A DNA stretch of 48,560 bases from Pseudonocardiales bacterium (lineage in GTDB: Bacteria; Actinomycetota; Actinomycetes; Mycobacteriales; Pseudonocardiaceae). A program made the position numbers and the translations under genes. Location of the stretch: positions 1 to 48,560 of the forward strand of contig JAHEXI010000026.1 of the NCBI GenBank assembly GCA_023252195.1. The letters run 5' to 3'. Positions 1 through 48,560 of this stretch are shown here, piece by piece. The notes under the pieces were generated by a model. That model had not been told where the DNA came from. It saw only the letters and a program-made list of their open reading frames with translations, and made no database searches. Each line of letters starts with the position of its first letter. Within the stretch, counting starts at the first letter, position 1.

Positions 1-113
1 TCGACTGCGTAGCCGCCGAACTCAACAACCGACCACGCCGTATCCTGGACTACCGAACCCCAGCAGAAGTCTTCGCCGACCTCCTGGCCAGCTCAATTGC
101 TTCCACCGGCTGA
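1..113 (+). CDS. IS30-family transposase, C-terminal end (cut by window edge)
   Basis: The reading frame from base 3 gives DCVAAELNNRPRRILDYRTP, then AEVFADLLAS and a TGA stop. A conserved LNxRPRxxLxxxTPAEVF tail is typical of the C terminus of IS30-family DDE transposases, which excise and insert IS30 elements. Only the last 36 codons lie in the window, so intactness cannot be judged. The element lies immediately downstream of the encapsulin operon on the opposite strand and seems to have cut off a third gene of that operon (114-211). No terminal inverted repeat could be fixed by eye. Confidence 0.8.
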   Translation, partial: DCVAAELNNRPRRILDYRTPAEVFADLLASSIASTG

Positions 114-211
114 CACCGCCAGGCGCTGCCCGCCCCGCGGCTGCGCTGCATCGCCAGGCCCGCTTTCCGACCGTCGGGCCGAGCGCCGAGCGAAGACTGT
201 GTCGTCGACAT
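114..211 (-). pseudogene. 5' fragment of a gene truncated by the IS30 element
   Basis: Downstream of the encapsulin stop, on the same strand, an ATG at 211 is preceded by a GGAG-type ribosome binding site and begins MSTTQSSLGARPDGRKAGLA. The frame then runs into the IS30 end. It resembles the start of a third operon gene that lost its body to the insertion. The fragment is too short to assign a family, and the exact breakpoint is not visible. A chance ORF is also possible. Confidence 0.35.
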
Positions 212-302
212 AGCAATCTCCTCAATGAGGGTACTTTCAAGCATCGACCGATTACCCGGTCGTCCTTCTCAACAAACTCGCGCGGTATCGGCGGAGGATG
301 TA

Positions 303-1127
303 CTACCCCTCGGTGAGGACGACCGCTGCGTCGGGTCCGGTGACGCGGAAATTGAAACTTTCTTCCAGATAGAGCGTCACCAGTTCGGCGTCGTGCCGGG
401 TATAACCGATCGAGAAGTCCTGCCCGACCTCGAGGACGAAGTCGCCGCCCCGCTTGCTCAGTACCAGGGCGCCATCCAGACCGGGAGCCCACACAACGTC
501 TCCGCCGAGGATCTTGGTCAGATGTTCGCGCAACGGATAGCCGCCGTGTTCGGTCGTCTCGGCGATGCGGGTGTGTCCCTGTGGGCTGACCGCCAGGGCG
601 TACGGACCCTCGATGCCGGCCTCGCGAAGCAGGTTGGTCGCGTTGGCGATTGCGTGTGGCTAGGTGTTGGCATCTTGCCCCAGCGTCAACCAGGGATGTG
701 AGCTGCTGTCCACGATTCCGGTGATTCCCGCTTCCGGCCAGCCGTGGAACACGGCGCGGTTCTCGATCAACGCGGCGTCATGGGTGGCGCGATCGAGATC
801 GCCATAGTCGACGTCGGTAGCGCCGCGTTCGGCGTCCTGCAGCCCGGAGCATTCCACGGTGAAGCTCACTCGCAGCTCGGTCAACGCGAGGACGCGCCGT
901 TGCCGGGCGACAACCGTCTCGAACTTGGTGCCCGGCGGTGCGCTGTCCAGCGAGGCAGTCCGGCCGAGGTTGGTGGCGGAATGTGTCCAGCCGTGCGGCC
1001 CCGACCAGTCGACCAGCCGGCGTGCGGCCAACCTGGCGGTGAGACGGTCCTTGGCCTCGTCGTCGATCTGCTGCCACCCTGTGGCCGGGATGGGTGCGTA
1101 TTTACGTAACAGATGATCGGTTGTCAT
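303..1127 (-). pseudogene. Encapsulin shell protein, interrupted by one in-frame amber codon
   Basis: Family 1 encapsulins (linocin M18/CFP29 type) have an HK97 fold and self-assemble into a protein nanocompartment. The 275-codon frame matches the family length. It begins MTTDHLLRKYAPIPATGWQQ, includes SGPHGWTHSATNLG and ends with SFNFRVTGPDAAVVLTEG. Codon 156 (660-662 on the plus strand) is TAG, between LTLGQDANT and PHAIANATNLLREAG, and both sides stay in one frame, so a single base change explains it. The ATG overlaps the upstream cargo stop (TGATG), implying translational coupling. The shell is truncated unless the amber codon is suppressed or is a sequencing error. The recent IS30 insertion next door fits a decaying operon. 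Confidence 0.87.
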
Positions 1128-1684
1128 CAACGTCCCTTCAGGCTGCCGATACCGAGGGAGTTGTTCGCGTCGCCGGCGGAGATCTCCGCCTCTATTGCGC
1201 TGACGTACGCCTGCGGATCCTTGTCGCTGGTATCCAGGCCCTGGGCATCGGAATGATCTGTCTTGAACTTCAGAAACTCGTGGCCTAGGTTCACGCGCAC
1301 ACTCAGCGGAGTGTTGCGCCGGAAGTCGGGCAGCGCGTCGTCCTCTTCCTCTGCCATATGACTGCTGTTGGCCACTCGTGCGCTCCGGACGCCATCCCAC
1401 CATTGCGCACTACCGATGGGGTGCCGAGCTGCTTCGCGCACACCGTCCCGGATGTCGTTGTGATCACCGATCGCATCGACGGTTTCGTCTTCGGCGTCAT
1501 CGCCACGACGCAGCAGCTTCGGATAGAAGATGGCCTCCTCAGCAGCGGCGTGCACCTCGAGCAGGTTCGCGAGGGGTCCCCAGATCTCGCGTAACTGCTC
1601 GGGTGCGTCGGCGTCGTCCAATGCGGCGAACTCCCGACGAAACGTCTCATGATCGTCGAGAATCAACTGTGTGATATCCGACAT
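1127..1684 (-). CDS. Hemerythrin-like encapsulin cargo protein with C-terminal targeting peptide
   Basis: This 185-residue HHE-type hemerythrin binds a di-iron centre in a four-helix bundle. Candidate ligands are visible in DDHETFRREF, LLEVHAAAEEAIFYPKL, GDHNDIRDGV and SSHMAEEEDDAL. The last residues, NNSLGIGSLKGR, fit the canonical encapsulin-targeting motif (SLxIGSLKG) that docks cargo on the inner shell wall. Encapsulated hemerythrins are thought to protect against oxidative or nitrosative stress. The ATG at 1684 has a GAGGAG site five bases upstream, and the longer upstream frame is ignored. The gene is first in the operon and its stop overlaps the encapsulin start. The cargo gene is intact although its shell gene is not. 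Confidence 0.92.
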   Translation of the reverse strand: MSDITQLILDDHETFRREFAALDDADAPEQLREIWGPLANLLEVHAAAEEAIFYPKLLRRGDDAEDETVDAIGDHNDIRDGVREAARHPIGSAQWWDGVRSARVANSSHMAEEEDDALPDFRRNTPLSVRVNLGHEFLKFKTDHSDAQGLDTSDKDPQAYVSAIEAEISAGDANNSLGIGSLKGR

Positions 1685-2119
1685 CGCACCGCTCCTCAGC
1701 TCGGGTTCCCCAGCTCCGGACCTGCTCAGTTCAGCCGCTGGTGTATCACGACGTTGGGTGCTTCGAATGACTTGTTCGGCAAGCTGCGCAACGCTTCCAC
1801 GAGACCGCGTGGCCGGCCAGATCTGCCGGGGACCCTGGGTAGTCGAAACCCTTGATTGACTTCTGTTCGGCGACCTGAAACCCCATAACCCGGGGTGCCC
1901 GCTTCGGCGAGCCACTACACATCTTCAGCGCTGATCAGCGAAACTGAGGCGCCAGCGTGCAACTGTGCACTGTCAGCCCTCAGTTTTCGGTGATCATGAG
2001 TGGGCGGCGTCGGTGACCATGCGGCCGGTCGGACACTATGCCGATCATGAGGATGCTGAGCGCCGGGCTGCGGGCTGGGGCGGGTCGCGGTCGCCAGTTG
2101 CGCCGGCTGCCGGTCACGG
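1685..2119. other. No gene recognised; upstream region of the encapsulin operon
   Basis: About 435 bases between the cargo gene start and the decayed oxidoreductase. Open frames on both strands lack a ribosome binding site and any recognisable protein signature. The minus-strand side (about 1690-1900) must hold the operon promoter, but no convincing -35/-10 pair was fixed by eye. Confidence 0.5.
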
Positions 2120-2558
2120 CGTAGGGCACGGCTCTGCCCGCCTACGTCGAGGGCCGCCCCGGGGACTGGAACGGATTGCAGTCGTACGTGGACACCGTCG
2201 ACTCACTGGCGGACGGTTTCGCGCAAGCGGAGGCTCAGCGACTGCCCGATACCCCGTACGCTTTCACTCCCAGCGCGCTTGACGACTCGCTGGCGGCTGG
2301 CGCCACCTGGCCATCACACCGTCTAACTGGCGTGCCCGACGGCGCCGCTTCGGTGGTTGGCCCGCGGTGAGGGAGGAGTTCGCCGAGCGGATGATCGATA
2401 CGCTGCAGGCGCGGGCGCCGGGCTTTCGCTCCACCATTGTGCGGCGAACTGTGCGCACGCCGCAGGACATGGTGCAAGAGTTGCGCTGGCCAGCTGCGCA
2501 TCCGATGTCGCTGGCGGCGAGGGCGGTCCTGACCTGGCGCCGCCGTAGCGGTAGCTGA
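2120..2558 (+). pseudogene. Phytoene desaturase-type FAD oxidoreductase remnant
   Basis: Two frames together give an alignable stretch of a carotenoid dehydrogenase-like FAD/NAD(P) oxidoreductase: LPAYVEGRPGDWNGLQSYVD, then DSLADGFAQAEAQRLPDTPY and AFTPSALDDSLA, followed in another frame by WPAVREEFAERMIDTLQARA, PGFRSTIVRRTVRTPQDM and LRWPAAHPM. The N-terminal Rossmann domain and the C-terminal substrate/FAD domain are absent, and at least one frameshift separates the parts near 2300-2345. It is dead, and it abuts the start of the downstream permease gene. Confidence 0.7.
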
Positions 2559-2560
2559 TT

Positions 2561-3808
2561 GTGGCAGCTGAAATCTCCTCGATCTTGCTGCTGTTCGTGG
2601 TGCTCGGTTTCGCCGTGCTACGACCCCGGGGATTACCCGAAGCCGTAGCCGCCATTCCGGCGGCGGCCATCGTGGTGGCCAGCGGCGCGGTGCACTGGGC
2701 GGACGCACTCAGCGAAATCCGGCGGCTGGCACCGGTGGTGGCCTTTCTTGCCGCCATTCTCATCCTCGCTCAGCTCTGTGACGACGAAGGGCTGTTCAGA
2801 GCACTGGGTGCTGTCACGGCGCGAGCCTCCCGAGGTAACCCGATTCGGTTGCTGACCATGGTCTTCATCGTGGCCGCTGCGATCACCGCAATCCTGAGCC
2901 TGGACGCCACCGTAGTTCTGCTGACCCCGGTGGTATTCGTGACCGCGGCCTCGTTGGGGCTACGGGCCAAGCCCCACGTCTACGCCTGCACCCACCTGGC
3001 CAACTCCGGCTCGCTGCTGCTGCCGGTGTCCAACCTGACCAACCTGCTCGCCTTCACGGCCAGCGGACTGACCTTCGGTGCGTTCACTCTGATGATGGCC
3101 CTACCGTGGGTCGCCGCGGTCGGTGTGGAGTACCTGATCTTCCGGTTGTTCTTCGACCGCGATCTCGGTCTCGGCACCACCGGCTGCGGGCAGCCGGAAA
3201 AACTCGCGCTGCCGGTGGTTGCGGTGGTGATAGTGGCGCTGACCCTGGCCGGTTTCGGGCTGACCTCGGTCGCGGGAGTCAACCCAGCTTGGGCTGCTGC
3301 TGCCGGTGCGGCGGTCCTCGCTGTGCGGGCGCTGTGCCGCCGCACGGCGACGGTCAAGAGCCTGGTCAGCGCGGGCAGCGTGCCGTTTCTGGCGTTCGTG
3401 CTGGCGCTAGGGGTAGTGGTACGGGCGGTGGAGGACAACGGGCTGGGCAGTGCGGTCGGCCGGCTGGTACCGGTCGGTTCGTCGTTGCCCGCCCTGCTCG
3501 CAGTCGCCGCGCTGGCAGCGGTGTTAGCCAATGTGGTCAACAACCTGCCCGCTGTGCTCGTGCTGCTACCGGCCGCGGCTGCGGCCGGTCCCGGAGTCGT
3601 GCTGGCCGTACTTATCGGGGTCAACGTCGGGCCGAACCTCACTTATGTCGGCTCGCTGGCCACCCTGCTGTGGCGACGTATCCTGACCCGCAACAATGCC
3701 GAGCCGCAGCTCGGTGAGTTCCTGCGGCTCGGCGCGCTCACTGTGCCGCCGGTGCTGGTGGTGAGCGTGCTCGCGCTGTGGGTGTCGCTGCGCATGTTCG
3801 GTGGCTAA
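2561..3808 (+). CDS. ArsB/NhaD-type ion permease (SLC13/IT superfamily)
   Basis: A 415-residue polytopic inner-membrane protein with roughly ten hydrophobic segments. It includes LSLDATVVLLTPVVF, ANSGSLLLPVSNLTNLLAF and ANVVNNLPAVLVLLPAAAAA, which are the paired hairpin motifs of the ArsB/NhaD/SLC13 ion-transporter fold. Members export arsenite or exchange Na+/H+ or divalent anions, and the substrate cannot be told here. No ArsR or arsenate reductase gene lies nearby, so arsenite resistance is only one option. The GTG at 2561 follows the decayed oxidoreductase directly. The gene is 24 bases upstream of the universal stress protein gene and is probably co-transcribed with it. Confidence 0.82.
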   Translation: MAAEISSILLLFVVLGFAVLRPRGLPEAVAAIPAAAIVVASGAVHWADALSEIRRLAPVVAFLAAILILAQLCDDEGLFRALGAVTARASRGNPIRLLTMVFIVAAAITAILSLDATVVLLTPVVFVTAASLGLRAKPHVYACTHLANSGSLLLPVSNLTNLLAFTASGLTFGAFTLMMALPWVAAVGVEYLIFRLFFDRDLGLGTTGCGQPEKLALPVVAVVIVALTLAGFGLTSVAGVNPAWAAAAGAAVLAVRALCRRTATVKSLVSAGSVPFLAFVLALGVVVRAVEDNGLGSAVGRLVPVGSSLPALLAVAALAAVLANVVNNLPAVLVLLPAAAAAGPGVVLAVLIGVNVGPNLTYVGSLATLLWRRILTRNNAEPQLGEFLRLGALTVPPVLVVSVLALWVSLRMFGG

Positions 3809-3832
3809 CGTGGCCGCTGAAAAGAGGTAGCG

Positions 3833-4312
3833 GTGGCCGTGCTGATCTGGGTGGTGGAGGGCAGCTGGCCGGCATGTGTGGACGCGGCCGGCCGACTCGG
3901 CTGGTCCGGAGACCGGGTGATGTTGATCTATGTCCGGGAGGCCGAGGTGACCGCCGCCGTGGCCGGTGCTTATGCCGGTCTGTTCGGCCGCGGACGGTCG
4001 GCGCGGGACCCCAGCCAGCGGTTGACCGAAGCATCGATCTCGGTCGCTGAGGAGTTGCTCGACGCCGCCGAGGCCAGACTGGGTCGGCCGGCCCAGCGGC
4101 TGATCCGGACCGGGCGCATCGAGCGGGAGGTGGTCGCCGCGGCCACCGGGGTCGATGTGCTGATCGTGGCCCGGGATGGCGACCTGTCCCGGCTGGGTCC
4201 GCGCAGCCTGGGCCGGCACACCCGTTTCGTCGTCGACCATGCCCCGTGCCCGGTGCTGCTGGTGTGGCCGCGAATCGCGCCTTCCGTCGAGTCGCTCCAG
4301 CCGCCACCTTGA
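3833..4312 (+). CDS. Universal stress protein (UspA-like)
   Basis: A 159-residue cytoplasmic protein of one Usp domain. The N-terminal strand AVLIWVVEGSWPACV is followed by VMLIYVREAEV, and the end has VDVLIVARDG plus LGPRSLGRHTRFVVDHAPCP with VLLVWP, matching the family's nucleotide-loop region G(x)9G(S/T) in relaxed form. Such single-domain proteins modulate stress physiology or partner transporters. It follows the ArsB/NhaD permease by 24 bases, and Usp domains are often linked to antiporters, so a regulatory link to that permease is an inference. The GTG start at 3833 has AAGAGG upstream. Confidence 0.8.
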   Translation: MAVLIWVVEGSWPACVDAAGRLGWSGDRVMLIYVREAEVTAAVAGAYAGLFGRGRSARDPSQRLTEASISVAEELLDAAEARLGRPAQRLIRTGRIEREVVAAATGVDVLIVARDGDLSRLGPRSLGRHTRFVVDHAPCPVLLVWPRIAPSVESLQPPP

Positions 4313-4379
4313 TCGTCCCCCAGGGCAGCGGAAACCGGGTAGGCGCTGACTGACGGCACTGAGAGGCGTCTGCCGTCGC

Positions 4380-5155
4380 TGCCGATGTGGGTTGTCATCG
4401 TCGCGGCCCTGACCATCGACCCGCGCGTGATCGACAACCGGCAGGCTCGCGGCCTGGCGCTCGGGCAGGACACCGGGGAGCGGCCCTCTCGGCTGAGAAC
4501 GCTCATTGGGTCCCGGCCACTGCTCATTTCGCGATCACAATCATGCTCTTTCACCTAGCCAACGCCGCGATGCTGCCGATCATGGGTCAGAAACTCGCGA
4601 TCGGAAACACCGGCGAAGGAACGCTGTTCCTGGCCGCGTTGATCATCGTCGCGCAGGTGGTGATGATACCGATGTCGATCCTGGTCGGCCGGCGTGCGGA
4701 CCGCTGGGGACGCAAGGCCATCTTCCTCGCCGCGTTCATTGCGCTACCACTGCGCGGGGTGCTGTTCACGCTGTCCAACAACGCGGGCTATCTGATCTCG
4801 GTGCAGGTCCTCGACGGCGTCGCCGCCGGTATCTTCGGTGCCCTGTTCCCACTCGTGATCGCTGACCTGACCCGCGGCACCGGCCGCTACAACGTGACCT
4901 TCGGCGTGGCGTCGACGATGCAGGGGATAGGAGCGTCGCTCAGTACCACGGTGGCCGGCGTGATCATCGTATCGGTGGCTACGACCGGGCGTTCCTCGTC
5001 CTCGCTGGCATCGCGTTCCTCGCCCTGTTGATCTTCTTTTTCGCGATGCCGGAAACCGCTGCGGCCGAGAAACCCCGCTGGAGGCCGCCGTCATGGCGGC
5101 GCGAGAGCGCCGCGGCGGCGGGTAGCTCGGCTCTCACCGAGCCCGCGGGTCCATA
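4380..5155 (+). pseudogene. Major facilitator superfamily transporter, C-terminal half, frameshifted
   Basis: Three frames joined end to end read as the second half of an MFS carrier. The first has TIDPRVIDNRQARGLA and SRLRTLIGSRPLLI. The second has FAITIMLFHLANAAMLPIMG, then RRADRWGRKAIFLAAFIALP and VLDGVAAGIFGALFPLVIAD. The third has YDRAFLVLAGIAFLALLIFF and AMPETAAAEKPRW, ending at a TAG near 5155. Shifts fall near 4520 and 4973. The first six transmembrane helices are missing, so this is not functional. The RADRWGRK loop is the MFS signature between helices 8 and 9. Confidence 0.8.
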
Positions 5156-5165
5156 GGTGCGACGA

Positions 5166-5561
5166 TCAACCGCCAGGCGGTGGGGGCGGCGGCGCGAGTT
5201 GGCCGGGCGGTGGAGGTGCTGGGGCGCCCGGGGGTGGGGTGGGCTGTCCAGGCGCTAACGGAGTCGCAGCGCCCCCCGGAGCACGCGGAGCCAGCCGTCG
5301 TCCGTGGTGTCCGCGGTGCGGGCGGCAGGCTGCGGTCAGTGGTTGTCCGGGTGTGGCTGAGGACTGACCTGCAACGGGGGTACCGGACCTGAAGTAGCTC
5401 GCTGGTGCGGCTGCGGCGCCGGTGATCACCGCGGCGGTGATCAGGCCGCCGGCCAATGCGCCACCGACGCCAACTGCCACGATCGGCCAGCGCAGCCGCG
5501 GTATCCAGCGAAACCTCCGGTTCGGCCGCTGTTCAGGCTCGGGTGTGGCGTTAGTGGTCAT
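5166..5561 (-). CDS. Small membrane-anchored proline-rich protein
   Basis: A 131-residue protein: a short basic cytoplasmic segment (NRRFRWIPRLRWP), one hydrophobic helix (IVAVGVGGALAGGLITAAVI), then an exported tail ending in Pro/Gly-rich repeats. The ATG at 5561 was chosen because the longer upstream frame runs through the divergent promoter. It is divergent from the response regulator gene across an 11-bp inverted repeat, which suggests it is a target or accessory envelope protein of that two-component system. No enzymatic motif is present and the function is unknown. Confidence 0.6.
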   Translation of the reverse strand: MTTNATPEPEQRPNRRFRWIPRLRWPIVAVGVGGALAGGLITAAVITGAAAAPASYFRSGTPVAGQSSATPGQPLTAACRPHRGHHGRRLAPRAPGGAATPLAPGQPTPPPGAPAPPPPGQLAPPPPPPGG

Positions 5562-5626
5562 GGCGTGCTCCCAGTGCGATCGGTATTCGTCAGGCGATAG
5601 GGGCCACGCTGGTCGCGACAACTGAA

Positions 5627-5672
5627 GCGAACCTGAGGACCGCGCCGAAACGAGGCATCTACTCAGGTTCGC
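5627..5672. promoter_or_regulatory. Perfect 11-bp inverted repeat between divergent genes (candidate operator)
   Basis: GCGAACCTGAG at 5627-5637 is repeated in perfect inverse as CTCAGGTTCGC at 5662-5672, with a 24-base spacer. It lies between the Pro-rich protein gene and the response regulator gene. The position suits binding of the adjacent OmpR-type regulator for autoregulation. That is inference, since no binding consensus is known to me for this regulator. Confidence 0.5.
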
Positions 5673-5701
5673 CTCAGCATCAATCCAGACACAATGACGA
5701 A

Positions 5702-6415
5702 GTGAACGCTCGACAGCGAACACCACCACCACCTCCTCGTGGCTCGGCCACGGCGCGCGTGCTGGTGGTGGAGGACTCCGAAGCGATCCGGGAGATGGTC
5801 GTCGAAGCCCTCGTCGATGCCGGCTACGTCGCGGGCGGGCGGGTTGATGGCGCCGGGTTGGAGGATGTGCTGGAGGCGTTCCGCCCGGATCTGGTGCTGC
5901 TGGATGTGATGTTGCCCGGCCGCGACGGATTCGCCCTGATCGATGTGGTGCGCGGCTACGGCGATGCCGGGATCGTGTTGCTCACCGCCAGGGACGAGCT
6001 GCCGGACCGGGTGCGCGGGTTGGACGGTGGCGCGGATGACTATGTGGTCAAACCGTTCCTGCTGGCCGAGCTGGTCTCCCGGGTCGGCGCGGTGCTGCGG
6101 CGCCGCGGGGCGATCCCCTCGGCGATCCAGCTCGGTGACGTCGTTCTGGACATCGAAGCCGGCCAGGCCAGCCGCGCCGGCGTGGTACTGGAGCTGACTG
6201 CGACCGAGCTGCGGCTGCTGTCTTACCTGGCCCAGCAGCGCGGGCGCACCGTGAGCAAGGACCAGATCCTCACCGCGGTCTGGGGCTATGACGCCTACGA
6301 TCCCAACCTCGTCGAGGTCTACATCAGCGGGCTGCGCCGCAAACTCGAAGCCTACGGCCCCCGCATCCTGCACACCGTGCGCGGTCTGGGATATGTGCTG
6401 CGAGCCCAACCGTGA
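5702..6415 (+). CDS. OmpR/PhoB-family response regulator
   Basis: A 237-residue two-domain regulator. The receiver domain (about 18-130) has the acidic pocket VVEDSE, the phosphoacceptor Asp68 in LVLLDVM, T95 in LLTARDE and K117 in DDYVVKPF. The winged-helix domain (about 140-235) includes LTATELRLLSYLAQQRGRTV and ends with LEAYGPRILHTVRGLGYVLR, diagnostic of OmpR types. It binds DNA as a dimer when phosphorylated by the partner kinase, whose start overlaps this stop (GTGA, 4 bases). The GTG start at 5702 has no obvious ribosome binding site, and the N-terminal Pro-rich stretch may be non-native. Confidence 0.93.
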   Translation: MNARQRTPPPPPRGSATARVLVVEDSEAIREMVVEALVDAGYVAGGRVDGAGLEDVLEAFRPDLVLLDVMLPGRDGFALIDVVRGYGDAGIVLLTARDELPDRVRGLDGGADDYVVKPFLLAELVSRVGAVLRRRGAIPSAIQLGDVVLDIEAGQASRAGVVLELTATELRLLSYLAQQRGRTVSKDQILTAVWGYDAYDPNLVEVYISGLRRKLEAYGPRILHTVRGLGYVLRAQP

Positions 6416-7818
6416 CCACTGCGACGCCGTCGCTACGCCGACGGGTCACGCTGAGCGTGCTGTCGGTGTTCGCATTGCTGCTGGTGGTGGTCGCGATCGT
6501 GGTCGATGTGGCGTTGGGTGCCCAGCTGCGCCGCGACCTCGACGCACGGCTGGCCGACCGGTCGGCCCGCGCCGTCGTGCTGGCCGAGGCTGGCGCTTCC
6601 GCACCGGAGCTGGTGGCCGAGCTACAAGGCCAGGACATCCGGGTACGCGTCCGGACTCCAGACGGGGTCACCTACGGTGACCGCGGGCTCGGCCCATCGG
6701 TCGGTCCGAAGCCGCTGCCACCGGGGCGACACCCCCACGGCCCGGCACCACGCCCACCCGCACCGACCAGCACCGTCGTGCACCGCACGCTGCCGGACGG
6801 TTCGCGGCTGACCCTGGTCGCGGACACCACGGCGATCACTGAGGTGCATCGTCAGCTGCGGTGGGTGCTGCTCGGCGCAGGCCTTGCCGCCGTGCTGCTG
6901 GCGGCGGCCTTGCTGGTCGCGACGATCGGGCGGGCGCTGGGTCCGTTGGACCGGCTCACCGCGCTGGCCCGCCGGATCACCGCAGGGGACCGGGGGCAGC
7001 GGCTGCGCCCGGACCGGGCCGGAACTGAGCTCGGCCGCGCCGCCGATGCCTTCGACCGGATGCTCGACGCGCTAGAGGCGGCCGAAACCCGCGCACAGAG
7101 CGCCGCCACCCGCGCCCAGCGCGCGGAGGCCGATACCCGCCAGTTTCTCGCCGATGCCGCCCACGAACTGCGCACCCCGCTGGCCGGCATCCATGCCACC
7201 GCAGAGCAACTCGCCACCGCCCCCGACACCAACGCCGAACCCCGCCAGCAGCGCCGCGCCGCCCTGCTCATGCGCGAAACCGCCCGCGCCTCGCGGTTGG
7301 TTACCGACATGCTCGACATGGCACGCATCGACGCCGGCCTCGAACTGCGCATCGAACCCACTAACCTCGGCACGCTCATCGACGGGGAAATTGACCGGAC
7401 CCGGTTACTGGCACCGCAGCTGTCGGTGCAGCGCACTGGCCTTCCACAGCTGGTCGCACCGGTGGACCCCACCCGGATCTGCCAGATCCTGTCCAACTTG
7501 CTCGACAACGCCCGCCGCCACACTCCCGCTGGCGGGCACATCACCATCGATCTCGCCCGGGTGCTGGACCGCGCCGAGATCACCGTTACCGACAGCGGAC
7601 CCGGAATTCCCAGCACCGATCGGGACCGCATCTTCGACCGCCTCGTGCGGCTGACCCAAGCCCGGGACCGCGACACCGGGGGCGCCGGTCTCGGCCTGTC
7701 CATCGCCCGCGGTCTCGCCCGCGCTCACCACGGCGAGCTCACCTGCCTACCCCACCCCCACGGCGCCCGGTTCCAACTCACCCTGCCGCGCTGCGAACCA
7801 GCGCCGGGTTGTCCATGA
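6412..7818 (+). CDS. Sensor histidine kinase of the two-component pair
   Basis: A 468-residue membrane kinase. TM1 is about 12-35 (VTLSVLSVFALLLVVVAIVV), then comes an extracytoplasmic segment with a Pro/His-rich patch (PLPPGRHPHGPAPRPPAPTS). TM2 is about 151-173, followed by a HAMP linker with the GPLDRLTALARRITAGD signature. The dimerisation domain carries the phospho-accepting His in FLADAAHELRTPLAG. The ATP-binding domain has the N box (LLDNARRHT), G1 (DSGPGIP) and G2 (GGAGLGLSIA). It phosphorylates the overlapping response regulator. The His-rich extracytoplasmic stretch hints at metal or pH sensing, which is only inference. Confidence 0.93.
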   Translation: MTTATPSLRRRVTLSVLSVFALLLVVVAIVVDVALGAQLRRDLDARLADRSARAVVLAEAGASAPELVAELQGQDIRVRVRTPDGVTYGDRGLGPSVGPKPLPPGRHPHGPAPRPPAPTSTVVHRTLPDGSRLTLVADTTAITEVHRQLRWVLLGAGLAAVLLAAALLVATIGRALGPLDRLTALARRITAGDRGQRLRPDRAGTELGRAADAFDRMLDALEAAETRAQSAATRAQRAEADTRQFLADAAHELRTPLAGIHATAEQLATAPDTNAEPRQQRRAALLMRETARASRLVTDMLDMARIDAGLELRIEPTNLGTLIDGEIDRTRLLAPQLSVQRTGLPQLVAPVDPTRICQILSNLLDNARRHTPAGGHITIDLARVLDRAEITVTDSGPGIPSTDRDRIFDRLVRLTQARDRDTGGAGLGLSIARGLARAHHGELTCLPHPHGARFQLTLPRCEPAPGCP

Positions 7819-7855
7819 TGAGGGGGCAGGCGGTATGTGACCGGAGGGAGCTGAT

Positions 7856-8713
7856 GTGACGAGCAGTGTTGCCGTGCTGGGGACCGGGATCATGGGCGCG
7901 GGGATGGCCCGCAGTCTGGTGAAGGCGGGACTGGACGTCACCGTCTGGAATCGCAGCGCGGACAAGGCCCGGCCGCTGGCCGATGACGGCGCCAAGGTCG
8001 TCGCGGACCCGACCGAGGCGGTGTCCGGGGCGGACGTCGTGGTCACGATGCTCTTCGACGTCGATGCGGTGGCCGAGGTCATGCAACGGGCGCTAGCCGG
8101 GACGCCAGAGCACGCGGTCTGGGCGCAGACCAGCACGGTCGGTCTCGCCGGCACCCAGCGTCTCGCCGAGCTCGCCGGCCGGTACGGCCGTGGCTACATC
8201 GACGCGCCGGTGCTTGGCACCAAGCAGCCAGCCGAGCAGGGGAAGCTGATCGTGCTCGCATCGGGACCACGCGAGCTGGCGCCTCGGGTGGAGCCGGTGT
8301 TCGAGGCGATCGGTAGTAAGACGGTCTGGGTCGGTGAGCGGGTCGGCGACGGGCATCGGCTCAAGCTCGCCCTGAACTCCTGGGTGTTGTCCATCACCGC
8401 CGCCACCGGGCAGGCCATCGCGCTGGCCCGCGACCTCGGCGTGGACCCACAGCTGTTCCTGGACACCATCGCCGGCGGCGGCACCGACAGCCCGTACGCC
8501 CAGCTGAAGGGCAAGACAATGCTCGCCGACGACTTTACGCCGGCATTCGGGTTGGCCGGCGCGGTCAAGGACGCCGAGCTCATCGTGGACGCGTTGCGGG
8601 AAGCCGGCGACGATCCGGCGCTGATGCAGGCGGTCCAGCACCTCATGTCGACCGCGGCCGCCGCCGGGCACGCGGACGAGGACATGGCCGCCGTGGTCTA
8701 CGCCTTCCGCTGA
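7856..8713 (+). CDS. NAD(P)-dependent beta-hydroxyacid dehydrogenase family protein
   Basis: A 285-residue member of the 6-phosphogluconate/3-hydroxyisobutyrate dehydrogenase superfamily. The N-terminal Rossmann motif is AVLGTGIMGAGMARSL with VTVWNRSADKA, where the Asn-Arg suits NADP(H). The substrate loop is DAPVLGTKQPAEQGKL, in the place of the family's DAPVSGG, and the catalytic Lys lies in HRLKLALNSW. Family members act on beta-hydroxyacids or on imines. The altered substrate loop makes hydroxyisobutyrate unlikely, so the substrate is unknown. It stands alone downstream of the sensor kinase, with GGAGGG upstream of the start. Confidence 0.85.
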   Translation: MTSSVAVLGTGIMGAGMARSLVKAGLDVTVWNRSADKARPLADDGAKVVADPTEAVSGADVVVTMLFDVDAVAEVMQRALAGTPEHAVWAQTSTVGLAGTQRLAELAGRYGRGYIDAPVLGTKQPAEQGKLIVLASGPRELAPRVEPVFEAIGSKTVWVGERVGDGHRLKLALNSWVLSITAATGQAIALARDLGVDPQLFLDTIAGGGTDSPYAQLKGKTMLADDFTPAFGLAGAVKDAELIVDALREAGDDPALMQAVQHLMSTAAAAGHADEDMAAVVYAFR

Positions 8714-8747
8714 CCGATCCGGCCGCGGCTGTGCCAGGCTCGACGAT

Positions 8748-9752
8748 GTGACCGATACTGCGCCGCGTTCCCGGGTCAGTTCCTGGCGCTATGCCCTGAG
8801 CACCACCAACCCGCCCGAGGGCCCGATCGACGCGGTGACCCGCTGGATCGTGGTGTCCCGCGCCGCCGTGCTGCCGATGACGCTGGTAGCTGGGTTGGTG
8901 GCGGGGCTGCTCGCCGCGCGAGCGCCCGGGGTCGACTGGCGCTGGCTGGTACTGGCCGTCATCGGGATCACGCTGGCTCACGTCGCTAACAACTTGATGA
9001 ACGACCTTTACGACACCAGCTCTGGTTCGGACACCGCAACCTACCCGAGGGCGCTGTATGCCCCGCACCCGATCTTGTCCGGGCTGGTCACCCGCCGGGC
9101 ATTGGTGATATCAGTGCTGGCCGTCAATGTTGCCGACCTGGTGATCCTGGCTGTACTCGCGGTGGCCCGGGGCTGGCCCGTGGTGGTGTTCGCGCTGGCC
9201 GGGTTCGTGCTGTCGGTGGCCTACACGGCTCCGCCGCTGCGGCTGAAGAAGCGCGGCCTGGGGGAGCCGGACGTGTTGCTGGTCTGGGGACCGCTGATGG
9301 TCGGGGGCACGTATTACGCGGCGGTCGGTTCGATAACCTGGCAGGTGTTGCTGGCGTCGCTGCCCTATGCGCTGCTGTGCACGTCGGTGCTGATGGGCAA
9401 GCACACCGACAAGATCCCCTACGACGAGCCACTGGGTATCCGCACGCTGCCGGTGATGCTCGGCGAGCGGCGGGCCCGGGTCGCGACGCTGGGTCTGATG
9501 GTCAGTTTCTACCTGCTCATCGTGATCTGCGTGCTCGTCGGTGCGCTGCCGTGGCCGGCATTGCTGGCGCTCGGTGGGCTCTACCGGCTGGTCACGGTGT
9601 GGTCGTGGTTCTGTCAGCCTCGACCTGAGCAGCCGCCGCGTCCGGTGCCGGTGTGGCCGCTGTGGTTCGCCGCGCTGGCGTTTGTGCACCTGCGAGTCGC
9701 CGGTCCACTGCTGGTCGTCGGCCTCGCCGTCGCCGCCATCGCCGGGCTCTGA
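8748..9752 (+). CDS. UbiA-family integral membrane prenyltransferase
   Basis: A 334-residue polytopic membrane enzyme. The first Asp-rich motif is NNLMNDLYDTSSGSD (NDxxDxxxD, binding the Mg-prenyl diphosphate). The second conserved loop is MGKHTDKIPYDEPLGIRTLP with VMLGERRAR. UbiA enzymes transfer polyprenyl chains to aromatic acceptors in quinone, heme or lipid synthesis. The acceptor is not identifiable here, since no menaquinone or heme genes adjoin. The last helix is followed 28 bases later by the DUF1015 gene, suggesting co-transcription. The GTG start at 8748 is the first in frame. Confidence 0.82.
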   Translation: MTDTAPRSRVSSWRYALSTTNPPEGPIDAVTRWIVVSRAAVLPMTLVAGLVAGLLAARAPGVDWRWLVLAVIGITLAHVANNLMNDLYDTSSGSDTATYPRALYAPHPILSGLVTRRALVISVLAVNVADLVILAVLAVARGWPVVVFALAGFVLSVAYTAPPLRLKKRGLGEPDVLLVWGPLMVGGTYYAAVGSITWQVLLASLPYALLCTSVLMGKHTDKIPYDEPLGIRTLPVMLGERRARVATLGLMVSFYLLIVICVLVGALPWPALLALGGLYRLVTVWSWFCQPRPEQPPRPVPVWPLWFAALAFVHLRVAGPLLVVGLAVAAIAGL

Positions 9753-9780
9753 CCAGGTCGACAAGCGGCGCGCGAGAGCG

Positions 9781-10962
9781 ATGACACGGTGGGTGCGGGC
9801 CATCGGGCGCGGCTGGGTGCTCACCGACCGCGTGCCGGGTCCTGACGTCGATGAGTTCGCCGACGCCAGCGAAGTGGTCGCCGCACTGGCGGGACCGCAC
9901 GGCGGCCGTGACACATTGCTGGCCGTTCAGCACCCGCATCGCACGTCCCAAGCGTTGGCGCAGGGACTGTCATTGGCCGATGCGTTGCCCGCCGCCCGTC
10001 AAGCCCTGGACCGGCTGCGGGCGAGCGCGTATCGCCCGGTAGCCGACGTGGTGGCGCCCTATCGGGTGGACGGTCCGGACGGAGTGGCGGTCGGCCTGTT
10101 ATGTCTGGTCGATTCGGCCGCGGTGGACGTGCACGGCAGGTCCTGGGTACGACACAGCGAGGAGATCTACCCGCAGGTAGTGATCGAACGCGCCGCGGTA
10201 CTCGCCGGCCTCGGCTGCGCCACCAGCGCAGCGATGCTCGTGCCTGTCATCAACGGTGAGCAGTTGACCGCCGCCGTGCTGGACACCATCGATGGCCTGG
10301 GGGCGCCGGTGGTGTCGACCATCGATTCCGACGGTCGGACGCACAGATTGTGGCTGTTGGGTCCCGGAGCCGGCCAGGACGCGGTGCTCGCCACCGTGGC
10401 CGGCAGTCCGCTCCTCGTCGCTGATGGAAATCATCGGGTGGCTGCCGCGGCGGCCGGCGATCGGTCCAGCCTGCTCGCGTTGGTGACCGGCGGCCCGGCG
10501 CTGCGGATCGGCGCGATCCACCGGGCGCTGGTCAGTACTGGACTGACCTCCGGTGATCTGGCTGACGCCTGGTCGCGGGCTGGGGTGGCGGTGCGGCAAG
10601 GCAGGCAGCTCGATCCACCGGGGTGCCCTGGCAGGGTGGTGGCCCGCGCATCCGGCGCCGATCTGCTCGTCACATTGCCAGGACCCGAACCAGGCGAACC
10701 GCTTCCTAGGATTGACCATGGGCTGGTCGAGCGGTTACTCATCGCCGACGCGCTGGGTATCGACCCGGCCGGACCCCACGTGCGGGCCCTCCCAGCGGGG
10801 CATCCCGCGGGCCCGCAGGTCGACGCCGTGTTGCAGCTGGCCCCGGTGCCGTTCGCGGACGTGCTAGCGGTGCACCAGCAAGGCCGACGGATGCCACGCA
10901 AGAGCACCTATTTCACCCCGAAGCCCCGCAGTGGTCTGCTGTTGGCCGACCTCACCGAGTGA
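9781..10962 (+). CDS. DUF1015 family protein
   Basis: A 393-residue cytoplasmic protein. DGNHRVAAAAAG and the C-terminal RRMPRKSTYFTPKPRSGLLL signature are hallmarks of DUF1015, a family of uncertain biochemical role in bacteria. The frame is open further upstream, but that part overlaps the prenyltransferase gene in another phase, so the ATG at 9781 is chosen. The final 11 bases overlap the convergent metallophosphoesterase gene. Confidence 0.85.
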   Translation: MTRWVRAIGRGWVLTDRVPGPDVDEFADASEVVAALAGPHGGRDTLLAVQHPHRTSQALAQGLSLADALPAARQALDRLRASAYRPVADVVAPYRVDGPDGVAVGLLCLVDSAAVDVHGRSWVRHSEEIYPQVVIERAAVLAGLGCATSAAMLVPVINGEQLTAAVLDTIDGLGAPVVSTIDSDGRTHRLWLLGPGAGQDAVLATVAGSPLLVADGNHRVAAAAAGDRSSLLALVTGGPALRIGAIHRALVSTGLTSGDLADAWSRAGVAVRQGRQLDPPGCPGRVVARASGADLLVTLPGPEPGEPLPRIDHGLVERLLIADALGIDPAGPHVRALPAGHPAGPQVDAVLQLAPVPFADVLAVHQQGRRMPRKSTYFTPKPRSGLLLADLTE

Positions 10963-11458
10963 CCACTGACGGCCGGTGCAACTGCACCCGGCCGAGTTGC
11001 CCGCCGATGATCTCGGCGGTTATCCAGCTGCACGTCGGCTGGCGGCGCCGATCGGTCGGGGAACCAGGGTTCAGCAACCGCAGGCCGGTGGGAGCTACCG
11101 TGTCCCACGGGATGTGACTATGCCCGAAGACCACCACGTCGGCATCGGGGAAACGGGCGGCGCACCGCTGCTCCCGGCCGTGCGCCGATCCAGTCTCATG
11201 AACGACGACCAGCCGTACCCCGATCAGTTCGACGGTTGCCACCTCCGGCAATCGTGCGCATAAAGCCGGCCCGTCGTTGTTACCGACCACCCCGATCAAC
11301 CGGTCGGATCGAGCCAGCAACGCATCTAGGAGCTCTACACACACCCAGTCGCCGGCGTGCACCACGACGTCCGCCTCATCGACGGCCCGCCACAGCTGCT
11401 CGGGCAAATCCCGGGCCCGCTGCGGGACGTGCGTATCGGCCATCAGCAGTAGCTTCAC
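10952..11458 (-). CDS. Calcineurin-like metallophosphoesterase (YfcE/MJ0936 type)
   Basis: A 168-residue cytoplasmic phosphodiesterase. Metal-binding motifs run in order: LLMADTHVPQR (D-x-H), VVHAGDW (GD), GVVGNND (GNxD, with Asp in place of the usual His), VVVHETGSAHG (in place of GH) and VVFGHSHIP (GHSH). Such small enzymes hydrolyse phosphodiesters with Mn or Ni. The GTG at 11458 places the first strand, VKLLLMADTH, at the N terminus as in the family, and the longer upstream frame is rejected. The 3' end overlaps the DUF1015 gene by 11 bases. The natural substrate is unknown. Confidence 0.87.
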   Translation of the reverse strand: MKLLLMADTHVPQRARDLPEQLWRAVDEADVVVHAGDWVCVELLDALLARSDRLIGVVGNNDGPALCARLPEVATVELIGVRLVVVHETGSAHGREQRCAARFPDADVVVFGHSHIPWDTVAPTGLRLLNPGSPTDRRRQPTCSWITAEIIGGQLGRVQLHRPSVVTR

Positions 11459-12042
11459 GCGTCCATCGTGCCGGGCCGGCTCCCGGTTACCGAAATACGG
11501 TACGGGTGCGGCCGCTAGGTACTCCGATGGTGGCACGTTCGCGATGAAGGTGTCCGCCGCGGTGGCAGCGCTGCGTTATTGTTGGTAACCGCTGTGTAAT
11601 CGGATCTCTCAGACGCTAGGTAGTCATCGCCGTTGATTCCACGTAGCGCACTACCGGCTTCTTCTCAACGAGAGCACGCGGAAGCTTCCGTCAGCCAGAG
11701 CGGGCTCGCCGGAAACGCTGTGCGCGGCGTGCCGCGGCGGCGTCGGACTACCTAGGCTCGTCCTCGCCATGCGCGCTGACCAGCACCATTGCGGCTCAAA
11801 TGGGGACAGGGCAATGCCAGGCGGTAGGTACTGATTTTGCCGGGGCCTCGGTAGTGGTTCGGCGCTGACAAAGTAGTGAAAAAACGACGTCACAGCTAAG
11901 TGGTGCGATGCGCAAGATTAGGTGCGAATGCATATTGTCAGTCGCTCTACTCACCACCATGGTGATATTAGCCGAATCGGCAATGAGTTCGGCGAGGTGT
12001 TCTGTTCGGGGCCCACTGAGGTCACTCTCTAGGAGGATTTGT
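11459..12042. other. No gene recognised; leader region of the Gly-rich peptide gene
   Basis: About 580 bases with only short, unsupported frames. The right part (about 11820-12030) is somewhat AT-richer and ends in a strong ribosome binding site (AGGAGG at 12031-12036) for the gene at 12043, so its promoter should lie here. No conserved RNA structure was seen. Confidence 0.5.
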
Positions 12043-12297
12043 ATGTCTGACGCATTGAGCTTTGTTGAGATCGACGGACAGCACGTGGAGCTGCTCCCTG
12101 CGCGTACCGTGATGTCCATGTTCAGCGCGCATGGGTGCGAGGCCGGCGACGGCGGCACCGGCGGCAACGGTGGCAACGCCCAGGGTGGCCTGGGCATCAA
12201 CCTGCTGAGCGGCATTGGCATCCTGGGCACTGGTATCGCCAGCGCGGGTGACGCCACTGGCGGCAACGGTGGCAGCGCTGACGGCGGCAGCTGCTGA
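12043..12297 (+). CDS. Small glycine-rich protein with a conserved-looking leader; candidate peptide precursor
   Basis: 84 residues. The N-terminal third is ordinary and acidic (MSDALSFVEIDGQHVELLPA then RTVMSMFSAHG). The rest is built of Gly/Asn/Ala modules (GGTGGNGGNAQGG, a hydrophobic core LGINLLSGIGILGTGIASAG, then GGNGGSADGGSC) ending in Cys. A leader followed by a low-complexity Gly-rich core with a hydrophobic centre is reminiscent of bacteriocin or RiPP precursors or of Gly-rich surface proteins, but no modifying enzyme lies nearby. AGGAGG sits six bases before the ATG, and a perfect palindrome and strong terminator follow. It is therefore a monocistronic, well-expressed unit of unknown role. 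Confidence 0.75.
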   Translation: MSDALSFVEIDGQHVELLPARTVMSMFSAHGCEAGDGGTGGNGGNAQGGLGINLLSGIGILGTGIASAGDATGGNGGSADGGSC

Positions 12298-12329
12298 ATC
12301 AACTCAGCTGAGTTGAGCTAGTGAGCACG

Positions 12330-12361
12330 GGCGGTGCCGTCGGCTAGGGGACGGCACCGCC
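12330..12361 (+). terminator. Strong hairpin terminator after the Gly-rich peptide gene
   Basis: GGCGGTGCCGTC (12330-12341) pairs perfectly with GACGGCACCGCC (12350-12361) around an 8-base loop. There is no U tract, as is common in actinobacteria. A separate perfect 16-base palindrome, CAACTCAG/CTGAGTTG, sits at 12300-12315 directly after the stop codon. Confidence 0.75.
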
Positions 12362-12674
12362 GAGAGCTGGCGGCAGCGCTCAGGCGGTACTGGGGCAGGC
12401 GACTACTCCTCCAGTCGCGCTGTGCCGCCACGTGATCGCGTGATCGCGTGCAAAGCCGTCGGCAATGGAGGGGTGGCCCCCTCGCAGCCACCCTTCCAAC
12501 TAATTCTCTACATGATCAGGTCAGCCCGAAGTGTCCACTTCCCGTACAGTCGAGAGGTACCCAGGTGGCAACCGGGTCCTCAAGAAGGCTGCAGTTTTAC
12601 CTCCTGCATCTCGCGCTGAGTGAGGTTGCGACCAGAGATCTCGGCGTCGCCGAGACAGGGTCGAGGAGGTGAGG
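12362..12674. other. Upstream region of the sigma factor gene; no gene seen
   Basis: About 310 bases without a supported reading frame. It should contain the promoter of the sigma factor gene. Nothing else is recognisable. Confidence 0.5.
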
Positions 12675-13739
12675 ATGTTGCGCGTCGCCGCCGCATCCCG
12701 CGAAGGCAGCCGAGGGACCAAGGCGCCCGGGAATGTGCCGGAGGTGCCGGTCGGAGATTTCGTCTGGGACGAGGAGGAGTCCGGGGCGCTGCGCCAAGCC
12801 CGCAAGGACGCCGAGCTCACCACCTCGGTCGACCCGGTGCGGGCGTATCTCAAGCAGATCGGCAAGGTGGCGCTGCTCAACGCTGAGCAGGAGGTGGGGC
12901 TTGCCACCCAGATCGAGGCCGGACTTTACGCCGGCGAGCGGATACGTCGGGCCGAGGACGTCACCGAACGGCTCACCCCGCAGCTGCGCCGGGATCTGCG
13001 CTGGATCATGCGCGACGGTGAGCGCGCGAAGGACCACCTGCTGGCAGCCAACCTACGGTTGGTCGTGTCGCTGGCCAAGCGCTATACCGGCCGGGGCATG
13101 CCATTCCTGGATCTGATTCAGGAGGGCAACGTGGGCTTGATCCGTGCGGTGGTGAAGTTCGACTACACCAAGGGTTACAAGTTCTCCACCTACGCCACGT
13201 GGTGGATCCGGCAGGCGATTAGCCGGGCGATGGCCGACCAGGTCCGCGTCATCCGAATTCCGGTGCACATGGTCGAAGTGATCAACACATTGGGCCGGCT
13301 GAGACGCGAGCTGCTCCTGGGGCTGGGTCGCGAGCCCACTTCAGAGGAGTTGGCCAAGGAGATGGACACCACCCCAGAGAGGGTGTTGGAGCTCCAGGGG
13401 TACGCCCGGGAACCCATCTCGCTGGACCAGACCATCGGAGAGCAGGGTGAGTCTCGGCTCGGTGAATTCATCGAGGACTCCGAAGCCGTGGTCGCGGTGG
13501 ACGCGGTGTCGTTCATGCTGCTTCAGGACGACCTTCGCTCGGTGCTGGCCACGCTGTCCGAGCGGGAAGCTGGCATCATCCGGCTGCGCTTCGGCCTCGA
13601 CGGCCAGCCGCGCACCCTGGAGCAGATCGGCCACGTCTATGGGGTTACCCGGGAACGGATCCGGCAGATCGAGTACACGGCGATGTCCAAGCTGCGCCAC
13701 CCCTCGCGTTCTCAGGGACTGCGCGAGTACCTGGACTAA
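12675..13739 (+). CDS. Group 2 RNA polymerase sigma factor (sigma-70 family, SigB/HrdB-like)
   Basis: A 354-residue sigma factor. Region 1.2 is [20 protein letters not shown]. Region 2 has [38 protein letters not shown] and [20 protein letters not shown]. Region 3 is about [20 protein letters not shown]. Region 4 has the helix-turn-helix [20 protein letters not shown] with [11 protein letters not shown]. The sequence resembles primary-like group 2 factors that recognise housekeeping-type promoters under stress or stationary phase, and no long region 1.1 is present. AGGAGG lies five bases before the ATG at 12675, so the GTG at 12669 (inside that site) is rejected. No anti-sigma gene adjoins. 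Confidence 0.92.
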
Positions 13740-13877
13740 CAGCGGAACGCCGGCGGGCTGGTCTTCTTCCGCGATCCTGCCCGCCCGAGAACCGACCAGC
13801 GCCTGCCATCACGGCAGGCGGATCATCGGCCAAGGGCTGGTCCGGCGCCCCGCGAAGTACCTGCTCGCGAAGCACAT

Positions 13878-14178
13878 GGTGGATGTTGGCGGACTACCTG
13901 ACCGGTTCCGCCCGCGCCCAGACCGTGCGAGCCCATTCGTTCTCGGTCCTGCGGAGCCGGACGAGGGGGAGGCTTCCACCTCCTTCAAAATTCGGGTCGA
14001 CGACACAGCAGGCTCGCTCAGTGTATTTGAATTCACGCCCGCGGCTGGCGTCCGATGAGTCTTTCTATGTGCTTTCTGGTGAGCTGGAGTTGCAAATCGG
14101 TGACGAGCGATCATTGTGTCACCGGGTGGCTTCGCATGGGTGCCTCGAGGGACCCCACAGACGTTCTTCAATGGCTTG
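13878..14178 (+). pseudogene. Cupin-domain protein remnant (two frameshifts)
   Basis: Successive frames give SPFVLGPAEPDEGEASTSFK and IRVDDTAGSLSVFEFTPAAG, then DESFYVLSGELELQIGDE, then SPGGFAWVPRGTPQTFFN. Together these make the beta strands of a small cupin, with G(x)5HxH(x)3-4E(x)6G-like spacing only partly preserved. Frame changes occur near 14050 and 14110. It is a decayed gene in the debris field between the sigma factor and the integrated element. Confidence 0.65.
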
Positions 14179-14299
14179 CGGCGAGTGCTCAAAACGCCCC
14201 TCCGCACCATCGCCAAGCTACTCCGGCCGGCCATCGCAGACCGATGTGGATGGCACCAGACTGTGCCCGCGACAGGTCCGGTCGGAGCGCGCGCAATAA

Positions 14300-14641
14300 T
14301 GACGTTACCGGGGCGAAGCCGAGGGCTTTGCCGCCATGATCCCCGCCGACTCACCCTGGCGGAACGCCATCACGCCCGATTTTGTGACCACTATCGCGTT
14401 CAATCGCCGACTGTCGCGAGCCCACCGGATCACCTGTCCGTTGTGGGTGGGCCTGGGAGAACGCGACATCACCGTGCACAGTCGCTCGGTGGAGGGGCTA
14501 GCGCGCCGCGCGCCGCACGGTGTGCTTCAGCGCTACCCTTACGATCATTGCGAACCCTTCCAAGGCCAAGCGTCCGAACTGATCATCAAAGACCAACTCG
14601 ACTTTCGCGCCCAGGCTGACCTGATCCCTCTTTGTGGGTGA
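14300..14641 (+). pseudogene. Alpha/beta hydrolase, C-terminal remnant
   Basis: About 100 codons read MIPADSPWRNAITPDFV, TCPLWVGLGERDITVH, SVEGLARRAPHGVLQRYPYD and HCEPFQGQASELIIKDQLDF. This matches the last third of an alpha/beta hydrolase, with the acid-residue loop (GERD) and the catalytic-His region (YDHCEPF). The nucleophile elbow and the N-terminal two thirds are missing, so it is non-functional. Confidence 0.65.
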
Positions 14642-14959
14642 CCGGCCCCAGCCCGCAATCCTACTCACGGCCTTTGTTCCGTAGTCACAGGCAGCACCCC
14701 GCAACTACCTGCAATTCGTCCATGGTCGGGCCTCATCGTGGGATTCGGGTCCGAGGATGTCCATGGTCGTCCGTAGCCGTTGAGCAAGTGGCGCAGATGG
14801 CCGGTGAGGCACGTGACCGCAGCGGACCGTGCCTCGTGCGGTCATCTAGTCGGTGGTCGTGGGCACCGTGCTGTATCTGGGGCTGGAGGTCGCCTTCACC
14901 GGCGCCCTCAACCCAGGCAATCTCGTGCACGGCTGGGCCAACCCAGTGGCCAAGGGCGC

Positions 14960-15052
14960 ATGACATAGGACGTCCACATGTCGCGACAGACGACGGGAGT
15001 CGCTGCGGCGGCTGCGCTGGACCGGCTCGGGCCGAACGAAAGCGCGGGGTAA
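14960..15052 (+). pseudogene. 3' end of an older tyrosine integrase gene (scar of a previous element)
   Basis: Codons from 14960 read MT*DVHMSRQTTGVAAAAALD and RLGPNESAG before a TAA. The C terminus of the complete integrase at 27100-28239 reads MTQDVYMSRGTNGVAAAAAL then DRLAPPQ. About 30 codons are therefore clearly homologous, including the catalytic Tyr region, here Y to H and with a CAG to TAG nonsense change. The homology continues downstream (GGGTAAA..GGGTCGATCTT) up to attL. This is what remains of an integrase from an earlier element that used the same tRNA-Arg site. The segment 14642-14959 is probably also debris from that element, as one frame reads VGTVLYLGLEVAFTGALNPG, unassigned. 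Confidence 0.85.
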
Positions 15053-15091
15053 ACGTGGGGTCGATCTTGAACGGCGCTTGCCGCAAGTTCT

Positions 15092-15144
15092 TGACCTGCG
15101 GTGTTGCGCCCCCGGCAGGACTCGAACCTGCGGCCTAGCGATTA
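15092..15144. repeat. attL: 53-bp direct repeat of the tRNA-Arg 3' half
   Basis: Identical to 28288-28340 except C at 15121 against T at 28317. It covers the tRNA 3' end, T arm, variable loop and the 3' side of the anticodon stem, and identity stops inside the anticodon loop. This marks the element's distal junction. Recombination happened inside this segment. Confidence 0.92.
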
Positions 15145-15251
15145 CCAGAACCCGCTACCGGACAGTGCCGATTGTGACCGAACAGTTCGTCTGGCCAGCG
15201 CAGACACTTCTCAACAGTACGTACTGGTATCGGACGTTGACGGTTGTTTCA

Positions 15252-15267
15252 GGTAGGTAAAGGGTGG
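15252..15267. promoter_or_regulatory. Candidate integrase arm-type site, left end
   Basis: GGTAGGTAAAGGGTGG lies about 107 bases inside attL. A 15/16 match lies at 28240-28255, 32 bases inside attR, in the same orientation. A third, weaker relative (GGGGTAAACGTGGGG, 15046-15060) sits outside attL with the old integrase scar. Such short repeats flanking the core are expected arm-binding sites of tyrosine integrases. The role is inferred from position. Confidence 0.5.
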
Positions 15268-15289
15268 AGATGATCACGGGCTGGTTCCT

Positions 15290-15745
15290 CCTTGCCGCAG
15301 GACAGAGGGCGCCGGAGCGGGTATCCCGTCGCGTCGGCGGGCTCGTCCTGAAGCAGGCCAGGCGCAGGCGTCGAGGTGGAGCACCCGACGGCTGAACGAC
15401 CTCGACGCCTGCGCCTGGCCTGCTACACCTTCGGCGCCGACGCGACGGGATGCACGCGCCACTCTGGTGCCACCACTCTCACGGCCAGCAGAGGGACCAT
15501 CCCGGAGCGAGGCCCGCCGGAGGCACTGGGGTTGTTGATCTTAAATCGGTTGCGCTCTTCGGTGTGAACGCGGATTGGCCGTGCGTCCGCGTACCTGGGA
15601 GTGTCGTCGCGTGCCGCTGAAGTGCGGCGACGTGCCGGTGTGTATCGGCCCGTGCGTACTGGTTGCGACACTTCCGCTGACGGCTCGCTGACGGTGATCA
15701 TGTTAAGCGCCAGTCTGGAAGGCTGCGTCCTCGCTTTGACTCCCG
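15290..15745. repeat. Dispersed structured repeat, copy 1 (long hairpin form)
   Basis: It shares several blocks with the copy at 44.2-44.7 kb. An outer inverted repeat GCGGGTATCCCGTC (15317-15330) faces a diverged partner at 15444-15457. Inside it is a perfect 25-bp stem (15353-15377 with 15399-15423) and a 21-base loop, GGAGCAC...CTGAACG. Downstream, conserved patches run from TTGTTGATCTTAAATCGGTT to GCTGACGGTGATCA at about 15700. The inner stem sequence differs from that of copy 3 while pairing is kept and the loop ends are conserved. A minus-strand frame begins MITVSEPSAE here and MIIVSESSAE in copy 3, but a structural rather than coding role looks more likely. Confidence 0.75.
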
Positions 15746-15755
15746 AGATGCTGCG

Positions 15756-16316
15756 TTGCTCGCGGTGGCGGGCCACCTACGTCGGTTGATCCCGAACACC
15801 CTGGTATTCGGCCGCGACCAGTGTCGCCACCCACGGTCCACGGTCGGTTTCGATCGACCACCGCCTGCCCCGCGCCATCGGGATCGTCCGAGCCGGCGAG
15901 CTCCCCGACCAGCGCGTGGAATCAGACAACCCCGGTGACTCCCTCCGGCAACCGGGTCTGGCCAGCTATCACCCCGTCGGACTCAGCATTCACCGCGTCG
16001 ATGGCGTTGGAGGGTTGCAAGATTACTGGCCCGCTCGAAGACGGCGATCACGTCATCCAGCTCGTGAGCTACGGCGAAGCCTATGGCAGCCGTCGTGGCG
16101 CGGTGTCCCACAAATCCCGTACCGACGATCACGGCTAGCCTGCCTCACATGAGGCGTCGATTTCGGAGTCTCCTCGTCATCGGAGCTGCTGCTGCCGCGG
16201 TCGTAGGAACGGTTCAGCTTCGCCGCGAACGGCGCTCGACTGAGCGGGCCAGCTGCGGAGGGAGTGCAGTCCGCGGAGCAACGCAGCCCGCGACGGTGCT
16301 GAGGAGGCCCGAAGGA
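15756..16316 (+). other. Decayed sequence, no intact gene
   Basis: Short frames contain suggestive but unassignable pieces (GLASYHPVGLSIHRVDGV; ALEGCKITGPLEDGDHVIQL). The second loosely recalls the end of a flavin-reductase-like domain, and the evidence is too thin to name it. From 16149 a short frame reads MRRRFRSLLVIGAAAAAVVG, a possible truncated membrane-anchor gene, that runs in phase into the next gene without a stop. Confidence 0.35.
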
Positions 16317-17576
16317 GTGGCTCACGACCAAACCCGCGCCGATGCGCCGACGAGGCAGACCGACCAACCGCGGGCGTCGAACAAATCTGGCAACCAGCTG
16401 TCGTCAGGGGCGACTCCCTCGCTCTCCGAAAGGGATCACCACCTGCCCTGCAATGTGAGCGACTCAAACACGTCGACCCGTAAGCCCGGCAAACGTGAAC
16501 CGAGTTTCTTCAGACAGTGGGTCGTGCCACTTATCGCGGTCGCGGCGTCTTTCGGGCTGGCTTCGTACTTCATATGGCAAGGAGGTTTCGCTCCAAGCGA
16601 CAGAGAGCCGCAGGTTCGCGGCGGCCTTCTCCTGTTCGTCGCTGCACCCCTCGGCGACGATGTCGAGGCATCCGTAGACAGCACGATTCACCAAACAGGG
16701 TACGCAGGCATCTCACTCCTCAACCTGACGCTGACTTTCAACCGAGCATACCCAGGCCTGCGATGGTTCATCGCCGCATCAGGTCAATACAATCCTCACA
16801 TCGATACGGACCTCTACGCCTTCTGCGATCAGGGAGGGCGAGCATCGCGAATCGGAAATACGATTAAATGCGACGACAATGACTACGACGGTTCGGTTGG
16901 TGTCAAGTATGATTTTGCGGATCACATCGGCTCACTCGACGGGGGACGAATTCGAAAAATTACCGACTCTATGGATGGTTACCTCGACAGCGACACAGTC
17001 ATCGTGAGCGGAACACTCACCGGGAATAGCCAACGGTCGGCGAGCCCCGCGTTCACGACAGCGATCACTGTCCCTATGCACACGCTAACCGCCGCCCATC
17101 TCGGCAGTGACGAATACTTCACCTACCCACCTATTGCAATCTTTGACCGCGGAGACATCGGGATCGGTCCCGCGCTGGGCGAGATCGCTGCGGCCTACGA
17201 TACTCCAATGATCGCCCGATTCGGAGACAGCTCCACCGGGCTGCCCGTCAACTATCTAAGGCTGTCCTCCCTGACACTTGCTATCGATGTTGGCACAAGG
17301 GTAAGCCAGCTGAGTTGGGCTTCCCCACCCACAGCGCGAACCGATCAACTGCAATGGCGAAGCACTGGAGAGGGTTTCGACAACGTGAAGTTCACACTGC
17401 ATGATCCGTTTGCCGCGGACCGACTTTCTCGGGATGGTTTCATCGCAGGGGTCTTGGCCTCTATCGCAGCAAGTGCCCTCTTGTTGTTGCTAGAAAAATT
17501 CATCGACCGAAGCGTCGACCGGACACAGAATCTGTCGCTTGCGGAGAAGAGGAGCACGTCGTCGGACGTTCGATAA
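16317..17576 (+). CDS. Two-TM membrane protein with large extracytoplasmic domain, unknown function
   Basis: 419 residues. A polar ~60-residue N-terminal tail is followed by TM1 (WVVPLIAVAASFGLASYFIW), an exported domain of about 290 residues with two Cys (DLYAFCDQGG, NTIKCDDNDYDG), and TM2 near the C terminus (GFIAGVLASIAASALLLLLE) with a basic tail. I do not recognise the ectodomain. The GTG at 16317 has AGGAGG nine bases upstream, whereas upstream in-phase starts lack one. Codon use is less GC-biased than in the chromosomal genes. As cargo 600 bases upstream of the RT-HEPN pair, a defence-related membrane role is possible but unproven, and an IS110 remnant lies between them. Confidence 0.65.
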   Translation: MAHDQTRADAPTRQTDQPRASNKSGNQLSSGATPSLSERDHHLPCNVSDSNTSTRKPGKREPSFFRQWVVPLIAVAASFGLASYFIWQGGFAPSDREPQVRGGLLLFVAAPLGDDVEASVDSTIHQTGYAGISLLNLTLTFNRAYPGLRWFIAASGQYNPHIDTDLYAFCDQGGRASRIGNTIKCDDNDYDGSVGVKYDFADHIGSLDGGRIRKITDSMDGYLDSDTVIVSGTLTGNSQRSASPAFTTAITVPMHTLTAAHLGSDEYFTYPPIAIFDRGDIGIGPALGEIAAAYDTPMIARFGDSSTGLPVNYLRLSSLTLAIDVGTRVSQLSWASPPTARTDQLQWRSTGEGFDNVKFTLHDPFAADRLSRDGFIAGVLASIAASALLLLLEKFIDRSVDRTQNLSLAEKRSTSSDVR

Positions 17577-17647
17577 GTGGGCGACTTTACCGCAGGATTT
17601 TCCGCGTGGTCTTCTGGCAGGGGCAAGAGAGACCATGCGATCACCGA

Positions 17648-17985
17648 CGCATTCTCTGAACTATGACGGTGAGGTCGAGGTGTTTTCGGAGGGTGATTGC
17701 CAACCGGTCACCGGTCATCGGGGATATCGAATGATCCAACAGATCGACGGAGTCGGGCCGACCTTCGCCGCGATCTTCATCGCCGAGATCGGTAACGTTC
17801 ATCGGTTCGCCCGTCCGGAGAAGCTGTCCTGCTGGCTAGGGTTGACCGCATGGCATCGCGAATCCGACACCACCATGCGCTGCGGCTCGATCATCAGCCA
17901 GGGCTTCACCTTACTGCGCTGGGCGGCGATCGAGGCCTGCCAGCGCACCCGCCTGGGCGCCGAGCTGGCCGCGCACTCCAGCTAG
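17648..17985 (+). pseudogene. IS110-family transposase, C-terminal remnant
   Basis: The last ~100 codons include GYRMIQQIDGVGPTFAAIFI, AEIGNVHRFARPEKLSCWLG and HRESDTTMRCGSIISQGF, the Transposase_20 (IS116/IS110/IS902) domain. The N-terminal DEDD RuvC-like domain is absent, so it cannot act. It is not closely similar to the IS110 copy at 46.5 kb, which has GVAPIPASSGKT in the equivalent place, so it comes from a different insertion. The remnant ends five bases before the putative promoter of the RT operon. Confidence 0.8.
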
Positions 17986-17989
17986 ATGG

Positions 17990-18018
17990 TTGACGAGCTA
18001 CACCGGTTGATGTTGTAG
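17990..18018 (+). promoter_or_regulatory. Candidate promoter of the RT-HEPN operon
   Basis: TTGACG (17990-17995), a 17-base spacer and TTGTAG (18013-18018) make a plausible sigma-70-type promoter just after the IS110 remnant, leaving a leader of roughly 140 bases before the RT start. The leader contains a small perfect hairpin, GGTTTC-A-GAAACC, near 18044. The call rests on a consensus match only. Confidence 0.35.
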
Positions 18019-18165
18019 TAAGCTGCGTCGGCACAGCAACGGAGGTTTCAGAAACCATAACCAACGGTGCGAGAACAACAGAGAGCCCTAATGTTAAACG
18101 ATAGCAAGTGCGGGGGCATGTAATTAATTGCTTTTCGAGAGCGAAGCACCTGGGAGGCGCGCGAT

Positions 18166-19725
18166 TTGCGAAAGATGACTGAACGACTTGTCGGAAAGTT
18201 GCGACTGGACATCGCAATTGAGAAAGAGGCAAAAAGCACGCGCAATCTTGTGCCGCCGGAGATTGGCTGGGACAGGATTGTCGATAACTTGCCCACACTA
18301 CAGAGCTGGATAATATCGCAGCTCCGGGCGGGGTTCACTCCAGGTGGGCAACAAGTTATTGCTGTGCGCAAGGCCCAAGGGACACGTCCTCTCCCAATTT
18401 GGGGCGCAGTAGAGCGTATTATTTATCGCGCGCTGACAGATCTCGTACTCGGTGGTGAATTCAAACTCGACCGGTCGGCTGATGCATATTTAGCCTTCAT
18501 TAAGGCCCCGGTGCGATACAGCGAGCGACTACAGCGCGAGTCTAGAAAATCACAAGGCACGGACAATCTATTCTTCTTTTTGCAATCGGACATCGAGTAT
18601 GTTGTTAAGTCGGATATTACCGCCTTTTATCAGTACGTCGATCACGCGGTTCTGGGGCAGGAATTGCAGGCCCGTGGAGGCGACTTTGATGCCATCTCGC
18701 ACCTGTTGGAACTACTACGTGAGGTACAAGGGCGAGCGTATGGATTGCCGCAACTCCTCGACTCTTCCGATGAGTTATCTGAAATTTACATCGACCGCGT
18801 TGAGCGTCAGCTCCTGCGCCACGGATTAGCAGTTTGGCGCTTCAACGATGACTTTAGAATAGCGTGCCGAACGTACCACGACGCCCTGAACTCAATCGAG
18901 CAGCTTGATGCTGCCGCTCGAGACGTAGGCTTGGTTATCAGCGAATCCAAGACACTCACCTTCCGGTTCATGAATTACATGTTCGACAGCCTCAGTCTTA
19001 ATCGAGAGCCAGGAATGGATGGCGTGCTTCTGGATGATGTTGAAGCGGTTGTGGGGGACTATACGGACGATTTTTCGGAGGATCTAGAGGCTGCGAAGTC
19101 TTGTATCCATGGGGCTCAGGCAACCGATGTTGTCGACGAAGGCTTGGACCTTCGAAAAGTCAATACTGACAATCTTCGACTCTTGCGGCGAGCGCTGGGA
19201 AGCCTGACGCACGCGGCTGATGCCGGCGTAACTGAGGACATTCTGCGCCTATTTATCTACGCTCCAGCTCTAAGTCCAACATTGTTTCAATACCTTTCAT
19301 CAGTGTATTTAATAGCGCAGGATCGTGTCACTGCGGTCATCGACGAGATGATTAACCACGCGTCAATGAACGAGTGGCAACATCAATGGGTTTTGCGAAC
19401 CATCCACGATCTCAAACTGTTGAGAGAGGGAGCTTTAGGTCAGCTTGACAATCGTATTACATGGGTAAAAAATAAGCGACTCGAATCATCTTCTGCTATG
19501 ACTGGCGCTTACGCGACACTTGCACTTTCCGCCGTCAGGAGGATCGAGTTCGATCAGGTGATGAGGAGCTTGGAGGCGGCGCCCTCAGCTTTGTTGACCT
19601 GGTATGCAGCCGCCCTGCGCGAGCACTACGAGGTCGAACGCGAGCCCGAACTAAAAAGGCGGCTTGACGCGGTGGCGTCCATGTCGCCTTTGCACAAGGC
19701 TTTGGTTGAGGATGCAAGTTCGTAA
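18166..19725 (+). CDS. Reverse transcriptase of the defence-associated (Abi/UG-like) type
   Basis: 519 residues. The N-terminal half is an RT palm: RPLPIWGAVERIIYRAL (motif 1 region), VVKSDITAFYQYVDH with catalytic Asp150, GLPQLLDSSDELSEIYID (motif 4) and RFNDDFRI, where the YxDD box is FNDD with both Asp (228-229) kept. The C-terminal ~220 residues are predicted mostly helical with no intron maturase, integrase or CRISPR-associated domain. That layout matches Abi-type and unknown-group RTs, which act in phage defence. GGGAGG lies eight bases before the TTG at 18166, and ATG 18175 is an alternative. The 3' end overlaps the HEPN gene by 14 bases. No retron msr/msd was recognised upstream. Confidence 0.87.
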   Translation: MRKMTERLVGKLRLDIAIEKEAKSTRNLVPPEIGWDRIVDNLPTLQSWIISQLRAGFTPGGQQVIAVRKAQGTRPLPIWGAVERIIYRALTDLVLGGEFKLDRSADAYLAFIKAPVRYSERLQRESRKSQGTDNLFFFLQSDIEYVVKSDITAFYQYVDHAVLGQELQARGGDFDAISHLLELLREVQGRAYGLPQLLDSSDELSEIYIDRVERQLLRHGLAVWRFNDDFRIACRTYHDALNSIEQLDAAARDVGLVISESKTLTFRFMNYMFDSLSLNREPGMDGVLLDDVEAVVGDYTDDFSEDLEAAKSCIHGAQATDVVDEGLDLRKVNTDNLRLLRRALGSLTHAADAGVTEDILRLFIYAPALSPTLFQYLSSVYLIAQDRVTAVIDEMINHASMNEWQHQWVLRTIHDLKLLREGALGQLDNRITWVKNKRLESSSAMTGAYATLALSAVRRIEFDQVMRSLEAAPSALLTWYAAALREHYEVEREPELKRRLDAVASMSPLHKALVEDASS

Positions 19726-20302
19726 AGTCCCATTGGCACTGACAGAGGAGGCACTGGCCCTTCTCGCGGTGACGTATGCCGATTTCGCGCAGCTTGATCC
19801 ACCGCGTCAACAAGCAGGGCGCATTGACTTCGTCGGTAGCCTCGGCGCCTACGACTTCGGTCGGATTAGGTTAGAGTCCACCTACTTGCGCCTTATCAGC
19901 ATCGTGGAAGCATACGTCGACTCGATGTGTAGCAACCTATTCCGGAGGCACCTCGTTGATCAGGTGCCCGTGCTCCGAGCACTGATCACCGCCGCAGAGA
20001 CACAAGCAAGCATCAACTGGAAAGAACGAAAGTCCGCATTCAGCGATTACCACGGGGTGTCCCTTGGTAGCTGCAAGCGGTGGAGCGAACTCGACGCTGG
20101 AATTGATATTCGTAACACGATAGCGCATGGACTGGGAACCCTAACGAAACGGCAGCGAAACGACAAATCTCGCAACAAAATGAAAACGGTGGGCGCGGTT
20201 ATCGTAGATGATAGGCTGATGCTCAATGATAATGCGCTTGAGAGATGTCTCGTATTCACGAGGGAGTTCGTCAAGTCAGTCGATTCTAAGCTCGAACGTT
20301 GA
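19712..20302 (+). CDS. HEPN-domain protein paired with the reverse transcriptase
   Basis: 196 residues, largely helical. RLESTYLRLISIVEAYVDSM is followed by ELDAGIDIRNTIAHGLGTL, where R134-NTIA-H139 is the R-x4-H motif of HEPN ribonucleases, common effectors of abortive infection and toxin systems. The ATG at 19712 overlaps the RT stop by 14 bases, so translation is coupled. The in-phase TTG at 19664 would only add residues overlapping RT codons. In lactococcal AbiA an RT and a HEPN-type region occur in one chain, and here the two functions are split. The inference is that RT product or state controls the HEPN RNase during infection. Confidence 0.8.
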   Translation: MQVRKVPLALTEEALALLAVTYADFAQLDPPRQQAGRIDFVGSLGAYDFGRIRLESTYLRLISIVEAYVDSMCSNLFRRHLVDQVPVLRALITAAETQASINWKERKSAFSDYHGVSLGSCKRWSELDAGIDIRNTIAHGLGTLTKRQRNDKSRNKMKTVGAVIVDDRLMLNDNALERCLVFTREFVKSVDSKLER

Positions 20303-20376
20303 GTGTTAGTGTAACCAAAATTCTGCAGGAGCATTACGGGCTCCCCGCTGGGTGCAAGGGGCCGGACCGAAGGTGT

Positions 20377-20600
20377 GCTGGCCTGCCGCAGGGTAGGAGT
20401 GGCGAAGCGGGTATCCCGTCGCGTCGGCGAGCTTGTCTCGGAGCGCTTCCGGCGCTGACGTGGCGGGATACCCGCGCTCTGGCGACCCCACCACTGTCCG
20501 GGCCCGGACCTGGGGACCTGGGGCGATCCCGGAGCGAGGCCAGCCGGAGGCGCCTGGGCTGGGTTACGAGTGCAGGGACCTCGGGATTGGCTCGGGTGGA
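20377..20600. repeat. Dispersed structured repeat, copy 2 (short hairpin form)
   Basis: It begins with the shared GTGCTGGCCTGCCGCAGG block. Then GCGGGTATCCCGTC (20407-20420) pairs with GGCGGGATACCCGC (20462-20475), and a CGTCGGCG/CGCTGACG helix lies inside. It lacks the long inner stem of copies 1 and 3 and the downstream conserved patches, but keeps the following GATCCCGGAGCGAGGCCAGC block. It lies between the convergent HEPN gene and the large HEPN-like gene, where the hairpin could also end transcription from both sides. Confidence 0.7.
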
Positions 20601-20601
20601 C

Positions 20602-22041
20602 TTACCGGCACCGGTCCATTGGCGAGTTTGAAATGACTGTTTGTGAGCGAGGGAACGCCAAGGGCGTTCGAACATCTGGCAGGATGATTTCGGCTGGATT
20701 CCCGCGAGTGGACCAAGAAGGCATGTCCTGGTAGGAGCCTCTTTCGAGGGTTTCAACAGGGCATTGGTGGCACTGTCCTGTTTTGGCGCATCCGCCGACG
20801 GTCAGCAGTGTGCGGACGTGGTGATAGGCGTCCTTGGGGAAGTCAGCCTTCATGGCGTACCAAGTCCCGCTCTGCTCGTCAGGAAGTAGCGTGGCGGCGG
20901 CCGATGGCCGGATGGGTAGGTGCAACTGCTCGCCGGCTCGGCGTACGAGGAAGGTTCGATCAAGATAGTCACACTCGTCCGCCTCGGGTCGGTTGGTAGT
21001 CCACCATGCGGTTGCATCTGCCAGTGTTCCGGGTCCCCATAGGAGATCGGCTGGGAAGTGTGTTGCTTCGACACGGGTGTCGAAGTGGGTCAGTCCTGGG
21101 TCGGAGAGTCGGTCGGCGGGTCGAAAGAATGCCCTGACGATGGCGCATTGCCACTCCCGGTCCTCGGGATCCACCGCATCAGGCAGCGCCTCGGCGAGGG
21201 CAATGTGGACGCCATCACCGTCTGTGGGCCACGCGATGACGACGACCTCACGCGTGATCGGTGCCGGGTAGAGGCGCCCTCCCGGTGTCGGGCATCCCCA
21301 CAGGTGATTGATAATCTCGGCAAGATCACTCAGAGTGCGGGCAGCCTGTACGGGATTGACCAGGTGATAGTTGGTCGGGTGGGCGACGAAGTTCCGGAGG
21401 TTCGACAGCACTCCCTCGACGCCGCGATTGCGCTGACCACGCAGTAGACCAACGTGCCTGGCCCACGCGCTCAGCCCCGCCAGCATCCCGTTGAACTTGA
21501 TGGGCATTCTGCCGTCGACGACCAGCAGCCATTTCTTCTTGCTCTTGACGATCTCATATACCTGCTCATAACGCTCGGCGCTCACTACGTGCTCGGTCTC
21601 CCCTTCCACGAACCGGACCGTGCCCTGGTGGTAGTCGACGAACCGGTCGCGGAGGGCTTGTTCGAGCACGAGCAGGGCGTGGTCGTTGACCAGGGTGAAG
21701 ATGTCGTAGTAGAGCACCCCGTAGGCGAAGGTCCTTCGTAGCCTGTCGAAGCTCATCCGAGTGCCCTCGGCCACTGCTGGTGCCAACTCAAGTCTGGCCA
21801 TCTGTTCCTGCTGGAACTGAGCGGCGTCGGTCTCGGGCATCTTCACGCCGACGCCGAGGCCATGCGGTGTGAAGTACAGTGCACGTTCGTCAACCTCACG
21901 AAGCTCATCCAACGACTTGACCACCAAGGCTTCTCCAATCCTGAAGCGAACGACGCAGGATACGTTGTCGAGGGCCCCCCGTGAGGCATTCGGATCGCTC
22001 ACTGTGACGGTTGAAGGTCGGGCAGGTGGAGCCTTGCCCAC
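20602..22041 (-). CDS. Large protein with HEPN-like R-x4-H motif and C-terminal Cys cluster
   Basis: 479 residues, not a recognised family. The middle has helical stretches typical of HEPN folds (YYDIFTLVNDHALLVLEQAL with RDRFVDYH) and R216-NFVA-H221 in VLSNLRNFVAHPTNYHL, the R-x4-H RNase motif. The C-terminal region holds a C-x5-C-x2-C cluster at 418-427 (GGCAKTGQCHQCP), possibly metal-binding. Convergent with the RT-HEPN pair and inside the same element, it may be a second defence effector or a standalone nuclease. The GTG start at 22041 lacks a clear ribosome binding site, and a slightly later start is possible. The HEPN call rests on motif and helix pattern only. Confidence 0.6.
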   Translation of the reverse strand: MGKAPPARPSTVTVSDPNASRGALDNVSCVVRFRIGEALVVKSLDELREVDERALYFTPHGLGVGVKMPETDAAQFQQEQMARLELAPAVAEGTRMSFDRLRRTFAYGVLYYDIFTLVNDHALLVLEQALRDRFVDYHQGTVRFVEGETEHVVSAERYEQVYEIVKSKKKWLLVVDGRMPIKFNGMLAGLSAWARHVGLLRGQRNRGVEGVLSNLRNFVAHPTNYHLVNPVQAARTLSDLAEIINHLWGCPTPGGRLYPAPITREVVVIAWPTDGDGVHIALAEALPDAVDPEDREWQCAIVRAFFRPADRLSDPGLTHFDTRVEATHFPADLLWGPGTLADATAWWTTNRPEADECDYLDRTFLVRRAGEQLHLPIRPSAAATLLPDEQSGTWYAMKADFPKDAYHHVRTLLTVGGCAKTGQCHQCPVETLERGSYQDMPSWSTRGNPAEIILPDVRTPLAFPRSQTVISNSPMDRCR

Positions 22042-22366
22042 CGCCGCCCGCCGGGTCGACCCGCGCGAGCACGGCCGTCAGGCCGCGCGCAGCAAGCGGG
22101 ATCGGCCCGGCGGGCACGCAAGTGGGACAACAGACTCAAGCCAACGCCCCGCCGCCGCAGGCGGCGTGCTTGATCCCATAGAGGGGAATTCGGCAACACA
22201 ATACGGTTACACGGCGACATGGCGCTGTGACGTTGTGTTGTCAGTCTGAGAGCACGTGGCGCCGGTGATCACGAGGGCACGTGAGGCGGAGGGTATGGGG
22301 AGGGGGAGCAGAGGAACGATCGTGCCGCCGGGTGGTTACATGGCTACTGGGGGCGGTTGTTGTTCG
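22042..22366. other. No gene recognised
   Basis: About 325 bases between the large HEPN-like gene and the DUF397 gene, both read leftward. It should hold the former's promoter. Short frames have no support. Confidence 0.5.
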
Positions 22367-22576
22367 TCAGTCGAACTCCCTTGCCCGTACTCCAGTGGTG
22401 AACGCGGACCACTGGGCTGGGGTGCAGGTCAGTACTGGTCCGGTTGGGTTTTTCGAGTCGCGGAGGGCGTGCTGGCCGCTTGCTAGCTGGGTAACCTCGA
22501 CGCAGTTGCCGGATGCTGCGCTGTAGCTGCTCGCCCGCCAGGCCGTGGGGGCCGGCTCTGGGCGTTGGGTGATCAT
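22367..22576 (-). CDS. DUF397 domain protein
   Basis: A 69-residue protein with the family core WRASSYSAASGNCVEVTQLA, HALRDSKNPTGPVLTCTPAQ and WSAFTTGVR. DUF397 proteins are small actinobacterial partners of XRE-DUF5753 regulators, studied around abaA/whiJ-type loci in Streptomyces, and some pairs behave like toxin-antitoxin modules. The ATG overlaps the stop of the upstream regulator gene (ATGA, 4 bases), so the two are translationally coupled. A full-length, intact copy. Confidence 0.92.
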   Translation of the reverse strand: MITQRPEPAPTAWRASSYSAASGNCVEVTQLASGQHALRDSKNPTGPVLTCTPAQWSAFTTGVRAREFD

Positions 22577-23445
22577 GATTGGCTCTCTTCCACGAGTGCG
22601 ACGATCGTACTCCGTGACTGGTCTGGTCCGAGTGCCCGCGCACGTAGCTGATCGTGTGCGAGTTGGTAGGCGCCGACCTCGCGGAGATCGTTGAGGTAGT
22701 AGCTGGTGGTGAGAACGTCGAGGTAGACAATGTGCGGGTCCTCGGGGTCTGGGAACTCCAGCACGGTAAAGGCGCCATGTGTCGCGGGATGTTCCCCGGC
22801 GGCGAAGGGCAAGACTCGCACGGTGATGTTCGGCAGTTCGAGCATCGAGATGAGATGCCCGAGCTGAGCGCGCATCACGTCAGGTCCGCCCACTTCACGG
22901 CGGAGTGCGCCCTCGTTGATCACGACGTCGAGCGCGACGGGGTCACTGCTGGTGAGCCTGGCCTGCCGGGCTCTGCGGAGCTGCGCGGATCGCTCCACTT
23001 CATAGGGCATCACGGTGAGCGGGTGCTGGCCTAAGACCCGTTTGGCGTACTCCTCCGTTTGCAGCAGCCCGGGAATGACCTCGGACTCGTAGGCGAGGAT
23101 GCGTGCTGCCTCCGATTCCAGTCCGAGGAATCCCTCGAACTCGGGAGGCAGGACTTCGCTGTACTGACGCCACCAGCCCGGCTGTTTGTCTTCCCGGGCC
23201 AGGGTGACCAGCTGCTCAACCTCATCAGTGAGCACGTCGTAGAGCCCCAGCAGCGCGCGTACGTCGTCTGGTGAGACGGTGACTGCGGCGGTTTCGATGC
23301 GGCTGACCTTCGACTTCGACCAGCTAAGGCTGCGCGCCACGTCGTCGGTGGTCTGGGCTGACTGTTCGCGCAACCGCCGTAGGGCGGCACCGAGGCGGCG
23401 TCGCTTGATCGAGGGAACGTAAGCCACGGGCCAGGACAGTTGCAC
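22573..23445 (-). CDS. XRE-family HTH regulator with DUF5753 domain
   Basis: A 290-residue DNA-binding protein. The N-terminal helix-turn-helix is LGAALRRLREQSAQTTDDVA, RSLSWSKSKVSRIETA. DUF5753 follows from about residue 95, with WWRQYSEVLPPEFEGFLGLE, ESEVIPGLLQTEEYAKRVL, NITVRVLPFAAGEHPATHGA and FTVLEFPDPEDPHIVYLD. It probably controls element functions together with the overlapping DUF397 protein. GTG 23445 lies four bases after a TATACG -10-like box (minus strand, 23455-23450), so the message may be leaderless; GTG 23427 is the alternative. It is divergent from two small genes starting at 23646. Confidence 0.9.
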   Translation of the reverse strand: MQLSWPVAYVPSIKRRRLGAALRRLREQSAQTTDDVARSLSWSKSKVSRIETAAVTVSPDDVRALLGLYDVLTDEVEQLVTLAREDKQPGWWRQYSEVLPPEFEGFLGLESEAARILAYESEVIPGLLQTEEYAKRVLGQHPLTVMPYEVERSAQLRRARQARLTSSDPVALDVVINEGALRREVGGPDVMRAQLGHLISMLELPNITVRVLPFAAGEHPATHGAFTVLEFPDPEDPHIVYLDVLTTSYYLNDLREVGAYQLAHDQLRARALGPDQSRSTIVALVEESQS

Positions 23446-23645
23446 GGAGCGTATACAAAAGCAACCTGACAACCGCCGCCAAGAGCTGCGCTGAGCTTGA
23501 CGCCGTGCAACATGCATGGGCACACTCTTGGCATGTCGCCGGTGGCGAACAACTCCCGTCCCACGCAACGGCGGCGCAGTCGTCCCGGTCCGTGCCCCCG
23601 AACCGGGCCGGGACGGCACTAGCACACGGGGAAGGTCAGACCGCG

Positions 23646-23873
23646 ATGGTGAACGAACTGCCCACAACGCACCGAGCACGCGAGCGCGGCCGGGTGGTAG
23701 CCCAGGGCCGATGCACGGACACGAACGAGCGCGGCTCGCTGCTGGCCATTCACGAGACCGCTGGTACGTGGGTGTTCTACCCGCCGCTCGGTGAGCGCGG
23801 CGTGCGCCTGTCCGCCGAGGATGCGATCCGAGTGGCTGAGAAAATCTTGGCGGACGCCCGTGACCAGGGCTGA
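23646..23873 (+). CDS. Small element protein, unknown
   Basis: 75 residues with a basic N terminus, then GSLLAIHETAGTWVFYPPLG, ERGVRLSAEDAIRVAEKILA. It is a compact alpha/beta sequence typical of small accessory genes placed beside DUF5753 regulators in actinobacterial elements. The ATG at 23646 is the first in frame, with no strong ribosome binding site. It is divergent from the HTH regulator, and its stop overlaps the next gene by 14 bases, indicating an operon. No function can be assigned. Confidence 0.6.
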   Translation: MVNELPTTHRARERGRVVAQGRCTDTNERGSLLAIHETAGTWVFYPPLGERGVRLSAEDAIRVAEKILADARDQG

Positions 23874-24165
23874 CAGGCCAGACGTTGCGATCGGTAAACA
23901 GCTAGTCGACTATCTCAAGCTGAGCGGCTTCCGGTTCCAGCGGATCGCCCCCGGCCCAGACGGTCCATTATTCGGTGTCCGGGAAACCGACGACTGGCGC
24001 GACACGATCTACCTCGCCGGGTTCTGGGAACCGGACTCCTGTAGCGCCACCCGGCAGCGCAAGTCATCGCTCATCATTCCCGGCGGCCTGCCGGTGACCG
24101 AGCAAGTGTCGGGGGATGCGCTCAATGTGCTCAATACCGTGCTGAGCAACTGGCCTGCGGCGTGA
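23860..24165 (+). CDS. Small element protein, unknown
   Basis: 101 residues: DVAIGKQLVDYLKLSGFRFQ, RIAPGPDGPLFGVRETDDWR, DTIYLAGFWEPDSCSATRQR and a C-terminal VSGDALNVLNTVLSNW helix. The GTG at 23860 overlaps the preceding stop. It is co-directional with the preceding small gene and followed by a repeat cluster. Not recognised as any named family. Confidence 0.6.
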   Translation: MTRADRPDVAIGKQLVDYLKLSGFRFQRIAPGPDGPLFGVRETDDWRDTIYLAGFWEPDSCSATRQRKSSLIIPGGLPVTEQVSGDALNVLNTVLSNWPAA

Positions 24166-24171
24166 AGCAGC

Positions 24172-24220
24172 GGGGTCCGGGACTAGCAGCGGACTAGCTA
24201 GGGACTAGCTCGCGGACCCC
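24172..24220. repeat. Three phased 8-bp repeats inside an inverted repeat (iteron-like)
   Basis: GGACTAGC occurs at 24180, 24191 and 24202, exactly 11 bases apart, which is about one helical turn. The array is enclosed by the perfect inverted pair GGGGTCCG (24172-24179) and CGGACCCC (24213-24220). Helical phasing suggests cooperative protein binding, as in iterons or an operator. It lies about 950 bases upstream of the replication initiator gene. Confidence 0.6.
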
Positions 24221-24299
24221 CTCCAAGGAGGCGTGTCGTCGTTTCCTGGGTAGGCGGGTCACAGCGGCCGCCCGCCGACCTATCAGGAGGACACGCGAG

Positions 24300-24560
24300 A
24301 TGCAGTGGGAGATCAGTCCCCCAGACGGACGGCGTATGCGCGCGGCATCTGTGAGGGATCAGCCGACGCCGACCCAGGTGGGTGTTGACCGGTCATCGCC
24401 ACTCCCAAGGTGGACGGCGTATGCGCGCGGCATATGTTTGGGCATCGCTTTGCGCGCCGATGAGCTGCCCTTATGCGTGGGGCGCATATGCGTGCTGTCC
24501 GCCGACCGGGCATATGCGCTTGCCTGGTTGGAGATTCGCGTTCTCGGTGGGAGCGTGTAG
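24300..24560 (+). CDS. Small ORF overlying a repeat-rich control region
   Basis: 86 codons from an ATG with AGGAGG nine bases upstream, one of the best ribosome binding sites in the element. The frame contains a perfect 22-bp direct repeat (24327-24348 and 24412-24433) and three CATATG motifs (24431, 24486, 24511). The amino acid sequence (for example AYARGICLGIALRADELPLC) matches nothing I know, and its composition is shaped by the DNA repeats. It is either a genuine short protein or mainly a binding-site region. The next ATG follows the stop directly at 24561. Confidence 0.4.
   Translation: MQWEISPPDGRRMRAASVRDQPTPTQVGVDRSSPLPRWTAYARGICLGIALRADELPLCVGRICVLSADRAYALAWLEIRVLGGSV
24327..24520. 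repeat. 22-bp direct repeats and CATATG motifs (candidate replication or operator sites)
   Basis: GGACGGCGTATGCGCGCGGC plus AT is repeated perfectly at 24327-24348 and 24412-24433. Downstream, GCATATGCG at 24484-24492 and CATATGCGC at 24511-24519 repeat part of the same motif. Several are near-palindromic around CATATG. Clustered related motifs upstream of a rep gene suggest binding by a replication or repressor protein of the element. Confidence 0.55.
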
Positions 24561-24699
24561 ATGTCGGACAAGACCCACCGCGGCAGGGAGGACGGACCGG
24601 TGAAAGGACACCAGGACGACAGCACGAACACGACGCAGCAAGACCCACTCTGCCAAGTCTGGCCAGGGGAGGCTCGGCGACGAGGGAGCACAACGCTAC

Positions 24700-24918
24700 A
24701 TGTGGGTATTCCCGGAAGGACACCACATCGTGCTCACCATACCCGGCCTGCGCGATCTCGAACTCACCGTCAATGACGCCCGCACGATCGGAGAAATACT
24801 CATCCAGACAGCAGCCCAAGTGGATCACCTGGGTAATCCGGGCTACCGGCATGACGGCGCCCGGTGCCGTGGCGACGGGTACGGCGACATCTGCCCCTCG
24901 GAGCACTGCCACTGCTGA
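24700..24918 (+). CDS. Small element protein, unknown
   Basis: 72 residues: MWVFPEGHHIVLTIPGLRDL, ELTVNDARTIGEILIQTAAQ, then a His/Cys-rich tail ending CPSEHCHC. Upstream, a frame from 24561 (MSDKTHRGREDGPVKGHQDD) overlaps it in another phase. Both could be translated, but this one looks more protein-like. It sits upstream of the repSA-like gene in the same direction. The Cys/His tail could bind metal. No family recognised. Confidence 0.5.
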   Translation: MWVFPEGHHIVLTIPGLRDLELTVNDARTIGEILIQTAAQVDHLGNPGYRHDGARCRGDGYGDICPSEHCHC

Positions 24919-25090
24919 CGTGTCCGCCAGGACAGCCGCGTGACCACAACAGCTATGGGCCTTGACCCGATCTGCGGGAGCTGCCGGATGCCGTAACAGA
25001 CACAACGAAGAAGTTCAGAAGAGCGGTTTAAACGCGCCGGGGGTGGTGCGGTAATGCCGCATGCCCTCATCAATCGCACGACCGACGTAA

Positions 25091-25146
25091 GCGCAGAAGC
25101 GGAATCTCTGGCTACCAACCTGATCCGCTTCTGCGCTGTCCACCCG
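25091..25146 (+). promoter_or_regulatory. Perfect 13-bp inverted repeat just upstream of the rep gene
   Basis: GCGCAGAAGCGGA (25091-25103) pairs with TCCGCTTCTGCGC (25134-25146) across 30 bases and ends 18 bases before the rep start codon. As RNA it would form a stem in the leader, and as DNA it could be a repressor operator or part of the rolling-circle origin. A smaller hairpin, TGCGG-TAATG-CCGCA, lies near 25048. Confidence 0.6.
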
Positions 25147-25164
25147 AGTCAGGAGTGAACAGTA

Positions 25165-26883
25165 GTGAGGATAACCAGACCCACCGGGCCGGACGCAAGC
25201 CCCCTCCCGGTGATGAATGAGAACCGCACCGAACTGTCGGCCACCACTTCCCTCGACACGGCGCGGATGACCCGGGCGCAGCGGGCCGCACTGCCGGTGA
25301 GTGCTGATGTCGCCCGGGCTCTGGCCGAACAACACGGCGTCTGCATCCGGCCATTAGCCATGCGCCGGATCGACACCACCACCGGCCGCATCGACATCGT
25401 GCCTGTCCCCTGCGGGTCCACCCGAGAAGACCAATGCCCTCCATGTGCGGACAAGGCCCGCCGGTTGCGGATGGCCCAATGCCGCCAGGGCTGGCACCTC
25501 GACACCGAGCCGGTCACCGACCGGGCCAGGCCCAGTGAGGAGCACAAGGTGCTGATGGGCACCCGGGCCGATCTCTGCGCCGTCTACACCGAATGCAAAG
25601 CCATCGGCGACGAGATCACCTGTGAGCAGATCGCCGAGTCGGTCGCCGAACTCGACACCGAACTCCGCGCGGCCGGGGTACGCGGCCGGCTCACCCCCCT
25701 CGATCCACCGCCCAAGCCGGTCAAGCGATCAACCCGACGTCGCCAGGACGCCCCGGACCTACCCCGCCGACCAATCGAACGGCGCACCCTGGGGCGGGTA
25801 TTCGCCGGGCGCTACCGGCCCTCCACGTTCCTGACCCTCACCCTCGACTCCTACGGCCGCGTGGACAACGAGGGCGCGGCGATCGATCCGGACCGGTATG
25901 ACTACCGGCGGGCCGCGCGGGACGCGATCCACTTCCCGGCGTTGCTGGACCGGTTCTGGCAAAACACCCGGCGCTGTGTGGGGTGGGATGTGCAGTACTT
26001 CGGCACCGTCGAACCCCAAAAACGCGGCGCCCCGCACTTCCACGCCGCCATCCGAGGAGCCATCCCCCGCGCCGAGCTACGGGCCATCACGGCCGCGACC
26101 TATCACCAGGTGTGGTGGCCCGCGCATGACCAACTCGTTTACACCGACGGGCGGCTCCCGGTCTGGGACACCAGAGCCAAGGCCTTCACCGACCCCGACA
26201 CCGGGACACCGCTGCCCACCTGGGACCAAGCGTGCGAGGAGCTGACCGAACCCGCACACGTGGTCCGGTTCGGGACCCAGGTGCACGTCAAGGGCATCCT
26301 TGGTGGCACCGAGGAAGCTGGTCGCCACGTCGGCTACCTCACCAAATATTTAGCCAAAAGCGTAGGACAGGCCGCCGGCCTCACTAAGCACACCACCGAC
26401 GCCCACCGCGACCACGCCCACCGGCTCCACGCCCAACTCCGCGTCACACCCTGCTCACCGCGCTGTGCGGTGTGGCTGCTCTATGGCGTCCAGCCCCACG
26501 GTGCCCGGCACTCCATGACGCCGGGACGGTGCAAGGGCAAAGCCCACCAACCCGAACACCTCGGCATCGCCGGACGGCGCGTGCTCGTGTCCCGGAAATG
26601 GTCCAACAAAACCCTCGACGACCACCGCGCCGAACGCTCCGCGTTTGTTCGGCAACTCCTCGAAGCCGTCGGCATCCAACCCTCCCACGGTCCCCAGGAC
26701 GGGCCCTACGTATGGGAACGCCCCGCACCCACCGACCCCGACATCCCACCCCGACCCGTCCTGCTGCTGCGTGCCGTCGCCGAACGACAGCGATGGAAAG
26801 CCGAATACACCGCAGCCCAACTCACCGCCAACGACCCACCACCCGAGACGAACCGTTCGGCAACTACCGATCAAGCCGCGTGA
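25165..26883 (+). CDS. repSA: RepSA-like rolling-circle replication initiator
   Basis: A 572-residue initiator that nicks the element's double-strand origin. PHFHAAIRG supplies the HUH metal-binding motif. HVGYLTKYLAKSVG carries the catalytic-Tyr motif (YxxKY). FLTLTLDSYGRV is the first Rep motif. An early Cys pair, CPPCADKARRLR, and a later CSPRC suggest zinc binding. The size and order (rep, xis, int toward the tRNA) match pSAM2-type AICEs, which replicate after excision. The GTG at 25165 has AGGAG nine bases upstream. The gene is followed by the excisionase gene after 12 bases, so rep-xis-int form one operon. Confidence 0.88.
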   Translation: MRITRPTGPDASPLPVMNENRTELSATTSLDTARMTRAQRAALPVSADVARALAEQHGVCIRPLAMRRIDTTTGRIDIVPVPCGSTREDQCPPCADKARRLRMAQCRQGWHLDTEPVTDRARPSEEHKVLMGTRADLCAVYTECKAIGDEITCEQIAESVAELDTELRAAGVRGRLTPLDPPPKPVKRSTRRRQDAPDLPRRPIERRTLGRVFAGRYRPSTFLTLTLDSYGRVDNEGAAIDPDRYDYRRAARDAIHFPALLDRFWQNTRRCVGWDVQYFGTVEPQKRGAPHFHAAIRGAIPRAELRAITAATYHQVWWPAHDQLVYTDGRLPVWDTRAKAFTDPDTGTPLPTWDQACEELTEPAHVVRFGTQVHVKGILGGTEEAGRHVGYLTKYLAKSVGQAAGLTKHTTDAHRDHAHRLHAQLRVTPCSPRCAVWLLYGVQPHGARHSMTPGRCKGKAHQPEHLGIAGRRVLVSRKWSNKTLDDHRAERSAFVRQLLEAVGIQPSHGPQDGPYVWERPAPTDPDIPPRPVLLLRAVAERQRWKAEYTAAQLTANDPPPETNRSATTDQAA

Positions 26884-26895
26884 AGGGGAAAGACA

Positions 26896-27084
26896 GTGGA
26901 AATCAGGCCTCGACTGTGGACGGCGCAGGACGTCGCGGATTACCTCGGTGTCCCGGTGCGGACGCTGTACGACTGGCGCTGCCGCGACTACGGCCCGCAT
27001 GCTCGCAAGGTCGGCCGGTACCTCCGGTATGAGCCGTCGGAGGTGCGGCGCTGGTTCGACTCGCTGGATGACCAGGCAGCGTAG
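26896..27084 (+). CDS. Excisionase (MerR-like helix-turn-helix, AICE Xis)
   Basis: 62 residues: LWTAQDVADYLGVPVRTLYD, WRCRDYGPHARKVGRYLRYE and PSEVRRWFDSLD. This is the winged-helix excisionase type that bends DNA at att arms and steers the integrase toward excision. It lies between rep and int with short gaps on both sides (12 and 15 bases), the conserved pSAM2-like order. GAAAG-type ribosome binding site before the GTG start. Confidence 0.9.
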   Translation: MEIRPRLWTAQDVADYLGVPVRTLYDWRCRDYGPHARKVGRYLRYEPSEVRRWFDSLDDQAA

Positions 27085-27099
27085 GACTGAGGAGCGACG

Positions 27100-28239
27100 A
27101 TGGGACGACCACCGCTGCCAGTCGGCACTTACGGCCGGATCAAGGTCGACAAGCTCGATGAGCGCCGGTTCCGCGCCCGCGCGAAGTACCGCGACTACGA
27201 CGGTGTGACGCGCAAAGTTGAGCGTGTTGGTTCGTCGCGTACCGCGGCGGAGAACAACCTTAAACAAGCCCTGCGCGACCGGGCGCATGTTTCGGCCGAT
27301 GGTGAGATTACGGCACGGACCAAGGTCTCGAGGCTCGCCGAGCTGTGGCTCCGGGACATCGACGAGTCCGACAGAGCTATCCGGACCAAGATCACCTATC
27401 GCGATGTGTGGGAACGGTGCCTTTCCGCGCCGGTGGGGGAGCTGCGGATCGGCGACGTCCAGGTGTCCGGAGTGGACCGGGTGGTGCGGGAAATCCGCGA
27501 GCGCCGGGGTGCTGAGAGCGCCCGGCACGCCAAGATCGTGCTCTCAGGCATGTTCAGCCTGGCGGTGCGTCACGATGCGATGGACGTCAATCCGGTGCGT
27601 GAGCTGAGCCGGTCGAGGAAGAAGAAGGTACCGCGCGCGGTCGAGCTGACGGAGGACACTTTTGCTTCGCTGCGCGTGCATATGCGCGCCTCACCCGAAG
27701 CGGCGAAGTACGATCTCGTGGACATGGTCGACGTGCTCTCTGGGCTCGGTTGCCGCATTGGGGAACTACTCGCACTCGACTGGACAAAGGTCGACGCGGA
27801 CGCTGGCACTTTGAGCATCAAGGGCACGGTGATCCGAATTCCCGGCGAAGGGCTGATCGTGCAGCCGCACACCAAATCGAAGGCGGGCATGCGGACGATC
27901 ACCCCGCCGACCTGGGTCCTGGACCTGCTCAAGCGCCGACACGTCGATTCGCTCTGCGCCTGGATCTTCCCGAGTACCACGCTCACCTTGCGCGATCCCG
28001 ACAACACCCGGGCCCGGCTGCGTGATGTCGTTCGGGGAACGCCGTGGGAAGGCCTGCATCCGCATGCGTTCCGGCATCTGGTGGCGACTCAGCTCGACCG
28101 AGCGGGCCTGTCGGCGCGGGAGATCGCCGACTACCTGGGCCACGAGCGGGTCTCGATGACGCAGGACGTCTACATGTCGCGGGGGACGAACGGGGTTGCT
28201 GCGGCTGCGGCGCTTGACCGGCTGGCGCCCCCACAATGA
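27100..28239 (+). CDS. Tyrosine site-specific integrase of the AICE
   Basis: A 379-residue recombinase. The N-terminal part contains the arm-binding region (KYRDYDGVTRKVERVG), and a SAM-like core-binding domain spans about 65-160. Catalytic residues are Arg in GLGCRIGELLALDW, Lys in the following beta hairpin, H-x-x-R in HPHAFRHLVATQLD, Gly-His in YLGHERVS and the nucleophile Tyr in TQDVYMSRG. It catalyses recombination between attP and the tRNA-Arg attB. The stop is one base before the right arm-type repeat, 63 bases from the tRNA 3' end. Its C terminus is homologous to the scar at 14960-15052. Confidence 0.95.
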   Translation: MGRPPLPVGTYGRIKVDKLDERRFRARAKYRDYDGVTRKVERVGSSRTAAENNLKQALRDRAHVSADGEITARTKVSRLAELWLRDIDESDRAIRTKITYRDVWERCLSAPVGELRIGDVQVSGVDRVVREIRERRGAESARHAKIVLSGMFSLAVRHDAMDVNPVRELSRSRKKKVPRAVELTEDTFASLRVHMRASPEAAKYDLVDMVDVLSGLGCRIGELLALDWTKVDADAGTLSIKGTVIRIPGEGLIVQPHTKSKAGMRTITPPTWVLDLLKRRHVDSLCAWIFPSTTLTLRDPDNTRARLRDVVRGTPWEGLHPHAFRHLVATQLDRAGLSAREIADYLGHERVSMTQDVYMSRGTNGVAAAAALDRLAPPQ

Positions 28240-28255
28240 GGTGGGTAAAGGGTGG
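28240..28255. promoter_or_regulatory. Candidate integrase arm-type site, right end
   Basis: GGTGGGTAAAGGGTGG directly follows the integrase stop and matches the left site at 15252-15267 in 15 of 16 bases. It is placed between int and attR as arm sites usually are. Inferred from repetition and location. Confidence 0.5.
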
Positions 28256-28287
28256 GTCGATCTTCGATCGATCGGACGGTAAGCCTC

Positions 28288-28340
28288 TGACCTGCGGTGT
28301 TGCGCCCCCGGCAGGATTCGAACCTGCGGCCTAGCGATTA
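28288..28340. repeat. attR: 53-bp direct repeat within tRNA-Arg
   Basis: Matches attL with one difference (28317). It overlaps the 3' half of the tRNA gene, ending inside the anticodon loop, so the integrated element restores a complete tRNA. The element lies to its left. Confidence 0.93.
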
Positions 28341-28376
28341 GAAGTCGCTTGCTCTATCCGGCTGAGCTACGGGGGC
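28303..28376 (-). tRNA. tRNA-Arg (anticodon UCU)
   Basis: The minus strand folds as a complete cloverleaf. The acceptor GCCCCCG pairs with CGGGGGC, the D arm is GCTCAGCCGGATAGAGC, the anticodon stem is AGCGA/TCGCT with loop CTTCTAA (anticodon TCT), and the T arm is GCAGG-TTCGAAT-CCTGC. CCA is not encoded. It reads AGA codons and serves as the integration site of the element. Confidence 0.96.
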
Positions 28377-28764
28377 CGGGCGCCGGTGGGCGTCTGTGCG
28401 CAGCCTAGCGACGGCTGGCTGCCTACCGGCACCTAGCTGGTCGAGGCATCCAGCAGGCCCTATGGGGCAATGTGCGCCGGATAACCCAGTTGAGCAGACG
28501 CTCGCTAAGGGAGGTCGTCAACCACGCGTGGCGGCTCCTGAACCTGTTGGTCTGAGCTGCAGCGTGCGATAGCACGAAACTCCGACAATCCTCAGTTTCG
28601 ACCGGATGAGACGGGCCGGTTGTGCACAGCACCTCGGTCATCCACATGTCGATCATGGTCTGCTACCCGGAGGTGCTGCTCGTCGCGCAACCTGGGCGAC
28701 GCCGGTCGAGGGGCCGGCGACCCGCCGCGGAGGGCGGGACAGCAGCGCAGGAGGGTATGTGATC
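28377..28764. other. No gene recognised between tRNA-Arg and ssb
   Basis: About 390 bases. Short frames on both strands lack support. It should hold the tRNA promoter (minus strand, left part) and the ssb promoter. Nothing else stands out. Confidence 0.5.
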
Positions 28765-29277
28765 ATGAGAGAGACACCGGTAACTGTGGTCGGAACGCTG
28801 GTCAGTGAGATGCGCCCGCGCCGGGTTGGTCCCGACGCGGCGCTCGTACTCAATTTCCGGGTCGCCTGCAACGAGCGTCGGTTCGACAAGGCGTCCGAGT
28901 CATGGGTGGATGGAGAGAGCTTGTATCTGTCGGTGAGCTGTTGGCGCCGGCTTGCCGAGAATGCTGCCTCCCTGGTCAAGGGCGACCCGGTGATCGTCAG
29001 AGGGAAACTGCGCACCCGGGAGTGGACCACCGAACAGGGCGAGCGCCGATCGGTCGTCGAGCTGGAGGCCAACTCGATCGGGCCGGATCTGGCTCGCTGC
29101 GCCGTCACCGTGCGTAAGCAGCGTGAGGCGGAGCCTTCGCGTTCTGTGAACCAGGACGCCGCGGCTCCACCCCCGCAGGATCCGTCAGACCTGCTCGACA
29201 CAACCGACTCACCGTACGAAGTGAGCTTGTCCGACTTCGCGGAAGCGGCCGGCCCGCTGGTGCCCTTACCCGCTTGA
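28765..29277 (+). CDS. ssb: Single-stranded DNA-binding protein (accessory SSB type)
   Basis: 170 residues. The OB fold spans about 1-115: PVTVVGTLVSEMRPRRVG, LNFRVACNERRFDKASESWV, SLYLSVSCWRRLAENAASLV and GDPVIVRGKLRTREWTTEQG. A Pro/Asp-rich C-terminal tail follows but lacks the acidic DDDIPF-like tip used by replicative SSBs for protein contacts, so it is probably the second, accessory SSB of actinobacteria. AGGAGGG lies nine bases before ATG 28765, and GTG 28759 is too close to that site. The position before ettA matches the mycobacterial order Rv2478c-Rv2477c. Confidence 0.9.
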   Translation: MRETPVTVVGTLVSEMRPRRVGPDAALVLNFRVACNERRFDKASESWVDGESLYLSVSCWRRLAENAASLVKGDPVIVRGKLRTREWTTEQGERRSVVELEANSIGPDLARCAVTVRKQREAEPSRSVNQDAAAPPPQDPSDLLDTTDSPYEVSLSDFAEAAGPLVPLPA

Positions 29278-29347
29278 GTGACGAACGGGGTCGGGCGGCG
29301 GTCGGCCGCGCTGCCCGGCCCTGGCGGCGACCTCTACGATCGCGGCC

Positions 29348-31024
29348 GTGGCGGAGTTCATCTACACCATGAAACAGGTGCGTAAGGCGCACGGCGACAA
29401 GGTCGTCCTCGACGGTGTCACCCTCGCTTTCTATCCCGGCGCGAAGATCGGCGTGGTCGGGCCCAACGGAGCCGGCAAGTCCAGCGTGCTCAGAATCATG
29501 GCTGGGCTCGACCAACCGAACAACGGTGAGGCATTCCTGGCGCCGGGCGCCACAGTGGGCATCTTGGAGCAAGAGCCGGCGCTGAACGAGGACAAGACCG
29601 TATTGGGCAACGTCCAGGAGGGTCTCGGTGAGATCAAGGCCAAGCTGGATCGGTTCAACGAGATCGCCGAGTTGATGGCCACCGACTACTCCGACGAGCT
29701 CATGGAGGAGATGGGGCGGCTGCAAGAGGAGCTCGACCACGCCGACGCGTGGGATCTCGACTCGCAGCTCGACCAAGCCATGGACGCTCTGCGGTGCCCG
29801 CCGCCCGATGAGGCGGTAAGTCACCTGTCCGGCGGAGAGCGGCGTCGGGTGGCGCTGTGCAGGTTGCTGCTGTCCAAGCCTGATCTCTTGCTGCTTGATG
29901 AGCCCACCAACCACCTGGACGCGGAGAGCGTGTTGTGGTTGGAGCAGTTCTTGGCGAGTTACCCAGGCGCGGTGCTGGCTGTCACCCACGACCGGTACTT
30001 CCTGGACAACGTTGCTCAGTGGATCCTCGAGCTCGATCGCGGTCGGGCATACCCCTACGAGGGCAACTACTCCACCTATCTGGAGAAGAAGGCCGACCGG
30101 CTCGCGGTCGCGGGCCGCAAGGACCAGAAGCTGCAGAAGCGCCTGCGCGACGAGCTCGCCTGGGTGCGATCGGGGGCAAAAGCCCGGCAGGCCAAATCCC
30201 GAGCCCGACTGCAGCGTTATGAGGAGATGGCAGTCGAAGCCGAGCGCAGCCGCAAGCTGGACTTCGAGGAGATCCAGATCCCAGCGGGACCGAGGCTGGG
30301 CAACGTAGTCGTGGAGGTGTCGCACCTGGACAAGGGCTTCGACCATCGCCTCCTGATCAAGGATCTGTCCTTCACGTTGCCCCGCAACGGCATCGTGGGC
30401 GTGATCGGTCCCAACGGCGTCGGCAAGACCACCTTGTTCAAGACCATCGTCGGTTTGGAGAACCCCGACTCCGGCACGGTCAGGGTTGGCGAGACGGTGA
30501 AGCTGTCCTATGTCGATCAGGAGCGGGCGGGCATCGACCCGGACAAGACGGTCTTCGAGGCGGTGTCGGACGGTCTCGACTACATCCAGGTCGGTAATAC
30601 CGAGATGCCGTCCCGCGCGTATGTCGGCGCCTTCGGGTTCAAAGGGCCTGACCAGCAGAAACCGGCTCGAGTGCTGTCCGGCGGCGAGCGCAACCGGCTC
30701 AACCTTGCGCTGACTCTCAAGCAGGGAGGCAATCTGATCCTGCTCGACGAACCGACCAACGACCTCGACGTCGAGACGTTGGGTTCGCTGGAGAACGCGT
30801 TGGAACACTTTCCCGGCTGCGCGGTGGTGATCTCCCACGACCGTTGGTTCCTAGACCGAGTGGTGACCCACATTCTCAGCTGGGAGGGAACAGACGAAAA
30901 TCCCGCATCCTGGTTCTGGTTCGAAGGCAACTTCGAGGCCTACGAGCAGCACAAGATCGACCGGCTCGGAGCGGAGGCAGCACGACCACATCGTGTGACG
31001 TACCGCAGACTGACCCGAAATTGA
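29348..31024 (+). CDS. ettA: Energy-dependent translational throttle protein EttA (ABC-F ATPase)
   Basis: A 558-residue soluble ABC-F protein that binds the ribosomal E site and couples translation to energy state. ABC domain 1 has Walker A GPNGAGKSS, signature LSGGERRRVAL and Walker B LLLLDEPTNHLD. The linker is rich in basic residues (RSGAKARQAKSRARLQRYEE). Domain 2 has GPNGVGKTT, LSGGERNRLNLAL and LILLDEPTNDLD. The arm insertion in domain 1 (about 105-165) is present, as in EttA. It lacks transmembrane segments. GTG start at 29348. Conserved partner of ssb upstream. Confidence 0.96.
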   Translation: MAEFIYTMKQVRKAHGDKVVLDGVTLAFYPGAKIGVVGPNGAGKSSVLRIMAGLDQPNNGEAFLAPGATVGILEQEPALNEDKTVLGNVQEGLGEIKAKLDRFNEIAELMATDYSDELMEEMGRLQEELDHADAWDLDSQLDQAMDALRCPPPDEAVSHLSGGERRRVALCRLLLSKPDLLLLDEPTNHLDAESVLWLEQFLASYPGAVLAVTHDRYFLDNVAQWILELDRGRAYPYEGNYSTYLEKKADRLAVAGRKDQKLQKRLRDELAWVRSGAKARQAKSRARLQRYEEMAVEAERSRKLDFEEIQIPAGPRLGNVVVEVSHLDKGFDHRLLIKDLSFTLPRNGIVGVIGPNGVGKTTLFKTIVGLENPDSGTVRVGETVKLSYVDQERAGIDPDKTVFEAVSDGLDYIQVGNTEMPSRAYVGAFGFKGPDQQKPARVLSGGERNRLNLALTLKQGGNLILLDEPTNDLDVETLGSLENALEHFPGCAVVISHDRWFLDRVVTHILSWEGTDENPASWFWFEGNFEAYEQHKIDRLGAEAARPHRVTYRRLTRN

Positions 31025-31071
31025 TGGGGCATGGGGCGTCCGGTGATCGGGAACGTCGATGGGGGTGGGAG

Positions 31072-33396
31072 GTGAGCAGTACGGCGCGCGAAGGGATCCG
31101 GACCGGCATGGCGCCCAACGGAGGCGAGGCCGCATCGCTGGTGGAGTCGGCAATGCTCTTACGCTGGCGCGCGCCAGAGCTGGCGCTGCTGTTGGCCGAT
31201 CGGGCGGTGACCGCCGGGCAGGACGATAAGCTGGCCGTCCTGCAGGCAGACCACGTCGCGGTTTTTGCGCTCAACCGTCTCGGCCGGCACGGGGAAGCGG
31301 CTCATCGGCTCTTCCCAGCGATTCGAGACGCCGAGACTCCACCGGGGCTGCGGCATGAGCTGCACGTGGAGCTTGCCCACTGCGCAGTCGCGCTAGGTGA
31401 AGCCGCTACCGCGCTCGGTGCGGTGCGGGCGGTGCTCGCCGCCGGCGATGATGTCGCTCCAGTGCTCAGGGGCGGTGCCCTCGTCGCCGTGGCCGAGGCA
31501 TCGGCCGCACTCGGCCGAGATGATCTGGCTACCTCCGCCCTCGACGAGGCTGACGAGCTCTACCGCGAGGACCCGAGTCTCGACCACGACACCGCTTTGC
31601 TGTTGCGGGCTGCAGTCCGGGCGGTGGACGCAGCGCGTCACCGCCGCCGCGACGCGGGCGCGGTGGCCGAGGCGAAAGCTAGGGAAGGCCGCGACCTGTT
31701 GGCGGGTCTGGCCGATCCTGAGCATGATAGCGGCGAGGTGAGCGCGCGGCTGATGCTCGAGATAGCGCTCGCGCTGCTAGATCGCGGTGCCGGCGATGCC
31801 GCTATGCAGGAGGTGCGGCCATTGCTGCGCCGTCCGGTGCGCGCCGCCGCGGCCGCGGCGGTCGGCCGGTTGCGCCTGGCGTTGGCCACTCGGGTGCACC
31901 TCGCCGAAGGTCGCCATGAGCCCGCGCTGACCCTGCTCGCCGACGCGGTCGAGGGTGCTCAGCGATATGGGGTGGACGTCGTCCTCGCGGAGTGCCTTGA
32001 GGGCTTGTCCCACGTGCACGAGGCCCGCGGCGAGTTCGCTGACGCTCTGCACTGCGTGCGCGCCGCCCGTGCGGCGGAAGGCCGGCATCGCCGCGATGTG
32101 GAAGCCGCGCGTTGCACGCTGCTGGAGAACTGCGGGTCTGCCCGCCGTGAGGAAGCGCGCCTGGTCGGCCAGGTGGCTGCACTTCTCGGCGATGCCGGGA
32201 CGGGGTGTGCCGGTGGATCCGACTCCGACACCGGTCCGCTGAGCGTCGAGGTCGGCGTCTGCAGTGCCGCGCAGCAGACCGATCCGAAGTCTTTCGACGC
32301 CGAGATCGCGCAAGCCGACACCGCTGAGGCAGAGGTGCTTGAGGCGGAAATCGCGCAAGCGGAGGTGGCTGAGGCGGACGTCCGTGAGGCGGAGGCCGAG
32401 GAGGAGGTCGCCGAGGAGGAGGTCGCCGAGGAGGAGGTCGCCGAGGAGGAGGTCGCCGAGGAGGAAGTCGCCGAGGAGGAAGTCGCCGAGCCGGAGATCG
32501 CTCAATCGGCCCCTGCTACGCCGACGTCGCCGGTTTCGAGTACTCCCGTGGTCGCATCGCCGGTGCCGTCGTCGGTTGCCGAGGACCCGATCCCGGTATC
32601 TCCAGACGCCGAGGCCGCCGAGTCATCGAGTGGGGTCGATTCTTCGCAGGCCGGGGCGCGGCACCGCCGCGGTGCCGGCACCCTGGTATCGGTAAGTGAT
32701 CTGCTGCCCGCGTCGGCGTTGTCGGCAGGCCGCTCCGGCCGGCGTCGCGCGGAGGACCGTCCTGTCGAGACGTCCACGGTCGGGATGGGCCAGATCGGCG
32801 ACGCTGACCCAGAACCGAGCGGCGCGGGCGATCGAGAGGCCGCGAACCGATCGGACGAACCACCCGCTCCGCTCGTGATCTATCCGTTGCCGCACCAGCC
32901 CCCATCGGAGTCGGCCACGTTAGAGCGTGAAGCCACCGACGAGGACCCGTCGGAAGACCCCGAAACTCCGCAGATCCGACGGGATTTGTCGGCTTTTGGG
33001 CCGCCCGCTCCGACGCCCCGCGCGCTGGACTGGCAACCTGCGGATGAGGATTTAGCCGGCGACGAGGCTCAGATGGGCCTAGGCGATCTGCTCGCTGAGG
33101 CGCTCGCTGCATACCAGGCAAGCCGGGATATCCACGCTGGCGCGCGATCCGCCGCGATGCGCGGCGATGACGGTTCAACTACTGTTGACGGCGAGACCGA
33201 ACTCGACGTGTCCCGTTACCGTGGTTTAGGAACGCGCCGGACGGTGGGCCTCGCGCTAGCCCCCAAGCCGATCGACGCGAATTCGGCCGGACCGAATCCG
33301 GTCGGCGCAGACGCAGACGATCCCGCTGCAGCGGTCACCAACCCCCTGCTTCGGTTGCCGAATCTGACTGCTGAACCACGATGGGGTTCCGCCTGA
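31072..33396 (+). CDS. Large TPR-like helical protein with tandem EEEVA repeats
   Basis: 774 residues. The first ~380 are Ala-rich helical repeats of TPR type (LALLLADRAVTAGQDDKLAV; GEFADALHCVRAARAAEG), likely a protein-binding scaffold. Around 443-475 a 15-bp unit encodes EEEVA six times in a row, extending an acidic coiled or disordered segment built from related E-A-E-V blocks. The rest is a low-complexity Pro/Ser/Asp-rich linker. No enzyme motif. It lies between ettA and a thioesterase gene. GTG 31072 was chosen over ATG 31108 because GGGAG precedes it. Function unknown; perhaps regulatory or surface-linked. Confidence 0.7.
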   Translation: MSSTAREGIRTGMAPNGGEAASLVESAMLLRWRAPELALLLADRAVTAGQDDKLAVLQADHVAVFALNRLGRHGEAAHRLFPAIRDAETPPGLRHELHVELAHCAVALGEAATALGAVRAVLAAGDDVAPVLRGGALVAVAEASAALGRDDLATSALDEADELYREDPSLDHDTALLLRAAVRAVDAARHRRRDAGAVAEAKAREGRDLLAGLADPEHDSGEVSARLMLEIALALLDRGAGDAAMQEVRPLLRRPVRAAAAAAVGRLRLALATRVHLAEGRHEPALTLLADAVEGAQRYGVDVVLAECLEGLSHVHEARGEFADALHCVRAARAAEGRHRRDVEAARCTLLENCGSARREEARLVGQVAALLGDAGTGCAGGSDSDTGPLSVEVGVCSAAQQTDPKSFDAEIAQADTAEAEVLEAEIAQAEVAEADVREAEAEEEVAEEEVAEEEVAEEEVAEEEVAEEEVAEPEIAQSAPATPTSPVSSTPVVASPVPSSVAEDPIPVSPDAEAAESSSGVDSSQAGARHRRGAGTLVSVSDLLPASALSAGRSGRRRAEDRPVETSTVGMGQIGDADPEPSGAGDREAANRSDEPPAPLVIYPLPHQPPSESATLEREATDEDPSEDPETPQIRRDLSAFGPPAPTPRALDWQPADEDLAGDEAQMGLGDLLAEALAAYQASRDIHAGARSAAMRGDDGSTTVDGETELDVSRYRGLGTRRTVGLALAPKPIDANSAGPNPVGADADDPAAAVTNPLLRLPNLTAEPRWGSA

Positions 33397-33520
33397 GGCG
33401 CGTCGCCGATCCGCAGCTAGCGACTAGTGAAAGTGGTCGTGGAAGCGCCTGTAGGTGGATCCAGCGAGTTCGTCGGTCGACCTCTAGAAGGCGGCTCGGC
33501 AGCCGACCGGAGGTGGGTAG

Positions 33521-33940
33521 TTGGCGAGGTTCAGTACGGACGTCGCGGTGCGCTGGTCGGACATGGACGTCTACGGGCACGTCAACAACGCGCGGGTGGT
33601 CACGCTGCTGGAGGAGGCGCGCACGGAGCTACTGTTCGGTGAGGGCGCTCGGCGGGGTGCCCACACCCTGGCCGAGGGCGTGGTCGTCGTCGAGCTGTTG
33701 GTCCGCTACCGGCAGCCCCTGGTGTATTCGGCGAGCCCGGTGCGGGTGCGGTTGTGGGTCAGCGAGCTGCTGGCCGCCTCATTCGCCGTGGAATACGTCG
33801 TGGCGGGCACTGGCGGCGACGCAGTCACCGCGCGCACCCAGCTCGCCGCGTACGACACCGCCGCGCAACGGCCACGGCGGTTGACACCCGGTGAGCGGGA
33901 ATTTCTGGCTGTGTTTCGAGACGGGGGTAGCGGTGGCTGA
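33521..33940 (+). CDS. Acyl-CoA thioesterase, 4HBT hot-dog family
   Basis: A 139-residue single hot-dog domain. VRWSDMDVYGHVNNARVVTL contains the 4HBT signature with the catalytic Asp (SDMDVYGHVNN), and EEARTELLFGEGAR follows in the central helix. It hydrolyses acyl-CoA or aryl-CoA thioesters, and the exact substrate is unknown. The TTG at 33521 has GGAGG seven bases upstream. The stop overlaps the next gene (GTGGCTGA), so the two are co-translated. The position corresponds to the Rv2475c-like gene in mycobacteria. Confidence 0.88.
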   Translation: MARFSTDVAVRWSDMDVYGHVNNARVVTLLEEARTELLFGEGARRGAHTLAEGVVVVELLVRYRQPLVYSASPVRVRLWVSELLAASFAVEYVVAGTGGDAVTARTQLAAYDTAAQRPRRLTPGEREFLAVFRDGGSGG

Positions 33941-34565
33941 ACTGTGCATTCCGGATCCAACCGAGCGGGACGATCTCGCTGCCTTCGTGGCCCGCGCGGT
34001 GCGGCTGGACCGTGATGTGATGGTGCGACTGCGGGATGGCGACGGCCGGGTGCACGCCTGGGTCGATACCCCGTTCGACACGCTGGTGACTCGCTCAGTG
34101 CGCGGAGTGGTGCGTCCTGGTGATATCACCGTCAGGAGCACGGATCTGCTGGCCGCGGTGGCAGTGGTCGGCGCTGCGGTGTCCGACCCTGGGCCGGCGC
34201 AGGATGCGCTCTGGCGCTGCGCCTTGCCGCCGGAACAAGGCTGGTATGCGGTGGATCAGGTGCCCGCTGACGTGCTCGCCGAGCTCACCGATCAGGGTGC
34301 TGCCGTCGCCAGGGACAACCCCGGTCCGCACGGGTCGCCGCCCGCCGCACTGTTGGATCAGAAGGTGATCACCGTCAGTGGGGCCGGATTCGAAGTGGGA
34401 GTGCCGTTGCGCTGTTTGTTCGCCCTGTCGGGTATGGGCTTCGTGGGAGCTTCTGGTGTGAGCGAAACCGTCCGGGTCTCGGCCACCGACTCATGGCTGC
34501 GGCTGGATGCCCGCTACGGTGCCGTGCTGCGCCGCCGGCACGCTGCCCTGGCGCTGCTCGTCTGA
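33933..34565 (+). CDS. Conserved actinobacterial hypothetical protein
   Basis: 210 residues: a helical N terminus (DLAAFVARAVRLDRDVMVRL), a beta-rich middle (VHAWVDTPFDTLVTRSVRGV), WRCALPPEQGWYAVDQVPAD and a C-terminal WLRLDARYGAVLRRRHAALA. It has the look of a conserved cytoplasmic protein without known catalytic motifs. The start GTG overlaps the thioesterase stop, implying a shared function or co-expression. Convergent with the alpha-glucosidase gene, with 5 bases between stops. No function assigned. Confidence 0.7.
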   Translation: MAELCIPDPTERDDLAAFVARAVRLDRDVMVRLRDGDGRVHAWVDTPFDTLVTRSVRGVVRPGDITVRSTDLLAAVAVVGAAVSDPGPAQDALWRCALPPEQGWYAVDQVPADVLAELTDQGAAVARDNPGPHGSPPAALLDQKVITVSGAGFEVGVPLRCLFALSGMGFVGASGVSETVRVSATDSWLRLDARYGAVLRRRHAALALLV

Positions 34566-34570
34566 TCGGA

Positions 34571-36199
34571 TCACACCAGCCAGACGGCGGTATCGGGCGG
34601 CAGGACATCGCCGCTGGGCGGGAGCGGGCCACTGGCCAGCAGCACCTGTCCCAGTGGCAGTGATACCTGGTTGCCGGAGGTATTCAGGCCGCAGACCAGC
34701 CCGCCGCCTTTACGGCGGAAAGCCAGGCATCCGGGCGGTGCGCCGTACCACTCAAGCTCGACGCCGCTGAACGCGTTGTGATCCTTGCGCAGTTCCAGCG
34801 CCCGCCGGTAGAGCGACAACGTCGAAGTCGGATCCTCCAGTTGTGCTTCCACGGTTCGGCCACCCCAGTCACCGGGCATCGGCAGCCAGGTGCCGGGGCT
34901 TGCGCTGAATCCGTACGGCGGCACGCTGCCCTGCCAGGGCAGCGGTACCCGGCAGCCGTCGCGGCCGCGCTCGGTGTGCCCGGAGCGCCTCCACACCGGA
35001 TCCTGCAACGCCCAGTCGGGCAATTCGACATTCGGCAGACCCAGCTCGTCACCGTTGTACAGGTACACCGGTCCGGGCAGGGCGAGTTGCACCAGTGCCA
35101 TTGCCCGTGCCCGGGCCAGGCCGACTTCCCCTCCGCCGTAGCGGGTCACCGGGCGAACCGAGTCGTGGTTGGAGATCGTCCAGGTGGCCGGGGCGGGACT
35201 GCCCTGGACAGCCATCAGCGAGTGCTCGATGGCCGCCCGGACACTACCGGCGTCGAAGTCGGCCTCCAGCAGCCGGAAGTTGAACCCCAGGTGCAGCTCG
35301 TCAGGGCGGATGTAGCGAGCGAACGCGGCGTCATCGATCACCCAGATCTCGCCGATCGCCATCCGTGCCGGATACTCATCGATCACCTTGCGGATCATCC
35401 GGTGGATGTCGTGTACACCGTCAGCGTTGAAGCGGGGATCGGCGACGTCGGCGTCGAGCAGACCGGAGCCGACCTCGATCGGCTGCGGCATGTCAGGCAA
35501 CCCAGCAGGTTTGGCCATCCCGTGGGCGACATCGATGCGGAAGCCGTCCACCCCACGGTCCAGCCAGAACCGCAGGGTCCGTTCGAGATCGGTGGCTACC
35601 TCTGGGTTGTCCCAGTTGAGGTCTGGCTGCTCGGGCGCGAACAGGTGCAGGTACCACTGCCCGGCATCATTGATCGAGGGGGACAGCCGGGTCCATGCCG
35701 GGCCGCCGAAGGTGCTCGTCCAGTTGTTCGGCGGTCGCGAGCCACTGAACCCGGAACCGTCGCGGAAGATGTAACGGGCTCGTTCGGGGCTGCCCGGCGC
35801 TGCTGCGACGGCCGCCTGGAACCAAACGTGGCGGTCGGAGGTGTGGTTGGGTACCAGGTCGATGGTCACCCGCAGCCCACGCCGGTGAGCGTCGGCGATC
35901 AGCCGATCGAAGGCGTTCAGATCGCCGAACAGCGGGTCGACGGCGCGCGGATCGCTGACGTCGTAGCCGTGGTCGACCATCGGGGAGCTGAAGAAAGGAG
36001 TGAGCCACAGGGCATCCACGCCGAGCAGTTCCAAATAACCCAGCCGGCTGCGAATTCCCTCCAGATCGCCGACGCCGTCACCGTCGGCGTCGGCGAAAGA
36101 ACGGACGTAGACCTGGTAGAAGGTGGCATCTCGCCACCAGGCTTCGTCGTCAGCCAGTCGGCGGTCGTCGGCGCGTCGCACGAGGGTCAATCTTGCCAC
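34571..36199 (-). CDS. aglA: GH13 alpha-glucosidase (oligo-1,6-glucosidase-like)
   Basis: A 542-residue cytoplasmic glycoside hydrolase with a GH13 (beta/alpha)8 barrel. Region I is RVTIDLVPNHTSD. Region II is GVDGFRIDVAHG with the nucleophile Asp. Region III is MAIGEIWV with the acid/base Glu. Region IV is TWTISNHDSVR with the stabilising Asp. It probably releases glucose from short alpha-glucosides such as isomaltose or trehalose-derived products. It corresponds in context to mycobacterial aglA (Rv2471) next to glbO. Ends convergent with the preceding gene. Confidence 0.9.
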   Translation of the reverse strand: MARLTLVRRADDRRLADDEAWWRDATFYQVYVRSFADADGDGVGDLEGIRSRLGYLELLGVDALWLTPFFSSPMVDHGYDVSDPRAVDPLFGDLNAFDRLIADAHRRGLRVTIDLVPNHTSDRHVWFQAAVAAAPGSPERARYIFRDGSGFSGSRPPNNWTSTFGGPAWTRLSPSINDAGQWYLHLFAPEQPDLNWDNPEVATDLERTLRFWLDRGVDGFRIDVAHGMAKPAGLPDMPQPIEVGSGLLDADVADPRFNADGVHDIHRMIRKVIDEYPARMAIGEIWVIDDAAFARYIRPDELHLGFNFRLLEADFDAGSVRAAIEHSLMAVQGSPAPATWTISNHDSVRPVTRYGGGEVGLARARAMALVQLALPGPVYLYNGDELGLPNVELPDWALQDPVWRRSGHTERGRDGCRVPLPWQGSVPPYGFSASPGTWLPMPGDWGGRTVEAQLEDPTSTLSLYRRALELRKDHNAFSGVELEWYGAPPGCLAFRRKGGGLVCGLNTSGNQVSLPLGQVLLASGPLPPSGDVLPPDTAVWLV

Positions 36200-36224
36200 T
36201 GGAGTCCGGGGTGACCGTCGGACC

Positions 36225-36608
36225 TCAGGTCACTGAATTCACCAGGCTGTTTGCTGCCATCTGCAGGTAGTTCCAGAGCACGGCTCGGTGAGCCTCATCG
36301 AGGTCGGCTTCCTCTACTGCGGTGCGCATGCAACGCAGCCAGGCGTCGCGTTGGGTCGGTCCGATCTGGAACGGGACGTGCCGCATCCGCAACCGCGGGT
36401 GTCCCCGCTGCATCGAGTAGGTGTGTGGCCCGCCCCAGTACTGCACCAGGAACATTCGCAGCCGCTCCTCGGCAGCACCGAGATCCTCGTCCGGGTAGAG
36501 CGGGCGCAGCACCTCATCTTTGGCCACCAGCTCATAGAAACGGCCGACGATCCGGCGGAACATCTGCTCGCCGCCGACGGCCTCGTAGAAGTTCTCCGGC
36601 GCAGCCAT
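36225..36608 (-). CDS. glbO: Group II truncated hemoglobin O
   Basis: A 127-residue 2-on-2 globin: [20 protein letters not shown] with phenylalanine and tyrosine residues of the B helix, [20 protein letters not shown] with Tyr-CD1-type and TrpG8-region features, and [20 protein letters not shown] containing the proximal His (RHVPF). It binds heme and O2 and is implicated in oxygen or nitric-oxide chemistry at the membrane. It sits 25 bases before the aglA start, in one transcription unit, as in mycobacteria. Length typical of the group. Confidence 0.95.
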
Positions 36609-36650
36609 TCCCCCATCTTGCCTTGCTCGGCCACGACGGGGGGAGGAGCC

Positions 36651-37640
36651 TCAGGTCGGGGGGGCGGCGAGACCGGCCGGCGAGGGCGCCGGAATCCCGG
36701 CTTCGGCGAAGGCTGCCTTGATGCCGGCCAGCAACGCACGCTGCACTGTCCACTGCCGCCCGGCCTGAACCTTGGTCGTGATCCGCAGCGTGACACCGTC
36801 GGAGTTGATCGACTCGACGCCGAGCACCTGGGGTGGTTCGAGCACATCGTCAGCCAGTGCGCTGCCGTCGGCGGTGAGCTCGGTGGCGGTCCGACCGGCG
36901 AGCTCAGTAGAGGCCTGGATGTCTGCGTTGTATCCGATGGGGAGGTCGACGACGGCCACCGAATAGTCCTGGCTGGAGTTACCGACGCGCAGTACCTCGC
37001 CGTTGCGGACGTACCACACGGTGCCCTTGGTGTCCCGCAGGGTGGTCACCCGCAGTCCGACCCCCTCGACGGTGCCGGTGGCTTGGCCGAGGTCGACCAC
37101 ATCGCCGACGCCGTACTGGTCTTCCACCATCATGAACATCCCGGACAGAAAGTCCTTCACCAGATTCTGCGCGCCGAAGCCGAGCGCAACACCGAGAATG
37201 CCGGCCGAGGCGATGATCGGACCGAGATTGATCCCCAGTTCGCCGAGCACGAGGGTGCAGGCGACCCCGTAGACCACGAACGTCATCCCCGACCGCAGTA
37301 CCGAGCCGATCGTGCGGGCCCGTTGGGATCGTCGTTGCCCTAGTATCCCGGTGCCCCGCCAGGACTCAGGCGCCCGCTCGCGCAGCGGCCGAAGCAATCC
37401 CGGCGGTGGTCCTTCGGCCGTCACCCTGGTCAACCGGTTGATCGTCCGGTGCACCATCAGCCGGATCAGTACCGCCAGTACGATGATCAGCAAGATGCGC
37501 AGTCCGGTTCCCACCACCGCATCGGCGTAGCGCGACAGCAGGTCATTGTGGGTCAAGTGGTAAATGCGCGAACACCACGACCCGGTGTCCTGGGAACAGT
37601 CGGGTTGGGCGATCAGTGAGACGACGATCGGCTGGAGCAC
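36651..37640 (-). CDS. Small-conductance mechanosensitive channel (MscS family)
   Basis: A 329-residue membrane protein with TM helices around 35-60 (ILLIIVLAVLIRLMVHRTIN) and 120-165. The pore helix is IIASAGILGVALGFGAQNLV then KDFLSGMFMMVEDQYGVGDV, the TM3-to-beta-domain hallmark of MscS. The cytosolic C-terminal vestibule follows. It opens on osmotic downshock to release solutes. GTG 37640 gives a hydrophilic N terminus followed by TM1. The longer frame reaches into the region upstream of the HNH gene. Located next to glbO. Confidence 0.9.
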   Translation of the reverse strand: MLQPIVVSLIAQPDCSQDTGSWCSRIYHLTHNDLLSRYADAVVGTGLRILLIIVLAVLIRLMVHRTINRLTRVTAEGPPPGLLRPLRERAPESWRGTGILGQRRSQRARTIGSVLRSGMTFVVYGVACTLVLGELGINLGPIIASAGILGVALGFGAQNLVKDFLSGMFMMVEDQYGVGDVVDLGQATGTVEGVGLRVTTLRDTKGTVWYVRNGEVLRVGNSSQDYSVAVVDLPIGYNADIQASTELAGRTATELTADGSALADDVLEPPQVLGVESINSDGVTLRITTKVQAGRQWTVQRALLAGIKAAFAEAGIPAPSPAGLAAPPT

Positions 37641-37784
37641 ACCGGGACTGTATCCGTGACCTCTCTGTGACCACTGCCCGTGGCCGGTGCGACAGCTAGT
37701 CACCAGCACGACTCACGTCCTGATACGTGCGCGATCGCCACTTGGTGTGGTGGACTAGTCCCGCGCATTGGTGGAGGTGGTTGC

Positions 37785-38438
37785 GTGCACGACCGACAAC
37801 CCAGCCCGGAGGGTCACCCAGCGGGGGCGGACCGGCGGACCGCCTCGCGCTCAGGAACCTCAACCGGGCTTATCGAAACCACTGTCGTCGTCACGGACGC
37901 GGCGTCCGCTACGGGCGCACCGGTCTGGGGACGCCGACGGGTATTGCTGCTCAATGCGAGCTTCGAGCCGCTGACCGCGCTGCCGTTGCGTCGGGCGATC
38001 GTGTTGGTGGTGTGCGGCAAGGCCGATGTGGTCCATGGTGACGCCGCGGGCTTGGTACTGCATTCCGCGACTACCAGCGTCGTGGCCCCCTCGGTGATCA
38101 AGTTGTGCACGTTCGTGCGGGTGCCCTACCGGGCGCGGGTTCCGATGACCCGGGCGGCGTTGATGCACCGGGACCGTTACCGCTGTAGCTATTGCGGAGC
38201 CCGCGCGGAAACCATCGACCATGTGGTGCCGCGCAGTCGAGGGGGCGAGCATTGTTGGGAGAACTGCGTCGCCTGCTGCGCGCTGTGCAATCACCGTAAG
38301 GCTGACCGGCTGCTCAGCGAACTGGGTTGGAAGCTGCGGGTGGTGCCGCGCGCTCCGCGGGGTCAGCATTGGCGGTTGCTGGCCACGGTGCCCGACGCCG
38401 ATCCGCTGTGGTTGCCCTACCTCGGCGAGGTCGCCTGA
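37785..38438 (+). CDS. HNH endonuclease family protein
   Basis: 217 residues. The C-terminal half carries the HNH fold: CSYCGARAETIDHVVPRSRG with the IDHVVPRS core, then NCVACCALCNHRKADRL with the Asn and final His of the motif and two Cys pairs for zinc. The N-terminal half (RRVLLLNASFEPLTALPLRR) is typical of the widespread actinobacterial HNH gene (Rv2469c-like) of unknown target. GTG 37785 has GGAGG seven bases upstream and was preferred over the long upstream frame. Confidence 0.9.
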   Translation: MHDRQPSPEGHPAGADRRTASRSGTSTGLIETTVVVTDAASATGAPVWGRRRVLLLNASFEPLTALPLRRAIVLVVCGKADVVHGDAAGLVLHSATTSVVAPSVIKLCTFVRVPYRARVPMTRAALMHRDRYRCSYCGARAETIDHVVPRSRGGEHCWENCVACCALCNHRKADRLLSELGWKLRVVPRAPRGQHWRLLATVPDADPLWLPYLGEVA

Positions 38439-38494
38439 CGTTAGTGGCTACCTGGTGAGGCGGTGACCGACTCCGGTCAGCTACCGTGATCGGT

Positions 38495-38734
38495 GTGACA
38501 TCGCTGGAGGTCGTCCTCATCCTGGCTGGTGCTCCGCTGGCCATCATGATCTTGTTGGGGTTACTGACGCTACGGCCGAAGTTCGCTCGGACCCGCCGAT
38601 ACCGCCCCGGCGAGCAGTGGGACCACCCACCGGTGTTGTGGACGGCGAACCCCGAGGCTTTGCGCGACAAGGCGGCCCATGGCAGCCGGGATGGATCCGG
38701 TGAAGCCCGCGGAGGTGCTCGTGGCAACTGGTAA
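38495..38734 (+). CDS. Small single-pass membrane protein, conserved hypothetical
   Basis: 79 residues: one N-terminal TM helix (LEVVLILAGAPLAIMILLGL), then a soluble tail with TRRYRPGEQWDHPPVLWTAN. It overlaps the start of the DUF5130 gene by 14 bases, so the two are co-translated. No ribosome binding site is evident before GTG 38495, and GTG 38486 is an alternative. Function unknown. Confidence 0.65.
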   Translation: MTSLEVVLILAGAPLAIMILLGLLTLRPKFARTRRYRPGEQWDHPPVLWTANPEALRDKAAHGSRDGSGEARGGARGNW

Positions 38735-39224
38735 CAAGCAGCACCGGGATCCTGCCCGGCGGGACCGTTCTCAGCGCGACAGGGACCGGCGGGAGTTCGT
38801 GCCGGGCGAGGCTGTCGTCGGCACTGGACGGATCTCCGCCGCGCGAATGCTCACGCCGGTTCTCCCCACGTTGCCTTTCACCAAGTCCCAGCTCGCGACA
38901 CTTGACGATGCGTTAGTCCGGGCCAGCCGCAGCGCGAGCCTGCTTTTCGGCGTCTACCTCGGCGACCTCGGTTCGGACACCCGGGGTCGGGCTGAGGTGC
39001 TGCATGACTCGATGGGTAAGTGGGCCGACCATGCGGTGTTGGTGGCCGTCTCGCCCGGCCAGCAGGTAGTCGAGGTGGTCACTGGTTGCAAGGCTGCGCA
39101 CCGGCTTCCCGACCGGGGGTGCAAGCTAGCGGTGGAGAGCATGGTCTCGTCATTCAAAGCGGGCGATCTAGCCGGAGGGCTGACCACCGGCCTGCGGACG
39201 CTCGCCGCCCACGCGGACTCGTGA
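38721..39224 (+). CDS. DUF5130 family protein
   Basis: 167 residues. The C-terminal domain has PFTKSQLATLDDALVRASRS, FGVYLGDLG, AVLVAVSPGQQVVEVVTGCK and AAHRLPDRGCKLAVESMVSS with FKAGDLAGGL, resembling TPM-like/DUF5130 proteins near PepN in actinobacteria. A charged, low-complexity N terminus precedes it. GTG 38721 has GGAGG five bases upstream. Convergent with pepN. Function unknown. Confidence 0.75.
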   Translation: MATGNKQHRDPARRDRSQRDRDRREFVPGEAVVGTGRISAARMLTPVLPTLPFTKSQLATLDDALVRASRSASLLFGVYLGDLGSDTRGRAEVLHDSMGKWADHAVLVAVSPGQQVVEVVTGCKAAHRLPDRGCKLAVESMVSSFKAGDLAGGLTTGLRTLAAHADS

Positions 39225-39256
39225 GTGCGAAACAGTGTTATAGCACTTAATGCCAC

Positions 39257-41839
39257 TCACGAGCCGCGCACGTCGAAGACGCGGGCGGCCAGCGCCCGGA
39301 CCACGCCGGCCCGCCCCTCGGCAATCAGTCGACGGAGTGCGGGCGGGTGCTCAGCGGCTTCAAGCCACCTGCCCGCAGCGTCGACGCAGCGCTGTTCGAC
39401 GACCCAGGCGGGAAACAGCCCGACCACGCACGACTGGGCCCGCTCGGAGGTCCGGCGGTCCCACACGTCGGCGATCTCGGTGAAGTACCGGTCCAGGTAG
39501 GGCAACAGCAGCGGCTTCTGCGCCGGGTGGCTAAAGCCCCCGATGGTCGCCTCGCTGATGGCGTTGGGCAACTCGTCATCGCGCATCGCCTGCTGCCAGG
39601 CACGTTCCTTCCCAGCCGGAGTGGGCAACAGCGCCCGGGTCCGCTCGGCTTGCCGGCGTCCAGTCGCGGTTGCGTCACGGATCTGCTCGGCGGCGATCTC
39701 CTCCTCGCCCATCACGCCGTGCGCGGCGAGCGCCTGCAGCAACCGCCAGCGCAGGTCGGTGTCCACCGCCAGCGCCTCGGGCACACCGTCCCCGGCCAGC
39801 CAGCCGGCCAGCGCATCCAGTTCCGGCTTGCCCAGCAGCGACGTGGTGAGCGCGTTGACCAACGCGAGCTGGTAGTCGGAGCCGGGGTCGGCCGCGCTGA
39901 CGAGGTTCATCAGCGTGCCGGCGAATTTCGGCCAGCCGTCCTCGCTGGCCCAGACCGGATCGGCGTAGGAGGACAGCGCAAGCTGTGCCTGCGCCAACAG
40001 CCGTTGCACCACGCCCACCTCGGTCTCGGCGGGCAACCCAGCCAGCACCACGGCGACGAAGTCCCTGGCCTTGAACTCAGCTTCGCGAGTCATCTCCCAC
40101 GCCGCCGACCAGCACAGCGAGCGGGGCAGTGACTCAGTGATGTCGCCGATCCGGTCGACCAGCGTCGCCAGCGACTTCTCGTCGAGCCGCATCGTGCAAT
40201 ACGTGAGGTCGTCGTCGTTGACCAGCACCAGCTGGCCGGCCGGAACCCCGATCAGCTCGGGGACCTCGGTGCGACCGTCGCTGACGTCGAGCTCGACCCG
40301 GTGGGTCCGCACCAGCGCACCACCCTCCCGGTCGGCGGGAGAGTCGTAGACGCCGACGGCGAGGCGGTGCGTGCGCAGTTCACCGGCGCCGGGGCGGGCG
40401 CCGTCTTGGAGCACCGCGAAGGAGGTGAACGCACCGTCACTGTCGACGGTGAACTCCGGTCGTAATGTGTTGAGCCCGGTGGTTTCCAACCACTGCGCGC
40501 TCCAGCCCGACAGGTCACGACCAGAAGCCTGCTCCAGCGCGGCCAGCAGGTCGGCAAGCGTGGCGTTGCCCCAGGCGTGCCGGGAGAAGTAGAGCTGCAG
40601 CCCCGCGAGGAACTCCTCCAGACCGACGTAGGCAACGAGCTGGCGCAGCACGCTTGCGCCCTTGGCGTAGGTGATGCCGTCGAAGTTGACCTCGACGGCT
40701 TGGACGTCGGGGATGTCGCAGGCGATCGGGTGGGTCGACGGCAGCTGATCCTGCCGGTAGGCCCAGGCCTTCTCCACAGTGGCGAACGTGGTCCACGCAC
40801 CGGTGTACTCGGTGGCCTTCGACTGGCACAGGACCGAGGCCCAGGTCGCGAAGGACTCATTGAGCCACAGGTCGTCCCACCACCGCATGGTCACCAGGTC
40901 GCCGAACCACATGTGCGCCATCTCGTGCAGCACCGTCTCGGCGCGACGCTCGTAGAGGAAGCGGGTGACCCGGCTGCGGAAGACGTAGTCTTCCAACAAG
41001 GTCACGCAGCTGGCGTTCTCCATTGCTCCGGCGTTGAACTCGGGCACGAAGCACTGGTCGTATTTCTCGAACGGATATCGCACCCCGAACGCGCGGTGGT
41101 AGAAGCCGAAACCCTGCTTGGTCTCGGTGAACAGGCGCCCGGCGTCCATGTGCTCGGCCAGCGAGGCGCGGCAGTAGATGCCCAGCGGGATCGTTGCCTC
41201 GTTGTCGATGTACTCGTCGGTCCACCGCGTGTAGGGTCCGGCCACCAACGCCACGATGTAGGGGCTGATCCGGGCGCTGTCGGCGAAGATGTGGCGAACC
41301 GACCCGGCCGCGGCGTCCTCGATGTGCTGGCACGGCGCGTTGGAGACCACCACCCAGTCGGCCGGTGCCACCACCCGGATCCGATGTACCGCCTTGAGGT
41401 CAGGCTGGTCGAAACAGGCGTACATCCGCTTCGCGTCCGCGGTCTCGAACTGGGTGTAGAGATAGACGCCGCCGTCGACGGGATCGGCGAAGCGGTGCAG
41501 TCCCTCGCCGGTGTTCATGTAAAGGCCGTCGGCCTCGATGACCACCTCGTTCTCAGCGGCCAAGCCAGGCAGTGCGATCCCGTTCGCCTCGTCGTAGCCG
41601 GTGACGTCGAGAGCGGTTCCGTTGAGCGTCGCAGCGCGGATCTCGGCGGCCACCAGGTCTATCCAGCTGGACGCGCCTGGACGGTGGCATGAGAAGCGGA
41701 CTGTGGTGGTACTCCGGAACGTGCCTTCGCCCGGTTTGCCGGCGCCGTCGGTGAGATCGAGGTCGACGGTGTAGGAGTCGACGTCGAGCAGCGCGGCACG
41801 CTCGACGGCCTGCTCCTGGGTCAGGTTGGGAACGGACAA
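39257..41839 (-). CDS. pepN: Aminopeptidase N (M1 family zinc metalloprotease)
   Basis: An 860-residue cytoplasmic exopeptidase removing N-terminal residues from peptides. The substrate-binding exopeptidase motif is [11 protein letters not shown]. The zinc site is [20 protein letters not shown] with DLWLNESFA (HExxH-x18-E). The C-terminal ERAP1-like helical domain spans about 560-850, with an actinobacterial PepN length. TTG 41839 has GAGGTG upstream and gives [15 protein letters not shown], whereas the longer frame lacks homology-like sequence. It is divergent from the nitroreductase gene, as in the Rv2466c-Rv2467 arrangement. Confidence 0.96.
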
Positions 41840-41973
41840 CGGATCACCTCGGATGTCGGTGGGAGTCCTTGGGATCCAATCACGGGTGGCGGTCGGCCCG
41901 CAGGGGAGTAAGGCCCGGGGAAGACGTGACCACCCGGACGGGTTGTACGACGCATCGAGGAACGGAGAGTGTG

Positions 41974-42621
41974 ATGACAATGACGGCGGGCCACAACAGC
42001 GAGGTTCTCACCGAGCGCCGGCCGGCGCGCGTTGATGTCTACTTCGACCCACGGTGCCCGTGGGCGTGGATCACCTCGCGATGGATCCTTGAGGTGGCTA
42101 CGGTGCGGGACATCGACGTGCACTTCCGGGTGATGAGCCTGTCGGTGCTCAACGAAGACCGACAGGTCAAGGAGGATTACCGGAAATCGATGGACAAGGC
42201 CTGGGGGCCAGTCCGGGTGTGCATCGCCGCCGCTCGCGACCACGGGGACAAGGTGCTTGAGCCGCTCTACACCGCCATGGGCACGCGAATCCATAACGCG
42301 GGCAACAAGGACCTCGACGCGGTGATAGCGGCCGCGCTGAACGAGGTAGGCCTGCCCGCAGAGCTGGCAGCGGCTGCGCACAGCACCGAGTACGACGAGG
42401 AGTTGCGGGCTAGCCACGAGGCTGGCATGGCTCCGGTCGGGCTAGACGTCGGGACCCCGACGATTCATGTGGACGGGGTGGCCTTCTTCGGACCGGTGCT
42501 GTCGAAAATCCCGCGTGGCGAGGAGGCCGGGAAGGTCTTCGACGGCACCCTGCTGTTGGCCAGCTACCCACATTTCTTCGAGCTCAAGCGAACCCGGCAC
42601 GAGAAGCCCGACTTTTCGTAG
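41974..42621 (+). CDS. Mycothiol-dependent nitroreductase/DsbA-family oxidoreductase (Rv2466c-like)
   Basis: A 215-residue thioredoxin-fold protein. The active site [15 protein letters not shown] has one Cys followed by PWAW, the CPWAW form seen in Rv2466c, whose mycobacterial homologue reduces nitro compounds and mycothiol-linked disulfides. The cis-Pro loop is [10 protein letters not shown] helical insertion lies between about 60 and 150. It is adjacent to pepN and divergent from it, a conserved pair. ATG 41974 has GGAGAG upstream. Confidence 0.92.
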
Positions 42622-43139
42622 CCTGATGGACGGGCCTGCGGTGATCCGGCGGCCGATCTGCTGTGACCTGCTGGTTTGTTCTCGTTGTGTCCCATCGTGT
42701 CCTGATGTGACTTGACGTGCGACGGCCTCTGCACGGCCTGATCTTGGTCTGTTCGTCCTCGCCGCCATGCTGCAGGGGGGCAGGGGAGACCCGGGGATCA
42801 ACAGATGCAGGCAGGCCCCTGATCGGATCGCGCGACGTGGGGATGCGGCGTTCGCCGGGTGGTGTTCGAGTGCGGCACGGTGCTGCTCGTTGCGGTCAGA
42901 ACTGCGGTCAGCGGGTGGCAACCCGGCGCCACGTGTGATGGCCCAGCCTTGGGGTCCGCTTGACCCAGGAGCGCGCACCCGATGCTTGACCGCTAGGCGC
43001 CCAGGCCCGGGGACGAGACTGTCGGTGCGGTCTCGGGCAGGTCGGGCTATCGCAGGTACATGTTGATTTGGTTATGCTGTTACACCTATCGTCCTCCGGC
43101 AACATTGTTGAAGGTACATTCAGATCCGAGGGGTGGGTG
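42622..43139. other. No gene recognised; start of the accessory region
   Basis: About 520 bases after the nitroreductase gene. It contains a 44-bp sequence (42822-42865) that recurs at 44785-44828 with six mismatches. Apart from that there is only unsupported ORF noise. The conserved synteny ends here. Confidence 0.5.
42822..42865. repeat. 44-bp dispersed repeat, copy A
   Basis: Begins ATCGGATCGCGC and ends GGTGGTGT. It matches 44785-44828 in 38 of 44 positions in the same orientation, 2 kb apart. Too short to name, and perhaps the edge of a larger degraded element. Confidence 0.55.
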
Positions 43140-43430
43140 GTGCTAGTGAGAGGTAAGAAGATCGATAGAATGGCCGTTCTGCGAAACCTGCAGACGATCG
43201 AGGATGACGATTACGACGGCTTTGTTCTGTTAGTACAAGCAGCTCGTAACAGGCACGTCGTATTTGATCCTGACTTGGCCGTCTGGGGTGTGGCTCAGCG
43301 TATGGGCATCGTCGTGGACTGTAACCATGGCGGTGTTGTGGAATTTGATGAATCGATGCGAGATTTCTTGAGGGACAGTAATAACGTGGACGGTTCGGAC
43401 AAGCATCCTTTCGTGAAGGGCAGATATTGA
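43140..43430 (+). CDS. Small orphan protein, unknown
   Basis: 96 residues: RGKKIDRMAVLRNLQTIEDD, YDGFVLLVQAARNRHVVFDP, DLAVWGVAQRMGIVVDCNHG and a charged C-terminal tail. Codon use is less GC-biased than in the neighbouring housekeeping genes (ATA, AAT and TTA codons appear), suggesting acquisition. GTG 43140 has GAGGGG six bases upstream, and GTG 43146 is the alternative. Upstream of the secreted protein by about 50 bases, same strand. Not recognised. Confidence 0.55.
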   Translation: MLVRGKKIDRMAVLRNLQTIEDDDYDGFVLLVQAARNRHVVFDPDLAVWGVAQRMGIVVDCNHGGVVEFDESMRDFLRDSNNVDGSDKHPFVKGRY

Positions 43431-43481
43431 AGGGACAGGGAGAACTTCACGAGGCCCGTCAGTCACTGCAGTGGAGGCTCC

Positions 43482-43970
43482 GTGTCCCGCAAAGTCGCTC
43501 CTGGGGTCATCGCCGTGGCCGCGGCCACGATCACGGCCGTCGCTGCGGCGCCCGCCTCAGCCGATGCGATCATCGACCCTGCACCGATCGGCGCTAACCA
43601 GTACTTCTTCGGCGAGGTCACTGGCCGAGCCGGACATGCGACGATCAAGATTGGCTGCTTTGGTCCGATTTATCGCGGTCAGCACGGGCATCCCCTCGCC
43701 GGCCAGACGGTCACGGTGTTGCCGGCTCCTGCGCCCAGCGGCGACCTCGGCTTCACCGGCAGAGCCGGCCACGCCATCGGGGTGCGCTTCCCCACGCCCA
43801 CAGCGGCCAACGTCTCGGTGGTTGTTCGCGACTACGCGGTGACCTCACCTATCCCGGTCTCGTTGATCCTGCCGTGCTCTGGCAGCGGCAAGGTGGCCTT
43901 CGTCCCCGACCCGCCCAGCCCCACAGCGCACACCGCGACCGTGACCGTCGCTTTCGTCGGCCAGCCCTAG
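43482..43970 (+). CDS. Secreted protein with Sec signal peptide, unknown
   Basis: 162 residues. The signal peptide VSRKVAPGVIAVAAATITAV, AAAPASADA has an Ala-x-Ala cleavage site near residue 27. The mature part has IGANQYFFGEVTGRAGHATI, KIGCFGP and LILPCSGSGKVAFVP, two Cys that could form a disulfide in a small beta-sandwich-like domain. GTGGAGG lies four bases before the GTG. It resembles small secreted actinobacterial proteins of unknown role. Confidence 0.75.
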   Translation: MSRKVAPGVIAVAAATITAVAAAPASADAIIDPAPIGANQYFFGEVTGRAGHATIKIGCFGPIYRGQHGHPLAGQTVTVLPAPAPSGDLGFTGRAGHAIGVRFPTPTAANVSVVVRDYAVTSPIPVSLILPCSGSGKVAFVPDPPSPTAHTATVTVAFVGQP

Positions 43971-44199
43971 CCGAGCCTTAGCCCTCCGTCCGTCCGAATG
44001 TCCGGCAGCGTCGTTTCGTGTCGCTGACCTGGGGCTACGCGCCCTATGGATCGACCTTGACCAGACAGACGCCACCGCGACCGACAGCAACAAGGAGGAC
44101 GGCGACGACGCGATGGGAGCGTCTGTTCCGGTGGCGTAATGGCCGCACCCTAATCGCACGCCCGAGCGACGGGAATCCAAACCGCATGGCCAGTTGGAA
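43971..44199. other. No gene recognised
   Basis: About 230 bases between the secreted protein gene and the third structured repeat. No supported frame or motif. Confidence 0.4.
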
Positions 44200-44735
44200 G
44201 GCTGCGCTCACCGAGCCGTCAGGGGGGCCTCGATTGGTGGTCAGGCCGGATCACAGTGCCCCGCTGTTGACCGGTGTTAATGGCACGCCAATGGCACGCG
44301 CGGTGTGTTGGCCTGCCGCAGGACGGGGGCGGGGAGCGGGTATCCCGTCACACGTCGGCGAGCTTGTCTCGAAGCGGGCCGGGCTCAGCGGGCCAGGTGG
44401 AGCACCGCATGCGATGAACGACCTGGCCCACTGACCCCGGTCTGCTACGCCTCCGGCGCCGACGTGACGGGATACCCGCGCCCTGGTGACCCACCACTAC
44501 CCGGGCCCGTCCTGGGACCATCCCGGAGCGGAGGCCCGCCGGAGGTATGAGATTGTTGATCTTAGATCGGTTGTGCTCTTCAGTGTGAACGCTGATTGGC
44601 GTGCGTCCGCGTACCTGCGAGTCTCGTTGCGTTCCGTTGAGCTGCGGCTACGTGGTGGCGTGAAGCGACGCGTACGGTCTCGTCGTGCCGCTTCCGCTGA
44701 CGACTCGCTGACGATGATCACCTGCGGACGCGGCT
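44200..44735. repeat. Dispersed structured repeat, copy 3 (most complete)
   Basis: The shared 5' block runs from TTGGAAGGCTGCGC (about 44194) through CCGCTGTTGACCGGTG and TTGGCCTGCCGCAGGACGGG. A perfect 14-bp outer stem follows (44336-44349 with 44466-44479). Inside is a 9-bp inner stem (44390-44398 with 44421-44429), extended by an almost complementary helix, closing a 22-base loop, GGAGCAC...GATGAACG. The downstream patches shared with copy 1 start at TTGTTGATCTTAGATCGGTT and end at GCTGACGATGATCA. It lies outside the integrated element, so the family is chromosomal or mobile in its own right. Confidence 0.75.
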
Positions 44736-44784
44736 TGGAGACGGCGGAGGCCTGTGATTAGCAAATGCTGGGCGGCGCCCCCCT

Positions 44785-44828
44785 ATCGGATCGCGCAACG
44801 TGGGCATGCGGGGTTCTCTGGGCGGTGT
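44785..44828. repeat. 44-bp dispersed repeat, copy B
   Basis: Partner of 42822-42865 (six mismatches, direct orientation). It follows the third structured repeat by about 50 bases. Confidence 0.55.
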
Positions 44829-45072
44829 CGGAGGACAGTCCGATGCTGTCGGCCACGTTGCATCGTACGTTGTGCCGAGCGTGCATCCGCCGACTTTGTG
44901 GTCGGCGTAATCCCGTTCCCAGCCATCGAGGTGGGGCCACGTGGGTGGTCTTTGATCACGCGCAACTGCCCGGACTGCCAGAGCGTCCGTCATTCTCACA
45001 ACCAGGACCTGGCGGACCCGGCAACTCGGCGCGCCGACAACCCGCCCGACCTTCAACTGTACGATACTGAGA

Positions 45073-45627
45073 GTGATAGAGGCGCCAGCATGGCTAAGTT
45101 ACGCATCGCCCGCTGTAGCACTAGCGGCGCTGCTTGTGGCCACAGCCTCTCTTCTCCTAGCCCACGCTACTTATCGACGCGCCGGACCTGATGTTTGCGC
45201 GCACTATTGGGTAGCATCGACCGTAGAGGAGTTACCAGCAGCCCAGGCGCCATTGGTGGTCGTCATTTCTGCGACCAACCGCGGATTGGCAAGCGTGGAC
45301 GTCGAGCGATTCATATTGCAGCGCGGCGACTTCAGCGGAAAGAATTTCCGCTGGCGCTTCGACGTGGATGAAACTGGCGAACTAGAAGACGGTCCCAAAC
45401 TGCCGGTGAGGTTGGAAGCAGGAACAACGCGTACCTGGGTGTACGGCCTTCGGGAAATCAGGCTAAATAAGAAGACTGCAACGAAATCTTCCGAGATGGG
45501 GACCGCCCTGCTACACGCACAACTCTTTATTAAATTAGGCAATGGGTGCGAAGCTAGATTTAATCCTGGCTTACGAGCCTACCTATGGTATATCGATAAG
45601 TGGATCGAACGAAAACGTCGGATATAG
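45073..45627 (+). CDS. Membrane-anchored orphan protein, unknown
   Basis: 184 residues: N-terminal TM (WLSYASPAVALAALLVATAS), then a soluble, probably extracytoplasmic or peripheral domain (LVVVISATNRGLASVDVERF; FRWRFDVDETGELEDGPKLP; LRAYLWYIDKWIERKRRI). GTG 45073 is preceded by TACGAT at 45060-45065, placed as a -10 box seven bases upstream, so a leaderless message is likely. AT-richer codons than the chromosomal block suggest acquisition. No family recognised. Confidence 0.55.
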   Translation: MIEAPAWLSYASPAVALAALLVATASLLLAHATYRRAGPDVCAHYWVASTVEELPAAQAPLVVVISATNRGLASVDVERFILQRGDFSGKNFRWRFDVDETGELEDGPKLPVRLEAGTTRTWVYGLREIRLNKKTATKSSEMGTALLHAQLFIKLGNGCEARFNPGLRAYLWYIDKWIERKRRI

Positions 45628-45944
45628 TAGTGATCGTGGTAAGGGGTCAGCGTCGGCGGGGTCCGGCGAGTGATCCGTCCGAAGAGTCGGTGGTGCCGTC
45701 CGTTCCTCCAGCCTCCAGGGTTCTGCTCACCGCTGACGTGACCGCTTCCGGCTCCCCTGGACCCGGAGACCTCTGCGGACTCTGCGGCGGGATCGTCAAG
45801 CGCAGACCACCGCCCGCCTCCATCACAGCACTGGCCGGACGGTGCTCGGTGTTTGTCAGCGATCGTCACGCTTGGCCGACGTCTGACGGCATGGAGAGGG
45901 CATGATTTTGGTGCGGAGTACGAGTGGGAGCAGCAGCTTGGAAG
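45628..45944. other. No gene recognised
   Basis: About 315 bases between the membrane protein gene and the fourth structured-repeat fragment. Frames on both strands look random. Confidence 0.4.
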
Positions 45945-46050
45945 GTTGCGCCGGATGAGTGTCAGGACCCTCGACCTGCCACTGGACGTGCCGCGCTGTT
46001 GACCAGTGGCAACGCGGGGTATTGGCCTACCGCAGGACGGGCGGGATAAA
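45945..46050. repeat. Dispersed structured repeat, 5' fragment (copy 4)
   Basis: It carries only the 5' block shared with copy 3: TTGGAAGGTTGCGC, CCGCGCTGTTGACCAGTG, then TTGGCCTACCGCAGGACGGG. It stops just where the hairpin would begin, followed by unrelated sequence. The break may mark the left end of the inserted IS110 element. Confidence 0.6.
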
Positions 46051-46059
46051 TGATCGACT

Positions 46060-46507
46060 GCATGGGGCTTGAACCCAGAACCCAAGGATTCTCGGACCAT
46101 GGTCGTGGTTGTTCGTGGATAGGACCATTACCTGCGGTGTTCGCGACTGCAAACGCTCATCGTTTGTGGTCATCTTGGGCTGTATGGATGCGTTTTGTGA
46201 CCGTAAAGTGTCCAAACGATCATTGGCCCACTGTGATCTGGACCCTGGGGGTCGTGTGGTATCCCGTCGGCAGTGAGATGGGATGTGGGCGGCACCGCTC
46301 GCTTGGGGTGTGACCCTCCGTCGACTGACGTGATGTTGCTGTCTTGGCCAGGATTGGTCGGCCTCGGCGTGTGCGGTGTCGTCTGTGTGTGCGGTCGGGC
46401 GGCGTGACCTGAGAGGAGCCTGTGCGAGTGGCACCCATCACTGTCTTGTCCGTTGCGCCCGACCGCAACGCGCTGACCCATCCGGTGTGAGCGGAAGTGG
46501 TGCAGCG
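46060..46507 (+). ncRNA. IS110 left-end leader with long stem; bridge RNA candidate
   Basis: The ~450-base non-coding region before the IS110 transposase contains a perfect 11-bp stem, GCGGTCGGGCG (46391-46401) with CGCCCGACCGC (46456-46466), enclosing a 54-base loop. IS110-group elements encode a structured bridge RNA in this left non-coding end that selects donor and target DNA. Location and folding fit, but guide loops were not matched to target and donor ends, so the call is tentative and the boundaries are approximate. Confidence 0.4.
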
Positions 46508-47606
46508 ATGTCGAGGATGACCGGTGAGACCCGGGTTGTCGTCGGTGGTGTCGATACCCATGGCCAGACCCATCATGTCGCGGTGATCGACCAGTTGGGC
46601 CGGGAGGTGGATGACCGCGAGTTCCCGGCGACCGCGGTGGGTTATGCGGCCCTGGCTGGGTGGCTGTGGGGGTTCGGTGAGCTGGCCCGGGTGGGGGTGG
46701 AGGGCACCAGCTCCTATGGCGCGGGTCTGGCTCGGTATCTGCGTCAGGCGGGTGTGTCGGTGCTGGAGGTCAATCGCCCGGATCGGCGGGCTCGCCGCGC
46801 GCAGGGCAAGTCTGACCCGATCGATGCCTATGCCGCGGCCCGGGCCGCGTTGAGTGCCTCCCGCACCTCGGTCCCGAAGACCGGCGATGGGATCGTCGAA
46901 GCGATCCGGGCGTTGCGGGTGACCCGCCGCGGTGCGGTCAAGGCTCGCACCCAGACCACTAATCAGCTCAAGTCGTTGCTGGTCACGGCCCCACCCGAGG
47001 TCCGCGAACGCTTGGCCGACCTCAAGACCCCAGCCCTGGTGCAGGCCTGTACGCGGCTGCGGACAACCGGTCTGCTGTCGGATCCAGTCCAGGCGGTGAA
47101 GGTGGTGTTGCGTCGGCTGGCGCGCCGCCACCAGCACTTGACCACCGAGATTAAGGACGCCGACGTCGAGCTGCACGGCCTCGTCGCCACTGCCGCCCCG
47201 GGGATGACCGATCTACTCGGTGTCGGAGTCGAGGTAGTGGGGCAGCTGTTGACCACCGTCGGGGATAACCCGCAACCGATGCGCTCTCCAGGCCGCGTTC
47301 GCGCATCTGTGCGGGGTGGCGCCGATCCCGGCCAGCAGCGGCAAAACCCACCGGCACCGGCTGAACCGCGGGGGCGATCGCGCCGCGAACAACGCCCTCT
47401 ACACCGTCGTGCTGACCCGGCTGCGCCTTGACCAACGGACCCACCGCTATGTGGCCCGACGCACCTCCGAGGGCCTCAGCCGCCGGGAGATCATCCGCTG
47501 CCTGCAACGCTACGTCGCCCGCGAGCTCTACCAGGCCCTGGTCAGTCTGCACCCGTCCTCGTCGTCTGGGCCGCCTCATCGACTGGAGCGGGTGGGTCAA
47601 CCCTGA
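46508..47606 (+). pseudogene. IS110-family transposase (DEDD + Tnp20), split by a 1-base frameshift
   Basis: The first frame (46508 to about 47287) encodes the RuvC-like DEDD domain: VVVGGVDTHGQTHHVAVIDQ, VGVEGTSSYGAGLARYLRQA and RRARRAQGKSDPIDAYAAAR, up to VGVEVVGQLLTTVGDNPQ. The second frame continues with ALQAAFAHLCGVAPIPASSG, KTHRHRLNRGGDRAANNALY and EIIRCLQRYVARELYQAL. This is the Transposase_20 domain with its catalytic Ser region. One extra C near 47288-47292 (TCTCCAG for TCTCAG) explains the break, so catalytic Asp and Ser parts are separated and the copy is probably inactive. GGAAG precedes the ATG. Confidence 0.85.
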
Positions 47607-47728
47607 AACGCCGAAGGCGCGCGCAGCGGGATTGACGCGCCCACTCCAGTCTTTGACCATCAAAACCAGACGAGGGCACCACCCGGAACCCCTTGACAGA
47701 GACATAGGAGCTTCCTGGCGCAGCCCAA

Positions 47729-47806
47729 CCACACGGCGCCCCGGGGGCAGCCCTCGACGGGACCGGTGCGTGCGTCGTGTGGCTCTGCCCCCGGGATGCC
47801 GTGTGG
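47729..47806. repeat. Near-perfect 22-bp inverted repeat beyond the IS110 right end
   Basis: 47729-47750 and 47785-47806 are complementary in 20 of 22 positions (arms CCACACGGCGCCCCGGGGGC+AG and their inverse), with a 34-base spacer. It could be a terminator or the end of another degraded element. The surrounding 47607-48041 holds no gene. The IS110 right end is probably near GACAGAGACATAGGAGC (about 47696). Confidence 0.6.
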
Positions 47807-48041
47807 TAGCCCTTAGAGGGGCCGGGGGGATGCCCCCACCCCCTGCCCACCTTGCCCAGCCACCGCAGTTCTGGTGGCTGGCCATCTCGGAGGTCTGCCC
47901 GCCCGGCGAGGGCACGATCTTTGAGATTGGCAAGATCTCTGAAGGAGCTGGAATGGAACAACAAATCCACTGAAGTTAACATCATCGCAGGTCGCGGGCG
48001 TTAATGTCTCCAAGTGTACTACTTATTTCATTCCGACTACT

Positions 48042-48281
48042 TTAGCAATTCTGCAGGCGCTCGGTGAACGTGTCGGCCGGCATGAAAAACCAGTGCCGGT
48101 TCACGCAAGCGACCCTCACATGCTCGACAGGGCCATCCGTACTCTCCAGGCGATCACCCCATTGCGCGGCAGCGATCATCGAGCAGTCGGGGCACACCAC
48201 GAATTCAATGCACTGAGTGACGCCCTCCGCGGGGTTGTGAATCTCCTCGTTACCGAGCGGCACCGGAATCTGCATGGCCAC
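48042..48281 (-). CDS. Small Cys/His protein, candidate zinc ribbon
   Basis: 79 residues: QIPVPLGNEEIHNPAEGVTQ, CIEFVVCPDCSMIAAAQWGD and RLESTDGPVEHVRVACVNRH with WFFMPADTF. CPDC plus ACVNRH gives a C-x2-C...C-x3-H arrangement suited to one zinc ion. A STDGPVEHVRxxCxxxHWFxMP-like tail occurs in short actinobacterial proteins of unknown role. AGGAGGGG lies seven bases (counted from AGGAGG) before GTG 48281, deciding that start over the in-frame upstream codons and ATG 48275. Confidence 0.7.
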   Translation of the reverse strand: MAMQIPVPLGNEEIHNPAEGVTQCIEFVVCPDCSMIAAAQWGDRLESTDGPVEHVRVACVNRHWFFMPADTFTERLQNC

Positions 48282-48560
48282 GGGATCCCCTCCTAACGAT
48301 GCAAAGCGACGGACTCGCACACCGCGCAGGACGAACAGCGCAGAACCCGATGCTGTGAGGTACGAGCCGTAGCGGTCAGATAAAGACACATTGTAATATG
48401 TTGCGCTCATTCGGGGCACAGTCCTGTTGGACTTATATGGTATGCGCACGGCGTGAGGGAGGCGCAGCGCGTCGGCGTCGCGGTTGCACGGCACAATAGC
48501 TATGGGCAGCAGTGGCAATTTCGGTATCGTCGTCACGCATCTAGGTAACCCACTCCAGCT
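48282..48560. other. No gene recognised at the window's right edge
   Basis: The promoter of the small Cys/His gene should lie here. The sequence near 48385-48445 is comparatively AT-rich (TTGTAATATG region). The longer frame through it has no supporting start signal. Confidence 0.4.

Follow-up and report, generated by a model that had tools for sequence, protein, structure and literature searches.

The window, that is, the whole stretch of 48,560 nucleotides of a Pseudonocardiales contig that was analysed, carries a reverse transcriptase (RT) gene and, directly behind it on the same forward strand, a gene for a HEPN protein. The RT gene (18175 to 19725) encodes a protein of 516 amino acids when read from its ATG, with an RT fold followed by a C-terminal helical domain; a TTG at 18166 would give 519 amino acids and the same stop. 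Counted from the ATG, the catalytic aspartate of motif A is Asp147 (18613 to 18615; D150 from the TTG) and the FNDD active site spans residues 223 to 226 (18841 to 18852; 226 to 229 from the TTG). The partner gene (19712 to 20302) has an ATG start, encodes 196 amino acids and overlaps the RT gene, stop codon included, by 14 bases (19712 to 19725). Its product contains R134-NTIA-H139 (20111 to 20128), a predicted RNase motif of the form R-N-x3-H. Both reading frames, their overlap and these motifs had been described correctly, with TTG numbering for the RT residues, in an earlier note made from the letters of this DNA.

An integrative element of 13.2 kb carries the pair as cargo, as the same note had proposed. 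The element is pSAM2-like because it combines a 53-bp att-like repeat at tRNA-Arg(TCT) with RepSA and an integrase. The left repeat (15092 to 15144) is identical at 52 of 53 bases to the right one (28288 to 28340), which overlaps the 3' part of the tRNA gene (28302 to 28376). The RepSA-type replication initiator (25165 to 26883, forward strand; RepSA of pSAM2, 3.9e-101) and the tyrosine integrase (27100 to 28239, forward strand; Phage_integrase, 3.8e-16) lie outside the RT system. Among plasmids, the element has no near relative; similarity there is limited to 40 bp from the tRNA repeat.

The best PADLOC-DB model for the RT was RT_UG22 (5.1e-123, 409.6 bits), followed at a distance by UG21 (98.1 bits), and the Pfam domain RVT_1 was matched at 6.4e-9. 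The partner matched RTasHEPN (2.3e-43, 146 bits). With values of this size, the identification of the RT, like that of its partner, is not attributable to chance; neither protein had an NCBIfam match above the cut-off. In the family test for group II introns, TIGR04416, the RT scored 49.8 bits against a cut-off of 300, and at gathering threshold Rfam returned tRNA-Arg alone from the whole window, with no intron or retron RNA. Thus, a group II intron or retron RT was ruled out, and the placement of the RT as Abi/UG-type, which the earlier note had named as one check on its reading, came out in favour of that reading. Its statement that intron, retron and CRISPR features were lacking also agreed with these searches, and no CRISPR-like array was present among the repeats of positions 15000 to 20700.

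The structure model of the RT (pLDDT 88.3) has an RT fold and helices from residue 304 to residue 511, which bears out the helical C-terminal half deduced before. The only segment of three or more residues with pLDDT below 50 comprises residues 275 to 301 (18997 to 19077, forward strand), a flexible loop between the RT and the helical domain. Judged from this model and from matches to Abi RTs, the protein is predicted to have the layout of UG/Abi class 1, an RT followed by an alpha-helical, HEAT-like domain. The top solved structures found with Foldseek were DRT4/UG15 (E, 6.9e-11), DRT6 (3.9e-9) and Abi-P2, the first two at about 13% sequence identity; further down the best 50 matches were group II intron-type RTs, AbiK, DRT9 and AbiA (E, 1.4e-7). 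The DRT and Abi proteins could be aligned over the greater part of the model, though with TM-scores relative to the query of only 0.36 to 0.57 among the matches listed, and of 0.38 to 0.57 for DRT4/UG15, DRT6, Abi-P2, AbiK and AbiA. A sequence search of the PDB placed group II intron and CRISPR RTs first, with UG15, Drt3a and AbiK weaker.

Members of the HEPN superfamily are described as having a helix 3 that ends in R-x4-6-H, with a polar residue after the arginine, and an acidic residue in helix 2 (PMC3710099). In the structure model of the partner (pLDDT 90.9), R134 to H139 fall in a helix of residues 124 to 140 and E66 in a helix of residues 49 to 79, so that R134-N-x3-H139 together with E66 correspond to these features. 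Family and fold searches outside PADLOC-DB gave weaker results. HEPN_RiboL-PSP was matched at 0.087, which is under the Pfam cut-off, the PDB sequence search gave no significant match, and none of the 327 Foldseek matches reached an E value of 0.001. The four best solved matches were HEPN toxin chains (E, 0.27 to 0.61). Within the family, RTasHEPN matched 23 of 23 aligned HEPN proteins, R-N-x3-H is present in all 25 aligned proteins and in 9 of 9 HEPN frames from the order survey described below (two of which repeat loci L019 and L022), and the acidic residue of helix 2 is glutamate in 24 of 25 and aspartate in the other.

RT_UG22 (PDLC03760) and RTasHEPN (PDLC03820) are already catalogued in PADLOC-DB under DRT. 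Both models presumably derive from the work of Mestre and others (2022). The two halves of the window pair match these models far better than any other, and nothing was found that sets the pair apart from the catalogued system. The UG22 RT-HEPN pair is a DRT module of two conserved genes, a new member of a group already catalogued and not a new kind. A literature search of limited coverage returned no experimental paper on UG22 RTs. What is fresh here is a division between RTs with and without a linked HEPN gene, an RNase motif that is intact across the family, and a candidate priming tyrosine.

Genome contigs were scanned once with an alignment of four RT sequences, which yielded 22 loci in named genomes, all of them in Actinomycetota, the search patterns having been built from actinobacterial sequences, so that other phyla could be missed. 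Each of the 22 has a HEPN frame directly behind the RT on the same strand, and in these loci, as in the window, it is separate from the RT. Two plasmid records with the RT, both from Rhodococcus, also have the HEPN gene. Adjacency of the two genes in other actinobacteria, another check named in the earlier note, was thus found, and the separate HEPN chain, which that note had counted as a novelty, is the rule among HEPN-linked relatives. A start codon that would overlap the RT gene is available to the HEPN frame in 22 of 25 loci, and in 15 of 25 an ATG or GTG sits at a 4-base overlap. At locus L061 (genome G475; 4401 to 8024, reverse strand) the HEPN frame is preceded by a divided RT, whose two pieces are separated by about 1.4 kb.

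The two genes have been inherited together. Pairwise identities of RTs and HEPN proteins co-vary over 22 loci with r of 0.913 (near copies L026 and L031 dropped), compared with a permuted maximum of 0.346 and none of 2000 permutations as high. The RT and HEPN trees have 10 of 19 splits in common, against a permuted mean of 0.2, and a HEPN partner is kept by RTs as little as 21% identical. No third conserved gene emerged from the flanks of 24 loci (400 bp upstream, 300 bp downstream), which lacked any general match; the matches found were confined to L009/L026, L030/L031 and L010/L011 (upstream), plus 16 bases shared by L012 and L030. No phage homologue was found at 1e-8, and 59 candidate stretches on viral contigs yielded no confirmed homologue.

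Genome surveys with the two PADLOC library models, at E values of 1e-30 or better for the RT and 1e-6 or better for HEPN, extended this picture. In 397 genomes of the order, the RT was present in 14 and HEPN in 10, all 10 among the 14 and G475 with its divided RT one of them. In G419, G614, G621 and G661 neither the library model nor our own HEPN profile detected a HEPN gene near the RT. Across 396 genomes of the phylum, the RT was found in 5, HEPN in 4 and both in 2; of the other three RTs, two (G340 and G078) had no HEPN nearby and one (G231) was on a 5-kb contig. Two related genomes, G342 and G105 (loci L034 and L035), code for weak RTasHEPN-like proteins with RNFIVH (E, 2.5e-9 and 6.4e-9) and had no RT_UG22 match at 1e-30.

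A tree was built from 38 RT rows, 36 of them different, and in it a branch with 100/98 support separates 32 HEPN-linked RTs from 6 HEPN-less relatives (L058, L059, L060, L062, L063 and L065); either group forms a clade only where the root falls within the opposite one. The RT_UG22 model takes in both sides, and the notion that it always denotes an RT plus HEPN was therefore ruled out. Among the HEPN-less RTs, L065 was matched weakly by the model (2.9e-34) and sits at the end of a very long branch. The window RT groups with those of Amycolatopsis pittospori and Lentzea aerocolonigenes (100/99). Copies were dropped (L001 of the window, L004 of L029), the RTs of L023 (two frames), L061 (two pieces) and L007 (a fragment) were kept outside the alignment and tree, and two identical pairs, L019/L042 and L022/L040, are among the 32 HEPN-linked rows. 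Structure models covered 22 RT rows and 23 HEPN rows, with L008 and L009 left out.

The motif A aspartate is invariant, being present in all 32 HEPN-linked rows and in all 6 HEPN-less ones. All 32 HEPN-linked RTs have DD in the active site, preceded by variable residues: FNDD in 11 rows, YNDD in 9, YADD in 7, YSDD and FADD in 2 each and TADD in 1 (10, 8, 7, 2, 2 and 1 among the 30 distinct RTs). The HEPN-less RTs have HGDD (four of six), VGDD (one) or YMDD (one). The suggestion in the earlier note that FNDD was unusual was not upheld, as this is the commonest form among HEPN-linked RTs, and a new subtype on the strength of FNDD was rejected. The wider suggestion of a potentially new subtype falls as well, since both halves have models in PADLOC-DB, while the note's interpretation of an Abi/UG-type RT with a conserved, separate HEPN protein, carried by an integrative element and probably directed against phage, is supported.

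The loop between the RT and the helical domain is poorly conserved except for Tyr296 (19060 to 19062, forward strand) and the acidic residues after it. Of the 32 HEPN-linked rows, 31 have Tyr296 (29 of 30 when identical RTs are counted once), and L064 alone is without any tyrosine in this stretch; among HEPN-less RTs the column holds a tyrosine in 1 of 6. The residue two positions on is aspartate or glutamate in 28 of 31 rows, and all 31 have one or the other within three residues. Another tyrosine, Y268, is present in 28 of 32 HEPN-linked rows, but in a predicted helix. AbiA is reported to have a partly disordered loop (residues 290 to 310) that joins the RT and helical domain and contains Tyr298 and Tyr303, either of which can prime (PMC11077055). 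By comparison with that loop, Tyr296 is proposed as the likely priming residue, although the alignment is gappy in this region.

AbiA of Lactococcus (PDB 8oz7) is alike in having an RT, a helical domain and a HEPN domain, with a tyrosine in the flexible RT-helical loop. However, its HEPN is fused to the RT and has R-x6-H, whereas the window has a separate HEPN chain with R-x4-H, and the AbiA model was absent from the best 25 of 42 PADLOC matches. DRT4 and DRT6 are described as single-gene systems, DRT4 making random single-stranded DNA (PMC13213688). Class 1 Abi RTs in general are reported to make untemplated, protein-primed DNA (PMC12632851, PMC13275509). The role in defence of untemplated DNA from Abi-type RTs is the wider question behind the UG22 pair.

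The UG22 RT-HEPN pair is probably anti-phage. The reading we lean towards, at a little better than an even chance, is a two-gene system in which a template-independent RT primed on Tyr296 controls the HEPN RNase, on infection, through the DNA bound to it. The RT, with its Abi-like helical domain, would synthesise untemplated DNA from its own Tyr296, so that RT molecules would become covalently linked to a DNA strand. This RT-DNA complex would be bound by the HEPN protein, the product of the overlapping gene. Phage infection might then alter the RT-bound DNA or the activity of the RT, upon which a HEPN dimer would be switched on to cut cellular or phage RNA and the infection would stop. That control should run from the RT-DNA complex to HEPN is suggested by a possible analogy with DRT1, an RT-nitrilase whose nitrilase effector is reported to be governed by DNA synthesis and by adducts of DNA on the RT; unlike the window pair, DRT1 belongs to class 3, has its effector fused and forms filaments (PMC13275509). 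Since RT_UG22 also matches RTs for which no HEPN was found, DNA synthesis without HEPN may suffice in relatives. Other observations also count against this reading: the HEPN of AbiA had no RNase activity and AbiA defence was unlike cell suicide (PMC11077055), two weak HEPN matches (G105 and G342) occur apart from any UG22 RT match, L064 is without the loop tyrosine, the Foldseek matches of the HEPN model are weak, and the RT model combines modest TM-scores with DRT9, an ncRNA user, and group II intron RTs among its fold matches. A sharper form of the reading, which we hold only tentatively and regard as rather unlikely as a whole, is a two-chain, retron-like alarm that dispenses with an msDNA gene: untemplated DNA on Tyr296 would hold or release the separate HEPN RNase, and the loop tyrosine and acidic residues would be confined to HEPN-linked RTs. 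The HEPN of AbiA is fused and seems silent, whereas that of UG22 is separate, co-inherited and intact in its RNase motif; with a candidate tyrosine named in the RT, priming and effector can therefore be mutated one at a time.

A split version of AbiA, in which the HEPN protein is a structural subunit that joins RTs into dimers and does not cleave, and in which the anti-phage agent is the untemplated DNA itself or the RT-DNA adduct, is unlikely, if less so than the other two alternatives considered here. Untemplated DNA has been proposed as the agent for AbiA or DRT4, and DRT4, the random DNA maker, is the best fold match of the window RT. Furthermore, the HEPN domain of AbiA is reported to be responsible for dimerisation, to be required for polymerase activity and to have had no RNase activity on the substrates tried despite its R-x6-H, and AbiA defence did not resemble cell suicide (PMC11077055). 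A scaffold should nevertheless need less conservation than is seen in the UG22 partner, which has kept R-N-x3-H and the acid in helix 2 while HEPN identity among loci falls to 13%. It is quite improbable that the pair mainly serves its element, the RT and its DNA restraining a HEPN toxin that stabilises the element or excludes rivals, with phage defence secondary. Such a role would suit carriage by an integrative element and by the two Rhodococcus plasmids, and the solved folds nearest to the HEPN model are HEPN toxins of toxin-antitoxin pairs. Against it, Abi and DRT relatives defend, and some genes flanking the 22 named loci match defence models, a comparison for which there was no control set. 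With at most three crude gene calls taken on each side of a locus, the best 25 of 217 PADLOC families included oligonucleotide cyclase, pPIWI-RE, PprDinG, PtuA, AriA and type I methylase models, each matched at 1e-8 or better by 1 to 3 of 125 gene calls; we take PtuA to stand for Septu, AriA for PARIS and the oligonucleotide cyclase for CBASS. Recombinase, resolvase and integrase domains occurred 2 or 3 times each among the neighbours (best 25 of 81 Pfam families).

Least probable, though close to the preceding alternative, is a class 2-like system in which an undetected ncRNA templates the RT and HEPN is the effector. DRT9, which is among the fold matches, is an ncRNA-using DRT, as DRT2, DRT3 and DRT10 are reported to be, and L010 (Amycolatopsis pittospori) and L011 (Lentzea) are 83% alike over the 155 bp that precede the RT. 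Yet the L010 stretch folds no better than its shuffles (z, 0.43; window, z of 1.01), ten aligned loci have no upstream sequence in common, and around the pair Rfam gave no family above threshold, the three weak matches below it being confined to a hairpin at 15.35 kb. Thus, neither upstream comparison nor folding nor Rfam supported an ncRNA beside the RT, and no conserved structured RNA was detected there by these tests, which a fast-evolving RNA could escape. A promoter and terminator scan gave no more sites than shuffled sequence.

Several other features lie near the pair. A gene on the reverse strand adjoining it (20602 to 22041) encodes 479 amino acids with an R-N-x3-H stretch, RNFVAH; it had no Pfam or PADLOC family and no plasmid match at 1e-6, and a role as second HEPN protein of the system was rejected, its likeness to the HEPN partner being the motif alone. 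Pieces of IS110-type transposases are located just upstream of the RT (17539 to 17985, Transposase_20) and far downstream (46376 to 47431, DEDD_Tnp_IS110). A repeat of roughly 250 bp, dispersed and rich in hairpins, occurs at 15290 to 15560, 20384 to 20551 and 44314 to 44581, so that copies bracket the RT-HEPN cargo. Positions 15300 to 15480 fold far better than shuffles (z, -9.95), and the second copy has a z of -2.72. The genome itself has 17 matching pieces on contigs C12, C19, C26, C36, C40 and C43, and the repeat is possibly a MITE-like element.
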